Part shown: piece after piece, positions 1 through 53,332 of the stretch | Layout: each line of letters opens with the position of its first letter | How positions within the stretch are numbered: position 1 is the first letter of the stretch | Origin: an uncultured Chromatiaceae bacterium | GTDB lineage: Bacteria > Pseudomonadota > Gammaproteobacteria > Tenderiales > Tenderiaceae | Length of the DNA: 53,332 bases | Assembly: GCA_945787735.1 (NCBI GenBank) | Contig: CALZIQ010000008.1 | Location: forward strand, 1 to 53,332 | Direction of reading: 5' to 3' | Notes under the pieces: generated by a model | The model's database searches: none | What the model was told of the DNA's origin: nothing | Seen by the model: only the letters and a program-made list of their open reading frames with translations | Translations under genes and position numbers: made by a program

Positions 1-798
1 GTGCTCATCCAGTTTGACAACACCGTAAGGCACTTGGTGGCGATGCTCCCGCACACACATGGTGGCGATGTTTTTCTGTTGTTGATGAAAGGCCAACAGG
101 CGAACAAAATCGACCTTGGTGAGTAAGTCACCATTCATCACAAAAAACGGTTCGTCAGGTAGCCTGGATAATAAACTCAGTGCCCCGGCCGTGCCCATGC
201 GCTGTTTTTCTTCAAGATATTCAATTTCCACACCCCAGCGTTCACCCTTGCCAAAATGCTTGCGGATCATATCACCTTTGTAATTGATACAAAGATGGAA
301 ACGGTGAAAACCTTGAGAAATGAAACTTTCAATGATGGTCTCCAGAATAGGTTTGCTACCGATTTCCAATAATGGTTTGGGCACGTCATCGGTGAGCGGT
401 CTTAGGCGGGAGCCAAGTCCACCCGCCATTAACACAACAAGATTGTCACGCTGTGGCTCTTCAGGTGGGGTGAGAATCGTCAGACGCTTTACACAGCCCT
501 GGGCATCGAGCAAGGGCAGGTGACGTAGTTCGTGGCGTACCATTGTGCGTTGCCAGGCGCTGGGGTGTTCGTCCACCAGCCCAGTGATGGGGGTGGCGTT
601 CATAAACTCGGCAATTTCATTCTCAAGGCCATTGCCATGCAGAATGGCGCGGCGGATGTCGCCATCGGTCACTGTGCCGAGCAGATGGTCATTTTCGTCT
701 ACCACCAATGCTATCTGCATCACCCCTTGGTCAATGACCTGCATCACTTCATGGATACTTGCTGTGGGTGTAACGGCAATTTTTTTCCAATCATCCAT
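1..798 (-). CDS. ptmE: CBS-domain sugar-1-phosphate nucleotidyltransferase, PtmE type (partial, runs off left edge)
   Basis: The reverse strand is open from an ATG at 798 to the window edge, giving the first 266 residues. Residues 1-115 form a pair of CBS motifs (the second includes VTDGDIRRAI). From about residue 124 a nucleotidyltransferase begins with the signature GGLGSRLRPLT, followed by KPLLEIGSKPILE and later FFVMNGDLLT. This is the architecture of Campylobacter PtmE, which makes GDP-glucosamine for legionaminic acid; related CBS-fusion enzymes can use other sugars. A purine-rich stretch before the ATG supports this start. It is divergent from legC with 126 bp between. The activity is inferred from architecture and the neighbouring leg genes; the C-terminus is missing. 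Confidence 0.85.
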   Translation of the reverse strand, partial: MDDWKKIAVTPTASIHEVMQVIDQGVMQIALVVDENDHLLGTVTDGDIRRAILHGNGLENEIAEFMNATPITGLVDEHPSAWQRTMVRHELRHLPLLDAQGCVKRLTILTPPEEPQRDNLVVLMAGGLGSRLRPLTDDVPKPLLEIGSKPILETIIESFISQGFHRFHLCINYKGDMIRKHFGKGERWGVEIEYLEEKQRMGTAGALSLLSRLPDEPFFVMNGDLLTKVDFVRLLAFHQQQKNIATMCVREHRHQVPYGVVKLDEH

Positions 799-924
799 AT
801 CAATCTTTTCCGCTTACTTCCGAAGAACTAATCATTTACCACCTGCCAAATATATGGCGCAGGCAAGGCAATCAATATGTGAATATGCAATAAAAAGGCC
901 ATTTTTGCGGGCCTGGCACAAAAC

Positions 925-2103
925 ATGAATAATGTTTCGGTGATGATTTCGGATGTGATCAAAAGCGTACTTAAAGGGGTAGACCCCCCCGTGCCCTTGC
1001 ACGAGCCTAGTTTTATCGGGCGTGAATGGCAATTGGTGAAAGATTGTCTCGATTCCGGTTATGTCTCTTCTGTTGGGCAGTATGTTGACCGCTTCGAACA
1101 CGAGCTTGCCGCATATTTAGGCGCAGAGCATGTCGTGGCAGTGGTGAATGGAACGGCTGCACTGCATATCAGTCTGCTGCTTGCAGGGGTTATGCCGGGT
1201 GATGAGGTTATAGTGCCGACGCTGAGCTTTGTCGCCACGGCCAATGCTGTTAGTTATTGCGGGGCTATTCCCCACTTTTCTGACTCAGAAAGGCATACGC
1301 TCGGCATGGATGCGGTAAAATTGGGGCAATATTTTGCCGCAATTTTGCAGCAGGATGGTGATCGATGGCTGAACCGAAATACAGGACGTCGTGTGGCCGC
1401 CATCGTGCCCATGCACACCTTCGGGCATCCCGTCGACATGGATGCGCTTAACGAGGTTGCCGGACAATATGGCTTGCCGGTGATCGAGGATGCCGCCGAG
1501 TCATTGGGAAGTCGTTATAAAGACCGGATGGCCGGGACCCTCTCTTCACTCGCTGCGATCAGTTTCAATGGCAACAAGACCATCACCACTGGCGGTGGCG
1601 GAGCGATTGTGATTCGCGATAAAGCGTTAGCATCAAGAGCTAAGCATTTGACAACGACCGCCAAGATGCCGCATCAGTGGCAGATTAAGCACGACGAGAT
1701 TGGCTTTAACTATCGCATGCCAAATTTAAATGCCGCCTTGGGCTGTGCCCAGTTGGAGCAATTACCACGTTTTATCAAACAGAAGAGAGAGCTGGCTGAA
1801 CAATATCAGCAGGCATTTCAGGATGTTGATGGGGTAGAGTTCTTTCACGAGCCTAACTTTGCCCAAAGTAACTATTGGCTCAATGCCTTGTTAATCGACG
1901 AAGCGACTTATGACCGTAATGAGCTGTTGGCGCAATTGAATGCTGAAGGCATTATGGCGCGGCCGGCCTGGGCACTGCTGCATTCGTCGCCCATGTATCA
2001 ACACTGCCCCCGTATGGATTTGAGCATGGCGCAGGACTTAGAGCGGCGCCTTATCAATATTCCCAGTAGCCCGTTTTTGGTTGAAGGAAATAAGGATGCG
2101 TAA
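925..2103 (+). CDS. legC: LegC-family PLP aminotransferase
   Basis: A 392-residue DegT/DnrJ/EryC1-fold aminotransferase expected to convert the 4-keto sugar nucleotide made by LegB to the 4-amino sugar in legionaminic acid synthesis. The N-terminal block with VPLHEPSFIGREW and SGYVSSVGQYVDRFE is typical of the LegC subfamily. VNGTAALHISLLLAGV and DEVIVPTLSFVATANAV follow, and SFNGNKTITTGGGG carries the candidate PLP-binding Lys218. Length is normal. The start at 925 has a weak ribosome site; an ATG at 943 would shorten it by six residues. Its stop overlaps the legG start. Confidence 0.92.
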   Translation: MNNVSVMISDVIKSVLKGVDPPVPLHEPSFIGREWQLVKDCLDSGYVSSVGQYVDRFEHELAAYLGAEHVVAVVNGTAALHISLLLAGVMPGDEVIVPTLSFVATANAVSYCGAIPHFSDSERHTLGMDAVKLGQYFAAILQQDGDRWLNRNTGRRVAAIVPMHTFGHPVDMDALNEVAGQYGLPVIEDAAESLGSRYKDRMAGTLSSLAAISFNGNKTITTGGGGAIVIRDKALASRAKHLTTTAKMPHQWQIKHDEIGFNYRMPNLNAALGCAQLEQLPRFIKQKRELAEQYQQAFQDVDGVEFFHEPNFAQSNYWLNALLIDEATYDRNELLAQLNAEGIMARPAWALLHSSPMYQHCPRMDLSMAQDLERRLINIPSSPFLVEGNKDA

Positions 2104-3247
2104 GGTCTGCGTGGTCTCCAGCAACCGGGCAGACTACGGCTTGCTTTATTGGCCCATGCGTACCTTGCAGCAAGATGAGGCATTTGAGTTGCAGGTCGTA
2201 GTGACTGGCTCTCATCTTTCCACCGAGCATGGCATGACCGTAAACCAGTTTGCACAAGACGGCTTTGATGTTTCGGCTCAGGTTGATTTAGCGTTGAGTC
2301 AAGATTCTGCAGTGGCTGTGACAAAGGCTATCGGTACCGGGCTGATAGGTTTTGCCGATGTGTTTGCCGACTTGAAGCCGGATTTGCTACTGGTATTGGG
2401 TGACCGCTATGAAATGCTTGCGGCAGTGTCGGCCGCGTTGGTTGCCAGGATTCCGGTTGCCCATCTGTTTGGTGGTGATACTACCGAAGGGGCGTTTGAC
2501 GAATCTATCCGCCATGCCATTACCAAGATGTCGCATCTGCATTTTGTCAGTAACGAACTCTCTGCTGAGAGAGTTCGGCAAATGGGAGAAAACCCGGAAC
2601 ATATTTATAATACGGGCGCTACCAGCATCGATAATATTCGCCGTGCTACCTATAAGAACAGGGATGAATTTTTTTCGGCAATAGAGTTTACGCCACGTAA
2701 CCATAATCTGTTAATCACCTTTCATCCCGTTACCCTTGATTCTGTTGCTTCCGTTGTTCAACTACAGCAGTTGTTGATTGCTCTGGACGCCTTGGGTGAT
2801 GAGGTCGGATTGATATTCACCAAAGCAAATGCCGACACAGAGGGGGAGTGTTTGAATGAGGTGATTCAGTTGTTTGTCGCAGAGCGGGAGAATGCCAGAC
2901 TTTATGATGCGCTCGGTCCCCTCTACGTTAGCGCTCTAAGACATGTCGATTTGGTGGTGGGCAACTCATCAAGTGGTCTATATGAAGCACCTGCTCTGGG
3001 TGTGCCTACAGTGAATATTGGAGATCGACAGAAAGGCCGTTTGCAGGCTTCATCTGTTGTCAATTGTGAGACCGAGAGCAAGGCCATCCTTGAATCAATC
3101 AAATCAGTCATGGGCAAACACTATGATAAGGTCGATCATCCTTTTGGTGATGGCCATAGCGCTGAAAAGATTATGGCCGCCTTAAAGGCTATTCCTAACT
3201 TTCAGGCCTTGCTGAAAAAACACTTTTTCATGATGGCGGAACACTAA
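2096..3247 (+). CDS. legG: UDP-N-acetyl sugar 2-epimerase (hydrolysing), NeuC/LegG family
   Basis: A 383-residue protein of the hydrolysing UDP-GlcNAc 2-epimerase family. In legionaminic acid synthesis LegG releases the nucleotide and inverts C2 to give the 6-deoxy-mannose-type sugar used by LegI. VCVVSSNRADYGLLYWPMR at the N-terminus, LVLGDRYEMLAA, HLFGGDTTEGAFDESIRHA and VGNSSSGLYEAPALGVPTVN are family motifs. The ATG at 2096, eight bases before the legC stop ends and preceded by a purine-rich AAGGAAATAAGG, is preferred over the upstream TTG at 2081. Its stop overlaps the legI ATG (TAATG). Confidence 0.92.
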   Translation: MRKVCVVSSNRADYGLLYWPMRTLQQDEAFELQVVVTGSHLSTEHGMTVNQFAQDGFDVSAQVDLALSQDSAVAVTKAIGTGLIGFADVFADLKPDLLLVLGDRYEMLAAVSAALVARIPVAHLFGGDTTEGAFDESIRHAITKMSHLHFVSNELSAERVRQMGENPEHIYNTGATSIDNIRRATYKNRDEFFSAIEFTPRNHNLLITFHPVTLDSVASVVQLQQLLIALDALGDEVGLIFTKANADTEGECLNEVIQLFVAERENARLYDALGPLYVSALRHVDLVVGNSSSGLYEAPALGVPTVNIGDRQKGRLQASSVVNCETESKAILESIKSVMGKHYDKVDHPFGDGHSAEKIMAALKAIPNFQALLKKHFFMMAEH

Positions 3248-4326
3248 TGGCGGATCGTGTTTATGTGATAGCCGAGGCGGGCGTGAATCATAATGGCTCA
3301 TTGGAGCTGGCGCTTGAGCTAGTGGATGCGGCTAAACAGGCGGGTGCTGATGCGGTCAAGTTCCAGAGTTTTAAGGCTGAACAGCTTGTGAGCAAGTCGG
3401 CACAGAAGGCAGATTATCAGAAGGCACAGACCGGTAGTGGTGAGACTCAATATGACATGCTGCGTCGTCTTGAGCTTTCACTAGAAGACCATCAACGCCT
3501 GCATGATCATTGCAGCGAACGTGAAATTGACTTCATCTCTTCGCCGTTTGATATGCCAAGCCTGGTCATGCTAGTTGAACGCTTTAATCTGCCGGTGTTG
3601 AAATTAGGCTCAGGCGAGCTGACCAATGCGCCTTTGCTGTTAGCCATTGCCCAGATTGGAAAAAAGCTGATTCTATCAACCGGCATGGCGACTCTAGCTG
3701 AGGTAAAAGAGGCGCTGGCAGTATTGGCTTTCGGTTATTTAAATATGAAAGATCTGGTCAGTGAGAAAGGCTTTATAAAGGCATATAACTCAAATGAGGG
3801 GCATGCCTTATTGGCTGAAAAGGTAACGCTGCTGCATTGCACCACTGAATACCCGGCACCGCTTGCCGACGTTAACCTGAGGGCAATGGATACACTTAAG
3901 CATGAGTTTGGCCTGGCGGTCGGTTATAGCGATCATACCGAGGGAGGTGTAATCGCGCACGCTGCGGTGGCAAGGGGGGCAAGCGTGATCGAAAAACATT
4001 TCACCTTGGATAGAAACCTGCCGGGCCCAGATCACAAGGCTTCACTGGAACCTGCTGAATTAAAGCTGATGATTGATGGTATTCGCCAAATCGAGATTTG
4101 CTTGGGCGACGGTGAAAAACGATTGATGGCATCGGAGGCCAAAAATCGCGAGCTGGTAAGAAAAAGCCTGGTGACGTTGCTGCCAGTCAAAAAGGGTGAA
4201 GTTTTCAACGAGGAAAACCTGGCAGTAAAACGGCCGGGCAATGGCGTACAGCCGATCCATTATTGGCAGTGGCTCGGGCGCAAGGCCGAGCGTGATTATG
4301 AAGCTGATGAGGTCATCCAGGAATGA
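3247..4326 (+). CDS. legI: N,N'-diacetyllegionaminate synthase, NeuB family
   Basis: A 359-residue NeuB-family synthase that condenses the C6 sugar from LegG with phosphoenolpyruvate to form the nine-carbon acid. The TIM-barrel part begins with VIAEAGVNHNGSLELAL and ADAVKFQSFKAEQLVS and includes ISSPFDMPSLVML, LKLGSGELTN, LILSTGMATLAEV, GYSDHTEG and VIEKHFTLD. Residues from about 290 onward form the SAF (antifreeze-like) domain with RKSLVTLLPVKKGEVF. NeuB, PseI and LegI cannot be separated rigorously by eye; the LegB/LegC/LegG context favours legionaminate. It overlaps both neighbours by one to four bases. Confidence 0.92.
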   Translation: MADRVYVIAEAGVNHNGSLELALELVDAAKQAGADAVKFQSFKAEQLVSKSAQKADYQKAQTGSGETQYDMLRRLELSLEDHQRLHDHCSEREIDFISSPFDMPSLVMLVERFNLPVLKLGSGELTNAPLLLAIAQIGKKLILSTGMATLAEVKEALAVLAFGYLNMKDLVSEKGFIKAYNSNEGHALLAEKVTLLHCTTEYPAPLADVNLRAMDTLKHEFGLAVGYSDHTEGGVIAHAAVARGASVIEKHFTLDRNLPGPDHKASLEPAELKLMIDGIRQIEICLGDGEKRLMASEAKNRELVRKSLVTLLPVKKGEVFNEENLAVKRPGNGVQPIHYWQWLGRKAERDYEADEVIQE

Positions 4327-4937
4327 CGCGTCCAGTGATTTTGCTCGGTGCGGGAGGACATGCCAAAGTCCTGCTGGAGACATTACGTCTCAATGGCGTT
4401 GAGGTGCTTGGTTATGTGGCGCCAGCGCCGTCTGCCGAGCCAATAGATGCCAAATATCTCGGTGACGACGATCAAGTCGCTATGTTTGCTGCTGATGAGG
4501 TCGAGCTGGTGAATAGCGTCGGAGGATTGACGCTGGATCGTCGTCAGCGTCTATATGACAACTTTAAGGCGCGCAGTTACCATTTTTCCCCGGTCATTCA
4601 TCCGTCGGCGGTGATTTCAAACAGTGCCTCTCTAGGTGAAGGCGTGCAGATCATGGCGGGCGCTGTAATCCAGGCGGGGACGTGCCTTGCAGACAATGTG
4701 ATTATCAATACCCGTGCAAGCGTTGATCATGATTGTTACATAGACTCGCATTCTCATATAGCGGTTGGCGCAGTTCTTGCTGGGAATATACATGTTGGAG
4801 AAAAGACGCTAATTGGTGCCGGAAGTATCGTTATTCAAGGTATCGCCATTGGCATTGAAAGTGTTGTTGGCGCCGGGGCCGTTGTGGTCCATGACGTACC
4901 GGCGGGCAAAACAGTTGTAGGCGTTCCGGCGCGTTAA
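4323..4937 (+). CDS. NeuD/PglD-family sugar N- or O-acetyltransferase (candidate LegH)
   Basis: A 204-residue trimeric left-handed beta-helix acyltransferase. An N-terminal nucleotide-sugar-binding fold begins with VILLGAGGHAKVLLETL. Hexapeptide repeats start at about residue 90, and VDHDCYIDSHSHIAVGA contains His136, the likely catalytic base as in PglD. It ends with the usual AGKTVVGVPAR. In this cluster it is the only candidate for the LegH step (acetyl-CoA acetylation of the 4-amino group), but NeuD-type O-acetylation of the finished acid is also possible. Its start overlaps legI by four bases (ATGA). Confidence 0.88.
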   Translation: MTRPVILLGAGGHAKVLLETLRLNGVEVLGYVAPAPSAEPIDAKYLGDDDQVAMFAADEVELVNSVGGLTLDRRQRLYDNFKARSYHFSPVIHPSAVISNSASLGEGVQIMAGAVIQAGTCLADNVIINTRASVDHDCYIDSHSHIAVGAVLAGNIHVGEKTLIGAGSIVIQGIAIGIESVVGAGAVVVHDVPAGKTVVGVPAR

Positions 4938-4957
4938 TACTGGTGAGGAGTTGTGTC

Positions 4958-5137
4958 ATGAGTGAGTTTCTGAAAGGTACCTACGATGTTGAGAAAGAGA
5001 TCGTAGATGAAGCGAGTGAGGAATCAGCCAAAGATGAGTTCAAGAAAAAAGCATTGAACTCCATCGGCGGTAGCATGGTTTTCGTCGAACGCGAAAAATA
5101 TGTCTGGAACGGTGATGAGGAAGAGTCTCCGGAATAA
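4958..5137 (+). CDS. Small acidic protein of unknown function (59 aa)
   Basis: I do not recognise this gene. The ATG at 4958 is preceded by GAGGAG at 4944-4949 with good spacing, better than the GTG at 4943 that the open frame also allows. The product is 59 residues, very acidic at both ends, with a central GGSMVFVEREKYVWNG segment that looks foldable, and no signal peptide or membrane segment. It lies 20 bp after the acetyltransferase and 27 bp before the DUF115 gene, apparently in the same operon. It could be a small partner of the DUF115 or radical SAM protein. A peptide substrate for the radical SAM enzyme is conceivable, but nothing in the sequence marks a core peptide. Confidence 0.7.
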   Translation: MSEFLKGTYDVEKEIVDEASEESAKDEFKKKALNSIGGSMVFVEREKYVWNGDEEESPE

Positions 5138-5164
5138 ACGGTAAGTAAGGAGATGTAAAAGTCA

Positions 5165-6169
5165 ATGGATTTTGACGGCCTAGTAAGTAGCATTCCCGAT
5201 ATTGGCTATGACTGGCATAAAGAGGCGATAGTACGGAACTCCTCTGAGAATGCCCAACATATCCAAAAGAAAGTATCTGACCTGAAGCATGTCGACGGGG
5301 ATAAAAGCAACAGTGCGATTGTAGTCAGTGCCGGTCCGAGCTTGCACTACAACGATTCATTGAAAATGTTGGCATCGTCCGATTACAAAGGCACTGTGAT
5401 CGCGATTGATGGCTCCTATGTCAAATGCCTCAAAGCAGGTGTCATCCCCGATTATGTTATTACCCTCGACCCTCATCCAACACGGATTGTCAGGTGGTTT
5501 GGTGATCCCGATTTCGAAAAGAACATGGAAGGCGATGACTATTTCTCCCGCCAGGATCTGGATATCGATTTTCGCGAAAACAGCCTGCGCCAGAACCAAG
5601 CGAATATTGAGCTGGTCAACGAGTACGCCGGCAAGTCCAAGTTAATCATCGCCTCAACCGCACCTGCTAACCTTGTGCATCGGGCTGAACAGGCGGGTTT
5701 TGATATGTACTGGTGGATGCCGCTGGTAGACAACCCTGATATCGAGGGCAGTTTGACGCGCCAGATATATAAGCTCACCAAACTGCCGGCCATCAATACC
5801 GGCGGCAACGTTGGTACGGCTGCCTGGGTGTTTGCCCAGTTTTGGTTAAAGATAAAAAAAATCGCTGTGATCGGAATGGATCTTGGTTACCGGCTCGATC
5901 TTCCCTACCACATGACACAGGGTTATCCCGAGTTGGTGCAGATGCTGGGTGAAAAGAACGTCACCAGCGAGCTGTTCCCTGAAATAGAAAATCCAGATAC
6001 CGGTGAACGCTGTTACACCGACCCAACGTATTACTGGTATCGCAAAAACACTTTGGATCTAATTGCCAATTCAGATGCCACGCTCTACAACTGTAGCGGC
6101 GGTGGCATCCTGTTTGGCGATGGAGTAGTGACTATGAGTTTGCAAAAATATTTGACCGAAAATGGCTAA
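5165..6169 (+). CDS. DUF115 / 6-hydroxymethylpterin pyrophosphokinase MptE-like protein, short form
   Basis: A 334-residue protein of the DUF115 fold shared by archaeal MptE and the core of bacterial Maf proteins. Visible motifs are AIVVSAGPSLHYND (residues about 55-70), PDYVITLDPHP, a TGGNVGTAAWVFA helix and AVIGMDLGYR. The large Maf encoded at 12282-14825 has parallel motifs (AGGPSLDALL, PDICVAVDPYP, GGADFCFS), so the two are distant paralogues. Being within a legionaminic acid operon, it may be a second glycosyltransferase or a sugar-modifying enzyme. A pterin role seems unlikely from context. Its stop overlaps the radical SAM start by eight bases. Confidence 0.85.
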   Translation: MDFDGLVSSIPDIGYDWHKEAIVRNSSENAQHIQKKVSDLKHVDGDKSNSAIVVSAGPSLHYNDSLKMLASSDYKGTVIAIDGSYVKCLKAGVIPDYVITLDPHPTRIVRWFGDPDFEKNMEGDDYFSRQDLDIDFRENSLRQNQANIELVNEYAGKSKLIIASTAPANLVHRAEQAGFDMYWWMPLVDNPDIEGSLTRQIYKLTKLPAINTGGNVGTAAWVFAQFWLKIKKIAVIGMDLGYRLDLPYHMTQGYPELVQMLGEKNVTSELFPEIENPDTGERCYTDPTYYWYRKNTLDLIANSDATLYNCSGGGILFGDGVVTMSLQKYLTENG

Positions 6170-7733
6170 GATTCTATTCATTAACCCAGTAGTGCGTGAA
6201 GAGGATGTACCTCGGCATATCCCCTATGGCATTGCATTGCTCGCAGCGATTGCCCGGGATGAAGGCCATCAGGTGCAGGTTTATGACGCCAATGCCTGGC
6301 GCAAAGGCTTTGATGTAGTCCGGCAAGTGCTTGCCGCTGATGACTGGGATGTGGTGGCAATCGGAGGTTTGACAACCACCTATAATTTCATCAAAGAGAC
6401 CTGCCGCTTGGCGGGGGAGGTTGCCAAAGACAGCTTGCTGATCGCCGGTGGAGGTTTTCTCACTAGCATGCCGCGCGAGATCATGAGCTGGGTGCCGGAG
6501 ATTGATTTAGGTGTAATCGGTGAGGCTTTTGTCACCTTTCCTGAAGTGTTGAAGAAGATTGATGCGGGCGATCTCGACTGGCGTTCCACACTTGGTGTGG
6601 TACATCGCGAGAGTGACGGCAAGATAGTCGTCAACAAAGAGCGACCCAATATTAATGATCTAGATACTATTCCGTGGCCAGCCTGGGAGTTCTTCCCGCT
6701 GGAAGAAGTGTATTTTAAAAATTCATCATCGCTGTTCAGTGAAGAGGCCTATTACGCCCAAAAACGTATCGATATTAATGGCAGTTATGGCTGTAATCTG
6801 ATTTGCAGATATTGCTGGCATTTGGGCACAACTGGCGACATGGTGGTCAGAGAAGATCCAGAAGGCAATAACGATGTCGCCTTTACCTATGGTCGAAATA
6901 TTCGCTATCACTCGCCCGATTACATTATCGAGATGGTTAAACATCTCAAGGCCGAGTACAACATCGATTACGTCAATTTTCTCGATGAAAACCTGATGAC
7001 CATGGATGTCTATAGCAAGCGTACCTGGTTGCAAGAGTTGTGTGAAAAGTGGGTTGAGAGTGGTCTGCAGCCAGATTGTCGCCGTCTGGGTGTGCCCTAT
7101 GATCAAGTTGAAAATAAGGGTGTTTTCTGGAGTGGTACCAGCCATGCCTCACTGCATACACCGGAAATCCTGAAGCTGATGTACAAAGCCGGGTGCACCC
7201 ATCTGGTGTATGGCTTGGAGTCATTTGATAAAAAAATCCTCAAGAACCTCGGCAAAGGCTCAACACCGGCAAGGAATGAGTCGAGCGTTTCTGTTTGCAT
7301 GGAGTCGGGAATCAAGCCGATTCCAAATATCATCATCGGTTTTCCGGAAGAGAGTTTTGACAGTGTTCGAGCCACGATTGAATCGCTGATTAAACTGGGT
7401 ATCCACGCCAAGCCCCACTTTGCCACTGCCTACCCGGGTTCAGAGTGGTATTACCGTTACAAGGACTCTATCGCGGCTCAATATGATGGTGACCTGGAGA
7501 AATATGTGCTGGACTTGGGGGATGCCACCAAAATCACGGCAACTATATCGCACAAGTTTTCCGGCATGGATCTGCTAGGCCTGCAAGAGATTGTGGCGCA
7601 AAGAGATTTGCGCTTGCTTGATCTAGCCGAACGGCATTGGGGCCGTTCTGATGAGGCAATCGACCCCATCGTCAAACCGCAGCTTAGTCATAGCATTATT
7701 CAGAATAAGACCAAAACTCCTTTACAGGGATGA
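6162..7733 (+). CDS. B12-binding-domain radical SAM protein
   Basis: A 523-residue enzyme with an N-terminal cobalamin-binding-like Rossmann domain (residues 1-150: ILFINPVVREED, YGIALLAAIARDEGH, DVVAIGGLTTTY, LIAGGGFLTS). The radical SAM barrel carries the cluster motif Cys211-x3-Cys215-x2-Cys218 in NGSYGCNLICRYCWHLG. Later GCTHLVYGLESFDKKILKNLGKG and IIIGFPEES are standard for this superfamily. The usual DxHxxG cobalamin ligand motif is not evident, so B12 may bind base-off without it. Such enzymes often methylate unactivated carbons or rearrange sugars. The position among leg and acetamidino genes suggests tailoring of the nonulosonic acid, but the substrate is unknown. It overlaps the DUF115 gene. 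Confidence 0.9.
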   Translation: MAKILFINPVVREEDVPRHIPYGIALLAAIARDEGHQVQVYDANAWRKGFDVVRQVLAADDWDVVAIGGLTTTYNFIKETCRLAGEVAKDSLLIAGGGFLTSMPREIMSWVPEIDLGVIGEAFVTFPEVLKKIDAGDLDWRSTLGVVHRESDGKIVVNKERPNINDLDTIPWPAWEFFPLEEVYFKNSSSLFSEEAYYAQKRIDINGSYGCNLICRYCWHLGTTGDMVVREDPEGNNDVAFTYGRNIRYHSPDYIIEMVKHLKAEYNIDYVNFLDENLMTMDVYSKRTWLQELCEKWVESGLQPDCRRLGVPYDQVENKGVFWSGTSHASLHTPEILKLMYKAGCTHLVYGLESFDKKILKNLGKGSTPARNESSVSVCMESGIKPIPNIIIGFPEESFDSVRATIESLIKLGIHAKPHFATAYPGSEWYYRYKDSIAAQYDGDLEKYVLDLGDATKITATISHKFSGMDLLGLQEIVAQRDLRLLDLAERHWGRSDEAIDPIVKPQLSHSIIQNKTKTPLQG

Positions 7734-7755
7734 GATTTGAACGGGAGACCAGTAG

Positions 7756-9090
7756 ATGGATGTATATCAACCAAAGAATACGCAGGTTAATCAAGCAGAG
7801 TTTCTGGTTAACTATGGCTCTGAGTCAGACACATTAGAGGCGAAGTATGGTCTGCCTAGCGAAGTAAAGTATTGTAGGAAGTGTGTCATCTCCAACCAAC
7901 GCCCCAATTCTGCCGTTGAGTTTAAACATACCTCCAATACTAAAAAGTCGACTATCGGTTTTGATGAAGAGGGTGTCTGTGATGCATGCCGTCAGGCCGA
8001 AAAAAAGCAGCAACACATTGATTGGGTGCAGCGAGAAGAGGAGTTAAGAGAGCTGTGCGATCGTTATCGTAAAGATGATGGTTCTTATGATTGCCTGGTG
8101 CCAGGCTCCGGTGGTAAAGACAGCTTTTTTGCCGCCCATATGTTGAAGTACAAATTCGGCATGAATCCATTGACAGTGACCTGGGCGCCGCATATCTATA
8201 CAGATTGGGGCTGGCAAAATATGCAGGCATGGATTCACGCCGGTTTCGATAATTACCTGCTAACGCCCAATGGGCGTATACATAGATTAATTACACGCTT
8301 GGCTGTCGAAAATCTGTTCCACCCATTTCAGCCTTTTATTTTTGGGCAGAAATCGTATGCGCCCAAAATGGCCGCGCTGTTTAATATTCCACTTGTTTTT
8401 TACGGTGAGAATGAAGCTGAGTACGGTAATCCAGTCAATGATAACGATGATGCGCGGCGTAGCTGGGAATATTTTACCGGCGCTGATCAGTCAGAGATTT
8501 ATCTCGGTGGCACATCTATCCGTGACCTGAAGGAGAGTTTTGGTGTTAAGGATGTTGACCTCGATCCTTATTTGCCTGCCGATCCAGAGCTGATCAGCAA
8601 GAAGAGTATAGATGTTCGTTATCTTGGGTATTACCTTAAATGGCATCCACAAGGGGCCTATTATTACGCAGTGGAGAATGGTGGCTTTCAGCCATCACCC
8701 GAACGAACGCCAGGTACGTACAGCAAATATAATGGTATCGATGACAAGGTGGATGATTTTCATTACTACACCACCTACATCAAGTTCGGTATTGGTCGCG
8801 CCAGCTATGATGCTGCCCAAGAAATCCGCAATGATGAAATTACCCGTGAAGAGGGTGTCGCCCTAGTGAGAAAATATGATGGGGAATTCCCTGATCGTTT
8901 TGCTGACGAGGTATTTCGTTACCTAAGTATCCCGGAAAAAGAGTTTCCCATTGCCAGCAAGATGTTTGAACAGCCGAATGTGGACAGGGACTATTTTAAT
9001 GCTTTGGCCGATACTTTTCGTTCACCCCATTTGTGGCGTCATGAAAATAGCCAATGGCAGTTAAGGCACACTGTATTTGACTGTAGCTAG
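7756..9090 (+). CDS. N-acetyl sugar amidotransferase (PseA/WbpG family)
   Basis: A 444-residue ATP-pyrophosphatase-type amidotransferase. The N-terminus has two cysteine pairs that probably bind zinc (YCRKC near residue 36 and CDAC near 76). The PP-loop SGGKDS lies at residues 118-123. The family converts an N-acetyl group to an acetamidino group on nonulosonic acids or uronamides, with ammonia from a HisF/HisH pair, as with WbpG in Pseudomonas O-antigen and PseA/PtmG in Campylobacter flagellin sugars. The HisF2 and HisH2 genes follow directly. The start at 7756 has GGGAG upstream. Whether it is specific for legionaminic acid is inferred. Confidence 0.92.
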   Translation: MDVYQPKNTQVNQAEFLVNYGSESDTLEAKYGLPSEVKYCRKCVISNQRPNSAVEFKHTSNTKKSTIGFDEEGVCDACRQAEKKQQHIDWVQREEELRELCDRYRKDDGSYDCLVPGSGGKDSFFAAHMLKYKFGMNPLTVTWAPHIYTDWGWQNMQAWIHAGFDNYLLTPNGRIHRLITRLAVENLFHPFQPFIFGQKSYAPKMAALFNIPLVFYGENEAEYGNPVNDNDDARRSWEYFTGADQSEIYLGGTSIRDLKESFGVKDVDLDPYLPADPELISKKSIDVRYLGYYLKWHPQGAYYYAVENGGFQPSPERTPGTYSKYNGIDDKVDDFHYYTTYIKFGIGRASYDAAQEIRNDEITREEGVALVRKYDGEFPDRFADEVFRYLSIPEKEFPIASKMFEQPNVDRDYFNALADTFRSPHLWRHENSQWQLRHTVFDCS

Positions 9091-9101
9091 AGACTCTTTT
9101 A

Positions 9102-9872
9102 ATGAGAAATGTTCGCCTCATTGCCCGCCTCGATGTTAAAGCGCCAAACCTGGTTAAAGGTATCCAGATGGAAGGGTTACGAAAGTTCGGTGATCCCTAC
9201 AAGTTTGCCAAGCGTTACTATGATGAAGGTATTGATGAGATTCTCTATATCGATATAGTGGCTAGCCTGTATGAACGAAACAGTCTGTTAGATCTGATTG
9301 AACAGACGACAAAAGATATCTTTGTGCCCATTACCGTGGGTGGCGGTTTAAGAAGTATTGAAGATGTTGCTGCAGCATTAAAAGCTGGGGCGGATAAAGT
9401 CGCGATCAATACCGCAGCCATTAAGAATCCATCGCTTATTTCGGAAGTTTCACAACGTTTTGGCTCCCAGTGCATGGTGTTATCTATCCAAGCTAAAAAG
9501 GATGGAAACCGCTGGGAAGCTTATTATGACTGCGGGCGGGAGCATAGTGATTTGGATGCGGTTGAGTGGGCGGTTCGTGGGGAAGAACTTGGGGCAGGGG
9601 AGATTCTGCTTACCTCGGTTGATCGCGAAGGAACGGCTAAAGGTATGGAGCTGGAGTTGATAAAGGCTGTTAGCGGCTCAGTATCTATACCGGTAATTGC
9701 TTCTGGTGGCATTGGGCAACTTGAACATTTCTCTGAAGCAGTATCAGCAGGCGGCGCGGATGCCATTGCCATGGCACATGTGCTGCATTACGGCCATTTC
9801 TCGGTTGATGAGATCCGTGATTTTGCACGGCAGCAAGCTATTCCAGTGCGCATCTCTGGAGACGACTTATGA
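9102..9872 (+). CDS. hisF2: AglZ/HisF2-family acetamidino modification protein
   Basis: A 256-residue TIM-barrel relative of imidazole-glycerol-phosphate synthase subunit HisF. RLIARLDVKAPNLVKGIQMEG at the N-terminus, DEILYIDIVAS, VPITVGGGLRS, ADKVAINTAA, GEILLTSVDREGT and IPVIASGGIG follow the HisF pattern. The start resembles the WbuZ/HisF2 sugar branch rather than true histidine enzymes. It should channel ammonia from HisH2 to the amidotransferase encoded upstream. It is 11 bp after that gene and overlaps hisH2 by four bases. No other histidine biosynthesis gene is in the window, which supports the sugar role. Confidence 0.9.
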   Translation: MRNVRLIARLDVKAPNLVKGIQMEGLRKFGDPYKFAKRYYDEGIDEILYIDIVASLYERNSLLDLIEQTTKDIFVPITVGGGLRSIEDVAAALKAGADKVAINTAAIKNPSLISEVSQRFGSQCMVLSIQAKKDGNRWEAYYDCGREHSDLDAVEWAVRGEELGAGEILLTSVDREGTAKGMELELIKAVSGSVSIPVIASGGIGQLEHFSEAVSAGGADAIAMAHVLHYGHFSVDEIRDFARQQAIPVRISGDDL

Positions 9873-10516
9873 GCCGTCGTGTGGTGGTGATTGATTATGG
9901 TATGGGTAATCTGCTCAGTGTCCAGCGTGGCTTGGAGGCGTGTGGTGCCGAGGTTGAGATCAGTGCTGATGCTGAAGTTGTCGCCCGGGCAGACCGGTTG
10001 GTGCTGCCGGGTGTGGGTGCTTTTGAATCGGGTATGCATGAGTTAAAGGTTCGTGGTCTGGTCAATGCCATTGGTGAGTTTGTCGCGCGTGAGCGACCCT
10101 TGTTGGGTATTTGTCTCGGCATGCAGATGCTGCTGAGCGAGAGTGAAGAGTTTGGTCAGCATAAGGGGCTGAATCTAATCCCTGGCCGGGTAGTAAAAAT
10201 ACCTGATTATGATAATAGTGGCGCTATTGTACGTAAGATTCCTCATATTGGCTGGAGTGCAATTAAATACCCTGAGGGTAGAACAGACTGGTCTGGATCG
10301 TTGTTGCAAAATACGAAAGATGTTGAGTTTTTTTACTTCGTCCATTCATTTATGGCGGTGTCTGAAAATTCTGAGAATATTTTGGCGCAGTGTGATTATA
10401 GTGGTCTCAGGATCAATGCCGTGGTGTGTCGGGACAATGTGATTGGTAGTCAGTTTCATCCCGAAAAAAGTGGCAACAGCGGTCTAAAAGTTTTACAAAC
10501 ATTCCTCGAACTTTAA
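9869..10516 (+). CDS. hisH2: HisH2 glutamine amidotransferase subunit for acetamidino formation
   Basis: A 215-residue class I glutamine amidotransferase of the HisH type. It starts with VVVIDYGMGNLLSVQRGLE, has the nucleophile cysteine in LLGICLGMQMLL, and the His and Glu of the triad in SQFHPEKSG near the C-terminus, so it looks catalytically complete. It hydrolyses glutamine and passes ammonia through HisF2. The ATGA overlap with hisF2 indicates translational coupling, as expected for a stoichiometric complex. As with hisF2, the neighbours point to nonulosonic acid acetamidination rather than histidine synthesis. Confidence 0.9.
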   Translation: MSRRVVVIDYGMGNLLSVQRGLEACGAEVEISADAEVVARADRLVLPGVGAFESGMHELKVRGLVNAIGEFVARERPLLGICLGMQMLLSESEEFGQHKGLNLIPGRVVKIPDYDNSGAIVRKIPHIGWSAIKYPEGRTDWSGSLLQNTKDVEFFYFVHSFMAVSENSENILAQCDYSGLRINAVVCRDNVIGSQFHPEKSGNSGLKVLQTFLEL

Positions 10517-10540
10517 TCTGGTTTATTTAGGTAAAAAGCA

Positions 10541-11257
10541 GTGGCACAGTATGGAAAAATCTTGGCAATCATTGCCGCACGTGAAGGCTCTAAGGGTTTG
10601 CCACAAAAGAATGTGTTGGACTGTGCCGGCAAGCCATTGATTGCCTGGACTGTCGAGGCGGCTCTGCAATCTAAGTATATTAATCAAACGCTGGTGAACA
10701 CTGACTCTCAGGCAATAGCCGATGTGGCCGAGCAATTTGGCGCCTGGATACCGTTCTTGAGGCCGGCTGAGCTGGCCCAAGATGAGTCGAGCATAATTGA
10801 TGTTATTAACGACGTGATTATGCGACTGAAAATATCAAAGCAACAATTTGATTATGTGATGTTGCTGCAACCAACCTCGCCTCTGCGTACTGCCAAGCAC
10901 ATAGATGAGGCAATTGAAAAATATTTCTCAACCAAGATGTCAGATAAAGACACGCTGATTTCTGTCACCAAGGTAGATAGTAAGGCGCTTTGGGTATTGG
11001 GTGAAGATGATGACAGTGGATATATATTCAATCACTTTGATGTCAATCTGTCGGATAATTCAAGGCGGCAGGCTTTACCTGATTGTTATGTGCCTAATGG
11101 TGCTATCTATCTGGCCAGGGTTGATGGTTTTCAGGGCTTTTATGGTAAGCAAACACGCTCGTATCTGATGGACGAGATTTCCTCGCTGGATATTGACTAT
11201 CAGGCCGATCTTGACCGGGCCGATGACTACCTTCGCAATGGACCCAGATCTAAATAG
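10541..11257 (+). CDS. legF: CMP-legionaminate synthetase / acylneuraminate cytidylyltransferase
   Basis: A 238-residue CMP-sialic-acid-synthetase-family enzyme that activates the nonulosonic acid with CTP, the last step before glycosyl transfer. The CTP-binding signature IIAAREGSKGLPQKN is at residues 9-23, and QPTSPLRTAKHIDEAI and SLDIDYQADLDRADDYL are family motifs. The start is a GTG at 10541; the nearby ATG at 10551 is out of frame. It ends the plus-strand sugar operon, only 17 bp from the convergent legB stop, and no terminator hairpin is visible between them. Confidence 0.9.
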   Translation: MAQYGKILAIIAAREGSKGLPQKNVLDCAGKPLIAWTVEAALQSKYINQTLVNTDSQAIADVAEQFGAWIPFLRPAELAQDESSIIDVINDVIMRLKISKQQFDYVMLLQPTSPLRTAKHIDEAIEKYFSTKMSDKDTLISVTKVDSKALWVLGEDDDSGYIFNHFDVNLSDNSRRQALPDCYVPNGAIYLARVDGFQGFYGKQTRSYLMDEISSLDIDYQADLDRADDYLRNGPRSK

Positions 11258-11274
11258 AGAAAATCGGTCAGCTT

Positions 11275-12285
11275 CTAAGTGTTATAGAGATTAGCCTTGT
11301 AGGCACGTAGGTTGTCCGGATTACTTAACCATTCGATTGTCTTGGTGAGACCGTTTTTTAAGCCCTCTATGCCTGGGTATTGAGGTGTCCAACCAAGCAG
11401 TTCTTTTGCCTTGCTGTTATCTGCCCACAAACGTTCAACTTCGCTGTTTTTGGGGCGGGTTCTTATTTCTTCCGTCTCTATGGTGATGTCTTGATTCATC
11501 AATTCTGCAATCATGGCTACCGTATCGCCAACAGATATTTCAAAATTGCTGCCGAGGTTGATTGTTTCTCCCAGTGATTTTTCAGACTCAGCCGCGGCTA
11601 TGAAGCCACTCACAGTGTCTGCCACATAGTTGAAATCACGCGTTGGGCTGAGTGAGCCAAGTTTAATGCTTTTATTGCCATTGGCGATTTGTGTGATCAC
11701 GGTGGGAATAACCGCGCGTGCCGATTGGCGCGGCCCATAGGTGTTGAATGGTCTAACGATGCTAACAGGTGTTTCAAATGAATTGTAAAACGAAAAGGCA
11801 AGCTGGTCGGCGCCGATCTTTGTGGCTGAATAGGGTGATTGTCCTTGCAGTGGGTGCTCTTCTGTAATTGGGACAAACTGTGCAGTACCATAAACTTCAC
11901 TGGTAGAGGTGTGGACAAACTTTTCTATCTCTAGATCACGTGCGGCTTGTAAAAGGTTTAATGTGCCGCGGATATTCGTGTCGACGTAGCTATCAGGCGA
12001 GTGATAGGAGTAGGGGATGCCGATTAAGGCTGCCAAGTGTAGAACCACATCGCAGTCTTTCATGGCGGTGCGTACGCCATGGGGATCGCGGATATCGCCG
12101 GCAAAGACATCTACTTTCTCTTTAATGTCGTCGGGCGATTGGTCCAGCCAACCCCAGTGTCCGAAAGAGTTATAAAAAACAAAAGCACGTACATCGTGGC
12201 CGTGCCGTACTAATTTCTCGGTGAGGTGTGAGCCAATAAAGCCATCGGCACCTGTGATGAGGATTTTTTTGCCCTGTAGATTCAT
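11275..12285 (-). CDS. legB: NAD-dependent 4,6-dehydratase LegB
   Basis: A 336-residue extended short-chain dehydrogenase/reductase. ILITGADGFIGSHLTEKL is the NAD-binding Rossmann motif. VLHLAALIGIPYSYHSPDSY, HTSTSEVYGTAQ, SPYSATKIGADQLA (the YxxxK catalytic pair) and RPFNTYGPRQSARAVIPT identify the LegB branch. It catalyses the first committed sugar-nucleotide step, giving the 4-keto-6-deoxy sugar for LegC. The true start is the ATG at 12285, not the upstream in-frame codon at 12378, because it follows the maf stop in an ATGA overlap and begins right before the Rossmann motif. It is on the strand opposite the rest of the pathway. Confidence 0.93.
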   Translation of the reverse strand: MNLQGKKILITGADGFIGSHLTEKLVRHGHDVRAFVFYNSFGHWGWLDQSPDDIKEKVDVFAGDIRDPHGVRTAMKDCDVVLHLAALIGIPYSYHSPDSYVDTNIRGTLNLLQAARDLEIEKFVHTSTSEVYGTAQFVPITEEHPLQGQSPYSATKIGADQLAFSFYNSFETPVSIVRPFNTYGPRQSARAVIPTVITQIANGNKSIKLGSLSPTRDFNYVADTVSGFIAAAESEKSLGETINLGSNFEISVGDTVAMIAELMNQDITIETEEIRTRPKNSEVERLWADNSKAKELLGWTPQYPGIEGLKNGLTKTIEWLSNPDNLRAYKANLYNT

Positions 12286-14825
12286 CTGTTGCTTGTCTGT
12301 GATTGATTCAAAGAGCTTAACATAGCCTTGGCAGTGTGGTTGTCTGGGTCCTTGCTGAGAATATAGTTCATCGCCCATTCAACACCTTCATCTGATCCGT
12401 ATTGATGATAGATTTTACCTAGCTTCATCATGCTGTTTAGGTCATCGGGATTGGCCAGTAGATATTCGGTATAGATATCGACAGCATTGTCCACATCACC
12501 GGTGGCTTGAAGTAATTCAGCATACATCGGCGTGTACGTTGAGCTAATATTTGATAGGCCTTTCAATACTTCAAGTGCAGCGCCGACATTTTCATCTTTT
12601 ATATGAATCTCAAACAAGCGCTGGAGGGCATCGATCTGTGCGGGTCCTTCGGCAACGCCTTGGTAAATTTCAATCGCTAGTGCTGTTTCAGCATGCAGTT
12701 CCGCTAGATAGCCCTGTAACAGGGGAATGAATTGTCTCGCTATCTCAGCTTCACAGCGTTCTTTTACGCCTTTTGGTGGTGTTTGTTTTGTTTCACGGTG
12801 CTCTTCTAGTCCGTCCAGCAGGTTTTGTAATCCAACTTCATCCTGGCACTTGAAGTATTCTTGAGCCCTAGCGTTTAAGCCCTCTAGTTTGGCTTCGTTC
12901 TCAATACCCTTAAGGTAGTGCTGAGTGAGCTCCTCCAACGAGTCATCAAAGCTGTCCTGGAATGTTTGCAAAGTCCGTCGTTCTTCCGCTGGCAATTGGC
13001 TGACATAATCTGAGTGATGCTCTGCCCAGTGGGTCGCTCGCCCTGGTTGTTTGTCCTCATTCCACTGGTCAATCAAGCGTTGCACGTTGGGATTGGGTTT
13101 TTCTTCCTCAAGGCGGCATAGGGTACGGCTGCGAGCATGCTGTAAAATAACGATAAGTTCTTTGGCGGTATCAACAAAGGATTGAAAGTAAACCTGGTTG
13201 TTTTCTTTGAGATCTTGCTCACTTTGATCGTGATGATGGAGAGTGAGCACGAAGCGAGCCAAACCATAATTTTTGATAAGTTTAACTGTGCCGGCGTACT
13301 TTTCTTTGAATTGTTTCTCGATACTGTTCACTTTTGTATTGCTATGGAAGCGGGCTTCCTTCTCAACTTTTTCGAACACCTTATTACTATGATCTAAGGC
13401 CTCCTTGGCAAGTGATTTGATAGATCTTAGTTCCGCTAGTACGCGATCTAGCTCCTTTAGCACCTCTTTATAAAAACGTGTTCGCGCGCTGCTATCGTCA
13501 GCAGGTAAGCTATCGGCGATGATTTCCGAAGCAGGTTTTTCTAACGCTTCAATCTGGATAGAATCCAGTGGGATGTGTTCCACGTGGGGTAGACGCATAG
13601 AACCCGGTGCCGGATTGATAACCTTACAGCCTCGGTGAATGGCATCTTCAGCTTGTACATCAATGACTCTTGCAGAGGTCAAAAAGGCGTGGATTGTGTC
13701 AGCCATCATGCCGCTATTGGTTTCGACTCGCTGGTCTCCAAGCATGGGGCGAGGCCCAAGTGAGTGTTCGGCGGAGCCGCTTGCATGGGTGTGGCCTGTT
13801 TGACTGAAGCAAAAGTCGGCTCCCCCTAGGATAAGCTGTGTGACGCCAGCATTCACGGCGAGAGCGAAGGCGTTATTAGTGACTGTCGCCCCTAGGGATG
13901 GCGGATAATTTTCTGGCTCCAGCGGCGTTGTCCAAGGATAGCGCGGCCCTGTATAGGCCTTTTCTCCTCCCCAGCTTGACAATAAATTGGAGCATAAATG
14001 GTATTCATTCACTAACAGTGTGCCATCCTGAAATTCAAGCATTTCTCGGCTGACATTTAGAATGATGGGGTAGGGGTCGACGGCCACACAGATATCAGGT
14101 TGGATGCCAGCCTGAATTAAGGTATGACTAATTCGAGAGACTGCGATCACTAACAGGTCTTGGCGGTGTTGTCGCACCCAGGGCAGAAGCGCATCCAGTG
14201 ATGGACCCCCGGCCAGGACGACGGCAGTCTTACCCCGGAAGCTGTCCTTCAGGCAAATGGCAGGAACTTGGTTTTCCGTCAGATTCTCGATTTGGCGTAG
14301 GATGAACTCACGGTTGTCGATACCTGTTTTATATGTCTGGAGGATATATTCGTACTCTTCCCTGAGTTTTCGCCACATAGGTAGATATTCGCCGTAATTG
14401 CCATGAACTACCGCCATAGACCGGATAAGGGCAAGGCGGCCGCGTATCGCATAATCGCGCATGTCCATTTTTGTTATGCCCCGTTCCTGCCAATCATCGG
14501 GTGTGGAGACAACAAGTTCATCCTTTGGATCGTCCATGTTCACCAGTAGTTCTTGAACTTGTGGCAACTCTACAAACAGGTAGCGGCTGCCCTTTGGTAC
14601 TCCCTGCATCTTAATGTATTGGTAGAGTAGGCCGCTGTCTGTGCCGGCGATAACGTAAAAGGTATTTTTCTTGAAGAGTGAATCGCCAAAATGTGTTCGA
14701 AACACGGTGCTGGCATCCGTACCTTGAAATGCATTGCGGTTGATGGCGAAAAGATAATGCTCACCAAATGCGTTGCTGGCAGTGCTGCCCAAATCGATTT
14801 GTGGAGATAGGGTAGTTTCAGTCAA
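12282..14825 (-). CDS. maf: Maf-family motility accessory factor, flagellin nonulosonic acid glycosyltransferase candidate
   Basis: An 847-residue protein with the DUF115 core: AVVLAGGPSLDALLPW near residue 205, DICVAVDPYPIIL, TNNAFALAVNAGVTQLILGGADFCFSQTGHTHASGS. Maf proteins transfer pseudaminic or legionaminic acid to flagellin serine and threonine residues in the cytoplasm. Residues about 440-670 are long charged helices, probably coiled coil. The C-terminal 150 residues look like TPR repeats (AGLxxxxxxxDxAxxxY style, including NAVDIYTEYLLANPDD). The start is a TTG at 14825 with GGGAG eight bases upstream. It is coupled to legB and divergent from the flagellins. Confidence 0.9.
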   Translation of the reverse strand: MTETTLSPQIDLGSTASNAFGEHYLFAINRNAFQGTDASTVFRTHFGDSLFKKNTFYVIAGTDSGLLYQYIKMQGVPKGSRYLFVELPQVQELLVNMDDPKDELVVSTPDDWQERGITKMDMRDYAIRGRLALIRSMAVVHGNYGEYLPMWRKLREEYEYILQTYKTGIDNREFILRQIENLTENQVPAICLKDSFRGKTAVVLAGGPSLDALLPWVRQHRQDLLVIAVSRISHTLIQAGIQPDICVAVDPYPIILNVSREMLEFQDGTLLVNEYHLCSNLLSSWGGEKAYTGPRYPWTTPLEPENYPPSLGATVTNNAFALAVNAGVTQLILGGADFCFSQTGHTHASGSAEHSLGPRPMLGDQRVETNSGMMADTIHAFLTSARVIDVQAEDAIHRGCKVINPAPGSMRLPHVEHIPLDSIQIEALEKPASEIIADSLPADDSSARTRFYKEVLKELDRVLAELRSIKSLAKEALDHSNKVFEKVEKEARFHSNTKVNSIEKQFKEKYAGTVKLIKNYGLARFVLTLHHHDQSEQDLKENNQVYFQSFVDTAKELIVILQHARSRTLCRLEEEKPNPNVQRLIDQWNEDKQPGRATHWAEHHSDYVSQLPAEERRTLQTFQDSFDDSLEELTQHYLKGIENEAKLEGLNARAQEYFKCQDEVGLQNLLDGLEEHRETKQTPPKGVKERCEAEIARQFIPLLQGYLAELHAETALAIEIYQGVAEGPAQIDALQRLFEIHIKDENVGAALEVLKGLSNISSTYTPMYAELLQATGDVDNAVDIYTEYLLANPDDLNSMMKLGKIYHQYGSDEGVEWAMNYILSKDPDNHTAKAMLSSLNQSQTSNR

Positions 14826-14840
14826 GGTTTAGTCTCCCGT

Positions 14841-14854
14841 GTCAAAATCATGAC
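14841..14854. promoter_or_regulatory. Candidate FleQ-type operator palindrome
   Basis: GTCAAAATCATGAC has perfect GTCA/TGAC half sites six bases apart. The published Pseudomonas FleQ box has the same arms with an AT-rich centre. It sits 16-29 bases upstream of the maf start codon, so bound protein would affect maf-legB. One short palindrome is weak evidence; a fleQ gene is present in the window. Confidence 0.35.
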
Positions 14855-15060
14855 TTTGTACGATAGGAAGCAAGTAATACGCCAATTTGCATCAGATAAC
14901 GTTTTTGAGATCAAACTCTTTGGTCTCGTTTCAAGTTCAATCAGCATAGTTAATTATCAAACCAGAGGGCGTTTTATCTCAAATCTGTTGGTTAATGCTT
15001 GCTTGACGTCTTTGTCAGCTGATTTTCAGGTCCATTTGAGATAAAAATACTGAAATGTTC

Positions 15061-15087
15061 TAAAGCCACGTTTGTGCTGGCCGATAA
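15061..15087 (+). promoter_or_regulatory. Sigma-28 (FliA) promoter of flagellin 1
   Basis: TAAA at 15061-15064, a 15-base spacer and GCCGATAA at 15080-15087 match the FliA consensus exactly in both boxes and spacing. The flagellin start codon is 118 bases downstream of the -10 box, leaving room for the structured leader. Confidence 0.93.
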
Positions 15088-15095
15088 GCTAGTTG

Positions 15096-15204
15096 GGAGC
15101 GGTAAATATTTCTAATTTGAGATATATCCGCTGAAAACAGTTTGCCTCCATGCTTGGTCCGCCTATGTCGTACCAGCTGGAGGTAAAAGTTAGGAGTTGT
15201 AACA
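15096..15204 (+). promoter_or_regulatory. Conserved two-hairpin 5' leader RNA of flagellin 1
   Basis: AGCGG at 15098-15102 pairs with CCGCT at 15128-15132 (hairpin 1), with GATATAT just before the 3' arm. Hairpin 2 pairs TTTGCCTCCA (15141-15150) with TGGAGGTAAA (15178-15187), with an inner TGGT/ACCA stem. The ribosome site TAGGAG (15191-15196) follows at once. The same layout occurs before all four flagellins. Confidence 0.7.
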
Positions 15205-15903
15205 ATGGCTGCTAGTGTAATTAACACGAATACAATGTCGTTGAATGCTCAACGACATTTGAATAAAAACTCCCTCAGCTTGGCAACATCCGTGTCGCGT
15301 TTGTCCTCTGGTCTGCGTGTCAACAGTGCACGTGACGATGCGGCTGGCCTGGCGGTGGGGATGTCTTTAGAGTCGAGTGTGCGCTCGCTTAGCGTACAGA
15401 TTCGAAATCAGGCAGACAATATCTCCACCAACCAAACCTTAGACGGTGGTTTGGGCGTGGCGACAGATATTCTGCAACGAATGGGTGAGCTGGCAGTACA
15501 GGCGCTTGGGACTAACGGTGCTGCTCAGGCATCAAAAATCCAGGTGGAATACGCTGCCTTAAGTTCTGAATTTGCCAATATTACAGGTGTCACCGCACCA
15601 GGTGGGAGTGTTGGTACGGTTGCTGATGCATCTGCAGCCTATGCGCTGATCTCCACCCGCTTGGGTGAGGTTGCGGGTGCTCGCGCATCTCTGGGTGCGG
15701 CGATCTCTGTTGCCGAATTCACCATCCAGCGGCTTGAAACGCAGCGCGAGAATGATTCAGCTGCGCGTAGTCGGATCATGGATGCAGATTTTGCCATGGA
15801 GACTGCGAATCTGACCCGTGGCCAGATCCTGCAACAGGCAGGTACGGCGATGGTGGCTCAGTCCAATCAGATCCCGAATAACGTGTTGTCTCTATTGGGA
15901 TAA
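15205..15903 (+). CDS. fliC: Flagellin 1 of 4
   Basis: A 232-residue short flagellin. The D0/D1 N-terminal part (MAASVINTNTMSLNAQRHL, SRLSSGLRVNSARDDAAGLAV) and C-terminal part (ARSRIMDADFAMETANLTRG, QILQQAGTAMVAQSNQ, VLSLLG end) are canonical. Between residues about 125 and 160 lies the only strongly variable part, rich in Ser, Thr, Ala and Gly, where surface-exposed glycosylation would be expected. Domains D2/D3 are absent, as in many polar flagellins. The ribosome site is TAGGAG. It carries the best sigma-28 promoter of the set. Flagellin 1 differs from its copies mostly in the variable loop. Confidence 0.97.
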   Translation: MAASVINTNTMSLNAQRHLNKNSLSLATSVSRLSSGLRVNSARDDAAGLAVGMSLESSVRSLSVQIRNQADNISTNQTLDGGLGVATDILQRMGELAVQALGTNGAAQASKIQVEYAALSSEFANITGVTAPGGSVGTVADASAAYALISTRLGEVAGARASLGAAISVAEFTIQRLETQRENDSAARSRIMDADFAMETANLTRGQILQQAGTAMVAQSNQIPNNVLSLLG

Positions 15904-15913
15904 CAATAACAAG

Positions 15914-16001
15914 CAGGGAATAGCCGAATTTCAGGCAAGGAGTAGCCAAACTTAAAACAGGGAATAGCATTATTATAGGCATGGAGTAGCCAACTTTAGG
16001 A
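15914..16001 (+). repeat. 44-bp direct repeat, two copies, between flagellins 1 and 2
   Basis: CAGGGAATAGC begins at 15914 and again at 15958, and GGAGTAGCCAA begins at 15939 and again at 15983; both give a period of 44 bases. The spacer after flagellin 3 has one related copy (GCAGGGATTAGCC near 17673). No sigma-28 promoter is visible in this spacer. Confidence 0.8.
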
Positions 16002-16106
16002 GCGGTGAATGTTTCTCAGCAGAGATATATCCGCTAAATGTAGTTTACCTCCCGCTAGACGTGTTTACTTCACGCAAGCGGGGGGTAAGAAATAGGAGTT
16101 ATAGCA
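16001..16106 (+). promoter_or_regulatory. Conserved two-hairpin 5' leader RNA of flagellin 2
   Basis: Hairpin 1 pairs AGCGG (16001-16005) with CCGCT (16031-16035). Hairpin 2 pairs TTTACCTCCCGCT (16044-16056) with AGCGGGGGGTAAG (16077-16089), partly through G-U pairs, with an inner CGTG/CACG stem. The ribosome site TAGGAG follows directly. Confidence 0.7.
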
Positions 16107-16805
16107 ATGGCTGCTAGTGTAATTAACACGAATACAATGTCATTGAATGCCCAACGGCATTTAAATAAAAATTCCCTTAACTTGGCGACCTCAGTGTCGC
16201 GTCTGTCTTCTGGTCTGCGCGTGAATAGTGCGCGTGACGACGCGGCTGGCCTGGCGGTAGGGATGTCTTTAGAGTCGAGTGTGCGCGCGCTTAGCGTACA
16301 GATCCGAAATCAGGCGGACGTCATCTCCACCAACCAGACTGTGGATGGTGGTTTGGGCGTGGCGACGGATATTTTGCAACGCATGAGTGAATTAGCAGTG
16401 CAGGCGCAAGGTACTAACGGCAACGCTGAGGCCTCAAAGATTCAGGTGGAATATGATGCCCTGGGTGCTGAGCTCGGCAATATAGCTGGGGTGAGTACAC
16501 CTGGCGGTACCTTGGCCACGGTTGCTGGTGCAGTCTCAGCCTTTCAGTTGGTTTCCACCCGGATGGGAGAAACCGCGGGTGCTCGGGCTTCCTTAGGTGC
16601 GGCGATTTCGGTTGCCGAGTTCACCATCCAACGGCTTGAAACGCAGCGCGAGAATGATTCTGCTGCCCGTAGTCGGATCATGGATGCTGATTTTGCCATG
16701 GAAACTGCGAATCTGACCCGTGGCCAGATCCTGCAACAGGCGGGTACGGCGATGGTGGCTCAGGCCAACCAGCTCCCGAATAACGTGTTGTCTCTCTTAG
16801 GATAG
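16107..16805 (+). CDS. fliC: Flagellin 2 of 4
   Basis: A 232-residue flagellin almost identical to flagellin 1 over the terminal domains, with its own variable loop (residues about 125-160, containing AGVSTPGGTLATVAG). No sigma-28 promoter is recognisable in the 203-bp spacer before it, so it is probably read through from flagellin 1. A GC-rich hairpin follows it, suggesting the end of a two-gene unit. The ribosome site is TAGGAG. Export through the flagellar pathway and assembly into the filament are expected; the loop serines and threonines are candidate sites for Maf-dependent legionaminic acid. Confidence 0.97.
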   Translation: MAASVINTNTMSLNAQRHLNKNSLNLATSVSRLSSGLRVNSARDDAAGLAVGMSLESSVRALSVQIRNQADVISTNQTVDGGLGVATDILQRMSELAVQAQGTNGNAEASKIQVEYDALGAELGNIAGVSTPGGTLATVAGAVSAFQLVSTRMGETAGARASLGAAISVAEFTIQRLETQRENDSAARSRIMDADFAMETANLTRGQILQQAGTAMVAQANQLPNNVLSLLG

Positions 16806-16820
16806 CAATAGGGTGAAAAT

Positions 16821-16852
16821 GGCCGGTATTAAAGTCTTTCTTTATGCCGGCC
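16821..16852 (+). terminator. GC-rich hairpin after flagellin 2, overlapping the next sigma-28 promoter
   Basis: GGCCGG (16821-16826) pairs with CCGGCC (16847-16852), and the inner TATTAAAG and CTTTATG extend the stem with one bulge. No T tract follows, so a classical intrinsic terminator is uncertain. The stem contains the -35 box and part of the -10 box of the flagellin 3 promoter. Confidence 0.45.
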
Positions 16853-16857
16853 GATAA
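16830..16857 (+). promoter_or_regulatory. Sigma-28 promoter of flagellin 3
   Basis: TAAA at 16830-16833 and a perfect GCCGATAA at 16850-16857 are separated by 16 bases, one more than the ideal. Position relative to the leader matches that of flagellin 1. Confidence 0.8.
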
Positions 16858-16867
16858 AGAAGTCAGG

Positions 16868-16973
16868 AGCGGTAAATATTTCTCAGCAGAGATATATCCG
16901 CTAAATGCAGTTTATCTCTCGCTCATCGCGCTCGAAGCGCACGAGCGGGGGATAATGAATAGGAGTTATAGCA
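16868..16973 (+). promoter_or_regulatory. Conserved two-hairpin 5' leader RNA of flagellin 3
   Basis: Hairpin 1 pairs AGCGG (16868-16872) with CCGCT (16898-16902). Hairpin 2 pairs TTTATCTCTCGCT (16911-16923) with AGCGGGGGATAAT (16944-16956) with wobble pairs, and its loop has an inner GCGCT/AGCGC stem. The ribosome site AGGAG follows. Confidence 0.7.
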
Positions 16974-17666
16974 ATGGCTGCTAGTGTCATTAATACCAAT
17001 ACCATGTCGTTGAATGCTCAACGGCACTTAAATAAAAATTCCCTAAGTTTGGCAACCTCAGTGTCGCGTCTATCTTCCGGTCTTCGCGTCAATAGTGCGC
17101 GTGACGACGCGGCTGGCTTAGCGGTGGGGATGTCTTTAGAGTCGAGTGTGCGCTCGCTTAGCGTACAGATCCGGAATCAGGCGGACGTCATCTCCACCAA
17201 CCAAACGGTTGATGGTGGTTTGGGTGTGGCTTCAGATATCCTGCAACGCATGGCCGAACTGGCGGTACAAGCGCAGGGGACTAACGGTGCTGCTCAGGCG
17301 TCAAAGATTCAAGTGGAATATAGTGCTCTGAATACTGAACTGGGTAATATCACCGGGGCAAGTGCACCAGGCGGTAACTTGAGTACGAGTGCTACGGCTG
17401 CCTCGACAGCGGTCGCAAGCGCACTGGGCCAAATCGCTGGGCGTCGTGCATCCTTGGGGGCAGCGATATCCGTTGCCGAGTTCACTATCCAACGGCTTGA
17501 AACGCAGCGCGAGAATGATTCTGCTGCCCGTAGCCGAATCATGGATGCAGATTTTGCCATGGAGACTGCTAATCTGACCCGTGGTCAGATTCTGCAACAG
17601 GCAGGTACGGCGATGGTGGCCCAGGCCAACCAGATCCCGAACAACGTGTTGTCTCTCTTGGGATAA
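16974..17666 (+). CDS. fliC: Flagellin 3 of 4
   Basis: A 230-residue flagellin with the same conserved termini. Its loop is richest in Ser and Thr (GASAPGGNLSTSATAASTAV), making it the strongest candidate acceptor for glycosylation by sequence alone. It lacks D2/D3. It has its own sigma-28 promoter and leader, and is probably the first gene of the second two-gene flagellin unit. The ribosome site is AGGAG eight bases before the ATG. Confidence 0.97.
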   Translation: MAASVINTNTMSLNAQRHLNKNSLSLATSVSRLSSGLRVNSARDDAAGLAVGMSLESSVRSLSVQIRNQADVISTNQTVDGGLGVASDILQRMAELAVQAQGTNGAAQASKIQVEYSALNTELGNITGASAPGGNLSTSATAASTAVASALGQIAGRRASLGAAISVAEFTIQRLETQRENDSAARSRIMDADFAMETANLTRGQILQQAGTAMVAQANQIPNNVLSLLG

Positions 17667-17694
17667 GAATAGGCAGGGATTAGCCTAAATGAGG

Positions 17695-17811
17695 AGCGGT
17701 AAATATTTCTTACTACAGGAGATATATCCGCTAGATGTAGTTTACCTCTCGCTGGCACGCTATAAGCGCATCAAGCGAGAGGTAAAAAAGTGATATATAG
17801 GAGTTGAAACA
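17695..17811 (+). promoter_or_regulatory. Conserved two-hairpin 5' leader RNA of flagellin 4
   Basis: Hairpin 1 pairs AGCGG (17695-17699) with CCGCT (17728-17732). Hairpin 2 is perfect: TTTACCTCTCGCT (17741-17753) with AGCGAGAGGTAAA (17774-17786), plus inner CGCT/AGCG. No sigma-28 promoter is visible in this 145-bp spacer. The ribosome site TAGGAG follows. Confidence 0.72.
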
Positions 17812-18513
17812 ATGGCTGCTAGTGTAATTAACACCAATACAATGTCTTTGAATGCCCAACGGCATTTGAATAAAAATTCTCTCAGCTTGGCAACCTCAGT
17901 GTCGCGTCTGTCGTCTGGTCTACGTGTCAACAGTGCACGTGACGATGCGGCTGGCTTAGCTGTAGGGATGTCTTTAGAGTCGAGCGTGCGCTCGCTTAGC
18001 GTACAGATCCGGAATCAAGCGGACAATATCTCCACTGCACAAACCTTGGATGGTGACTTGGGCGTTGCTTCAGATATTCTGCAACGTATGAACGAACTGG
18101 CGGTGCAGGCACAAGGGACTAACGGCGCTGCTCAGGCATCTAAAATTCAGGTGGAATATACTGCTTTGAATACTGCGCTTGGTGGTATCACAGGGGTAAC
18201 TGCACCTGGCGGTGATGTAGGTGGGGCCGGCAGTGCTGCCGCACTTGCAAGCACTATCACGAACACCACGCTAGGCTCTGTTGCGGGTGCCCGGGCCTCC
18301 CTGGGGGCGGCAATCTCAGTTGCCGAGTTCACAATTCAACGGCTTGAAACGCAGCGCGAGAATGATTCTGCCGCCCGTAGTCGAATCATGGATGCGGATT
18401 TTGCAATGGAGACTGCGAACCTTACGCGTGGCCAGATCCTGCAGCAAGCAGGTACGGCCATGGTGGCTCAGGCTAACCAGCTCCCGAATAACGTGTTGTC
18501 CCTCTTGGGATAA
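17812..18513 (+). CDS. fliC: Flagellin 4 of 4
   Basis: A 233-residue flagellin, again with near-identical terminal domains and a distinct loop (residues about 125-165, containing GVTAPGGDVGGAGSAAAL). At residues 75-82 it reads STAQTLDGDLG, differing from the STNQT(L/V)DGGLG of the other three. It is probably transcribed with flagellin 3, and a GC-rich hairpin follows it. Filaments made of several near-identical flagellins are common in polar systems, where copies are used in different parts of the filament; which is dominant here cannot be read from the sequence. Confidence 0.97.
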   Translation: MAASVINTNTMSLNAQRHLNKNSLSLATSVSRLSSGLRVNSARDDAAGLAVGMSLESSVRSLSVQIRNQADNISTAQTLDGDLGVASDILQRMNELAVQAQGTNGAAQASKIQVEYTALNTALGGITGVTAPGGDVGGAGSAAALASTITNTTLGSVAGARASLGAAISVAEFTIQRLETQRENDSAARSRIMDADFAMETANLTRGQILQQAGTAMVAQANQLPNNVLSLLG

Positions 18514-18544
18514 CAGTGGGAAACGGAATACCTGAGGTAATATG

Positions 18545-18573
18545 ACCCGGCCATGTTATATGCGTGGCCGGGT
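18545..18573 (+). terminator. Hairpin after flagellin 4
   Basis: ACCCGGCCA (18545-18553) pairs perfectly with TGGCCGGGT (18565-18573) around an 11-base loop. There is no downstream T tract, so it may be a partial terminator or an RNA-stabilising 3' end that lowers expression of flaG relative to flagellin. It shares the GGCCGG core with the hairpin after flagellin 2. Confidence 0.55.
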
Positions 18574-18593
18574 TAAGGCTTTAGGAGATACAA

Positions 18594-19004
18594 ATGAATG
18601 TCTCTAATTTAAATACGGTTCTTTCCACGTTGGGTCAGCGGTTTGCATCTGTTGCGAAAGTTGACGGAGACGTTGGTGCACATGAAACTGCCTCCCGCGG
18701 CAATATTTTGCCGGCACTGGAGCATGATAATTCGTCTGTAAAAGATTTGAAAAATGAGGGCTCAATTCCAAAGCCTAATGCGGAAGAGTTACGTGACCTT
18801 GTTGAAAAAGCCAATGACAGTTCCCAAGTGCGTTCCAGTAACCTGAATTTTTCGGTTGCTGAAGGCACAGATATCAATGTTGTACGGGTTGAAGACTCAG
18901 AAACAGGTGAGCTGATTCGACAAATACCTTCTGAACAAATGGTGGCGCTTGCCCGTGCACTGGATGAACAAAAGCAAGGGATGGTGCTAGAGGAAAGGGC
19001 GTAA
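18594..19004 (+). CDS. flaG: FlaG family flagellar protein
   Basis: A 136-residue FlaG protein. The variable, polar N-terminal half is followed by the conserved domain: LNFSVAEGTDINVVRVEDSETGELIRQIPSEQM, with the characteristic NVVRV and IRQIPSEQMVALARAL. FlaG influences filament length in polar flagellates; its mechanism is not well known. It follows flagellin 4 after the hairpin and has an AGGAG ribosome site. The gene between flagellin and fliD is flaG in Pseudomonas and Vibrio too. Confidence 0.93.
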   Translation: MNVSNLNTVLSTLGQRFASVAKVDGDVGAHETASRGNILPALEHDNSSVKDLKNEGSIPKPNAEELRDLVEKANDSSQVRSSNLNFSVAEGTDINVVRVEDSETGELIRQIPSEQMVALARALDEQKQGMVLEERA

Positions 19005-19010
19005 TATTTG

Positions 19011-19026
19011 TGGCATGTATCATGCA
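19011..19026 (+). promoter_or_regulatory. Sigma-54 promoter of fliD
   Basis: TGGCATG at 19011-19017 and ATGCA at 19022-19026 place the invariant GG and GC exactly ten bases apart. It lies just after the flaG stop and 55 bases before the fliD start. FliD operons are RpoN-dependent in polar systems, which supports it. Confidence 0.72.
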
Positions 19027-19080
19027 TTATTATGCGCATGACCAAAATGAATTTTAAATCCTGAGATAAAGGTTATAACA

Positions 19081-20553
19081 ATGGCTTCATTTAGTTCTGG
19101 AACAATAACTTCTCAGGGTGTTGGCTCGAGTCTTAACGTCGCCGGCATTGTCAGTTCCTTGATGCAAATTGAACGGCTTCCAATTGATAAGCTTATTGAG
19201 CAAAAAAACGGCTTAGATGCCAAAATATCCTCACTTGGCAGTATCAAGAGTTCTCTTTCGTCTTTTGAGACATCGCTGGCAGGTTTAAAGACTGGAAACA
19301 GTATTTTAGCTAACCAGGCAGAGTCTTCAGATGCGACCATCGTCAATGCCACGGGCACCTCAGGTGCGGTAGCAGGCAATTATTCTATAGAAGTGAGCCA
19401 GCTTGCCCAGACCCAAAAGCTTGTTGCAACAGGACAAGCCGATACTGCAACAACCATTGGTAATGGAACACTCACGATTGATTTAGGCACTATCTCCGGC
19501 GGTACGTTTGATAGTGGAACGGGTAAGTATACAGGTGCCAGTTTTGCCTCCAATGGTAGCGGCCCTTTCGACATCACCATCGACAGCAGCAACAACACCC
19601 TAGCAGGCATTCGAGATGCTATTAACGATGCTGATATTGGCATGACTGCAACCATAGTAAACGATGGTGATCCGGCTAATCCCCATCGTCTCGTCCTGAG
19701 TTCGACAAGTGGGGCAGACCAAAGCATCAATATCTCGGTTGCAGGAGATGCTGCACTGTCTAGCTTATTAAGTCATGATCCAGCAGGCACGCAGAACCTC
19801 TCGGAAACAGTCACTGCGCAGAATGCGCTCTTTGAAGTGGATGGTATCTCCATTACCAAATCATCCAACACCGTAACGGATGTGATTTCTGGCGTCACTC
19901 TGGACCTGAAAGATGAAAACCTTGGTGCGCCTGTGACTGTATCAGTTTCGCAAGATACCGAAAGCGCTAAGGCCGCTGTTGAGGGGTTTGTTAACGCCTA
20001 TAATGATCTGCTTGCCGAGATAAACAAACACACAGATTCTGGTTATTCGAGTGGGGCGGCAGGGGCTCTGGCCAGCGATTCTGTCACCCGTCAAATGATG
20101 ACGTTTGTTCGCAATGAGTTGACCACTGCCCCGACCGGTATCACTGGCGCGTACAATAACTTGTCAAGCATTGGTGTTTCTTTTCAAAGAGACGGTACAC
20201 TTGCTTTGGATCAGACAAAATTATCAGATGCTATCGTGAGCGACAGTAATACTGTTGCTGAATTATTTTCTTCCACCGATGGCTATGCGACGCGACTCGA
20301 CAGCGTTGTGTCTGATTTGTTGGGACTAAATGGAACAATTGCTACACGTACAACGGCATTCGAGGATAGGATTAGCTCGTTGGAAGACCGGCAGTTGACG
20401 CTTGAAGGCCGGCTTGATAGGACAGAAGCACGAATTCGGGCACAATTTACAAATCTCGATGTGCTTATGACCACTATGTCAACGACCAGTAGTTTTTTGA
20501 CACAACAACTTGCGGGTCTTGCGAATCTCAATAACCAAATATCGAATCGATAA
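19081..20553 (+). CDS. fliD: Filament cap protein FliD
   Basis: A 490-residue cap protein that sits at the filament tip and guides flagellin polymerisation. The N-terminal FliD_N domain (residues about 10-108: GVGSSLNVAGIVSSLMQIERLPIDKLIEQK) and C-terminal domain (DTESAKAAVEGFVNAYNDLLAEI to the end) are clear. It contains a long Ser/Thr/Gly-rich middle, which is variable in the family. The C-terminal heptad region (residues about 425-485) is the coiled-coil leg. Length is usual. Downstream fliS and fliT chaperones fit. Confidence 0.96.
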   Translation: MASFSSGTITSQGVGSSLNVAGIVSSLMQIERLPIDKLIEQKNGLDAKISSLGSIKSSLSSFETSLAGLKTGNSILANQAESSDATIVNATGTSGAVAGNYSIEVSQLAQTQKLVATGQADTATTIGNGTLTIDLGTISGGTFDSGTGKYTGASFASNGSGPFDITIDSSNNTLAGIRDAINDADIGMTATIVNDGDPANPHRLVLSSTSGADQSINISVAGDAALSSLLSHDPAGTQNLSETVTAQNALFEVDGISITKSSNTVTDVISGVTLDLKDENLGAPVTVSVSQDTESAKAAVEGFVNAYNDLLAEINKHTDSGYSSGAAGALASDSVTRQMMTFVRNELTTAPTGITGAYNNLSSIGVSFQRDGTLALDQTKLSDAIVSDSNTVAELFSSTDGYATRLDSVVSDLLGLNGTIATRTTAFEDRISSLEDRQLTLEGRLDRTEARIRAQFTNLDVLMTTMSTTSSFLTQQLAGLANLNNQISNR

Positions 20554-20625
20554 CTAGTTAACAGTTTAGCGTGTGTCAGCGGATATTGGCGCACCAATAC
20601 AAATTTACTTCTGAGGGAGCTCGGG

Positions 20626-21048
20626 ATGGAACACATGAAAAGAGCAGCCAATGCTTATAAAACAGCACAGGTTGATGCGGCAGTTCTGGGCGCGAGCCCT
20701 CATGAGTTGGTTGGTATGTTGCTGTCCAAGGCGATTGAGTCAACTAAAGAGGCCAAGGTGCATATGCTGAATGGAGATATCAGCGCCAAGGGACAGGCAA
20801 TCAAACTAGGGACAGCAATTATCGCTGATGGTTTGCGCAGTAGCTTAAATATGGAAGAGGGTGGTGAGATCGCCACGAACTTAAACGATTTATATGAATA
20901 TATGGCGCGACAACTATTGAAGGCGCATGCTGAAAATAACACAGATATTCTTGATGAAGTTGTCTCTCTTCTGGGGAATATTAAAGAGGGCTGGGATGGC
21001 ATTAAACCAGAACAGCCCGCACAGACTGAGATTCAAACGCAATTATAG
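20626..21048 (+). CDS. fliS: Flagellin export chaperone FliS, copy 1
   Basis: A 140-residue all-helical FliS. It binds the flagellin C-terminal D0 helices and prevents premature polymerisation before export. AYKTAQVDAAVLGASPHELVGMLLSKAIESTKEAK is the standard N-terminal part, followed by GTAIIADGLRSSLNMEEGGEIATNLNDLYEYM. The ATG at 20626 follows GAGGGAGCTCGGG. It is 72 bp after fliD. A second, diverged copy lies 363 bp downstream. Confidence 0.94.
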   Translation: MEHMKRAANAYKTAQVDAAVLGASPHELVGMLLSKAIESTKEAKVHMLNGDISAKGQAIKLGTAIIADGLRSSLNMEEGGEIATNLNDLYEYMARQLLKAHAENNTDILDEVVSLLGNIKEGWDGIKPEQPAQTEIQTQL

Positions 21049-21411
21049 TAATAATTTTGAGGCTTTTGAGAGGGTGCGTGAAAGCTGGTGGTTGGCTTAG
21101 ACCAATGCACAAGATGACGTGCTTCTCCTACCATTACTTATCAATTGAAGAAAATGCCATAAAGTTTGGTGTTGCCAGATCGATATTTTGTAAAAGTAAA
21201 AAGTGAATATTTTGAGAAAAATATCCGAAGAAGACAACCAGATGGGACAGGTTGAATAAGGTTATGAAACTCATATTTCGACACTGGATGTTGTTGATCT
21301 CGCAGTTGAATCATGCCAGAAGGTCTCTGTTGCTGCAGTTAAAAGCTGTCCGGCAGGAGGATCTCTTAATCATCGGTATCTACAAACAGGGAAGTTTAGG
21401 AAGGCTTATCT
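21049..21411. other. Gene-poor 363-bp gap between two fliS copies
   Basis: The sequence is AT-rich. The only coding candidate is a 54-codon frame at 21264-21428. No sigma-54 or sigma-28 promoter of correct spacing is visible: TGGC near 21101 is followed by GC one base too far. It may be the decayed remnant of whatever duplicated fliS, but no fliS-like fragment can be seen in it. Confidence 0.6.
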
Positions 21412-21428
21412 ATGAGTTATTTGTCTAA
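21264..21428 (+). CDS. Possible small basic protein (54 aa), doubtful
   Basis: An ATG frame of 54 codons ends 17 bases inside fliS copy 2. The product would be basic and leucine-rich (RHWMLLISQLNHARRSLLLQL). AAGG lies only two bases before the ATG, too close for a good ribosome site. I do not recognise it. It could act as a translationally coupling leader, or be chance. Confidence 0.2.
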   Translation: MKLIFRHWMLLISQLNHARRSLLLQLKAVRQEDLLIIGIYKQGSLGRLIYELFV

Positions 21429-21843
21429 TTCAGACTCTGCATTGCAGCACTACAAAATGGTAGGAACTCAAACCAGTGTTGAGTCAGCGTCTCCTCACCG
21501 TCTGATACAAGTATTGATGGAAGGCGCGTTGGAAAAAATTAACTTAGCCAAGTGTTATATGCAGCGTGGTGAAATCGCACTCAAAGGCAGTCATATTTCT
21601 TGGGCGATATCAATCATTGATGGGCTTCGAATGAGCTTGGATAAAAAGATAGGTGGTGAGATTTCCCAAAATTTGGAAGATCTCTATGACTACATGAGTC
21701 GACGACTCACAGAGGCCAATCTCAACAACAGTGTGGAAATGCTTGACGAAGTAGCTGGTCTATTACGTGAGATCAAATCTGCCTGGGATGCGGTGCCTGA
21801 ACTTCTTCAGGGCCTGGATGCTCATCAAGAGATGACAGTTTAA
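21412..21843 (+). CDS. fliS: Flagellin export chaperone FliS, copy 2
   Basis: A 143-residue FliS paralogue. HYKMVGTQTSVESASPHRLIQVLMEGALEKINLAK and GSHISWAISIIDGLRMSLDKKIGGEISQNLEDLYDYMSRRL match the family and are clearly diverged from copy 1. Ribosome site AGGAAGG is well placed. Two FliS copies with four flagellins raise the possibility that each chaperones a subset, or another substrate. It is followed after 31 bp by a fliT-like gene. Confidence 0.93.
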   Translation: MSYLSNSDSALQHYKMVGTQTSVESASPHRLIQVLMEGALEKINLAKCYMQRGEIALKGSHISWAISIIDGLRMSLDKKIGGEISQNLEDLYDYMSRRLTEANLNNSVEMLDEVAGLLREIKSAWDAVPELLQGLDAHQEMTV

Positions 21844-21874
21844 TAGTTATGCTCTGCTGATACTCACTTTGAAA

Positions 21875-22198
21875 ATGAAATTAGAAGAAAAAATAGCCTC
21901 ATTTATCGCTGTATCGGAACAGATGCTTGAACTTGCAAAGGCCGAAAAATGGGATGATGTTACCAGCCTGGAATCCGATAGAAGGCCTGAGTTAGAGTTC
22001 TTTTTCAATTCCTTGGATCAAGTACAACGTAACAATAATTCTGAACAGCTTCGACAGGCAATTGAACGCATCCTGAGTTTGGATGAAGAGATAATTGCGC
22101 TGGGGCAAGAATTCAAAGCAGAAGCAATAAAGTCATTTCAGCAGAGTCAGGCATCACGTAAGGCGTCAGCCGCTTATCAGGAAAATACTACTCTGTAG
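21875..22198 (+). CDS. fliT: FliT-like flagellar chaperone
   Basis: A 107-residue, highly charged helical protein in the fliT position after fliS. EKIASFIAVSEQMLELAKAEKWDDVTSLESDRRPELEFFF resembles the N-terminal helices of FliT, the chaperone for FliD and regulator in other systems. Sequence conservation in this family is low, so the call rests partly on position. The ATG at 21875 is chosen over the TTG at 21869; neither has a good ribosome site. Confidence 0.65.
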   Translation: MKLEEKIASFIAVSEQMLELAKAEKWDDVTSLESDRRPELEFFFNSLDQVQRNNNSEQLRQAIERILSLDEEIIALGQEFKAEAIKSFQQSQASRKASAAYQENTTL

Positions 22199-22261
22199 CC
22201 GCGCAGAGTAATCAGGTGCTGGACAGCACATAGCCAGGGCCACAATAGTCAGGATGACAGT

Positions 22262-22816
22262 GTGAGCGAAAATAGTTTAGGTGGATTATTTTTTCAAGCC
22301 ACCCTGCCTTTGGAATGGATCCCTTTAGAAGAGGCTGGCGTGCCTTCAGCTTCGATAGAGATAGCTAATCAAAACTGTTTGAGAATTGTCATGGGTATGG
22401 ACGAGGTTACTCATGAAACAGTTGATGAATCGACTGAGTTGAATCACGAACTTCAGCGCCTGGACTTTAAAGTAAATATCATTCTTGAGCTGGTGGCTCA
22501 GCTCGCTTCACGCGACACCGAGTTACCCAGTTGTGCTGAGATCAAATTAGGCCATAGTGCTTTGCAATGGTGCTCGAGCATAACTCCTCCACTTTCCGGT
22601 CAGACAATACAGGTCAAAGTCTACCCGGACCCACGCTTTCCATTTCCGCTAATTCTAAGTGGAAACGTGGCGGCTGTTACCCAGATAGACGACGGTTACC
22701 AGGTAATGCTTGAAATCAAATTGCAAAGTGAACTCACCCGCGAATTGCTCGAGAAATACATATTTCGTTGTCATCGCCGGCATATTGCCAAAATGAAGTC
22801 TGAAAACAGTAATTAA
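22262..22816 (+). CDS. PilZ-domain protein next to fleQ
   Basis: A 184-residue cytoplasmic protein starting with a GTG preceded by AGGA. Residues about 85-180 form a beta-rich domain, with SALQWCSSITPPLSGQTIQVKVYPDPRFPFPLILSGNVAAV and VMLEIKL, similar to PilZ proteins found beside fleQ in gammaproteobacteria. The canonical c-di-GMP-binding RxxxR and D/NxSxxG motifs are not evident, so it may be an atypical PilZ that does not bind the nucleotide. FleQ binds c-di-GMP, so the pairing may connect this second messenger to motility. Confidence 0.65.
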   Translation: MSENSLGGLFFQATLPLEWIPLEEAGVPSASIEIANQNCLRIVMGMDEVTHETVDESTELNHELQRLDFKVNIILELVAQLASRDTELPSCAEIKLGHSALQWCSSITPPLSGQTIQVKVYPDPRFPFPLILSGNVAAVTQIDDGYQVMLEIKLQSELTRELLEKYIFRCHRRHIAKMKSENSN

Positions 22817-22926
22817 TTGAATTTTTTATTGTTTTGGCGTTATTTTTTTGACATTATTGATCTTTAAAGAAGTGCCGGTTGTGTAATACTCAGGTACTCG
22901 TTTGTTAGGCAATACTGGAGAACAAT

Positions 22927-24378
22927 ATGCGTGAGTCAGCGATCCTGCTGATAGACGATAATCAAGATCGTCGAGAAGAGTTGATGGCGATTCTGGAGTT
23001 TATTGATCTGCGAAATTTCTTCGCTTTTGACAGCAAGAGCTGGCAGCAGAAATTGGGCCAGGTTGAAGACCCCGTACAGGCCTTCATTCTTGGTGATTGC
23101 GGCGACAGCGATGCCATTGCAAAGATTGTCACGTTGGCAAAGCAGGCAAACCCAGATGCCACGTTCATTCTGTTCCAGGATCAGCGTATCAAAGGGCTCT
23201 ATTCTGATGAGCTGCAGGCCGAGGCAGTGTCTTTTCTCGACCAACCTGTCAAATACAAACAATTTGTCACAGCGCTGGAAATGGCCAAGGTTTACCGTGG
23301 CAATCAAAATCTTCCCGCTGAACGTCGTGGTTCCATCGAGCTGTTTCGTAGCCTTGTTGGAAATAGCCGCTCAATTATTCAAGTTCGTAAATTGATTGAG
23401 CAAGTTGCGGTGTCCGATGCAAATGTCCTGATTTTGGGTGAGTCGGGTACTGGTAAAGAGGTGGTCGCTCGTAACCTTCATTACTACTCTGCCCGTAGAG
23501 AAAAACCCTTCGTACCGATAAATTGTGGCGCCATTCCTGCTGACCTGCTTGAGAGTGAGCTTTTCGGTCATGAAAAGGGCGCCTTTACCGGCGCCATCAG
23601 TGCCAGGCAAGGGCGTTTTGAGCTGGCTGAGGGCGGCACACTGTTCCTGGATGAAATCGGTGATATGAGCCTTCATATGCAGGTCAAACTGTTGAGGGTC
23701 TTGCAGGAGCGCACCTTTGAACGGATCGGCAGCAACAAGAGTATTAAGGCTGATGTCCGCATTGTTGCAGCCACGCACAGGAATCTAGAGCAGGCCATCA
23801 AAGATGGAAAATTTCGTGAAGACTTGTTTTACCGCCTGAATGTTTTTCCCATCGAAATGCCGCCATTGCGTGAACGGCTTGAAGATATCCCTCTGCTGGT
23901 AAAAGAGTTGATTGCTCGTCTTGAAAATGAGGGGCGCGGTTCGGTACGTATCGCGCAGCCTGCCATGATGGCTTTGTGTCAATTTGCGTGGCCTGGCAAT
24001 GTACGTGAGCTTGCCAACTTGGTGGAACGCTTGGTGATTATGTATCCCACCGGTGTGGTTGATTGGAATGATCTGCCGGAAAAATTTCAGTCCAGCGAAT
24101 TAAGTCAGGGTGAAGCCATCATACAAAGCCTGATGAATGAGCAGTCTGCTGAGGTTGAGAATATCCAACCTGTACAGCGCAACCTTCCCCGTTTGCCGGC
24201 GGAGGGTATCGATTTGAAAGAGTATTTGGCTGACCTGGAGCAGCATTATATCCAGCAGGCACTGGATGAAGCCGATGGCGTTGTTGCTCATGCTGCCAAT
24301 CGTTTGAAACTACGCCGGACCACGCTTGTCGAAAAAATGCGTAAATACGGCCTGCACCGCAATGAAGAAGTGACGTAA
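22927..24378 (+). CDS. fleQ: Master flagellar regulator FleQ/FlrA
   Basis: A 483-residue sigma-54 enhancer-binding protein. The receiver-like N-terminal domain (1-120) is degenerate. LFRSLVG near residue 140, the FleQ-specific c-di-GMP-contacting motif, and the AAA+ domain follow: Walker A GESGTGKEVVARN, sigma-54-contacting GHEKGAFTGA, Walker B GGTLFLDEIGDM, and arginine finger region FREDLFYRLNVFPIEMPPLRERLED. The C-terminal Fis helix-turn-helix is AANRLKLRRTTLVEKMRKYG. It should activate the sigma-54 promoters in this window. I see no sigma-54 promoter for itself. Confidence 0.96.
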   Translation: MRESAILLIDDNQDRREELMAILEFIDLRNFFAFDSKSWQQKLGQVEDPVQAFILGDCGDSDAIAKIVTLAKQANPDATFILFQDQRIKGLYSDELQAEAVSFLDQPVKYKQFVTALEMAKVYRGNQNLPAERRGSIELFRSLVGNSRSIIQVRKLIEQVAVSDANVLILGESGTGKEVVARNLHYYSARREKPFVPINCGAIPADLLESELFGHEKGAFTGAISARQGRFELAEGGTLFLDEIGDMSLHMQVKLLRVLQERTFERIGSNKSIKADVRIVAATHRNLEQAIKDGKFREDLFYRLNVFPIEMPPLRERLEDIPLLVKELIARLENEGRGSVRIAQPAMMALCQFAWPGNVRELANLVERLVIMYPTGVVDWNDLPEKFQSSELSQGEAIIQSLMNEQSAEVENIQPVQRNLPRLPAEGIDLKEYLADLEQHYIQQALDEADGVVAHAANRLKLRRTTLVEKMRKYGLHRNEEVT

Positions 24379-24438
24379 TTTTGACCTTCATTATGTTCCA
24401 TTTTTATAAGTCATTGATCTAAAACAAATCAAAATATT

Positions 24439-24454
24439 TGGCCCGCTTTTTGCC
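24439..24454 (+). promoter_or_regulatory. Sigma-54 promoter of fleS-fleR
   Basis: TGGCCCG (24439-24445), four bases, then TTGCC (24450-24454) give the -24 GG and -12 GC exactly ten bases apart. The fleS start is 56 bases downstream. FleSR transcription by RpoN and FleQ is known in Pseudomonas. Confidence 0.85.
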
Positions 24455-24465
24455 TTAGTTCTGCA

Positions 24466-24480
24466 TACGTCAATAACGTA
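24466..24480. promoter_or_regulatory. Palindrome downstream of the fleSR promoter, possible FleQ site
   Basis: TACGT-CAATA-ACGTA is a perfect 5+5 inverted repeat and includes GTCAATAA, the left half of the known FleQ box. FleQ of Pseudomonas can bind downstream of the start of its target promoters. Support is limited to this resemblance. Confidence 0.35.
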
Positions 24481-24509
24481 CAGCAGAACGGAAGTAAACA
24501 GGCAAACGT

Positions 24510-25724
24510 ATGGCATTACAAAATCCTGAGCAGCTCAAGCATTTGAAAAATGCATTTGAGGCATTTAATGAAATGTCCGAACAGCTCATGTCGTCATATC
24601 ACCTCCTTGAAAAACAGGTTGAACACCTGAATCAGGAGCTGGCCACCGCCCACGGCGATCGTTTAGAACAGTCCGAACAAAATCGCTATCTGGCCAATCG
24701 ACTAGAATATTTGCTGGATGTCTTACCTGCTGCTGTCGTAGTGTTGAATGGTAAAGGGATAGTGCAGGATGCCAATCGTGTTGCGACCGAACTGTTGGCA
24801 GAGCCATTGAAAGGTGAACAGTGGCGCGCGGTAATCCAACGTGCCTTTAAACCTCGCCTAGAGGATGGTCATGATATTTCTTTGCACGATGGTCGCATTG
24901 TCAGCATATCGACCAGCTCGTTGGGTCAAGAACCGGGCCAGATTCTTCTGATTACAGATGTTACGGAAAAACGTCATTTGCAGGACAAGCTTGGACGTTA
25001 CCACAGGCTTTCCGCGATGGGGCAAATGGCAGCATCGTTGGCACATCAAATCAGAACACCAACCACTTCAGCTCTACTCTACCTATCAAATCTGCGTCGC
25101 AGTGAGAACAATCCAGAGGCCATTGAAAAATATACGAATAAGGTGAATGAGCAGTTATGCCATATCGAAGCCATGGTAAGAGACATGCTTGTTTATGCCA
25201 AAGATGGTTCAGAACCCCAGGCAACGGTTTTCAGTCCTCAAGACCTGATTGATTCATTACAACACTCCGTTCAGGCACAATTAGATAATGCGGGCGTTGC
25301 GCTGATCGTGTTGAATAGAAATTCTGACCTGCGCATTAAAGGTAATCGAGAAGCCTTCGTAGGTGCTTTGATCAATTTAGTAATGAACTCGTTATATGCG
25401 GCGGCACATGTGCCTCTCAGAGTTGAGATTCATGTTGCACGTTACAACACAAACACAATTTCCATCACTGTTAAGGATAACGGTGCAGGAATCCCCATAG
25501 ATATACAAGAAACCGTGTTTGATCCATTTGTTACAACACGACCACAAGGAACGGGTCTCGGTCTCGCCGTTGTCAAGTCTATTGTAGAAAAACATGGTGG
25601 TGAAATCATGCTGGAATCGCAACAAGGAATAGGTACCAGCATCACCATGATTCTTCCAATTTATACAGACTGCTCGGGTGAGCAAACCAATCAAGAAAAA
25701 CCTGAAAAAGAGGTATGGTTATGA
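24510..25724 (+). CDS. fleS: Flagellar sensor histidine kinase FleS/FlrB
   Basis: A 404-residue soluble histidine kinase without membrane segments. An N-terminal coiled coil (1-60) and PAS domain (about 60-155, LLDVLPAAVVVLNGKGIVQDANRVA) precede the phosphoacceptor SLAHQIRTPTTSALLYLSNLRR; Gln after His is typical of FleS. The ATPase region has an N-box at FVGALINLVMNSLYAA, then VKDNGAGIP, FDPFVTTRPQGTGLGLAVVKSIVEKHGG. It phosphorylates FleR. It is expressed from the sigma-54 promoter upstream and overlaps fleR. Confidence 0.95.
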   Translation: MALQNPEQLKHLKNAFEAFNEMSEQLMSSYHLLEKQVEHLNQELATAHGDRLEQSEQNRYLANRLEYLLDVLPAAVVVLNGKGIVQDANRVATELLAEPLKGEQWRAVIQRAFKPRLEDGHDISLHDGRIVSISTSSLGQEPGQILLITDVTEKRHLQDKLGRYHRLSAMGQMAASLAHQIRTPTTSALLYLSNLRRSENNPEAIEKYTNKVNEQLCHIEAMVRDMLVYAKDGSEPQATVFSPQDLIDSLQHSVQAQLDNAGVALIVLNRNSDLRIKGNREAFVGALINLVMNSLYAAAHVPLRVEIHVARYNTNTISITVKDNGAGIPIDIQETVFDPFVTTRPQGTGLGLAVVKSIVEKHGGEIMLESQQGIGTSITMILPIYTDCSGEQTNQEKPEKEVWL

Positions 25725-27058
25725 GCGCAGCAGCTGTTCTGGTTGTCGAGGATGATAATTCACTTCGAGAGGCGCTTTGTGACACGTTAGAAACCGCCGG
25801 CATTAATGTCAAGGCAGTGGCTGATGGCGTTGCGGCACTAAAAGTGATTGAACATGAAAAAGTGTCTGTGGTTGTCAGTGATGTTCACATGCATCCAATG
25901 GACGGGCATGTCCTGTTACAAAAGCTCAAGGCGGCAAACCCAAGCCTGCCGGTGGTGTTGATGACGGCCTATGGCAGTGTCGAAAATGCAGTAAAAGCCA
26001 TGAGGGACGGCGCCAGCGATTATCTAGTCAAACCCTTTGAGGCGGATGTGTTGCTCAACATGGTGAACCGCTTTCTAACACAGAAGACAGTTACAAAGTC
26101 TTTAATTGCCGAAGACGAAAAAACAATGAGAGCAGTTGCGTTAGCTGAGCGCGTCGCCGTTGCTGATGCCACCGTGATGATCAATGGTGAGAGCGGTACA
26201 GGAAAAGAGGTTATTGCACGCCACATCCATAACTGTTCGACGCGAGTAAACGGTCCTTTTATAGCGATCAACTGCGCGGCAATCCCAGAAAACATGCTGG
26301 AAGCCGTGTTATTCGGTTATGAAAAGGGCGCGTTCACTGGTGCCTCACAAGCATGTGCGGGTAAATTCGAACAAGCCCAGGATGGCACTCTGTTGTTGGA
26401 TGAAATTTCAGAAATGGATCTTGCCCTGCAAGCTAAATTGTTACGAGTCTTGCAAGAAAAAGAGGTTGAGCGATTAGGGGGAAAGAAAGTCATACCGCTA
26501 AATGTACGCGTGCTGGCAACCACCAACAGAAACATGAAAGAAGAAGTCGCAGCTAATCGTTTTAGGGAAGACCTGTATTACCGGTTGAATGTGTTTCCAC
26601 TTGCTCTGCCATCTTTGCGCGCAAGACAAAACGACATCATTCCATTAGCTAAGCTATTTATTGAAAAATATACGGCCGAAAAGCCAGTCCCCAGTTTGAG
26701 CGAGGATGCCAGCTATACACTTCAACGCTATGAGTGGCCCGGCAATGTTCGCGAACTTGAAAATGTAATTCAACGAGCTTTGATTCTCTGTGATGGTGTT
26801 GAAGTCAGTAACGAAGATCTTCATTTCGAAAGCGAGAATGAAGAAGACAGCTCAATACTCCCATTTCCACTGGAGACAGAATCAAGTCTTAACAATGATC
26901 TTAAGGTAAAAGAATTCGATTTGATAGTGAATGCATTGCAAGAGTCAGGTGGAAGCAAGAAAGCAGCATCTCAATTGCTCGGTATCAGTCCGAGGACATT
27001 GCGCTATAAGCTGGCGAGAATGCGTGAAAATAATCTTTTTATTCCAGGTGAAAAATAA
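25721..27058 (+). CDS. fleR: Flagellar response regulator FleR/FlrC
   Basis: A 445-residue NtrC-type regulator. The receiver domain (ALVVEDDNSLREAL-type start; phosphoacceptor Asp in VVVSDVHMHPMDG) is complete. The AAA+ domain has Walker A GESGTGKEVIARH, GYEKGAFTGAS for sigma-54 contact and FREDLYYRLNVFPLALPSLR. The C-terminal helix-turn-helix is SKKAASQLLGISPRTLRYKLARM. The ATG at 25721 overlaps the fleS stop (ATGA) and has AGAGGT seven bases upstream, so it is preferred over the ATG at 25715. It should activate class III genes such as fliK and fliE. Confidence 0.95.
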   Translation: MSAAAVLVVEDDNSLREALCDTLETAGINVKAVADGVAALKVIEHEKVSVVVSDVHMHPMDGHVLLQKLKAANPSLPVVLMTAYGSVENAVKAMRDGASDYLVKPFEADVLLNMVNRFLTQKTVTKSLIAEDEKTMRAVALAERVAVADATVMINGESGTGKEVIARHIHNCSTRVNGPFIAINCAAIPENMLEAVLFGYEKGAFTGASQACAGKFEQAQDGTLLLDEISEMDLALQAKLLRVLQEKEVERLGGKKVIPLNVRVLATTNRNMKEEVAANRFREDLYYRLNVFPLALPSLRARQNDIIPLAKLFIEKYTAEKPVPSLSEDASYTLQRYEWPGNVRELENVIQRALILCDGVEVSNEDLHFESENEEDSSILPFPLETESSLNNDLKVKEFDLIVNALQESGGSKKAASQLLGISPRTLRYKLARMRENNLFIPGEK

Positions 27059-27080
27059 TCAGAAAAGGTAGGTGGTCAAA

Positions 27081-27404
27081 ATGAATACGACGAATGTTGA
27101 TCAGGTTCTGATGCAGATGCGGGTATTAGCCGCGCAGGCAAAAGGCGTGCAGGATGTTTCAAACGTCGAGGCAAATGGTGGAGCTGATTTCTCTGACATG
27201 CTGGTGAAATCAATCGGTGCTGTGAATGAAAGTCAAAAAGCATCAGGTGAGCTGAAGCAACGTTTTGAAATGGGTGACGAAAGTATCAGCATGGTGGATG
27301 TGGCAGTTGCATCCGAAAAGGCAAAGATCGCATTCACCGCCATGAGCGAGGTGAGAAACAAGCTTGTTAAGGCATATCAAGATGTCATGAACATGCCCGT
27401 TTAA
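27081..27404 (+). CDS. fliE: Hook-basal body protein FliE
   Basis: A 107-residue FliE connecting the MS ring to the rod. MNTTNVDQVLMQMRVLAAQAK at the start and SDMLVKSIGAVNESQKASGELKQRFEMGD in the middle are typical, followed by SMVDVAVASEKAKIAFTAMSEVRNKLVKAYQDVMNMPV, the conserved helical C-terminus. ATG at 27081 is chosen over a GTG nine bases upstream since GTAGGTGG then serves as ribosome site. No convincing own promoter is visible in the fleR end. Confidence 0.95.
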   Translation: MNTTNVDQVLMQMRVLAAQAKGVQDVSNVEANGGADFSDMLVKSIGAVNESQKASGELKQRFEMGDESISMVDVAVASEKAKIAFTAMSEVRNKLVKAYQDVMNMPV

Positions 27405-27429
27405 TCGTTTGAGCAGGATTGAATAGATT

Positions 27430-29040
27430 ATGGCACTCGTAAAAGCTGAAGATATCGGAAACCAGATCGAAGGCATGAGCAATCTGCCTCTGTTCAAGCA
27501 GATTGGAATGATGATTGCGTTTGCCGCTACGGTTGCACTTGCAGTGGCGATTGTATTGCATGTGAAAGAACCCAGTTACCGCATGTTGTATGGCAGTTTG
27601 TCTGATCAGGAAGTAATGGAAATCACCACAGTGCTGGATCAAGCAGGAATTCGTTATGAAATAAATTCTAATACGAATGCGGTCCACGTCGATGGTAGCC
27701 GAGTTCATGAAGCAAGGATGAAACTTGCCGGTTTGGGCCTGCCTAAAGGCAGTGGCACCGGTTATGAGCTGCTGGATAAGGAACAGGGTTTTGGTACCAG
27801 CCAGTTTATTGAAACTGCAAGATATCAACGTGCCATTGAGGGCGAATTGTCTCGAACTATTTCTTCGTTAAACAATATTCAGAGTGCCCGGGTACATCTT
27901 GCTATCCCCAAACAATCAGCCTTTGTGCGTAATCGAAAAAAGGCCAGCGCCTCGGTGATGTTGAATTTGTATCAAGGCCGTTTGATTAGTAATGAACAGG
28001 CCAGTTCCATTGCCCATCTGGTTGCCTCAAGTGTGCCTAGTTTGGAGATGCAAGATGTAACAGTTGTTGATCAGAATGGGCGCCTATTGACACAGCCCGA
28101 TGCCGACACTCACATAGGGCAATCCTCCACACAGTTTGAGTATCGTCAGAAACTGGAAGAGTACTATATCAAGCGCATTGAAGAAATTTTGGAACCTATC
28201 ATAGGTGCCGGCAAGGTCAGAGCCCAAGTAATGGCTGATCTCGATTTTACAGTGACTGAGCAGACACATGAGTCTTACAACCCTGATTTGCCTTCAATCA
28301 GGAGTGAGCAGACCGTTGAAGAGAACAGCTCCTCAATGGCTGCACAAGGTGGCATACCTGGTGCGCTATCCAATCAGCCACCAGGCCCTGGTGTAATCGG
28401 ATCGGATGTCGGTAATGGTGCTTCTGGTGCAGGTCCTAATAACAATAGCCGTAGAATTGTACGTAACTATGAGCTGGATAGGACAATCAGTCATACCAGG
28501 CACCAGAGCGGTAGAATAAAACGTTTATCAGTGGCAGTGGTGGTCGACAACAAGGCAGGAGAAGACGGGAGTGTCCCATTGACCGATGATGAAATTTCAC
28601 GTCTTAACAGTCTTATCAAGGAATCCATTGGGTTTAATCCGGCGCGTGGTGACAGTGTCAATGTTATGAACGCACCTTTCCTGGTCGAAGCCGAGCCAGA
28701 ACCATTACCTGAAACACCGTTGCTGGATCAGCCGTGGGTTTGGGATGCATTAAAGCAGGTGATTGGGTTGGGGGTCGTATTGTTCTTGGTCTTTGGTGTG
28801 TTGAAGCCGGTATTGAAAAATCTGGCGGAAAAGGGAGCCGCTAGCAAAAGTGAAACAGTTGTTCAACAAATTGCTGCCAACGGTCAGCCATTGGCAATCG
28901 ATGGTGCCTCACCTGCCATGGCTGCGTTGTCAGGACCAACATCGTACGAACAAACGCTTGAGACAGCAAAATCAGTCGCTAAACAAGAACCACAGCGCGT
29001 AGCCCAAGTAGTCAAGGAATGGGTAGAAAAAGATGGCTGA
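27430..29040 (+). CDS. fliF: Flagellar MS-ring protein FliF
   Basis: A 536-residue inner membrane ring protein. The first membrane segment is at about residues 25-45 (IGMMIAFAATVALAVAIVL) and the second at about 438-462 (VIGLGVVLFLVFGVL). Between are the ring-building motifs, including YRMLYGSLSDQEVMEITTVLDQAGIRYEI, GSGTGYELLDKEQGFGTSQF, RYQRAIEGELSRTI and ARVHLAIPKQSAFVR. A Gly/Asn/Pro-rich linker (about 295-340) is usual. The C-terminal part binds FliG. Its stop overlaps the fliG start. Confidence 0.97.
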   Translation: MALVKAEDIGNQIEGMSNLPLFKQIGMMIAFAATVALAVAIVLHVKEPSYRMLYGSLSDQEVMEITTVLDQAGIRYEINSNTNAVHVDGSRVHEARMKLAGLGLPKGSGTGYELLDKEQGFGTSQFIETARYQRAIEGELSRTISSLNNIQSARVHLAIPKQSAFVRNRKKASASVMLNLYQGRLISNEQASSIAHLVASSVPSLEMQDVTVVDQNGRLLTQPDADTHIGQSSTQFEYRQKLEEYYIKRIEEILEPIIGAGKVRAQVMADLDFTVTEQTHESYNPDLPSIRSEQTVEENSSSMAAQGGIPGALSNQPPGPGVIGSDVGNGASGAGPNNNSRRIVRNYELDRTISHTRHQSGRIKRLSVAVVVDNKAGEDGSVPLTDDEISRLNSLIKESIGFNPARGDSVNVMNAPFLVEAEPEPLPETPLLDQPWVWDALKQVIGLGVVLFLVFGVLKPVLKNLAEKGAASKSETVVQQIAANGQPLAIDGASPAMAALSGPTSYEQTLETAKSVAKQEPQRVAQVVKEWVEKDG

Positions 29041-30046
29041 TGATAAAAAGAATGACAGTCTGACCGGGGCGGAGCGTGCGGCTATTCTGTTAATGAGTCT
29101 GGGTGAAAATGATGCCGCCCAGATTCTAAAACACATGGGGCCAAAAGAGGTGCAGAAAGTTGGTGTAGCGATGGCTAAGACCGCTAATGTGACCAAAGAA
29201 ATTGTGTTTAATGTGGTCAGTGGTTTTGTGGGGGAAGTGGAAGATAAGGCTTCACTCGGTGGCTCGGAAGATTATATTAAGAGTGTTCTGAAGCAGGCCT
29301 TGGGTGATGACAAAGCCAACCAGGTGATTGACAGAATTCTAGTCGGCCACTCATCAAAAGGTTTGGAAGCCTTAAAATGGATGGAAGCCAAGGCGGTTGC
29401 AGAACTGATTCGTACCGAACATCCGCAGATCATAGCTATTGTGCTGTCTTATCTTGATGCTGATCATGCGGCGGCTGTGCTTGCCCTCATGCCTGAACGG
29501 GCACGTTCAGATACCATCATGCGCATAGCTTCCTTAGACGGTATTCAACCTACCGCGTTGAATGAACTGGATTCGATTCTGGAAAAACAGTTTTCCGGCA
29601 ATAATGCAGTGCAGTCTTCGAGCGTAGGTGGCATGAAAACAGCAGCCAATATACTCAATTTCATGGACAGTTCAGTCGAGTCCGAGATCATGGATGAAGT
29701 CAAGGAAGCAGACTCAGAGCTGGGTCAGAATATCGAGGATCTGATGTTTGTCTTCGAAAACCTTTCCGAAATTGATGACCGCGGTATTCAGACATTACTC
29801 CGAGAAGTTTCATCTGAAACATTGGTATTGGCACTTAAAGCTGCTGATGAGGTATTGAAAGAAAAAATATTCAAGAACATGTCGAAGCGTGCCAGTGAAA
29901 TGCTGCGTGATGACCTTGAGGCCCGCGGGCCGGTTAAGCTCTCGGATGTCGAAGGTGCGCAGAAAGAGATTCTGGCCATTGCGCGTCGCATGATGGAATC
30001 AGGTGAGCTTGCCATGGGCGGTAAGGGTGGCGAAGAGTATGTCTAA
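29033..30046 (+). CDS. fliG: Flagellar motor switch protein FliG
   Basis: A 337-residue rotor protein in the C ring that interacts with stator MotA. LTGAERAAILLMSLGENDAAQILKHMGPKEVQKVG begins FliG_N; EHPQIIAIVLSYLDADHAAAVLALMPE the middle domain; and the C-terminal torque helix region has DDRGIQTLLREVSSETLVLALKAADE and FKNMSKRASEMLRDDLEARGPVKLSDVE, with the conserved charged residues. It overlaps fliF by eight bases and fliH by eight bases. Confidence 0.97.
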   Translation: MADDKKNDSLTGAERAAILLMSLGENDAAQILKHMGPKEVQKVGVAMAKTANVTKEIVFNVVSGFVGEVEDKASLGGSEDYIKSVLKQALGDDKANQVIDRILVGHSSKGLEALKWMEAKAVAELIRTEHPQIIAIVLSYLDADHAAAVLALMPERARSDTIMRIASLDGIQPTALNELDSILEKQFSGNNAVQSSSVGGMKTAANILNFMDSSVESEIMDEVKEADSELGQNIEDLMFVFENLSEIDDRGIQTLLREVSSETLVLALKAADEVLKEKIFKNMSKRASEMLRDDLEARGPVKLSDVEGAQKEILAIARRMMESGELAMGGKGGEEYV

Positions 30047-30665
30047 GCTCATCGACTGTGATGACACAGCTAGGGCATGGTCGCTTCCTGAAATCCAGGA
30101 TGAATCGCGCAATAAAGCTGGTGTTTCGACCAGCAACAACAAAAAACTCGAAGGCGATTTAAATATAATCAAAAAACAAGCCTACCAGGAAGGGTTCAAC
30201 AAAGGCCGGCAGGATGGCCGGGCAAGTGGACAGCAACAGGTTGACGAGACTATTCACTCGCTGGTGTCTGTACTGAATACTCTCGCTGTACCGCTGCAAC
30301 AAACAAACGAGCGCTTGGAGGCTGAGTTAGTTAATTTGGCCGTTTCTATTGCAAAACAGATTGTGCGACGCGAATTGAAAACCGATCAGGGTCAAGTAGT
30401 CGCAGTGGTCAGAGAGGCATTATCGATTTTGCCTTCATCAGCACAGAATATCCGTGTCTATTTAAGTCCAGAGGACGCCGAGTTTGTTCGCCAGGTTATT
30501 CCACATAATGCCGGAGAACGTCACTGGGAGGTGGTGGATGATCCTGTGCTGACCAATGGAAGTTGCCGGGTTGAGACCGATGCAGCAGTGGTAGATGGCA
30601 GCTTTGAAAGTCGTATTGCCGCCATTGCAGCCGAGATTTTGGGTAGTGAACGTACTGATGCGTGA
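30039..30665 (+). CDS. fliH: Flagellar assembly protein FliH
   Basis: A 208-residue FliH, the stator/regulator of the FliI ATPase. The ATG at 30039 (overlapping the fliG stop) is preferred to an earlier in-frame codon at 30003, and begins [20 protein letters not shown] GxxxG-like helix starts with [23 protein letters not shown]. The C-terminal domain has [18 protein letters not shown] and VVREALSIL, and ends with [21 protein letters not shown], the family signature. It overlaps fliI. Confidence 0.95.
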
Positions 30666-32049
30666 TTCATTTAATGGTACGACAGATTTCTTTAGTGATT
30701 TACCCGAGCGATTGGCACGACGGACGGCGCAGCTTGAGCAAAAGATCCCGTTGACGGTCACGGGTAAGCTCACTCGTATGGTGGGATTGACCCTTGAGGC
30801 CGTCGGCATCCAGGCGGTCATCGGTGGCCGCTGTCTTGTGGTTCCACCCGTGGGTGATCCCGTAGAGGCTGAGGTGGTTGGTTTTGCGGGAGACAAAACC
30901 TATTTGATGCCGACTGGCGATATTCGCGGTTTGGTGCCCAATGCAAAAGTGATTCCCACCAATAAAGTATGCGAGGCGCCGGCTGGCATGTCCTTATTGG
31001 GGCGCGTTCTGGACGGCGCCGGGCGTCCGCTGGATAACAAAGGCAAACTCGATGTCGAGGCACGTGTGCCGCTCAACGGCAGACCCATTAACCCCTTGGC
31101 CAGACATCCGATTGATACACCACTGGATGTCGGCGTAGGGGCAATCAATGCCATGCTCACAGTTGGCCGCGGACAACGTATGGGGCTTTTTGCCGGTAGC
31201 GGCGTGGGTAAAAGTGTGTTGCTTGGCATGATGACCAAATATACAACGGCGGATGTGATTGTGGTTGGCCTGATCGGCGAACGTGGCCGTGAAGTAAAGG
31301 AGTTCATCGAAAATATTCTGGGTGAGACAGGCATGAAACGTTCTGTCGTGGTGGCGACACCGGCAGATAATTCTCCCCTGATGCGTCTGCATGGCGCCAT
31401 GTTGGCCACCAGTATCGCCGAATATTTTCGCGATCAAGGTCTGCAGGTGTTGTTGCTAATGGATTCCCTCACCCGCTATGCCCAGGCACAACGTGAGATT
31501 GCCCTAGCCATCGGTGAGCCGCCGGCTACCAAGGGTTATCCACCGTCAGTGTTTGCCAAACTGCCGCAGCTGGTCGAGCGGGCCGGCAATGGCGATAAAG
31601 GCGGTGGTTCTATTACGGCGTTCTACACCGTTTTGACTGAAGGGGATGATCAGCAGGATCCAATCGCCGATGCCGCCCGGGCTATCCTGGATGGGCATAT
31701 CGTATTATCCAGAGGGCTGGCTGAGATGGGGCATTATCCTGCCATCGATATCGAGGCCTCGATCAGTCGTGTCATGAATGAAATCGTCACGCCTGCACAG
31801 ATGCAACAGGCCCGACAGCTGAAGCAGCTTTATTCCATCTATGAGCAAAATCGTGATCTGATCAGCGTCGGCGCCTATAGTCAGGGCAGTAATCCAAGGA
31901 TTGACGAGGCAATTGCCTATTATCCTCGGATCATGGATTTTCTATCACAGAATATCGGCGAGGCAGTGCAGTTTGATCAGAGTCTAGCCGGGCTAGACTC
32001 TCTGTTTCAAACCTCATTATTGCCAGTGGCGGAAACACCGCCGCAATAA
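30658..32049 (+). CDS. fliI: Flagellum-specific ATPase FliI
   Basis: A 463-residue ATPase of the export apparatus. Walker A lies in [17 protein letters not shown] and Walker B in [43 protein letters not shown] and [15 protein letters not shown] are standard. Start is the ATG at 30658, inside the fliH end (eight-base overlap); the open frame upstream is only fliH sequence in another frame. It converts ATP energy to unfold and deliver substrates along with FliH and FliJ. All catalytic motifs are present. Confidence 0.97.
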
Positions 32050-32055
32050 TCATCC

Positions 32056-32490
32056 ATGGAAAAATCCAAACGCATAGAGCCGATCGTAAATCTGGCAAAA
32101 AACTCTGAACGTGATGCGGTCAAGGCATTGGGCGAGGCGCTGCAAGCGTTAAACAGCCAGCTTGAACGGCGTGACCAATTGATCGCCTACAAGGCGGAAT
32201 ACGCTGAGCGATTGAGTTCTTCCGGCAGCTTGGGCATCAATGCACAACATCTGAATGAGTACCGCGAGTTTATCGATAAACTTGGGCAAGCCATTGAGCA
32301 ACAGGATCAAATCGTAAGCCTGGCCAGGAATACGCTAGAGGAGAAAAAACGATTCTGGTTTGCCAAACGGGGCCGATCAAAGGCCTTAGATACGGTCCTC
32401 GATCGTTACCTCGAGAATGAGCAGAACCAGCTCGATAAAATAGAACAGAAAGAGCTTGATGATCGCAATAATCGACCTGGCCCCGCCTGA
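32056..32490 (+). CDS. fliJ: Flagellar export protein FliJ
   Basis: A 144-residue coiled-coil protein almost free of proline and rich in Glu, Gln, Arg and Lys, as expected of FliJ, the central stalk of the FliH-FliI complex. RIEPIVNLAKNSERDAVKALGEALQ and YREFIDKLGQAIEQQDQIVSLARN are typical. It is seven bases after fliI. It ends this transcription unit; the following region has a sigma-28 promoter, and fliK, its usual neighbour, is 6.3 kb downstream. Confidence 0.93.
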   Translation: MEKSKRIEPIVNLAKNSERDAVKALGEALQALNSQLERRDQLIAYKAEYAERLSSSGSLGINAQHLNEYREFIDKLGQAIEQQDQIVSLARNTLEEKKRFWFAKRGRSKALDTVLDRYLENEQNQLDKIEQKELDDRNNRPGPA

Positions 32491-32578
32491 AAAATCTGCA
32501 ATATAAGTAAGAAGTAAGCTCTTGTAGTCTCGGTTTTTAAATCTTGTGCAAGACTGCAGTGACAGTGCCATTTCAATC

Positions 32579-32605
32579 TAAAGCTCCCTTTTCTGATGCC
32601 GTTAA
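32579..32605 (+). promoter_or_regulatory. Sigma-28 promoter of the second chemotaxis operon
   Basis: TAAA at 32579-32582, a 15-base spacer and GCCGTTAA at 32598-32605 match the FliA consensus with one substitution in the -10 box and ideal spacing. The STAS gene begins 47 bases after the -10. It makes the operon a late gene class independent of fliEFGHIJ. Confidence 0.8.
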
Positions 32606-32651
32606 TAAAGGTGTGATGTACGGCTGGTACGTAGCATATACAGAGGGATAG

Positions 32652-32954
32652 ATGTCACAAGAGACCGAAACACCCAGTTTAAGTGCCGAAATTCTCGTCG
32701 AGTGCAACGATGTGCTGGACGTGTCCGTGGTATCCGATTTCAAATCGCTGTTGCAACAGGCCTCTGGCCAAAATAGCCCAATTGTACTGGATGCTTCGCA
32801 ACTGGAACGGGTTGATGGTGCCGCCCTTCAGTTGATGACCGCTTTTTTTCTCGAAGCGCAGGAGTCCGGGCTGAACGTAGCGTGGCGCAGTCCCAGCAAA
32901 GCATTGCAATGGGCCGCAGAATTAACCGGTCTGAAACAGATTCTCCATTTGTAG
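32652..32954 (+). CDS. STAS-domain protein of the second chemotaxis operon
   Basis: A 100-residue single STAS domain. VECNDVLDVSVVSDFKSLLQQA and PIVLDASQLERVDGAALQLMTAFFLEAQ fit anti-anti-sigma-type folds. The residue corresponding to the phosphorylated serine in SpoIIAA-like proteins is alanine or glycine here (VDGAAL, residues 54-59), so phosphoswitching is unlikely. Such non-phosphorylatable STAS proteins precede cheY/cheA in several gammaproteobacterial operons; their role is unclear. GAGGGATAG precedes the ATG. Confidence 0.88.
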   Translation: MSQETETPSLSAEILVECNDVLDVSVVSDFKSLLQQASGQNSPIVLDASQLERVDGAALQLMTAFFLEAQESGLNVAWRSPSKALQWAAELTGLKQILHL

Positions 32955-33003
32955 TAAACGATCCAGTTCCAGAGTGATGAAACAAGGAAACTAGGGGATA
33001 AAA

Positions 33004-33366
33004 ATGCCAACAATACTCGCTGTTGATGATTCCGCATCTATGCGCCAGATGGTGTCCTTTACGCTAAAAAGCGCCGGTTTCGAAGTGATCGATGCGGTAG
33101 ATGGTATAGATGCACTGGGTAAAGCGAAAACAGGCAAGGTCGACCTTGTTCTGACCGATGTCAACATGCCAAGGATGGATGGAATTTGTCTCATCAAAGA
33201 ACTCAGAGCGCTACCAAATTACAAGTTTACGCCAATCTTGATGTTGACGACTGAGTCTGGCGTTGAAAAAAAGGGCGAAGGTAAAAGTGCGGGTGCGACG
33301 GGCTGGATTGTAAAACCATTCAATCCTGATCAATTACTGGCTACCATCAAAAAAGTTCTAGGTTAG
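33004..33366 (+). CDS. cheY: CheY-type response regulator, second chemotaxis operon
   Basis: A 120-residue single receiver domain. ILAVDDSASMRQMVSFTLKSAGFEV carries acidic residues Asp8 and Asp9; Asp52 in VLTDVNMPRMDG is the phosphoacceptor. LMLTTESG supplies the Thr and GWIVKPFNPDQL the Lys. It differs from the flagellar-type CheY at 51029, so it may act as a phosphate sink or control an output other than the FliM switch. The next gene is cheA, three bases downstream. Confidence 0.93.
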   Translation: MPTILAVDDSASMRQMVSFTLKSAGFEVIDAVDGIDALGKAKTGKVDLVLTDVNMPRMDGICLIKELRALPNYKFTPILMLTTESGVEKKGEGKSAGATGWIVKPFNPDQLLATIKKVLG

Positions 33367-33369
33367 TCC

Positions 33370-35508
33370 ATGAGTATCGATATTAGCCAGTTTTTGGAAA
33401 CTTTCTATGAGGAAAGTTTTGAGGGGCTCGATACCATGGAGACAGAACTGCTAAGGCTTGTACCCGGTGAAGTGGATAGCGAATCCATCAACACCATTTT
33501 TCGTGCTGCACACTCCATCAAAGGCGGTAGCGGCACATTTGGCCTAATGGCGGTCGCCGATTTTACCCATGTATTGGAAACTCTGCTGGATGAAATGCGT
33601 GATGGACGCCGTTATGTAACACAGCAGGCAAAAGATCTGATGTTGGCATCGGTTGACGTACTACGCGATATGCTCAGTTGTCTGCGTAATGGTACCGAAA
33701 TCGATGCTGTACGGGTGGCTGAGGTGCATGGCCAACTTGAAGCTTTGTTTAAGGGAACACTGGAAGAGGCTGATCAAGTTGCTGAATCAGTATCTTTTCA
33801 GGAGGATTCAAACACGAGTGATTTACCAAAAACCACTCAAGAATCTGGCTGGATAATTCACTTCAAACCCTATTCGCATTTGTTCAAAACAGGTAATGAC
33901 CCAGTTCGCATTCTCAGGGAGCTGGCTGAGCTCGGCGAAATGCAGGCCGAAGCCTTGCTTGATGGGTTACCGGAATTTGATTTACTCGACCCGGAAGAGA
34001 GTTATTTTGCTTGGACAATAACGCTTGATGGGAATATCACCGAAGAGCAAATTAACGAGGTATTTGCCTGGGTTGATGATGATTGTGAACTGAAGATCGA
34101 AAAGGTTGAGACTGATTCAAATGCTATTGAGCCTGTTGCACTCCCGGAAACAATTGCGCTGGAAGAGATTCAGGTGGAGCCTATCCCAGTCAACAAGGTG
34201 TCTGAAACAGCAACGGCACCAGTAGAAAAGCCTCAAGTCCCTACGCTTGCCCCGAAACCTGCCGACACCAGTAGTGCGAATGCGGCTCGAAAGACACAAA
34301 GTACAGAATCTGGCTCGATCCGGGTCGGCATTGATAAGGTTGATGCCCTGATCAATATGGTCGGTGAGTTGGTGATCACCCAGTCTATGTTGAATCAACT
34401 CGGTGAGGATTTTTCCATGGAGCGAGTGCAGCGGCTGCAAGAAGGATTGGCAGAGCTGGAGCATCATACACGAGAGCTACAGGAAAATGTCATGCGCATT
34501 CGCATGCTTCCTATCAGCTTTTCGTTTAACCGCTTTCCCAGGTTGGTTCACGACTTGAGCAGCAAGCTGAATAAAAAGGTTGAATTGAAGATGTCGGGTG
34601 AGCAAACCGAGCTCGACAAAACTGTGATGGAAAAAATTGGTGATCCACTTATTCATCTGGTCCGAAACTCTTTGGATCATGGCATTGAATCTCCCGCCGA
34701 GAGAAAAGCAAACGGAAAGCCAGAGAAAGGCGTGCTTCATCTTAATGCCTACCATCAGGGCGGCAATATTGTTATTGAGATTCATGACGATGGCGCAGGC
34801 CTCGATACAGACAAGATATTAAAGAAGGCAATCGAGAAAGGCTTGGTGGGTGACAATGAAGAAATGTCAAAGGAAAAAATTCATGAACTAATTTTCGCGC
34901 CAGGTTTTTCAACTGCACAAGAGGTCAGTGACGTCTCGGGTCGCGGTGTTGGTATGGATGTAGTCAAACGCAACATCAAGGATTTGGGTGGTGTGGTGGA
35001 AGTGAGTTCGGAGCGGGGAGTGGGCTCCACCTTTACTATCCGTTTACCACTGACGCTCGCCATCTTAGACGGCCAGTTAGTCAAAATTGGTGATGAAACC
35101 TATGTGGTACCGTTGATATCAATTATCGAATCACTGCAGATCAAGGCCGAAAGCGTTAATTCAATCGCAGGCGGCGCAGAGCTTTATAAGTTACGTGAAG
35201 ACTATTTGCCAATCATCCGTATGCATGAAGTGTTTGATATCAAGTCCAATAACACCGAGTTGGTCAACGGGTTGTTAGTTGTGGTTGAGGGTGATGGTCA
35301 ACTTGCCGGAATTTTTGTTGATGATCTATTGGGGCAGCAGCAGGTGGTGATCAAGAGTCTCGAATCAAATTATCAGAAGGTGAATGGTTTATCCGGGGCG
35401 ACGATTTTGGGTGATGGTACGGTAGCACTAATTTTGGATGTTCCCGGTCTGATTGAACTTTCCAGGGAAAGAGTCAAGTCAATCACTGTTGAAACAGCAG
35501 TCGCCTAG
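33370..35508 (+). CDS. cheA: Chemotaxis histidine kinase CheA, second operon
   Basis: A 712-residue CheA. P1 contains His48 in FRAAHSIKGGSGTFG. A P2-like domain occupies about 160-245 (GWIIHFKPYSHLFKTGNDPVRIL). After a Pro/Ala/Glu linker (250-310), P3 begins VGIDKVDALINMVGELVITQSMLNQL. P4 has HLVRNSLDHGIESPAER, IEIHDDGAGLD, APGFSTAQEVSDVSGRGVGMDVV; P5 is CheW-like. Phosphate goes to CheY and CheB. It has a conventional P2 unlike the CheA at 52231. Length is normal. Confidence 0.95.
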   Translation: MSIDISQFLETFYEESFEGLDTMETELLRLVPGEVDSESINTIFRAAHSIKGGSGTFGLMAVADFTHVLETLLDEMRDGRRYVTQQAKDLMLASVDVLRDMLSCLRNGTEIDAVRVAEVHGQLEALFKGTLEEADQVAESVSFQEDSNTSDLPKTTQESGWIIHFKPYSHLFKTGNDPVRILRELAELGEMQAEALLDGLPEFDLLDPEESYFAWTITLDGNITEEQINEVFAWVDDDCELKIEKVETDSNAIEPVALPETIALEEIQVEPIPVNKVSETATAPVEKPQVPTLAPKPADTSSANAARKTQSTESGSIRVGIDKVDALINMVGELVITQSMLNQLGEDFSMERVQRLQEGLAELEHHTRELQENVMRIRMLPISFSFNRFPRLVHDLSSKLNKKVELKMSGEQTELDKTVMEKIGDPLIHLVRNSLDHGIESPAERKANGKPEKGVLHLNAYHQGGNIVIEIHDDGAGLDTDKILKKAIEKGLVGDNEEMSKEKIHELIFAPGFSTAQEVSDVSGRGVGMDVVKRNIKDLGGVVEVSSERGVGSTFTIRLPLTLAILDGQLVKIGDETYVVPLISIIESLQIKAESVNSIAGGAELYKLREDYLPIIRMHEVFDIKSNNTELVNGLLVVVEGDGQLAGIFVDDLLGQQQVVIKSLESNYQKVNGLSGATILGDGTVALILDVPGLIELSRERVKSITVETAVA

Positions 35509-35526
35509 CGTTAACAGGAGAGTTGA

Positions 35527-36045
35527 ATGAACATGATCCAGGGCCTGGATATGAATATGGTGGGTGATACTGGTGAAGATGAGCAGTATCTAACCTTCAT
35601 GCTTGCCGGAGAAGAGTATGGTGTTGACATCCTGCGTGTGCAGGAAATAAAAGGCTGGGACAATGTCACCCCAATTCCTAACACACCTAAGTATATAAAA
35701 GGTGTGATCAACCTTCGCGGCACGATCGTGCCGATTATTGATCTTAGAGAACGTTTTTCGCTTGAAAGCGTCTCGTATGGTCCAACCACCGTTGTCATCG
35801 TGTTGAAAGTGAACAGCGACAAAGGCAGTAGAACTATGGGGATCGTGGTAGATGCCGTGTCTGAGGTGTATAACATTTCAGAAGAAGACCTCAAGCCTGC
35901 TCCCGATTTTGGCCAGGCAATAAGTACAGACTTTGTCATGGGTCTGGCTACTGTCGAAGATCAGATGATTATTATTCTTGATATCGATCATCTGCTTAAT
36001 TCAAGTGTTTTGAATTCGGTGGTTGCAGAAGCGGATAAGGCATAG
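35527..36045 (+). CDS. cheW: Chemotaxis coupling protein CheW
   Basis: A 172-residue CheW joining receptors and CheA. YLTFMLAGEEYGVDILRVQEIKGWDNVTPIPNTPKYIKGVINLRG, IVPIIDLRERF and GIVVDAVSEVYNI are diagnostic. ACAGGAG is the ribosome site. The paired CheA is 18 bp upstream. No chemoreceptor gene is within the operon; it must use receptors encoded elsewhere. Confidence 0.95.
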   Translation: MNMIQGLDMNMVGDTGEDEQYLTFMLAGEEYGVDILRVQEIKGWDNVTPIPNTPKYIKGVINLRGTIVPIIDLRERFSLESVSYGPTTVVIVLKVNSDKGSRTMGIVVDAVSEVYNISEEDLKPAPDFGQAISTDFVMGLATVEDQMIIILDIDHLLNSSVLNSVVAEADKA

Positions 36046-36118
36046 CAGTAATCTATCCATAGATTTATAGCTGAGTTTGGTACAAAGCTATCAGTAATAA
36101 ACGCCAGGAAAAAACGCA

Positions 36119-36949
36119 ATGTCAAAGGAGTTCGAGTTTACCGACAGTGATTTTCAAAAAATTAGAAAACTGGTACTTGAACATACTGGTATCTGCTTGT
36201 CAGATATCAAACAGGAAATGGTTTACAGCCGTCTTGCACGTAGATTGCGTCAGCTAAATTTAGCGACGTTCAAAGATTATCTTGAACTTTTACAAAAATC
36301 TGACAGTGAAGAAATAGTCAGCTTCATCAATTCCATTACTACTAACCTGACCTCATTTTTTCGCGAACAACATCATTTCGATTACCTAAAAAGTAAGCTC
36401 TTACCCGGATTGATGCAGCGCAATGCCGATACCCGAAAAATCAGGATCTGGTCAGCTGGATGTTCCACTGGGGAAGAGCCCTATAGCCTGGCAATCACGA
36501 TAAAAGAAACGATTCCTGACAATCTTGGCTGGGACGTTAAGATTCTTGCCACCGATCTTGATACTGATGTTCTAGCTACCGGAAGAGAAGGAATCTATAG
36601 TCTTGAACGTGTGAACGGCTTGCCTGCCTCAACCCTGAAACGATGGTTTTACAAGGGTAAAGGTGCTCGTTTAGGCATGGTGAAGGCATCCAGTGAGCTG
36701 AGAGACATGATTATGTTCAAGCAGCTTAATCTGATGGGAGACTGGCCAGTGAAGGCTGGTATCGACATTATTTTCTGTCGTAATGTGGTGATCTATTTTG
36801 ACAAGCCAACCCAGAGGCGATTATTTGACAGATATGCCAACACTCTTAAGGATAATGGCTATTTGTTTGTTGGCCACTCAGAGACGTTGTACAAAGTCTC
36901 AGACCGATTCAAATTGCTCGGCAAGACTATTTATAAAAGGACAATGTAA
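36119..36949 (+). CDS. cheR: Chemoreceptor glutamate methyltransferase CheR
   Basis: A 276-residue CheR that methylates receptor glutamates with S-adenosylmethionine. The N-terminal helical domain begins FQKIRKLVLEHTGICLSDIKQEMVYSRLARRLR; the methyltransferase domain has FFREQHHFDYL, RIWSAGCSTGEEPYSLAI (SAM site), ILATDLDTDVL and IIFCRNVVIYFDKPTQ. The NPPY-like receptor tail interaction subdomain is present. cheD follows directly. Confidence 0.95.
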   Translation: MSKEFEFTDSDFQKIRKLVLEHTGICLSDIKQEMVYSRLARRLRQLNLATFKDYLELLQKSDSEEIVSFINSITTNLTSFFREQHHFDYLKSKLLPGLMQRNADTRKIRIWSAGCSTGEEPYSLAITIKETIPDNLGWDVKILATDLDTDVLATGREGIYSLERVNGLPASTLKRWFYKGKGARLGMVKASSELRDMIMFKQLNLMGDWPVKAGIDIIFCRNVVIYFDKPTQRRLFDRYANTLKDNGYLFVGHSETLYKVSDRFKLLGKTIYKRTM

Positions 36950-37615
36950 ATGTCGCCGGTGCATGACAGAAATTTCGAAAACACAGCGACAAGAAAAGGG
37001 CGGCAGCCGCGCTCCTTGGCTGGGTTTTCGAGTATTAACCGCTACTGGGATAAGGTGCATGAGCTTTATGCCGCCAAGATTTTGCCTGGTGAATATTATG
37101 TCACTCTGCATGGCGAAATGATTGTTACAGTTCTGGGGTCTTGTGTCTCAGCGTGCATCCGAGATCGGGTGTTCGGGATTGGCGGAATGAATCATTTTAT
37201 GCTGCCAATCGGAACAGAGGGTGGCAGCACTAACCAACAGTGGAATTGTGCGGCAACTCGCTATGGAAATTTCGCCATGGAGGCATTGATCAACGATATT
37301 TTGAAGAATGGCGGAAGACGAGAGAACCTTGAGGTTAAGGTGTTTGGGGGCGGTATGATATTGGAACACATGACCAATATCGGAAAAATGAATATTTCGT
37401 TTGTACATGATTTTATTAAAACAGAATCACTCAACTTGTTAGCCGAAGATCTGGGTGACGTGTACCCACGTAAGGTGCATTACTTTCCACATAACGGAAA
37501 AGTAAAGATGAAAAAACTTCGCTCGATGCACAATACTAGCATTATTGAACGCGAAACCAATTATTTAGACAGCCTTGAAACCAAACCGATTGAAGGAGAA
37601 ATTGATCTTTTCTGA
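36950..37615 (+). CDS. cheD: Chemoreceptor glutamine deamidase CheD
   Basis: A 221-residue CheD that deamidates receptor glutamines. The catalytic Cys and His are in [37 protein letters not shown] and the C-terminal domain follow. The first 35 residues are an unconserved basic extension. The ATG abuts the cheR stop. CheD is absent from many enteric systems; together with CheR and CheB it makes this operon adaptation-competent. Confidence 0.94.
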
Positions 37616-37629
37616 TCAGAATAACAGGC

Positions 37630-38694
37630 ATGGATAAGATCAAGGTATTAATTGTTGACGACTCCGCCCTTGTTAGGAGGCTGCTGAGTGAGATGATCGG
37701 CAGTGAACAGAGTATTGAAGTCGTGGGTGCCGCTGCTGATCCTTACATCGCTCGTAAAAAGATCAAGGAGCTCAATCCCGATGTTTTGACGCTGGACGTG
37801 GAAATGCCGCGCATGGATGGACTGACCTTTCTACACAACCTGATGCGCCTACATCCGATGCCGGTAGTGATGGTCTCATCTCTAACCGAGCAGGGGGCCG
37901 AAGTAACTCTGCGGGCACTCGAGATGGGGGCAATCGATTTTATCACCAAGCCGAAAATCGATTTGGCTGAAGGCTTGAACGAGTATCGTGATGAATTGAT
38001 CGAAAAGATTAAAACTGCAGCAAATGTAAGCAAAACTGCCTTGCTAATGCGGTCATCCACGCTCAAGGTTCCACAGAAGCACACCGCGGATGCTGTGATC
38101 GAAAAGAAAGCGCCCAGACAGTACCGCACAACAGATAGGCTGATTGCGATTGGTGCCTCGACTGGTGGCACCGAGGCAATTAAAGATGTACTGATAGATA
38201 TGCCGCCGGATTCGCCCGGTATTGTCATTACCCAACATATTCCCGAAGGATTCAGTGAGCCCTTTGCCAAACGCGTGGACAAGCTCTGTGTTATTAAGGT
38301 TAAAGAGGCAGAGGATGGTGAACCGATTTTGCCAGGTCATGCTTATATAGCGCCGGGCAATTTCCATTTGATGGTGATCAGAGACGGGGCAAAATACCGT
38401 TGCATGATTAACGATGGCCCACCAGTTAACCGGCATAAACCATCAGTTGACGTGTTGTTTAGAACGGTGGCACAAAATGCAGGGCCCAATGCTGTGGGTG
38501 TGATTCTGACGGGTATGGGGGATGATGGTGCTGATGGTTTGTATGAAATGCATCAGGCAGGTGCCAAAACTATCGCCCAGGATGAGAAGACCAGTGTTGT
38601 TTGGGGAATGCCGGGAGAGGCAATAAAGCGGGGCGGTGTGGATTTCATCCTGCCGCTCGGCAAGGTGTGCCGTAAGATGATGGGCCTGATTTGA
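37630..38694 (+). CDS. cheB: Protein-glutamate methylesterase CheB
   Basis: A 354-residue two-domain CheB. The receiver ([19 protein letters not shown], phosphoacceptor in [13 protein letters not shown]) is followed by a linker (about 130-165) and the methylesterase with catalytic Ser in [13 protein letters not shown], His in [18 protein letters not shown] and Asp in [13 protein letters not shown]. CheA phosphorylation activates demethylation. Last gene of the operon; the fliK promoter begins 38 bp downstream. Confidence 0.95.
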
Positions 38695-38731
38695 GAATAG
38701 CTTTGGGGTAAGCGGCATAACAGGGCTTAAT

Positions 38732-38747
38732 TGGTACGTTAATTGCT
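38732..38747 (+). promoter_or_regulatory. Sigma-54 promoter of fliK
   Basis: TGGTACG, four bases and TTGCT have the invariant GG (38733-38734) and GC (38745-38746) ten bases apart. It is 36 bases before the fliK ATG and restarts the flagellar hierarchy after the inserted chemotaxis operon. Confidence 0.85.
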
Positions 38748-38782
38748 AATTATAATTACAAAGTTAACGAACAGCTGAGACC

Positions 38783-40138
38783 ATGGAAACACATACTCCA
38801 AATATGCCATTTATTTTTAACATGCCTGTGACCGCACAAGGTGGCTCGCCAGTCCTCGGTAATGGTTCACAACATACTGATTTAGCAGATGAAAGTGGGG
38901 CGATATCATTTCTTCAATCGCTCCAAAATCTCGTATCTGAGCTGCAACTCTCTGGTCAGGAACGCGAAGCCGGCAGCCTGAGCACGGCCATAGAACAACT
39001 GATATCTGATCAAGCGGCAAATACGAACATGGAATTGCCACTTGCCGAGGGGCAAGTAATTGCCGCTCAAGAACAGACTGAAATGGCGGTTGCTTTGAGT
39101 TTGCCCATCTCAATTGATTCCCTGTTGCAACAAATACAGCAGCGACTCACAACTGGATCAGATGAGCTGGATCCAGCTTTGAGAGCCCGTATCACCGCCC
39201 TGGCAACAACGCAGGCTAATACAGTTGAGGCAGGCAACATCAACTCATCCGTATCACAGATAAATACAATTGATTTAATGAGGCAAGTGAGTCACCTCAA
39301 TCAAAGCTTACCTCAAGTGAATACAGCTGGTTCGATGGCTCAGTTGGACAATCTGAATCAAGCCTTGCCTGTCGCTACCATGACTTTGCAACAGCAGGTA
39401 AAACCAGTTGAGACGAAACAGATCAAAGATCTAGAAAATTCTCCACTGTTAAACCGTGACGTAGCGTTTAATGCCAATACAGCTACAATCACAACTGCGA
39501 TGCCAAGCGCTGTACTAATAGAGCGCGCATTGTTAAATATGAATCAGGCTGGCCACCAGGCAAGCGCTGAGTTGTTGAGTGCGACTGATACACCTCTTGA
39601 ATCACTTGCTTTGCTACAACCAGGGAGTTTGAATCGTACTGGTGTCCAGAGCGGTATTGCTGAAACACGGCCACAACAGACAATGCTTCACGTTCCCCTG
39701 ACCGACCCGCAATGGCAGGCAGATTTGAGTAACAAGATTGTCATGCTTGCCAAGGGGGCCGGACCGGGCCAGGCTCAGGTTGCGGAGATTCGTCTTAATC
39801 CAGCGCATATGGGGCCAATCGAGGTTCGTGTGGTGATGAATGATGACCAGGCCTCTGTCACTTTTACAGCTCAACATGGCGCTGTGCGTGATGCAATTGA
39901 CTCCTCACTGCCGCGTCTACGTGAAATGTTTACCAGCTCGGGGTTGTTGTTGTCGGATACCGAGGTCTCAGATCAGTCCCTGTATGATCGCCGTCAGAAT
40001 GAGAATCAGGATCCGGCTGAGAGGGGTCAACAACATTCAGACTCGGAACTTCATCTTGAAGCTGAGTCTGAGCAACCTATCGCGCAAATGAGTCTTATCG
40101 ATCTCGCCGCACGTAACGCTCTAGACATCTACGCCTGA
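38783..40138 (+). CDS. fliK: Hook-length control protein FliK
   Basis: A 451-residue secreted molecular ruler that switches export from hook to filament. The first 300 residues are low-complexity, rich in Gln, Ser, Asn and Thr, as usual. The conserved C-terminal substrate-switch domain (about 310-410) has VPLTDPQWQADLSNKIVMLAKG, QVAEIRLNPAHMGPIEVRV and GAVRDAIDSSLPRLREMFTSSGL. It has its own sigma-54 promoter. No obvious ribosome site is seen before the ATG. Confidence 0.93.
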   Translation: METHTPNMPFIFNMPVTAQGGSPVLGNGSQHTDLADESGAISFLQSLQNLVSELQLSGQEREAGSLSTAIEQLISDQAANTNMELPLAEGQVIAAQEQTEMAVALSLPISIDSLLQQIQQRLTTGSDELDPALRARITALATTQANTVEAGNINSSVSQINTIDLMRQVSHLNQSLPQVNTAGSMAQLDNLNQALPVATMTLQQQVKPVETKQIKDLENSPLLNRDVAFNANTATITTAMPSAVLIERALLNMNQAGHQASAELLSATDTPLESLALLQPGSLNRTGVQSGIAETRPQQTMLHVPLTDPQWQADLSNKIVMLAKGAGPGQAQVAEIRLNPAHMGPIEVRVVMNDDQASVTFTAQHGAVRDAIDSSLPRLREMFTSSGLLLSDTEVSDQSLYDRRQNENQDPAERGQQHSDSELHLEAESEQPIAQMSLIDLAARNALDIYA

Positions 40139-40291
40139 GAGCGCTTACAAACTTAAACATCATGTCATCCGTATGGCCTGATGCCGCTTTCTTGTCGTTG
40201 CTTTTCTCAATAGCCTGCTTAAGCAAGTCAAAATGCCGTCACTCTTGATGGTGTCCTGTTTTAACTAACTGTTTTTATTGAAATATATCTG

Positions 40292-40307
40292 TGGCACGTT
40301 AATTGCT
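40292..40307 (+). promoter_or_regulatory. Sigma-54 promoter of the fliL-fliR operon
   Basis: TGGCACG-TTAA-TTGCT is a near-perfect -24/-12 promoter with GG at 40293-40294 and GC at 40305-40306. The fliL start is 40 bases downstream. It shares GTTAATTGCT with the fliK promoter. Confidence 0.93.
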
Positions 40308-40346
40308 TTTTCTCAATAGATAATTTTTTAGCTCGAGGAATAAGCG

Positions 40347-40850
40347 ATGGCAGATGAAGAAGAAAGCAAACCAGCCAAAAAGGGCGGGGCAAAGAAATTA
40401 ATTATTATGGTGTTCGCCGCGCTTGTTCTTGTGGGCTCAGGTGTGGGGGGCTCACTCTATTTTACAGGCATGCTTGGCGGTGCTGGCAAGGCTGACGAAG
40501 AGGAGGCCCACGAAGAAAAAGAAGTCAAAAAAGTACCGATTTATTTCGCCTTCCCCAAAGCCTTTACTGTCAACTTTGAAACGGCAGATGGGTTGCGTTT
40601 TCTGCAAGTCAAGATGGAGTTGATGTCATTTCAACAGGAAGCCATCGACGCGGTAGAGACACATCTACCTTTAATCAAAAATAACATCATCCTCATGTTG
40701 AGCAATCAGTCATACGACCACATGATCACTTCTGAAGGAAAAGATGATATCCGCGCTGCGGCCCTGAAGGAGATACAAGGTATTTTGAAAAAATACCTTG
40801 TAGAAGCAAAGATCGAAGAGGTTTATTTCACTAACTTTGTAATGCAATAA
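40347..40850 (+). CDS. fliL: Flagellar basal body-associated protein FliL
   Basis: A 167-residue single-pass inner membrane protein. A lysine-rich cytoplasmic start, a membrane segment (about residues 18-40, LIIMVFAALVLVGSGVGG) and a periplasmic part with YFAFPKAFTVNFE and LQVKMELMSFQQEAIDAVETHLPLIKNNIILMLSNQSYD are typical. FliL stabilises stators and increases torque. First gene after the strong sigma-54 promoter. Confidence 0.95.
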   Translation: MADEEESKPAKKGGAKKLIIMVFAALVLVGSGVGGSLYFTGMLGGAGKADEEEAHEEKEVKKVPIYFAFPKAFTVNFETADGLRFLQVKMELMSFQQEAIDAVETHLPLIKNNIILMLSNQSYDHMITSEGKDDIRAAALKEIQGILKKYLVEAKIEEVYFTNFVMQ

Positions 40851-40854
40851 AACT

Positions 40855-41862
40855 ATGTCAGTCAACGATCTCTTATCACAAGACGAAATTGATGCGCTCC
40901 TCCACGGCGTAGATGGGGGTGACATTGAGCCCGAAGAAGATATCTTCGATGGTGAAGCAAAGTCATATGACTTCACCAGCCAGGATAGAATTGTCCGTGG
41001 GCGAATGCCTACCCTTGAAATGATCAATGAGCGCTTTGCCCGTTATTTTAGAACTAGCCTATTCAACATGCTGCGACGTTCGCCAGAGATCGCTGTTAGT
41101 GGTGTACAAATGCTTAAATTTGCTGAATATGTACACACCTTGTTTGTACCGACCAGTCTAAATCTCGTCAACATTCAACCATTACGTGGAACAGCATTAT
41201 TTGTGTTTGATCCAAAATTAGTCTTTATCTCGGTAGATAACTTCTTTGGTGGTAGCGGAAAATTTTATAACAAAATCGAAGGGCGTGAATTTACTAAGAC
41301 TGAAAATAGGGTCATTGAAATCATGTTGAAACAGGCATTTACAGATATGAAACAGGCCTGGGCTCCTGTCATGAATATGGATTTTGAGTATCAAAGCTCT
41401 GAAGTCAACCCGCATTTTGCCAATATCGTTAGCCCAACCGAAGTGGTAGTTATCAGCACTTTTCACATAGAGCTCGACGGCGGTGGTGGTGATATCCACG
41501 TCACCATTCCATATTCCATGCTCGAGCCAATTCGTGAATTGCTCGATGCCGGTACTATGAGTGATCGCAGCGAGGTGGATGAACGATGGACCAGCGCCTT
41601 GATAGAGGATGTCAAGTTGGCTGATATCGATTTGAAAAGCGTACTAACCGAAGTAGATGTTAGCCTCAAAGAAGTGCTCAATATGAAAAAGGGTGACATC
41701 ATTCCCTTCGATTTCCCCGAGACCGTCACACTGACAACCGAAGATGATGTGCCCGTGTATCGTGGAAAATTCGGCGTACACGAAAACTATAATGCCATTC
41801 GTATTACCGAGCCGGTCAAAATAAACCTTCCCGTAGTTTCCCAGGCAGGAGCTGAAAAATGA
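40855..41862 (+). CDS. fliM: Flagellar motor switch protein FliM
   Basis: A 335-residue C-ring protein. Residues 5-17 (LLSQDEIDALLHG) are the CheY-P docking peptide. The middle domain (about 50-225) includes GRMPTLEMINERFARYFRTSLFNMLRRSPEI and FFGGSGKFYNKIEGREFT; the C-terminal SpoA-like domain begins after residue 245. Binding of CheY-P here changes motor direction. Overlaps fliN by four bases. Confidence 0.97.
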   Translation: MSVNDLLSQDEIDALLHGVDGGDIEPEEDIFDGEAKSYDFTSQDRIVRGRMPTLEMINERFARYFRTSLFNMLRRSPEIAVSGVQMLKFAEYVHTLFVPTSLNLVNIQPLRGTALFVFDPKLVFISVDNFFGGSGKFYNKIEGREFTKTENRVIEIMLKQAFTDMKQAWAPVMNMDFEYQSSEVNPHFANIVSPTEVVVISTFHIELDGGGGDIHVTIPYSMLEPIRELLDAGTMSDRSEVDERWTSALIEDVKLADIDLKSVLTEVDVSLKEVLNMKKGDIIPFDFPETVTLTTEDDVPVYRGKFGVHENYNAIRITEPVKINLPVVSQAGAEK

Positions 41863-42284
41863 ATGATGAAACAGAAAACCTGGACGTCAGCGCTGACGAT
41901 GCCGCAGCTGAAGATGCATGGGCTGCTGCTCTTGCCGAACAGGAAGAATCTGAAACCGAAGGGGTTGAAGCCGAACCAGCACAGTTGGATGAATTTGCTG
42001 CAGGGCCAGCTCAGCTTTCTGGTGAAGAGAATCTGGAAGTCATTCTTGATATACCAGTTACGATTTCAATGGAAATCGGCCGCACAAAAATCAGCATTCG
42101 AAACCTGTTGCAGCTGAACCAGGGTTCGGTGGTTGAACTCGATAGATTGGCGGGAGAACCCATGGATGTGTTGGTCAACGGCACGCTCATCGCCCATGGC
42201 GAAGTTGTGGTGGTGAATGAGAAATTCGGTATACGTCTGACTGATGTCATTAGCGCGCAAGAACGTATCAAGAAGCTTAAATAA
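41859..42284 (+). CDS. fliN: Flagellar motor switch protein FliN
   Basis: A 141-residue FliN. An acidic, variable N-terminus (1-60) is followed by the SpoA domain: VILDIPVTISMEIGRTKISIRNLLQLNQGSVVELDRLAGEPMDVLVNG and AHGEVVVVNEKFGIRLTDVISAQERI. It forms the bottom of the C ring with FliM and docks FliH. Overlap with fliM is ATGA, consistent with coupled translation. Confidence 0.96.
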   Translation: MNDETENLDVSADDAAAEDAWAAALAEQEESETEGVEAEPAQLDEFAAGPAQLSGEENLEVILDIPVTISMEIGRTKISIRNLLQLNQGSVVELDRLAGEPMDVLVNGTLIAHGEVVVVNEKFGIRLTDVISAQERIKKLK

Positions 42285-42299
42285 AAAGGTGGGGTTGTT

Positions 42300-42761
42300 G
42301 TGAAATTTATGCGAAACATCGCCGCGCTTTTTACTAAGGCAATCATTGTTGGTTTTAGTCTGTTGCCATCAACATCTGCGCTTGCTGAAGAAAAGCTTGA
42401 ACCAATCCAAAAAGGCTTGCCGCACAGTTCCAGCGAACAAATGATCAAGATGGTGCTGGGTCTGCTGTTTGTTTTAGTGCTTATCTTCTTTCTCGCCTGG
42501 CTATTTAAAAGATTTTTAGGTGTAGGTCTTATTGCCAACGCCAAACTACGTGCTATTGCAGGCGTTTCCGTCGGTCAGAAAGAACGTGTGGTGCTGGTGC
42601 AGGTAGGGGAGCGCCAGATCTTAGTGGGTGTTTCGCCGGGTCAAGTCAATATGCTACATGCGTTGGAAAAAGGTGAAGAGGTCAGGCTTTCAGATGAGCC
42701 GAACAAAGGCATGTTTGCAGAGAAGTTCAAGCAGAGTATTTCGAGGCTGGATAAAAAATGA
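42300..42761 (+). CDS. fliO: Flagellar biosynthesis protein FliO
   Basis: A 153-residue membrane protein that assists FliP ring assembly. A probable N-terminal signal segment (about 10-28, ending with ALA) and a membrane segment at about 50-70 ([22 protein letters not shown]) are followed by [26 protein letters not shown], the conserved part. GTG at 42300 with AAGGTGGGG upstream is preferred; ATG at 42309 is too far from it. Overlaps fliP by four bases. Confidence 0.93.
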
Positions 42762-43498
42762 AACGCTTGCTGCCATTATTATTGATGTTTATGCCTGCAG
42801 CAGTGTTTGCTCAGCCTGGCCTTGATGCCCTTTCCATGACCGTGAATCAGGATGGGACTGAGACCTACTCATTGAGTATTCAGGTCTTGATCCTGATGAC
42901 ACTAATGACTTTTATCCCAGCCGGTGTGTTGGCCATGACCAGTTTTGCCCGCATTGTGATCGTGTTGGCTTTGCTTCGTCAAGCTCTCGGCACTATGTCT
43001 ACACCGACTAATCAGATCATCGTTGGATTGGCTTTGTTTATGACCTTTTTCGTTATGGCGCCAGTGTTTGATCGTGTCTATAACGAGTCTTTCAGTCCAT
43101 ACATGAATGAGGAACTTTCCAGTGAAGATGCGCTGATGCGCGCGGCCCAGCCTTTTAAGCGTTTTATGCTTGATCAGGTGCGTGAGACCGACCTTGTCTT
43201 GTTCACCGACATGTCGGGCACTGTGGTTAACGAAGAGACATATGAGGATGTACCCTTTTCAGTGTTGGTGCCAGCATTTCTTACCAGCGAATTGAAAACT
43301 GCATTTCAGATCGGTTTCATGATTTTTATTCCATTTCTGATTATCGATCTAGTGGTAGCGAGCGTGTTGATGGCGATGGGCATGATGATGCTGTCACCGC
43401 TGATCATCTCATTACCATTCAAGATCATGATGTTTGTGTTGGTCGATGGCTGGGTGCTGATACTGGGCACGCTGGCGTCAAGTTTTTATGTAGCCTGA
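42758..43498 (+). CDS. fliP: Flagellar export gate protein FliP
   Basis: A 246-residue export gate component. A cleavable signal ([15 protein letters not shown]) is followed by four membrane segments. [30 protein letters not shown] and [28 protein letters not shown] are highly conserved. Five FliP with FliQ and FliR make the secretion pore. fliQ follows after 12 bp. Confidence 0.97.
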
Positions 43499-43510
43499 CG
43501 GGAGTGTGTG

Positions 43511-43780
43511 ATGACACCTGAAGTTGTTCTGGATATAGGCAGGCAGGCGCTGGAGTTATTAACTGTAATGGTGATGGTGATTTTATTGCCGGCTCTGGCA
43601 ATTGGTTTGTTGGTGAGCGTATTTCAGGCTGCCACTCAGGTGAATGAAGCTACTTTGAGTTTTATCCCGAAACTGTTGGTGACGTTTGGCGTAATCATGC
43701 TGGCAGGCCCCTGGATTCTGAATATGATGGTGAATTATATGCAGCGCCTAATCACGGATATCCCGACGGTGATAGGGTAG
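43511..43780 (+). CDS. fliQ: Flagellar export gate protein FliQ
   Basis: An 89-residue protein with two membrane segments, from MTPEVVLDIGRQALELLTVM and VNEATLSFIPKLLVTFGVIMLAGPWIL. ATG at 43511 has GGGAG six bases upstream, and gives the family's usual length; the GTG at 43508 is closer to it. Part of the FliPQR gate. Confidence 0.96.
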   Translation: MTPEVVLDIGRQALELLTVMVMVILLPALAIGLLVSVFQAATQVNEATLSFIPKLLVTFGVIMLAGPWILNMMVNYMQRLITDIPTVIG

Positions 43781-43784
43781 GTTC

Positions 43785-44558
43785 GTGAATGTCCTGTATG
43801 AGCAACTTGTCAACGAATTGATCTGGTACTTGTTGCCATTTTTCAGAGTGGCTGCGTTTATAGTCGCCGCGCCAATTTTTAGCACCAGCATGGTCCCGAT
43901 GAAAATACGGCTGATCATCGCCGTTTCCATTTCAATCGCTATCTTTCCTAGTTTGACTCCAACTAGTCAGCTTGATCCTGTTTCGTTGGATATGTTTTTG
44001 ATGATTTTGCAGCAGATTCTGATCGGTGTTTCATTAGGGTTTGTCATGCAATTCATTTTTGCTGCGGTGGTCAACGGTGGTCAGTTGATTGGAATGCAGA
44101 TGGGGCTCGGATTCGCTCAGATGATGGATCCTCAGACAGGTGTCAATGTGCCGGTGGTGAGTCAGTTCTACAATATCATTGCAGTGTTGTTGTTTTTGTC
44201 AATTAATGGCCATTTGGTGTTGTTGCAGATTGTTGCTGAAAGCTTTGACTTAATACCGGTGGATGGTTCAGGTTTGTCTATGTCAGGCATTGAGTCGCTG
44301 GTGTTCTTTTCCAGTTGGATGTTTTCGGGTGCCTTGATCATGGTGCTGCCGGCGGTGGTGTCGCTGTTGATGATTAATATGGTGATGGGGGTGATCACCC
44401 GTGCCACGCCGCAAATGAATATTTTCGCCATCGGTTTTTCCATCACTATTACCGCCGGTTTTGTGGTGATTATGGTGACCCTCTCTACAGCCTTGCCTCA
44501 GTTGGCTTTGTTGTTTAATGAGGGTTTTATGTTTATGCGCGAACTGTTGAATAGTTAA
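43785..44558 (+). CDS. fliR: Flagellar export gate protein FliR
   Basis: A 257-residue polytopic gate protein. PFFRVAAFIVAAPIFSTSMVPMKIRLIIAVS, GVSLGFVMQFIFAAVVNGGQLIGMQMGLGFAQMMDPQTG and LMINMVMGVITRATPQMNIFAIGF are hallmarks. The start is GTG at 43785, with TAGGGTAGGT before it, which is just after the fliQ stop. It ends the fliP-Q-R group. Confidence 0.96.
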   Translation: MNVLYEQLVNELIWYLLPFFRVAAFIVAAPIFSTSMVPMKIRLIIAVSISIAIFPSLTPTSQLDPVSLDMFLMILQQILIGVSLGFVMQFIFAAVVNGGQLIGMQMGLGFAQMMDPQTGVNVPVVSQFYNIIAVLLFLSINGHLVLLQIVAESFDLIPVDGSGLSMSGIESLVFFSSWMFSGALIMVLPAVVSLLMINMVMGVITRATPQMNIFAIGFSITITAGFVVIMVTLSTALPQLALLFNEGFMFMRELLNS

Positions 44559-44570
44559 CGGGCCCTAGTT

Positions 44571-45725
44571 ATGGCAGAGTCATCAGACGGTCAGGAGAAA
44601 ACCGAAGAGCCCACCCCCAAACGCCTAAACGAGGCGCGGGAAAAGGGGCAGGTGGCACGTTCGCGCGAGTTGACCACTACGATTATGTTGTTGAGCAGCT
44701 CACTTGGTTTGCTCGCCTTTGGCCCGATGATCGTATCGGGCCTGGGGACAGTGATGTTGAACAGCTTCGACATTAAGCGTGCCCATGTTTTTGACACCAA
44801 GTACATGCTTGAAACTTTTCTTGATTCGGTCTCTCATGCCTTAGTGACTATTGCTCCCTTTTTGGTATTGCTGGTGGTTGCAGCGATCACCGGTTCTATT
44901 CTAATGAGTGGCTGGAATTTCAGTGTAAAGGCCTTGGCGGTTAAGTTTTCAAAACTCAATCCGCTCTCGGGCATCAAGCGGATATTCGGGCCGCAGGGAT
45001 TAATGGAGCTGGGCAAGGCACTGGCTAAGTTTTTTGTCATTTCAGCTGTGGGTATTGTTGTGTTGTATGCCTCCACTGATCCAGTAATGGGACTTGGATT
45101 GGAACCGGTCAAGCAGGCCATCGCCCATTCGGGAGAGTTGCTTTTCTGGGGGTTTGCAGCGGTGAGTTTAGCCATGATTGTTGTCGCTGCCGCAGATGTA
45201 CCTTTTCAGCTTTGGAACCACAAACGCCAGCTTAAGATGACCAAGCAGGAGGTCAAAAAAGAAAGCAAGGATACTGATGGTAGCCCTGAACTTAAGGGAC
45301 GTATTCGTCGTACTCAGATGGAAATGGCCATGCGTCGCATGATGGAGGCGGTGCCAGAAGCAGATGTGGTGATCACTAACCCAACACACTTCTCTGTCGC
45401 CATCAAATATGATCAGGACAATATGCGCGCGCCCATTGTCGTGGCCAAGGGTGCTGACTTAGTCGCCTTTGAAATTAGAAAAATCGCCCAGGGCAATGAC
45501 GTGCCGCTGATGTCATCACCGGCACTGGCACGTGCCATTTTCTTTACCACAGAGATCGATGATGAAGTGCCAGAAGGTCTTTACCTGGCTGTGGCCAGGG
45601 TGCTGGCCTATGTCTTCCATTTGAGACAGCAGTTTGACGGCACTCATCAGGCCCAAACCGAAATGAATGATTTACCCATTCCTGAAGACATGCAGTTTGA
45701 TGCCAAAGGTAAACAGGAAAAATAG
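44571..45725 (+). CDS. flhB: Flagellar export switch protein FlhB
   Basis: A 384-residue export protein with four membrane segments (to about 215) and a cytoplasmic domain carrying the self-cleaving NPTH in DVVITNPTHFSVAIKYD. EKTEEPTPKRLNEAREKGQVARSREL begins the family. Together with FliK it controls substrate switching. The C-terminal tail extends slightly beyond the conserved core. Confidence 0.97.
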   Translation: MAESSDGQEKTEEPTPKRLNEAREKGQVARSRELTTTIMLLSSSLGLLAFGPMIVSGLGTVMLNSFDIKRAHVFDTKYMLETFLDSVSHALVTIAPFLVLLVVAAITGSILMSGWNFSVKALAVKFSKLNPLSGIKRIFGPQGLMELGKALAKFFVISAVGIVVLYASTDPVMGLGLEPVKQAIAHSGELLFWGFAAVSLAMIVVAAADVPFQLWNHKRQLKMTKQEVKKESKDTDGSPELKGRIRRTQMEMAMRRMMEAVPEADVVITNPTHFSVAIKYDQDNMRAPIVVAKGADLVAFEIRKIAQGNDVPLMSSPALARAIFFTTEIDDEVPEGLYLAVARVLAYVFHLRQQFDGTHQAQTEMNDLPIPEDMQFDAKGKQEK

Positions 45726-45740
45726 CCCAGGGAATGTAGT

Positions 45741-47846
45741 ATGGAAAACGCTAAAAGTATGCCCGCCATTTCAGACCTGATCCGCATGGGTATGGGGGTT
45801 CCGTTGATGTTGTTGATGATGCTGGGCATGATGATTGTGCCGATGCCATCATTGGGTCTGGATGCGCTGTTTACCTTTAATATCTCTCTTTCCATGATCG
45901 TGTTGTTAGCCGTGATCTATACAAGGCGACCGCTTGAATTTGCCGTGTTTCCCACTGTGTTGTTGTTGGCCACCCTGTTACGTCTGGCCCTGAATGTCGC
46001 TTCGACCCGCGTGGTGTTGTTGGATGGCCATACCGGCACCGATGCTGCCGGTAAGGTGATCGAAGCCTTTGGTGAATTTGTTATTGGTGGTAACTATGCC
46101 GTCGGTTTAGTGGTGTTCGGTATTCTGGTCATTATCAATTTTGTTGTGGTGACCAAAGGTGCCGGGCGTGTCTCTGAAGTGTCTGCGCGTTTTACTTTGG
46201 ACGCTATGCCAGGCAAGCAGATGGCGATTGATGCAGATTTGAATGCTGGCCTAATCGGACAAGAAGAAGCCCAAGTGCGGCGGCATGAGATAATCCAGGA
46301 AGCGGATTTTTATGGTTCCATGGATGGTGCCAGCAAGTTCGTGCGTGGCGATGCCATTGCGGGAATTCTGATTCTATTTATTAATATCATTGGCGGCCTT
46401 GCAATTGGTATTGCACAGCATGACATGCTGTTTGCTGAAGCGGTGCGCAATTATACTTTGCTTACCATTGGCGATGGCTTGGTGGCACAGATTCCGTCGC
46501 TGGTATTGTCAACTGCCACTGCCATCATCGTTACCCGTGTCTCCAGTTCTCAAGACATGGGCGGCCAAATTTTAGGGCAGTTGTTCGATGACCCTCGCGT
46601 GTTGATCGTCACCGCTTCTATTCTGGGGCTATTAGGTATTATTCCTGGCATGCCCAACCTGGCCTTCCTAACCCTGGCGACCGTGTTTGGCGGCAGCGCC
46701 TATTTGATGATTCAAAAGCGCCACCGCTTACAGATCGAAGCGGCAGTAGAGCCGGAGACCCCACCCGAACCCACCCCTGAGATAAAAGAGCTGGGTTGGG
46801 ATGATGTCGTGCCGGTCGACACGCTCGGCCTAGAAGTGGGTTATCGACTGATCCCGTTGGTGGATAAAAATCAGGGCGGTCAATTGATGGGTAGGATCAA
46901 AGGTATTCGAAAGAAGCTGACCCAAGACCTAGGCTTTCTTATTCCCTCAGTTCACATTCGTGACAATCTTGAATTGTCACCCAATACCTATCGCATTACT
47001 TTGCTCGGCAATACAGTTGGCGAAGCCGACATTCACCCGGATCGTGAACTGGCTATCAACCCGGGTCAGGTTTACGGCACCTTACAGGGGATTCCAGGTA
47101 AAGATCCGGCCTTTGGTTTGGATGCCACCTGGATCGAAATATCTCAACGGGAACACGCACAGACCATGGGTTATACCGTGGTAGATCCCAGCACTGTTGT
47201 GGCCACACACCTGAGCCACATCATCGCCAGTCATGGTTATGAGTTGCTCGGTCGTGAAGAGGTACAGCAACTGCTCGATAATGTCGCTAAGGTGGCGCCG
47301 AAATTGGTTGAAGGCATTGTGCCCGATATCTTACCGCTCGGTGTGGTGGTGAAAGTGTTGCAAAGTTTGTTGGATGAGGGGATTCCGATCCGCGATATGC
47401 GCCGCATCGTCGAAACATTGGCGGACGAAGGCAGCAGGAGTCAAGACCCTGCTGTTTTAACGTCACAAGTGCGAATTGCACTGGGACGTTCAATTGTTCA
47501 GCAAATCAATGGCATAGCGCCCGAGTTGGCTGTGATCACTTTGGATCCATCATTGGAACAGTTATTGCTAGAGTCAGTTAGGACTGCAGGAAGTGGTGGT
47601 CTGGGTTTAGAGCCCGGTCTGGCGGAGAACATGTTTTCTTCTCTAGGCGAGGCGACACAGCGGCAAGAGATGAATGGCCTGCCGGCAGTGTTGTTGGTCT
47701 CAGCCATGATTAGACCCGTATTGGCGCGTTTGATCAAAGGATCCATTCCTGCATTGAAAGTACTCTCGTATAACGAGATACCGGATGACAAACAGATCAA
47801 GATTGTGGCGACAGTGGGTGGACAACAAACACCAGCCCTGGCTTAA
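45741..47846 (+). CDS. flhA: Flagellar export protein FlhA
   Basis: A 701-residue export gate protein. Eight membrane segments cover about 20-330; FHIPEP-type motifs include PTVLLLATLLRLALNVASTRVVLL, VTKGAGRVSEVSARFTLDAMPGKQMAIDADLNAGLI. The large cytoplasmic domain (about 360-690) forms a nonameric ring binding chaperone-substrate complexes. No promoter of its own is seen; it follows flhB by 15 bp. Confidence 0.97.
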   Translation: MENAKSMPAISDLIRMGMGVPLMLLMMLGMMIVPMPSLGLDALFTFNISLSMIVLLAVIYTRRPLEFAVFPTVLLLATLLRLALNVASTRVVLLDGHTGTDAAGKVIEAFGEFVIGGNYAVGLVVFGILVIINFVVVTKGAGRVSEVSARFTLDAMPGKQMAIDADLNAGLIGQEEAQVRRHEIIQEADFYGSMDGASKFVRGDAIAGILILFINIIGGLAIGIAQHDMLFAEAVRNYTLLTIGDGLVAQIPSLVLSTATAIIVTRVSSSQDMGGQILGQLFDDPRVLIVTASILGLLGIIPGMPNLAFLTLATVFGGSAYLMIQKRHRLQIEAAVEPETPPEPTPEIKELGWDDVVPVDTLGLEVGYRLIPLVDKNQGGQLMGRIKGIRKKLTQDLGFLIPSVHIRDNLELSPNTYRITLLGNTVGEADIHPDRELAINPGQVYGTLQGIPGKDPAFGLDATWIEISQREHAQTMGYTVVDPSTVVATHLSHIIASHGYELLGREEVQQLLDNVAKVAPKLVEGIVPDILPLGVVVKVLQSLLDEGIPIRDMRRIVETLADEGSRSQDPAVLTSQVRIALGRSIVQQINGIAPELAVITLDPSLEQLLLESVRTAGSGGLGLEPGLAENMFSSLGEATQRQEMNGLPAVLLVSAMIRPVLARLIKGSIPALKVLSYNEIPDDKQIKIVATVGGQQTPALA

Positions 47847-47899
47847 CAGGGCGACACACAAGGACGCTACGACTGATGCGGAAACGAGGTCAGTGAACG

Positions 47900-49099
47900 A
47901 TGAAAATAAAACGTTTTTTTGCATCTGATGTGAGAAGCGCCATGCGCATGGTGAGGGAAGAGCTGGGCGAAGATGCTGTGATCCTATCAAACAGGCGCGT
48001 GAATGGTGGCATCGAGATAATCTCAGCTACCGACTATGACGAAAACATCCTGCGTCAGGATATTCAACAAGCACATGCGATAGAGGAAAATCAGGGTTTT
48101 GTGCATGCACCAAGTCAATCTGAAGCGGTTGCCGAAAAATCCAAGGAAAAACCCCAGATCATTTGGAGTCAAGAACCGACTCTTATGGAAATGCGCGGCG
48201 AGATCAAGACACTGCGTGGTTTGATGGAGACACAACTGGCCGGTCTTTCCATGCAAGAACAACAAATCCACAACCCTTTTCAATATGAACTCAAGCAGCG
48301 CCTAGCTCGATTTGGCCTTGGTAGCAGATTGACTAATGAGTTAATCGGGTCACTGACCAAAGATGGAAGCGAAGATGAATTATGGCGCCGCTTGCTGGGC
48401 AAGATCGCTGTTAAACTTTCCGTGACCGATGACGACATCCTCACACACGGCGGTGCTGTAGCATTGGTAGGCCCAACCGGTGTGGGTAAGACCACCACGG
48501 TAGCAAAATTGGCGGCACGTTTTGCCCTACGTCACGGTGCCCGCAGTGTTGCCCTAATCTCAACCGATAACTATCGCATCGGCGCACACGAACAGCTTAA
48601 GGCCTATGCCCGAATCCTCGATGTGCCGATCCGTTTTGCAAATTCGGCTGAGAACCTGCAATCCGCGTTGGATTATTTCTGCGACAAACGCCTGGTATTG
48701 ATTGATACCGCAGGTATGAGCCAGCGTGATCTGCGTTTGTCGGAACAGTTTTCTGTGCTGAATGGCGAGCGTGATCGCGTGCGATCTTATTTGGTGGCAT
48801 CAACCACCTCCCGTTTATCTGGATTGCAGGAAGTAGTGCGCGGTTACAAGAGGTTGGATTTGTCCGGCTGCATCCTGACTAAGGTGGACGAAAGTACATG
48901 TCTCGGGCATGCCCTGGATGTATTGATACAAAACCAACTGTCGGTTGCCTATGTGAGTGACGGACAACGGGTGCCGGAAGATTTGCAACCCGCCCGTGCG
49001 CATACTCTGGTGAGTCGTAGCGTGGCAGTGATGCAGGAGAGCACAGACCTGCTTGAAGATGAAATGAGTAGCATGCGCGTTGGTGAGGTTAGGCATTAA
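47900..49099 (+). CDS. flhF: Polar flagellar placement GTPase FlhF
   Basis: A 399-residue SRP-type GTPase that sets polar flagellum position. Start MKIKRFFASDVRSAMRMVREELGEDAVILSNRRV is diagnostic. G domain: Walker A GPTGVGKTTTVAKLAARF, DNYRIGAHEQL, VLIDTAGMSQRD and LTKVDESTCLG. The presence of flhF with fleN supports a polar flagellate. Stop overlaps fleN (TAATG). Confidence 0.97.
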   Translation: MKIKRFFASDVRSAMRMVREELGEDAVILSNRRVNGGIEIISATDYDENILRQDIQQAHAIEENQGFVHAPSQSEAVAEKSKEKPQIIWSQEPTLMEMRGEIKTLRGLMETQLAGLSMQEQQIHNPFQYELKQRLARFGLGSRLTNELIGSLTKDGSEDELWRRLLGKIAVKLSVTDDDILTHGGAVALVGPTGVGKTTTVAKLAARFALRHGARSVALISTDNYRIGAHEQLKAYARILDVPIRFANSAENLQSALDYFCDKRLVLIDTAGMSQRDLRLSEQFSVLNGERDRVRSYLVASTTSRLSGLQEVVRGYKRLDLSGCILTKVDESTCLGHALDVLIQNQLSVAYVSDGQRVPEDLQPARAHTLVSRSVAVMQESTDLLEDEMSSMRVGEVRH

Positions 49100-49965
49100 T
49101 GCTGATGATGGAGACACAGATGGATCAAGCAGCAGGCCTAAGAAAAGTAAATAATTCGGGGCCGGTCAGGGTGATTGCCGTTGCCAGCGGCAAGGGCGGG
49201 GTCGGCAAGACCAATGTTTCCGTCAATTTGGCAGTGGCCATGGTGGCAGAGGGCAAAAAAGTCATGCTGCTGGATGCCGATCTGGGACTGGCAAATGTGG
49301 ATATCATGCTGGGCTTACATCCCGAATATAACCTTTCTCATGTCATCAACGGTGAACGTACGCTGGAAGAGGTTATTGTGGAAGGACCGGGTGGATTACG
49401 GGTCGTGCCTGCGTCCTCTGGCACTCAGAACATGGCTGAACTCACACCGGCACAGCATGCCGGAATGATCCAAGCCTTCAGCGAAGTGGGACATGATCTG
49501 GATGTAATGATTATAGATACCGCGGCCGGCATCGCCGACTCGGTGATTAGTTTTAGTCGCGCAGCACAGGAAGTGATTGTAGTGGTGTGTGATGAACCTG
49601 CGTCCATCACGGACGCGTATGCCTTGATCAAGTTGTTAAACCGTGATTACGGAATTCAACGATTTAGGGTACTATCAAATATGGCTCACAGTATGCAAGA
49701 AGGGCGTGAGCTGTTTAATAAAATGGTAAAGGTTACTGATCGATTCCTCGATGTAACCTTGGATTTTATGGGAACCGTTCCCTATGATGAGTACCTGAGA
49801 AAGGCATTGCAGAAACAAAAAGCGGTGATTGAAGCCTATCCAAGGAGTAAAGCCGCGATGGCATTCAAGACTTTGGCAAAAAAAGCCGATAACTGGCCCA
49901 TACCCAGAAGTGCTGGAGGGCATCTGGAATTTTTTGTCGAACGATTGATACAGAGTGCACAATAA
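49099..49965 (+). CDS. fleN: Flagellar number regulator FleN/FlhG
   Basis: A 288-residue MinD-like ATPase. The deviant Walker A motif is ASGKGGVGKTNVSVNLAVAM; LLDADLGLANVDIMLGL and IIDTAAGIADSVISFSRAAQEVIVV are present. It antagonises FleQ and limits flagellar number, usually to one per pole. ATG at 49099 overlaps the flhF stop; ATGs at 49105 and 49108 are also in frame. A C-terminal amphipathic helix is expected. Confidence 0.96.
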   Translation: MLMMETQMDQAAGLRKVNNSGPVRVIAVASGKGGVGKTNVSVNLAVAMVAEGKKVMLLDADLGLANVDIMLGLHPEYNLSHVINGERTLEEVIVEGPGGLRVVPASSGTQNMAELTPAQHAGMIQAFSEVGHDLDVMIIDTAAGIADSVISFSRAAQEVIVVVCDEPASITDAYALIKLLNRDYGIQRFRVLSNMAHSMQEGRELFNKMVKVTDRFLDVTLDFMGTVPYDEYLRKALQKQKAVIEAYPRSKAAMAFKTLAKKADNWPIPRSAGGHLEFFVERLIQSAQ

Positions 49966-49983
49966 CCATGAAGGGGCGCTGCA

Positions 49984-50763
49984 ATGAATGGACTCGCAAT
50001 GTACAGCAACACTACGCAAACTACTAAGACTAAAACGACTAAAACGACTAAGACTAAAATGAATAGCAAGGATGATCTGGTTGTACAGCATGCACCGCTG
50101 GTCAAGCGCATCGCCTACCATCTGATGTGTCGCCTTCCGCCCAGTGTTCAGGCGGATGACTTGATCCAAGCCGGTATGATTGGTCTTCTCGAAGCGGCCC
50201 GGAATTATGATTCCGAACAGGGCGCCAGTTTTGAGACCTACGCAGGTATTCGAGTACGTGGTGCCATGCTTGACGAAATCCGCAAAAATGACTGGGCGCC
50301 ACGTTCAGTGCATCGCAAAGCGCGTAAGGTAGCTGAGGCAGTGCGGCAGATCGAAAGCATGAAAGGCCGCGACGCGCGTGACAACGAGGTGGCTGAAGCA
50401 CTGGAAATGTCGCTGAGTGAATATCACCAAACCTTGCAGGCAGCGAGCGGGTATCTAATGCTTAGTTTTGATGATCTAGGGGCCGACGATGAGGCGGTTG
50501 CCACCCATCTATCACAAGCCGCAGTAACGCCGTTTGATGGTTTGCAAAAAGAAGATTTCAAGCGCAGTCTGGCCGAAGCAATCGCGGGCTTGCCAGAGCG
50601 TGAACGCCTGGTCATGACGCTCTATTACGATGAAGAGCTCAACTTGCGTGAAATAGGCGCAGTGCTTGGCGTCAGTGAGTCACGCGTGAGTCAGATTCAC
50701 AGCCAAGCATTGATACGTCTGCAGGCCCGTTTGGGTCAGTGGACAAAAAATGAATCTGAATAA
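49984..50763 (+). CDS. fliA: Sigma-28 factor FliA
   Basis: A 259-residue sigma factor. Region 2 has LVVQHAPLVKRIAYHLMCRLPPSVQADDLIQAGMIGLLEAARNYD and TYAGIRVRGAMLDEIRKNDW; region 4 has LPERERLVMTLYYDEELNLREIGAVLGVSESRVSQIHSQALIRL. It should read the flagellin and second chemotaxis promoters. The ATG at 49984 with AGGGGC upstream adds a Thr/Lys-repeat N-terminus (residues 9-25) that is not typical; an internal ATG at 50059 lacks a ribosome site. Confidence 0.96.
   Translation: MNGLAMYSNTTQTTKTKTTKTTKTKMNSKDDLVVQHAPLVKRIAYHLMCRLPPSVQADDLIQAGMIGLLEAARNYDSEQGASFETYAGIRVRGAMLDEIRKNDWAPRSVHRKARKVAEAVRQIESMKGRDARDNEVAEALEMSLSEYHQTLQAASGYLMLSFDDLGADDEAVATHLSQAAVTPFDGLQKEDFKRSLAEAIAGLPERERLVMTLYYDEELNLREIGAVLGVSESRVSQIHSQALIRLQARLGQWTKNESE
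50020..50060 (+). repeat. Short in-frame tandem repeat at the 5' end of fliA
   Basis: Units of ACTAAAACG and ACTAAGACT are arranged in tandem with a nine-base period and encode repeated Thr-Lys-Thr. Any gain or loss of a unit would be in frame. It lies before the conserved sigma domain. Confidence 0.8.
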
Positions 50764-50803
50764 GTAGACATTCTTCGTCTGATCCTACCAAGTTCATGAG
50801 TGT

Positions 50804-50840
50804 GCGGTGACCGGCTTTGCCGGGCCGCATGCAGGTTTTT
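50804..50840 (+). terminator. Intrinsic terminator after fliA
   Basis: GCGG (50804-50807) pairs with CCGC (50825-50828), and CCGGC (50811-50815) with GCCGG (50819-50823) around TTT, with a small bulge. TTTTT at 50836-50840 follows after seven bases. It separates the flh-fliA unit from cheY-cheZ-cheA. Confidence 0.7.
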
Positions 50841-51028
50841 CCTATTGTTTTCCTACTTTCAGCGCCATAAATATCTTCTCCTAAAAAAACGTCCTGTTTT
50901 TCCTGGATTCAAAGCTAAATATTTCCGCACAAGTGCAGATAACAGTAAAGAGATTATCGGGCACCGATAAAGATGAACTGCCTGAAAGCTCTTTTCAAGG
51001 GTCACTAGGTAAATGGAGGTTTCTAGTC

Positions 51029-51424
51029 TTGGACAAGAACATGAAAATCCTGATTGTGGATGATTTTTCTACAATGCGTAGGATCATCAAGAATCTTTTA
51101 AGAGATTTGGGGTTTAGTAATACCCAAGAGGCAGATGATGGCAACACTGCTTTGCCAAAACTGCAAACGGGTGAGTTTGATTTCCTGGTAACTGACTGGA
51201 ATATGCCCGGCATGCAAGGGATTGATCTTCTCAAAGCGGTACGCGCCGACCCCAAATTGGCAAGCCTTCCTATTCTCATGGTTACAGCAGAAGCAAAGAA
51301 AGAGCAGATCGTTGAGGCAGCCCAGGCCGGCGTCAACGGTTACGTTGTTAAGCCTTTTACTGCAGCCACGCTAAAGGAAAAAATCGACAAGATTTTTGAG
51401 CGGATTGAAGCTAATCAGGGCTGA
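51029..51424 (+). CDS. cheY: Flagellar-type CheY
   Basis: A 131-residue response regulator very close to Pseudomonas Che[23 protein letters not shown], phosphoacceptor Asp in [52 protein letters not shown]. It binds FliM. The start is set at TTG 51029 because GGAGG at 51015-51019 is nine bases before it; ATG 51041 is an alternative. The in-frame extension to 50933 has no ribosome site and no conserved sequence. Confidence 0.96.
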
Positions 51425-51453
51425 TTGAATTGCGCGAGCAAAGGGATTTAAGA

Positions 51454-52209
51454 ATGACTGAAAACGTGATTTGTAGTGATAAAGGCCTCGAGTTTGCAAA
51501 AAAACTGGTGGAGTGTATTGAGAAGGGCGATACAGAAGAAGCCACAAAAACACTGGAGGAACTTACCACGTTTCGGGAAAGCCCATTGTTTCAGGAGCTA
51601 GGCAAGCTGACCCGTGATTTGCATGACACCCTGATGGGGTTTCAGGTTGATTCCAAAATGGCATCAATGGCGCAAAATGATATTCCCGATGCCAAGGAGC
51701 GACTTAATCATGTCATCACAATGACTGAAGAGGCCGCCGACAAAACGCTTACTGCCGTGGAAAGTTCATTGTCATTAGCGGATGAGCTGAAGGAAAAGGC
51801 CTCAACACTTCAGGAAAACTGGGGCCGTTTTAGAAAGCGGGATATGGACGTGGATGAGTTTCGCTCTATGAGCGGAGAACTCGACGAGTTTTTCCAGTGG
51901 CTAAAAATCAATGGGCCTGAAATCAGCGCCAAGTTGTCAGATATTATGATGGCGCAGGGCTTTCAGGATCTGACCGGACAGATTATTCGCAGAGTCATCA
52001 TACTGGTTCAGGATGTTGAAGAAGGTCTGGTGGGCCTGATTCGAGTGTCCGGCCAAAATATGATGACGCAGTCGCAAGGAACGCAGAAGAAAGAAAAGGA
52101 CGGGCCGGATATCGAGGCGGTGGGCCCAGCAGTGCCAGGGGTCGACAAGGGTGACATCGTGTCAGGACAAGACGATGTTGATGACTTGTTATCCAGTCTT
52201 GGTTTCTGA
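51454..52209 (+). CDS. cheZ: CheY-P phosphatase CheZ
   Basis: A 251-residue CheZ. The active-site helix FQDLTGQIIRRVIILVQDVEE has Asp172 and Gln176 (equivalents of the catalytic residues), and the C-terminal VDDLLSSLGF is the CheY-docking tail. Heptad helices fill the middle. ATG 51454 is chosen over the TTG at 51430 because AGGGATTTAAGA precedes it. cheA follows at 21 bp. Confidence 0.95.
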   Translation: MTENVICSDKGLEFAKKLVECIEKGDTEEATKTLEELTTFRESPLFQELGKLTRDLHDTLMGFQVDSKMASMAQNDIPDAKERLNHVITMTEEAADKTLTAVESSLSLADELKEKASTLQENWGRFRKRDMDVDEFRSMSGELDEFFQWLKINGPEISAKLSDIMMAQGFQDLTGQIIRRVIILVQDVEEGLVGLIRVSGQNMMTQSQGTQKKEKDGPDIEAVGPAVPGVDKGDIVSGQDDVDDLLSSLGF

Positions 52210-52230
52210 GAATAACGGGGCGTTAGCAAT

Positions 52231-53332
52231 ATGGCAATTGATCTGAATGACGAAATATTGCAGGACTTCCTGGTTGAAGCTGGAGAAATACTTGAACTGC
52301 TAGGTGAGCAGTTGGTAGAGCTTGAACGAACGCCTGAAGACCTGGATCTGTTAAATGCGGTATTCCGCGGTTTTCACACGGTCAAGGGTGGCGCGGGGTT
52401 TTTGAGTCTGAATGCGCTAGTTGAAGTCTGCCACCGGGCAGAAGATGTATTTAATTTGCTGCGCCAGGGTGAGCGGCAAGTCAATCCTCAATTGATGGAT
52501 GTGATCCTGCAGGTCACCGATGTGGTCAATGAGATGATGGATTGTATCCGTTCCGGTGAAGATCCAGCCGAGGCCGAACCAGCCTTGCTGCAAGCGCTCG
52601 AAGCGATCCTTAAGGATGAAGACGCGGGACAAGCACCAGCCGCCGAACCCGTGTTGGCACCTGAGCCGGTTGCTGAAGCTGAAGATGTTCCAGCAGCGGC
52701 AAAGGCGAGTTCATCAGATGAAGAAATTACAGAGGATGAATTCGAGGCATTGCTGGACGAGCTTCAGGGCAAGCCACAGGATCAGGGCGATGCGTCTGCT
52801 GCTGAGCCGGTGGCGGAGTCCTCTGCCAAACCCGGGGTTGATTCGGATGAAATCACTGAAGAAGAATTCGAGGCATTGCTTGACCAGTTGCAAGGCTCGG
52901 CTGCACCTGCAGATGATGCCTCCAAACCCGAGCAAGACGATGTCAAACCAGCTGCAGCTAAAAGTAGTTCAGATGAAATAACCGAGGATGAATTTGAAGC
53001 CTTGCTGGATGACCTTGATGCCAAGAAAAAGGATCAACCTGTCAAGCCAGCACCACAAGCTCAAGCGGCCAAGCCTGAACCTGTTTCTAAACCCAAGCCT
53101 GCCGCGGCTGCCAAACCAGCAAGCGAACCCGCAAAGGATAAACCTGCTGCACCCGCCAAGGCAGCAAAAGAAGCACCTGCGGCTGAGACCACTGTCAGGG
53201 TAGATACCAAGCGTCTCGATGACATCATGAACCTAGTAGGTGAATTGGTATTGGTGCGAAATCGCATGGCAACACTCAAATCCACCATGACAGCGGATGA
53301 AGAAGTTGCCAAGGCAATTGCCAACCTCGATC
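52231..53332 (+). CDS. cheA: Chemotaxis histidine kinase CheA, flagellar operon (partial, runs off right edge)
   Basis: The first 367 residues are present. P1 has His49 in FRGFHTVKGGAGFLS. No normal P2 domain follows; instead an acidic and then Ala/Pro/Lys-rich linker of about 200 residues contains three repeats of the form ITEDEFEALLDELQG, at 166, 208 and 250. P3 then begins at about 325 (VRVDTKRLDDIMNLVGELVLVRNRMATLKS). P4 and P5 are outside the window. ATG 52231 is preceded by CGGGGCG. The kinase serves the CheY and CheZ encoded upstream. Confidence 0.95.
   Translation, partial: MAIDLNDEILQDFLVEAGEILELLGEQLVELERTPEDLDLLNAVFRGFHTVKGGAGFLSLNALVEVCHRAEDVFNLLRQGERQVNPQLMDVILQVTDVVNEMMDCIRSGEDPAEAEPALLQALEAILKDEDAGQAPAAEPVLAPEPVAEAEDVPAAAKASSSDEEITEDEFEALLDELQGKPQDQGDASAAEPVAESSAKPGVDSDEITEEEFEALLDQLQGSAAPADDASKPEQDDVKPAAAKSSSDEITEDEFEALLDDLDAKKKDQPVKPAPQAQAAKPEPVSKPKPAAAAKPASEPAKDKPAAPAKAAKEAPAAETTVRVDTKRLDDIMNLVGELVLVRNRMATLKSTMTADEEVAKAIANLD
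52726..53022 (+). repeat. Three coding repeats in the CheA linker, exact 126-bp period
   Basis: The 15-residue units begin at 52726, 52852 and 52978: residues 166, 208 and 250, exactly 42 apart. The core DEFEALLD is identical or nearly so in all three, while the linkers between them differ. The core resembles FliM residues 6-17 (LSQDEIDALLHG) in this same window. Confidence 0.9.

Follow-up and report, generated by a model that had tools for sequence, protein, structure and literature searches.

A conserved three-gene unit that may tailor nonulosonic acids lies within a legionaminic acid operon of an uncultured Chromatiaceae bacterium

The window analyzed here, a whole stretch of 53,332 nucleotides (contig CALZIQ010000008.1) from an uncultured Chromatiaceae bacterium, carries a small open reading frame (smORF), a gene for a DUF115 protein, and a gene for a B12-binding radical SAM protein as a head-to-tail trio within a flagellar legionaminic acid operon. 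This trio is a real unit that is conserved, ordered, and co-diverging. Nonulosonic acids, the sialic acid-like sugars of bacteria, form a coat on flagella and cell surfaces, and the enzymes known to tailor them are acyl-, amidino-, and ordinary methyltransferases. The trio probably alters these surface sugars by radical chemistry. The explanation to which we incline, by a modest degree, is that the three genes form a single transferable cassette for tailoring a nonulosonic acid in its CMP-activated form, here of the legionaminic acid type, upstream of the enzyme that uses the sugar. The DUF115 protein would bind the CMP-sugar and transfer the sugar, the radical SAM enzyme would modify an unactivated carbon, either in the sugar itself or in its N-acyl group, and the 59-residue product of the smORF would be bound by one or both enzymes; the tailored CMP-nonulosonate would then be used by another enzyme, Maf in this bacterium and polysaccharide enzymes elsewhere. 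No description of the trio or of the small protein was found in the literature or in family libraries. The Shewanella sfm cluster (SO_3261-3265) was considered as a described relative and rejected, as passages of PMC3765264 list other enzymes and its main text uses the word "radical" zero times.

All three genes lie on the forward strand. The smORF (4958..5137, 59 aa; ATG at 4958, TAA at 5137) is preceded by a GGAG-like stretch recognized by eye and is followed by the gene for a stand-alone DUF115/MptE-like protein (5165..6169, 334 aa; PF01973, E=3.3e-22) and that for the B12-binding radical SAM protein (6162..7733, 523 aa; PF04055 and PF02310, each E=1.1e-16). An earlier note on this DNA had placed the trio between the acetyltransferase and acetamidino genes of a legionaminic acid operon, and this placement proved correct, with a NeuD-type sugar acetyltransferase before it (4323..4937, forward; above the TIGR03570 cut-off) and the N-acetyl sugar amidotransferase WbuX of the acetamidino set after it (7756..9090, forward; above the TIGR03573 cut-off). 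The same note described the genes as tightly spaced and partly overlapping. The spacing is indeed close, with gaps of 20 bp from NeuD to the smORF and 22 bp from the radical SAM gene to WbuX, but overlap is confined to the DUF115 and radical SAM genes (8 bp), the smORF being separated from the DUF115 gene by 27 bp. A scan for promoters and terminators gave no clear excess over shuffled sequence.

The surrounding forward-strand genes encode a LegC-type aminotransferase (925..2103; TIGR04181, 530.8 bits against a cut-off of 420), a LegG/NeuC-type hydrolyzing epimerase (2081..3247; above the TIGR03568 cut-off), a LegI/NeuB-type nonulosonate synthase (3247..4326; above the TIGR03569 cut-off), a HisF2/WbuZ-like protein (9102..9872; TIGR03572, 280.3 bits, slightly below the cut-off of 299.7), and a HisH2-like glutaminase (9869..10516; above the TIGR01855 cut-off). 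Beyond this set lie a LegF-like CMP-nonulosonate synthetase gene (10541..11257, forward) and then, on the reverse strand, genes for a LegB 4,6-dehydratase (11275..12378; above the TIGR04180 cut-off) and a full-length Maf-type protein of 847 aa (12282..14825; PF01973 at residues 177-342, E=2e-35). The LegF-like protein matches the PseF model at E=7.3e-40 and below its cut-off, so its exact sugar is not fixed by the model match. At the other end, a reverse-strand gene for a PtmE/LegX-like CBS and nucleotidyltransferase protein (1..798), cut by the contig edge, was recognized by its likeness, by eye, to the typed proteins of loci L041 and L050. The LegB, LegC, LegG, LegI, NeuD-type, and CMP-synthetase genes thus all occur together, as in a legionaminic acid locus.

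The trio recurs well beyond this bacterium. A neighborhood search found the small gene at all 55 usable database loci that carry both larger genes (54 by profile and one by tblastn), bearing out the proposal that the three genes are conserved together elsewhere. Including the window itself and genome G338, 57 stretches carry both larger genes, and the order smORF-DUF115-radical SAM was seen by profile in 56 of these and by tblastn in the remaining one. The hosts belong to the Gamma-, Alpha-, and Betaproteobacteria, SAR11, the Myxococcota, Bdellovibrionota, Elusimicrobiota, and Chloroflexota. Among 1001 sampled genomes the smORF profile was found in ten, each time at a known trio locus; the search of genomes by exact peptide pattern picks up close relatives only. 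Pairwise distances of the radical SAM protein correlate with those of the DUF115 protein (0.65) and the smORF (0.63) and at 0.12-0.37 with those of pathway genes, although in a 16-locus subset with HisF2 the correlation between DUF115 and radical SAM proteins was -0.02, no better than that of HisF2. In G338 the trio and LegF stand apart as a unit of their own on the other strand, in the order smORF-DUF115-radical SAM-LegF. The island of a same-genus genome (G242) has no trio; its tailoring part, between LegF and WbuX, instead contains genes for two ordinary class I methyltransferases. SAM methyltransferases of the PtmH type occur in legionaminic acid islands, where they provide optional methylation, and are comparable to those of G242; they are a different enzyme class, the trio instead combining a radical SAM protein with a DUF115 protein and a small protein. 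A tblastn search of phages with the radical SAM protein gave zero matches, and scanning IMG/VR with the alignments of the radical SAM protein and the smORF yielded no relative that could be confirmed. Matches to the radical SAM protein were found in 44 plasmid records, all below 60% identity; the top-listed one (27%) was dismissed as a distant radical SAM protein, none of its annotated neighbors being named as DUF115/MptE-like.

The trio also tracks nonulosonic acid genes, in line with the note's reading. Neighboring genes were counted by homology; clustering by longest ORF misses genes that are masked by shadow ORFs where a locus is GC-rich. LegI is nearby in 24 of the 28 loci flanked by more than 8 kb on each side, and a LegF-like CMP-sugar synthetase gene lies within 400 bp of the trio in 36/55 loci; it is absent within that distance in the other 19, and in eight of these from the whole stretch examined. 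The LegF-like synthetase is a probable functional partner of the trio, with which it forms one unit in G338. A LegF clade dedicated to the trio was rejected, as trio-adjacent LegF genes require seven label changes on the tree; since they fall in more than one clade, the pairing likely arose more than once. PF03102 occurs in 47/50 trio genomes but also in 9/14 control genomes, a weak figure when taken alone. Unrelated genes do gather in glycan islands, and the four well-flanked loci without a nearby LegI could suggest that the trio is a passenger with no relation to nonulosonic acid, but the frequency of LegI and of the close synthetase, together with the sialyltransferase-like fold of the DUF115 protein described below, makes this very improbable. 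The proposed tie to flagellin did not hold up. In the stretch examined around the trio, a Maf-type gene is found in 10/55 loci and a flagellin gene in 4/55, and on this gene context a flagellin-only role was rejected; the trio is also present in Pelagibacteraceae, which are known to be non-motile.

The radical SAM protein retains both its B12-binding and radical SAM Pfam domains in all 56 members, and the cysteines of its CxxxCxxC cluster motif (C211, C215, and C218) are invariant across the 56 rows. The same domain pair is found in HpnJ, BchE, CysS, and TokK, the last two being its distant PDB matches. Its best NCBIfam models are HpnJ (87.8 bits against a cut-off of 577.6) and BchE (86.8 against 481.35); the protein falls far under the cut-off of every named model and does not qualify as HpnJ or BchE by these models. 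Not all B12 radical SAM enzymes methylate; for the enzyme of the trio, which the note suggested could methylate or rearrange the sugar, C-methylation would be the likeliest reaction.

The DUF115 protein, described earlier as a stripped-down Maf, does have the structural core of one. PF01973 is present in all 57 trio members, and the predicted structure (pLDDT 92.3) finds its best fold match in the catalytic domain of the Magnetospirillum Maf (PDB 5mu5; Z 21.6 over 245 residues), followed by the CMP-sialic acid sialyltransferases ST8SiaIII, Cst-I, and Cst-II at Z of about 7-9, with weak sequence identity to these (10-17%). It shares a GPSL loop and a DP(H/Y) motif with the Maf encoded in the window, the sequence match between the two covering only about 60 residues. 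Unlike Maf, the DUF115 protein lacks the N- and C-terminal domains (334 against 847 aa), its alignment to 5mu5 being restricted to residues 238-514 rather than spanning the three-domain architecture; it also has a conserved stretch of its own, RWFGDP...DDYFxRQD, and is paired with the small protein and the radical SAM gene at every locus seen. Against the NCBIfam PseD model it scores 47.5 bits, with a cut-off of 670. Such a fold would suit an additional glycosyltransferase, one that extends the glycan by another nonulosonic acid, with the radical SAM protein as a separate tailoring step, and some loci do lie among polysaccharide-type genes, such as L050 with its GT2-cytidylyltransferase fusion. 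As this leaves both the obligate small protein and the near-strict pairing of the two larger genes unexplained, we regard it as unlikely.

The small protein was called an orphan from its sequence, and it matches no family in Pfam, NCBIfam, or the PDB. With E allowed as high as 10, scans of Pfam and NCBIfam with 54 members yielded nothing beyond scattered weak hits, and the best hit of a PDB profile search had an E of 0.74. A FakA-like_M domain (E=0.039, 5/54 members) was taken as a chance match, and a phosphopantetheine carrier, an idea raised by the GGS motif, was discarded because zero PP-binding families were hit in the same Pfam search. The protein carries an N-terminal motif, LKG(N/T)(F/Y), and a C-terminal motif, (L/I)GGS(I/M)..(F/Y)V......W, with G7, G37, G38, and S39 invariant in the 54-row alignment. 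Codon comparison of five close copies showed dN/dS to be low, most pairs having reached saturation in dS; together with the four invariant residues, this indicates that the smORF is more than a chance ORF. Ser39, within GGS, is the sole invariant hydroxyl residue, which makes a role as tether, acceptor, or subunit more probable than a catalytic one.

Several roles can be weighed for this protein. It could be a subunit or chaperone of the DUF115 or radical SAM protein, MbtH-like in logic and not itself a substrate, the enzymes acting on free or CMP-bound sugar. Such a role is favored by the presence of the small gene once in each locus, by strong conservation toward either end of the protein, and by strict co-occurrence with the enzymes, as well as by the AlphaFold2 model of the protein alone, which is poorly folded with one helix (pLDDT 60.6). 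The invariant Ser of Gly-Gly-Ser is left unexplained by a subunit role alone, although a binding motif could also account for it, and we consider this role a serious contender that falls somewhat short of an even chance. Alternatively, the protein could be a nonulosonic acid carrier: DUF115 would load Ser39 from the CMP-sugar, the radical SAM enzyme would rebuild the tethered sugar, and a modified donor would arise when the loading is reversed or the sugar is handed on. Such a proposal is tentative and rather doubtful. It can be likened to the tailoring of amino acids and acyl groups on carrier proteins. The position of the small gene at the start of the set, the conserved N-terminal motif, and the distant similarity of the radical SAM protein to RiPP-maturing models would also fit the precursor of a peptide natural product, glycosylated by DUF115, modified by the radical SAM enzyme, processed, and released. 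This is quite improbable, as the C-terminal part of the protein does not vary between species, the trio is tightly tied to sugar-pathway genes, and neither a protease nor an exporter of the peptidase type was seen: in L050, the ABC gene that was checked encodes ABC domains alone, apart from a weak SMC_N match.

If the cassette proposal is true, nonulosonic acids would be acted on by B12-based radical chemistry, together with a reduced Maf core and a protein family that lacks annotation. The smORF, as one short gene, offers a directly testable handle through deletion or mass shift. The cassette would then be a sign of surface sugars of a class not yet seen, in phyla as distant from one another as the Elusimicrobiota, Chloroflexota, and Pseudomonadota, SAR11 included.

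The trio lies on the forward strand of the window and consists of a 59-aa orphan protein (smORF, 4958-5137), a stand-alone 334-aa DUF115 protein (5165-6169; Pfam PF01973) and a 523-aa B12-binding radical SAM protein (rSAM, 6162-7733; Pfam PF02310 and PF04055). It is flanked 5' by NeuD (4323-4937) and 3' by WbuX (7756-9090), with successive gaps from NeuD through the trio to WbuX of 20, 27, -8 and 22 bp. The same island holds LegC, LegG, LegI, HisF2, HisH2, a LegF-like CMP-nonulosonate synthetase and LegB, along with a full Maf-type protein, flagellin and a CBS-nucleotidyltransferase truncated at the window edge. The window begins at contig base 1, and the host genome, 88.6% complete, has a single copy of the rSAM gene. 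The C-terminal end of the Maf-type protein (12282-14825) gives a weak TPR match (residues 774-837), and its frame overlaps that of LegB by 97 bp. Four consecutive ORFs of 230-233 aa occupy 15205-18513, the first being a short flagellin by Pfam.

Exact peptide patterns drawn from the rSAM protein of the window, searched in one genome per species, returned 58 loci, of which three (L011, L059 and L060) start at a contig edge with no DUF115 gene visible. In the remaining 55, as in the window and in G338, a genome of the same family, DUF115 lies upstream of rSAM with a smORF relative further upstream. The smORF relative was found by profile, with measured gaps, in 56 of these 57 stretches and by tblastn in locus L033. 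In 53 of 56 stretches fewer than 100 bp separate smORF from DUF115, and in 53 of 56 DUF115 and rSAM are no more than 50 bp apart. Exceptions in spacing or order are L024 (305 bp ahead of DUF115), L046 (219 bp ahead of DUF115, and a 286-aa ORF separating DUF115 from rSAM), L021 (150 bp ahead of rSAM) and L057, where a LegF-like gene sits between smORF and DUF115. By eye, the ORF in L046 (8918-9778) resembles a class I methyltransferase. Because all 58 loci had been retrieved via the rSAM gene, a further search was run with a smORF profile. Among 369 genomes from the class to which the window belongs it matched two (the identical two from the rSAM search); it also matched one of 247 in the order around G372 (G372 itself) and seven of 385 in the class around G383. 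All ten are already known trio genomes, including those of L033 (G935) and L058 (G951), so the trio is rare and scattered; smORF without the rest of the trio was not seen in these three samples. The trio is a conserved, genuine unit.

Pairwise distances also indicate how closely these genes travel together, as those of rSAM correlate with those of DUF115 (r 0.65, 55 loci) and smORF (0.63, 52 loci); the values for pathway genes are 0.33 (LegF), 0.29 (LegI), 0.35 (LegG), 0.37 (NeuD), 0.12 (WbuX) and 0.17 (HisF2). In matched subsets the DUF115 correlation is higher than that of LegF, LegI, LegG, NeuD or WbuX, and the bootstrap intervals of the difference stay above zero. It drops to -0.02 in the subset of 16 loci with HisF2, for which small size and narrow range are the only explanations at hand. 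Identity between G338 and the window is 79% for rSAM, versus 34% for Maf, 47% for LegG and 57% for LegI.

In G338, one strand carries Maf-LegB-LegC-LegG-LegI-NeuD plus a nucleotidyltransferase and the facing strand carries smORF-DUF115-rSAM-LegF; here LegF is part of the trio's own unit. G242, from the window's own genus, has Maf, LegB, LegC, LegG, LegI, NeuD, WbuX, HisF2 and HisH2 and lacks the trio. Taken together, the G242 island and the separate facing unit of G338 show that the trio is an optional add-on. LegF of G242 differs (37% identity to the window's); two class I methyltransferases lie between LegF and WbuX, and a sulfotransferase gene follows WbuX (locus L085, 4789-8818). The tailoring section of this flagellar island thus seems to differ between members of the genus, and the methyltransferases hint, without proving it, that the trio likewise tailors the sugar.

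The earlier note likened the DUF115 protein to a stripped-down Maf, and its predicted structure (pLDDT 92.3, pTM 0.92) agrees: at 334 aa, against 847 aa for the window's Maf, its best solved match is Maf 5mu5 (Z 21.6 over 245 residues, rmsd 3.4). MptE-type HPPK 8sd5 (Z 15.3), SteA (10.7) and the sialyltransferases ST8SiaIII (9.2) and Cst-I/II follow, the last at 7-8, where values below 8 may reflect just a common arrangement. G57 and P58 of a GPSL loop and D102 and P103 are invariant in the family, and the window's Maf shares both the loop and the DP motif. In Cst-II, the GPS loop binds CMP. A family stretch, RWFGDP...DDYFxRQD, has no visible counterpart in the window's Maf and coincides with the region of lowest model confidence; it may be a partner site. 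The central Maf domain is reported to resemble Cst-II, and a Clostridium botulinum Maf to use CMP donors for placing sugars on Ser/Thr; this enzyme is also reported to accept mini-flagellins, the shortest robustly glycosylated one having 69 residues (PMC11339370).

Every aligned rSAM member retains the cluster cysteines C211, C215 and C218, and all 56 members possess both PF02310 and PF04055. HpnJ and BchE come closest among the models, with rSAM scoring far below both cut-offs; among the remote PDB hits are AprD4 ("apramycin biosynthetic oxidoreductase 4"), CysS and TokK. The last two catalyse methylations, and HpnJ has a hopanoid sugar group as its substrate. Further B12-binding proteins are encoded in the host genome, one within a 1230-aa frame, so cobalamin is probably available.

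An alignment of 54 smORF members has four invariant positions (G7, G37, G38 and S39); seven more, L5, K6, N8, F28, A32, V43 and W50, reach 90% conservation or above. When the codons of the window's copy are compared with those of L002-L005, the amino-acid sequence is seen to be constrained and most synonymous sites are saturated; smORF encodes a real protein. No family match was found in Pfam, NCBIfam or PDB. The AlphaFold2 model has low confidence (60.6) and one helix, as would be seen for a peptide that orders upon binding. The protein may serve as a non-covalent subunit, a reading we hold tentatively; a role as a covalent carrier at Ser39 is rather unlikely.

LegI is present in 35 and a LegF-like gene in 47 of the 55 loci; in the 28 with more than 8 kb on both sides, LegI occurs in 24, LegG in 22 and LegF-like in 26. 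In 36 of 55, the trio has a LegF-like gene no more than 400 bp away (20 upstream, 14 downstream, two inside), on the trio's strand in 34 of these. When 49 LegF-like rows and the window's own were placed on a tree, those adjacent to the trio required seven label changes, indicating that synthetases of different lineages adjoin the trio. PF03102 occurs in 47 of 50 trio genomes (covering 50 of the 58 loci), a figure that by itself supports little, as 9 of 14 controls also have it. Maf-type genes occur in 10 and flagellin in four of the 55 loci; flagellin is therefore not the common target.

Three Pelagibacteraceae single-cell genomes (L050, L052 and L053) have the trio adjoining a LegF-like gene and few other B12-binding proteins (two to three matches per genome, trio included). 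This group is usually described as not using B12, which makes a B12-type trio there odd. These SAR11 loci also share a ~600-aa family near the trio (L050 11614-13434, L052 8749-10557, L053 11615-13402), directly 3' of rSAM in two of the three; the L050 member has no Pfam match. The glycan locus of L050 further encodes a fusion of a GT2 glycosyltransferase with a cytidylyltransferase domain (17034-18395). Elsewhere, a 411-458-aa protein lies directly 3' of rSAM (L041 11592-12968, without a Pfam match; L026 3805-5040).

Full-text literature searches, with subscription papers and preprints outside their scope, found no paper joining radical SAM with legionaminic acid, nonulosonic acid or MptE-like, legionaminic acid with DUF115, or Maf, flagellin, DUF115 and glycosyltransferase. 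Papers pairing radical SAM with DUF115 or flagellin glycosylation were off topic by title, three papers matched legionaminic together with cobalamin, and titles on cobalamin-dependent radical SAM and sugars yielded nothing relevant. The trio is apparently undescribed as a unit. Context and fold give good support to its link with nonulosonic acid, and the cassette would most likely alter a CMP-nonulosonate pool: the DUF115 enzyme would bind the CMP-sugar, rSAM would make the change, with C-methylation as first choice, and smORF would connect the two enzymes.

Follow-up and report, generated by a model that had tools for sequence, protein, structure and literature searches.

The CheY-binding sequence of the motor protein FliM is LSQxEIDxLL (PMC5677366), and one face of CheY is common to FliM and CheZ (PMC3774744). 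More than half of all CheAs are without a P2 domain and have an unstructured region between the Hpt and dimerization domains (PMC10782961), which makes the quick recruitment of CheY by P2-less CheAs a question; the words motif, FliM, and ParP are absent from the text of that survey. In Vibrio, a part of CheA located between P1/P2 and P3, the CheA-LID, attaches to ParP through the AIF domain of the latter, and the LID is described as confined to species that have ParC and ParP (PMC5706961, PMC7534058). The CheA analyzed here is encoded at the end of a 53,332-nucleotide stretch of DNA (hereafter the window), and all features given below lie on its + strand.

The window CheA and its linker repeats

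The window CheA has 708 amino acid residues; its gene starts at 52231, exits the end of the window, and is completed on contig C9 (121 bp overlap). The gene order at the locus is fliA-cheY-cheZ-cheA-cheB-(mot)-parC-parP-cheW, and the protein belongs to the F6 flagellar chemosensory class, a name that rests on the order of the genes and on how PMC7184735 describes F6. The N-terminal P1 (Hpt) domain (residues 1–127; 52231..52611) was identified by Pfam (Hpt, 2.2e-16) and modeled by AF2 with pLDDT >90. It is followed by an Ala/Pro/Lys-rich P1–P3 linker (residues 128–319; 52612..53187) that is predicted to be disordered and was modeled with low confidence outside the repeats described below. P3 starts in the last segment of the window (53188..53332), and P3–P5 carry on in contig C9.

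The earlier note stated that this CheA has no recognizable P2, and our analyses agree with it: neither Pfam family for P2 or CheY binding (PF07194 and PF09078) matched the protein, the linker gave no match in the PDB, and the AF2 model, based on 60 orthologues, contained no P2 fold between P1 and P3. P2 was likewise missing among the 25 Pfam families listed for 30 orthologues, and no Pfam P2 was found in the example CheAs from Pseudomonas, Vibrio, and Shewanella. Two positive controls for P2 detection were used, namely, a CheA from Thermotogaceae (L190), in which PF07194 was detected at 4.4e-22, and the second, F7-like CheA of the window (33370..35508). In the latter, P2 (residues 160–245) was not found by Pfam but was evident by profile and fold; the profile search matched P1–P2 of E. 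coli CheA (2lp4, residues 1–221), a beta-alpha P2 fold was predicted at residues 160–245, and the best structural match was also 2lp4. Pfam silence as the sole proof of a missing P2 was dropped, as Pfam misses the P2 of this second CheA.

The linker contains three near-identical repeats, all of the ITEDEFEALLDELQG type, which were located by sequence, AF2, and the FliM-core search described below: ITEDEFEALLDELQG (from residue 166; 52726..52770), ITEEEFEALLDQLQG (from residue 208; 52852..52896), and ITEDEFEALLDDLDA (from residue 250; 52978..53022). The only three helices in the AF2 model of the linker (residues 168–179, 210–222, and 252–267; block pLDDT 82–86) lie exactly on these repeats, which thus appear in the model as short helices in a disordered context, like peptides of the FliM/CheZ type. 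A profile of the CheA motif matched only these three repeats in the whole genome, and across the six frames of the window, the pattern [DE][IF][DE]ALL is confined to the repeats and FliM. The CheA of a Chromatiaceae relative from another assembly (L137) likewise has three copies.

The repeats are spaced by exactly 42 and 42 residues, as had been noted. In orthologues, however, the spacing ranges from 23 to 69 residues (median 41), so that the exact 42-residue period is due to chance and is not conserved; equal spacing was found in just 4 of the 66 CheAs with at least three copies. Given the unrelated spacers and the varying spacing, it was ruled out that the copies arose by a recent tandem duplication of constant period. 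At the DNA level, the 65-base copies are just 68–78% alike, and pairs of repeats, compared over 14 codons each, show 6–9 synonymous versus 2–3 non-synonymous differences, indicating that the repeats are old and held by protein-level selection.

Conservation of the motif and its likeness to the FliM and CheZ peptides

CheAs of the same kind were collected from 143 genomes of the class and 80 named loci, where they sit in the gene order fliA-cheY-cheZ-cheA-cheB-parC-parP-cheW. CheAs of this kind with an intact linker carry the motif; 92 were counted, a number that leaves out a few contig-cut or split genes and one CheA with two copies missed by the linker finder (L054). Copy numbers ranged from one to eight and were most often three, which corrects the earlier statement that other gammaproteobacterial CheAs carry single motifs. 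Motif-bearing CheAs include those of Pseudomonas, Stutzerimonas, Vibrio, Photobacterium, Shewanella, Alteromonas, Marinobacter, Aeromonas, and Dyella; the motif was not found in any collected CheA of another kind. The consensus of 197 unique copies is [DE]-I-[TS]-[DE]-[DE]-E-F-[DE]-x-L-L-D-x-L-[HQ], with the E, the second L, and the D each present in 97–98% of them; the fuller form of the motif adds a G after [HQ]. Phe was required when these copies were collected, and a looser pattern also finds Phe almost always. The CheA at L081:6998-10201 (1068 residues) has eight repeats, and its linker also contains a long Ala/Pro/Lys array. The complete, single-contig genome G034 (L082) encodes a CheA with three repeats, CheY, CheZ, ParC, and ParP, and its cheB is split; no FliM or FliG was found in it, which makes this a flagellar-class chemosensory cluster without a flagellum, perhaps in decay.

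The N-terminal CheY-binding peptide of the window's FliM, LSQDEIDALL (40873..40902), was assigned by the consensus LSQxEIDxLL and the FliM-core search. CheZ ends with QDDVDDLLSSLGF, the related sequence that had been pointed out, and its C-terminal peptide SGQDDVDDLLSSLGF (52162..52206), which the same search also retrieved, is of a known CheY-binding type. LSQDEIDALL occupies residues 7–16 of FliM; its match to the repeats holds, with the shared core at residues 10–16 rather than 8–14 as first given. We used LSQDEIDALL as the query, with BLOSUM62, against 34,166 ten-mers of the open frames of the window. After the query itself, the best scores belonged to the three CheA repeats (30, 30, and 26) and the CheZ C terminus SGQDDVDDLL (26), and the next score was 24. 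Because this query, which is blind to CheA, ranks the repeats and the CheZ C terminus next to FliM, the likeness proposed in the earlier note is supported and, judged by sequence, is not due to chance. The similarity of the repeats to the LSQxEIDxLL consensus is far beyond chance in this search, but the Q and I positions differ. In the reverse search with the CheA motif profile, FliM took fifth place among 33,866, preceded by the repeats and a stretch inside CheZ; with the 14-residue CheZ tail alone as the query, the repeats ranked just 25 to 125. In 90 of the 92 CheAs, the E-F motif surpasses every other stretch of the protein in its likeness to FliM, and the mean score was 28 versus 13–16 in six control protein families (ParP, CheB, CheW, ParC, MotB, and FliA).

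These results point to the repeats being a short-linear-motif dock for CheY that replaces P2 and is possibly shared with ParP, and we give this reading a probability of about 0.6.

CheAs from other lineages were also inspected. Campylobacterota CheAs without P2 (L176, L177, L181, and L200) have one or two linker copies of [ML]SxEEVEAEI[EQ]RLL, and in L177, L181, and L200 no other part of the CheA resembles FliM as closely. Betaproteobacterial CheAs (L182, L191, L203, and L215) have short P2-less linkers with a common PDWxxLHxAV-like motif that is not FliM-like.

Motif retention with and without ParP, and alternative partners

The earlier reading is partly supported. Its points on the missing P2 and the FliM/CheZ likeness stood up to tests that might have gone against them; the ParP-binding LID in the same linker region of Vibrio CheA and the downstream parC and parP were left out of account. 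The window CheA fits the LID by location; its repeats lie between P1/P2 and P3, and parC and parP are downstream in the cheA operon. The search for ParP used a profile built from 34 ParPs, and that for ParC used the window's own ParC protein. No ParP or ParC orthologue was found in ten genomes (G010, G001, G022, G025, G026, two of Dyella, and those of Allochromatium, Acidithiobacillus, and Hydrocarboniphaga), which gave only CheW-level and Soj-level matches, and in G111 and G056 ParC was present and ParP was not found by the profile search. The motif is kept in all twelve, with the HG tail in most, and is thus not confined to species with ParC and ParP. Some ParP-less genomes are drafts, a divergent ParP could escape the search, and Allochromatium has one ambiguous 222-residue match; each single absence of ParP is therefore uncertain, but it is unlikely that all ten are wrong. 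G012 was dropped from the ParP-less set for its divergent ParP (L110), which starts with MIPAAALDDYLDELL, has a CheW domain, and adjoins parC away from the cheA operon. Since ParP-less genomes keep the motif, ParP alone does not account for it, and ParP as the only partner was set aside as unlikely on these genome comparisons; ParP may use some of the copies. The ParP-less genomes have 2.0 copies per CheA versus 3.0 in those with ParP (p 0.0007, uncorrected for phylogeny) and motif scores of 38 versus 44 (p 0.0003, uncorrected for phylogeny).

A division of labor or competition, in which the copies generally bind CheY and one or more of them bind ParP where it is present, would reconcile the LID data with the retention of the motif without ParP and the extra copy in ParP-bearing genomes. 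No class of copies is regularly lost without ParP, however, and HG and non-HG forms both remain, leaving this arrangement a small chance. It is unlikely that the repeats are the CheA-LID or a part of it, with ParP-AIF as the partner, a tie to the polar ParC/ParP system, and no role for CheY. The place of the LID in the P1/P2–P3 linker and its reported restriction to ParC/ParP species (PMC7534058, PMC5706961) agree with that idea, as do the parC and parP genes downstream of the window cheA and the fewer, weaker copies in ParP-less genomes (p <0.001, uncorrected for phylogeny). It nevertheless leaves the FliM/CheZ likeness unexplained, and the motif persists, mostly with the HG tail, in the ten genomes for which the searches gave no orthologue of either ParP or ParC, as well as in the two with ParC and no ParP.

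Binding to another array partner (the receiver domain of CheB or CheV, or CheW) or to CheA itself in P1/P4 regulation is quite improbable in the light of the likeness specifically to two known CheY-binding peptides, even though P2 also docks CheB (PMC11978298) and the motif is present in every CheA of the class, which would call for a core component. Part of the FliM likeness is a generic helix-cap pattern common to Pfam SHOCT (PF09851); the gathering score of this family is not reached in the window CheA (25.5 versus 27 bits) and is exceeded in the CheA with eight repeats (L081). SHOCT matches in 25 of the 30 orthologues, at E values up to 1, would fit repeats that are a generic capped helix of the SHOCT type or a spacer without a specific partner. 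This is very improbable, as the match in the window CheA spans only part of the profile, and E-F-x-x-L-L-D hardly varies among the 197 unique copies, in contrast to the drifting spacers.

A putative CheY dock compared with known systems

The proposed ligand, the window's CheY (51029..51424), was identified by its Pfam receiver domain, and its probable start, judged from sequence, is a TTG behind GGAGG. It has Q94, V103, and K117, and among 99 CheYs beside the collected CheAs these residues occur in 88, 95, and 84, respectively. R92, Q94, V103, and K117 of CheY-F6 are reported to have become K, N, A, and E when such CheYs came under the P2-bearing CheA-F7 (PMC7184735); of these positions, 92, 94, and 103 point toward P2, whereas 117 is part of the helix that binds FliM. 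Such class-specific residues would be expected if the F6 CheA uses this face of CheY as well but docks it differently, although the association is one by descent and no proof. There is also a charge match between the acidic CheA motif and the basic K117, K119, and K122 of CheY.

If the repeats dock CheY, the P1–P3 linker would act as a flexible tether bearing three short docking helices, each most likely folding against the alpha4-beta5-alpha5 face of CheY in the manner of the FliM N terminus and the CheZ C terminus. Docking would concentrate CheY beside phosphorylated P1, which is the job of P2 in E. coli, and several weak sites per tether would provide a high local concentration, a raised on-rate, and fast release; some copies may additionally serve ParP. 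CheY binding, the face bound, and a hold on unphosphorylated CheY are what we infer for the repeats. FliM-type peptides prefer phosphorylated CheY, whereas a docking site on the phosphoryl donor should favor the unphosphorylated form, and this counts against CheY as the ligand. Phe instead of Ile or Val may tune the hold on unphosphorylated CheY. Going by the title of Guhaniyogi 2006 (cited in PMC11528121), the CheZ peptide has been crystallized with both forms of CheY, and such peptides can therefore hold the unphosphorylated form.

Neither the motif nor CheY binding by it was found described in a search of the open-access literature, and the motif profile gave no informative match in the PDB. 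In the best of the readings, a peptide grammar that is already known turns up at a new site and does the job of a folded domain. Such a dock would explain how the messenger is recruited by the kinase class of Vibrio, Pseudomonas, Shewanella, and many others, and because the flagellar CheAs of Vibrio, Pseudomonas, Shewanella, Alteromonas, and others have the FliM-like repeats, this can be tested directly with peptides. The motif further suggests that the kinase, the phosphatase, and the motor are rivals for a single face of CheY and share a common peptide grammar. More tentatively, and with the odds against it, P2-less CheAs might commonly dock CheY through lineage-specific, FliM-mimicking short linear motifs, E-F-x-x-L-L-D in gammaproteobacterial F6 and, independently, [ML]SxEEVEAEI in Campylobacterota.

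The FliM peptide and the repeats are both acidic, capped amphipathic helices (hydrophobic, S/T, x, x, E, hydrophobic, acidic, x, L, L) in a flexible context. However, the repeats are internal, multiple, and on the kinase, whereas the FliM peptide is on the motor, and with Phe in place of Ile, D/E in place of Q, and an extra D-x-L-H-G tail they are not the same motif. The CheZ C-terminal peptide (QDxVDDLLSSLGF) is likewise an acidic helix with L-L-x-x-L-G on a flexible tether; unlike the repeats, it is C-terminal and in single copy, and it has Val at the Phe position. With CheA P2 (PF07194 and PF09078; PDB 2lp4), the repeats share the position between P1 and P3 and the proposed job, but they have neither the P2 fold nor a sequence relation to it. 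The Vibrio CheA-LID (PMC5706961) occupies the same linker in the same class of CheA, in an operon with parC and parP; compared by described location, the two differ in that the LID is described as limited to ParC/ParP species and the motif is not. Finally, the window CheA is one of the P2-less CheAs (PMC10782961).
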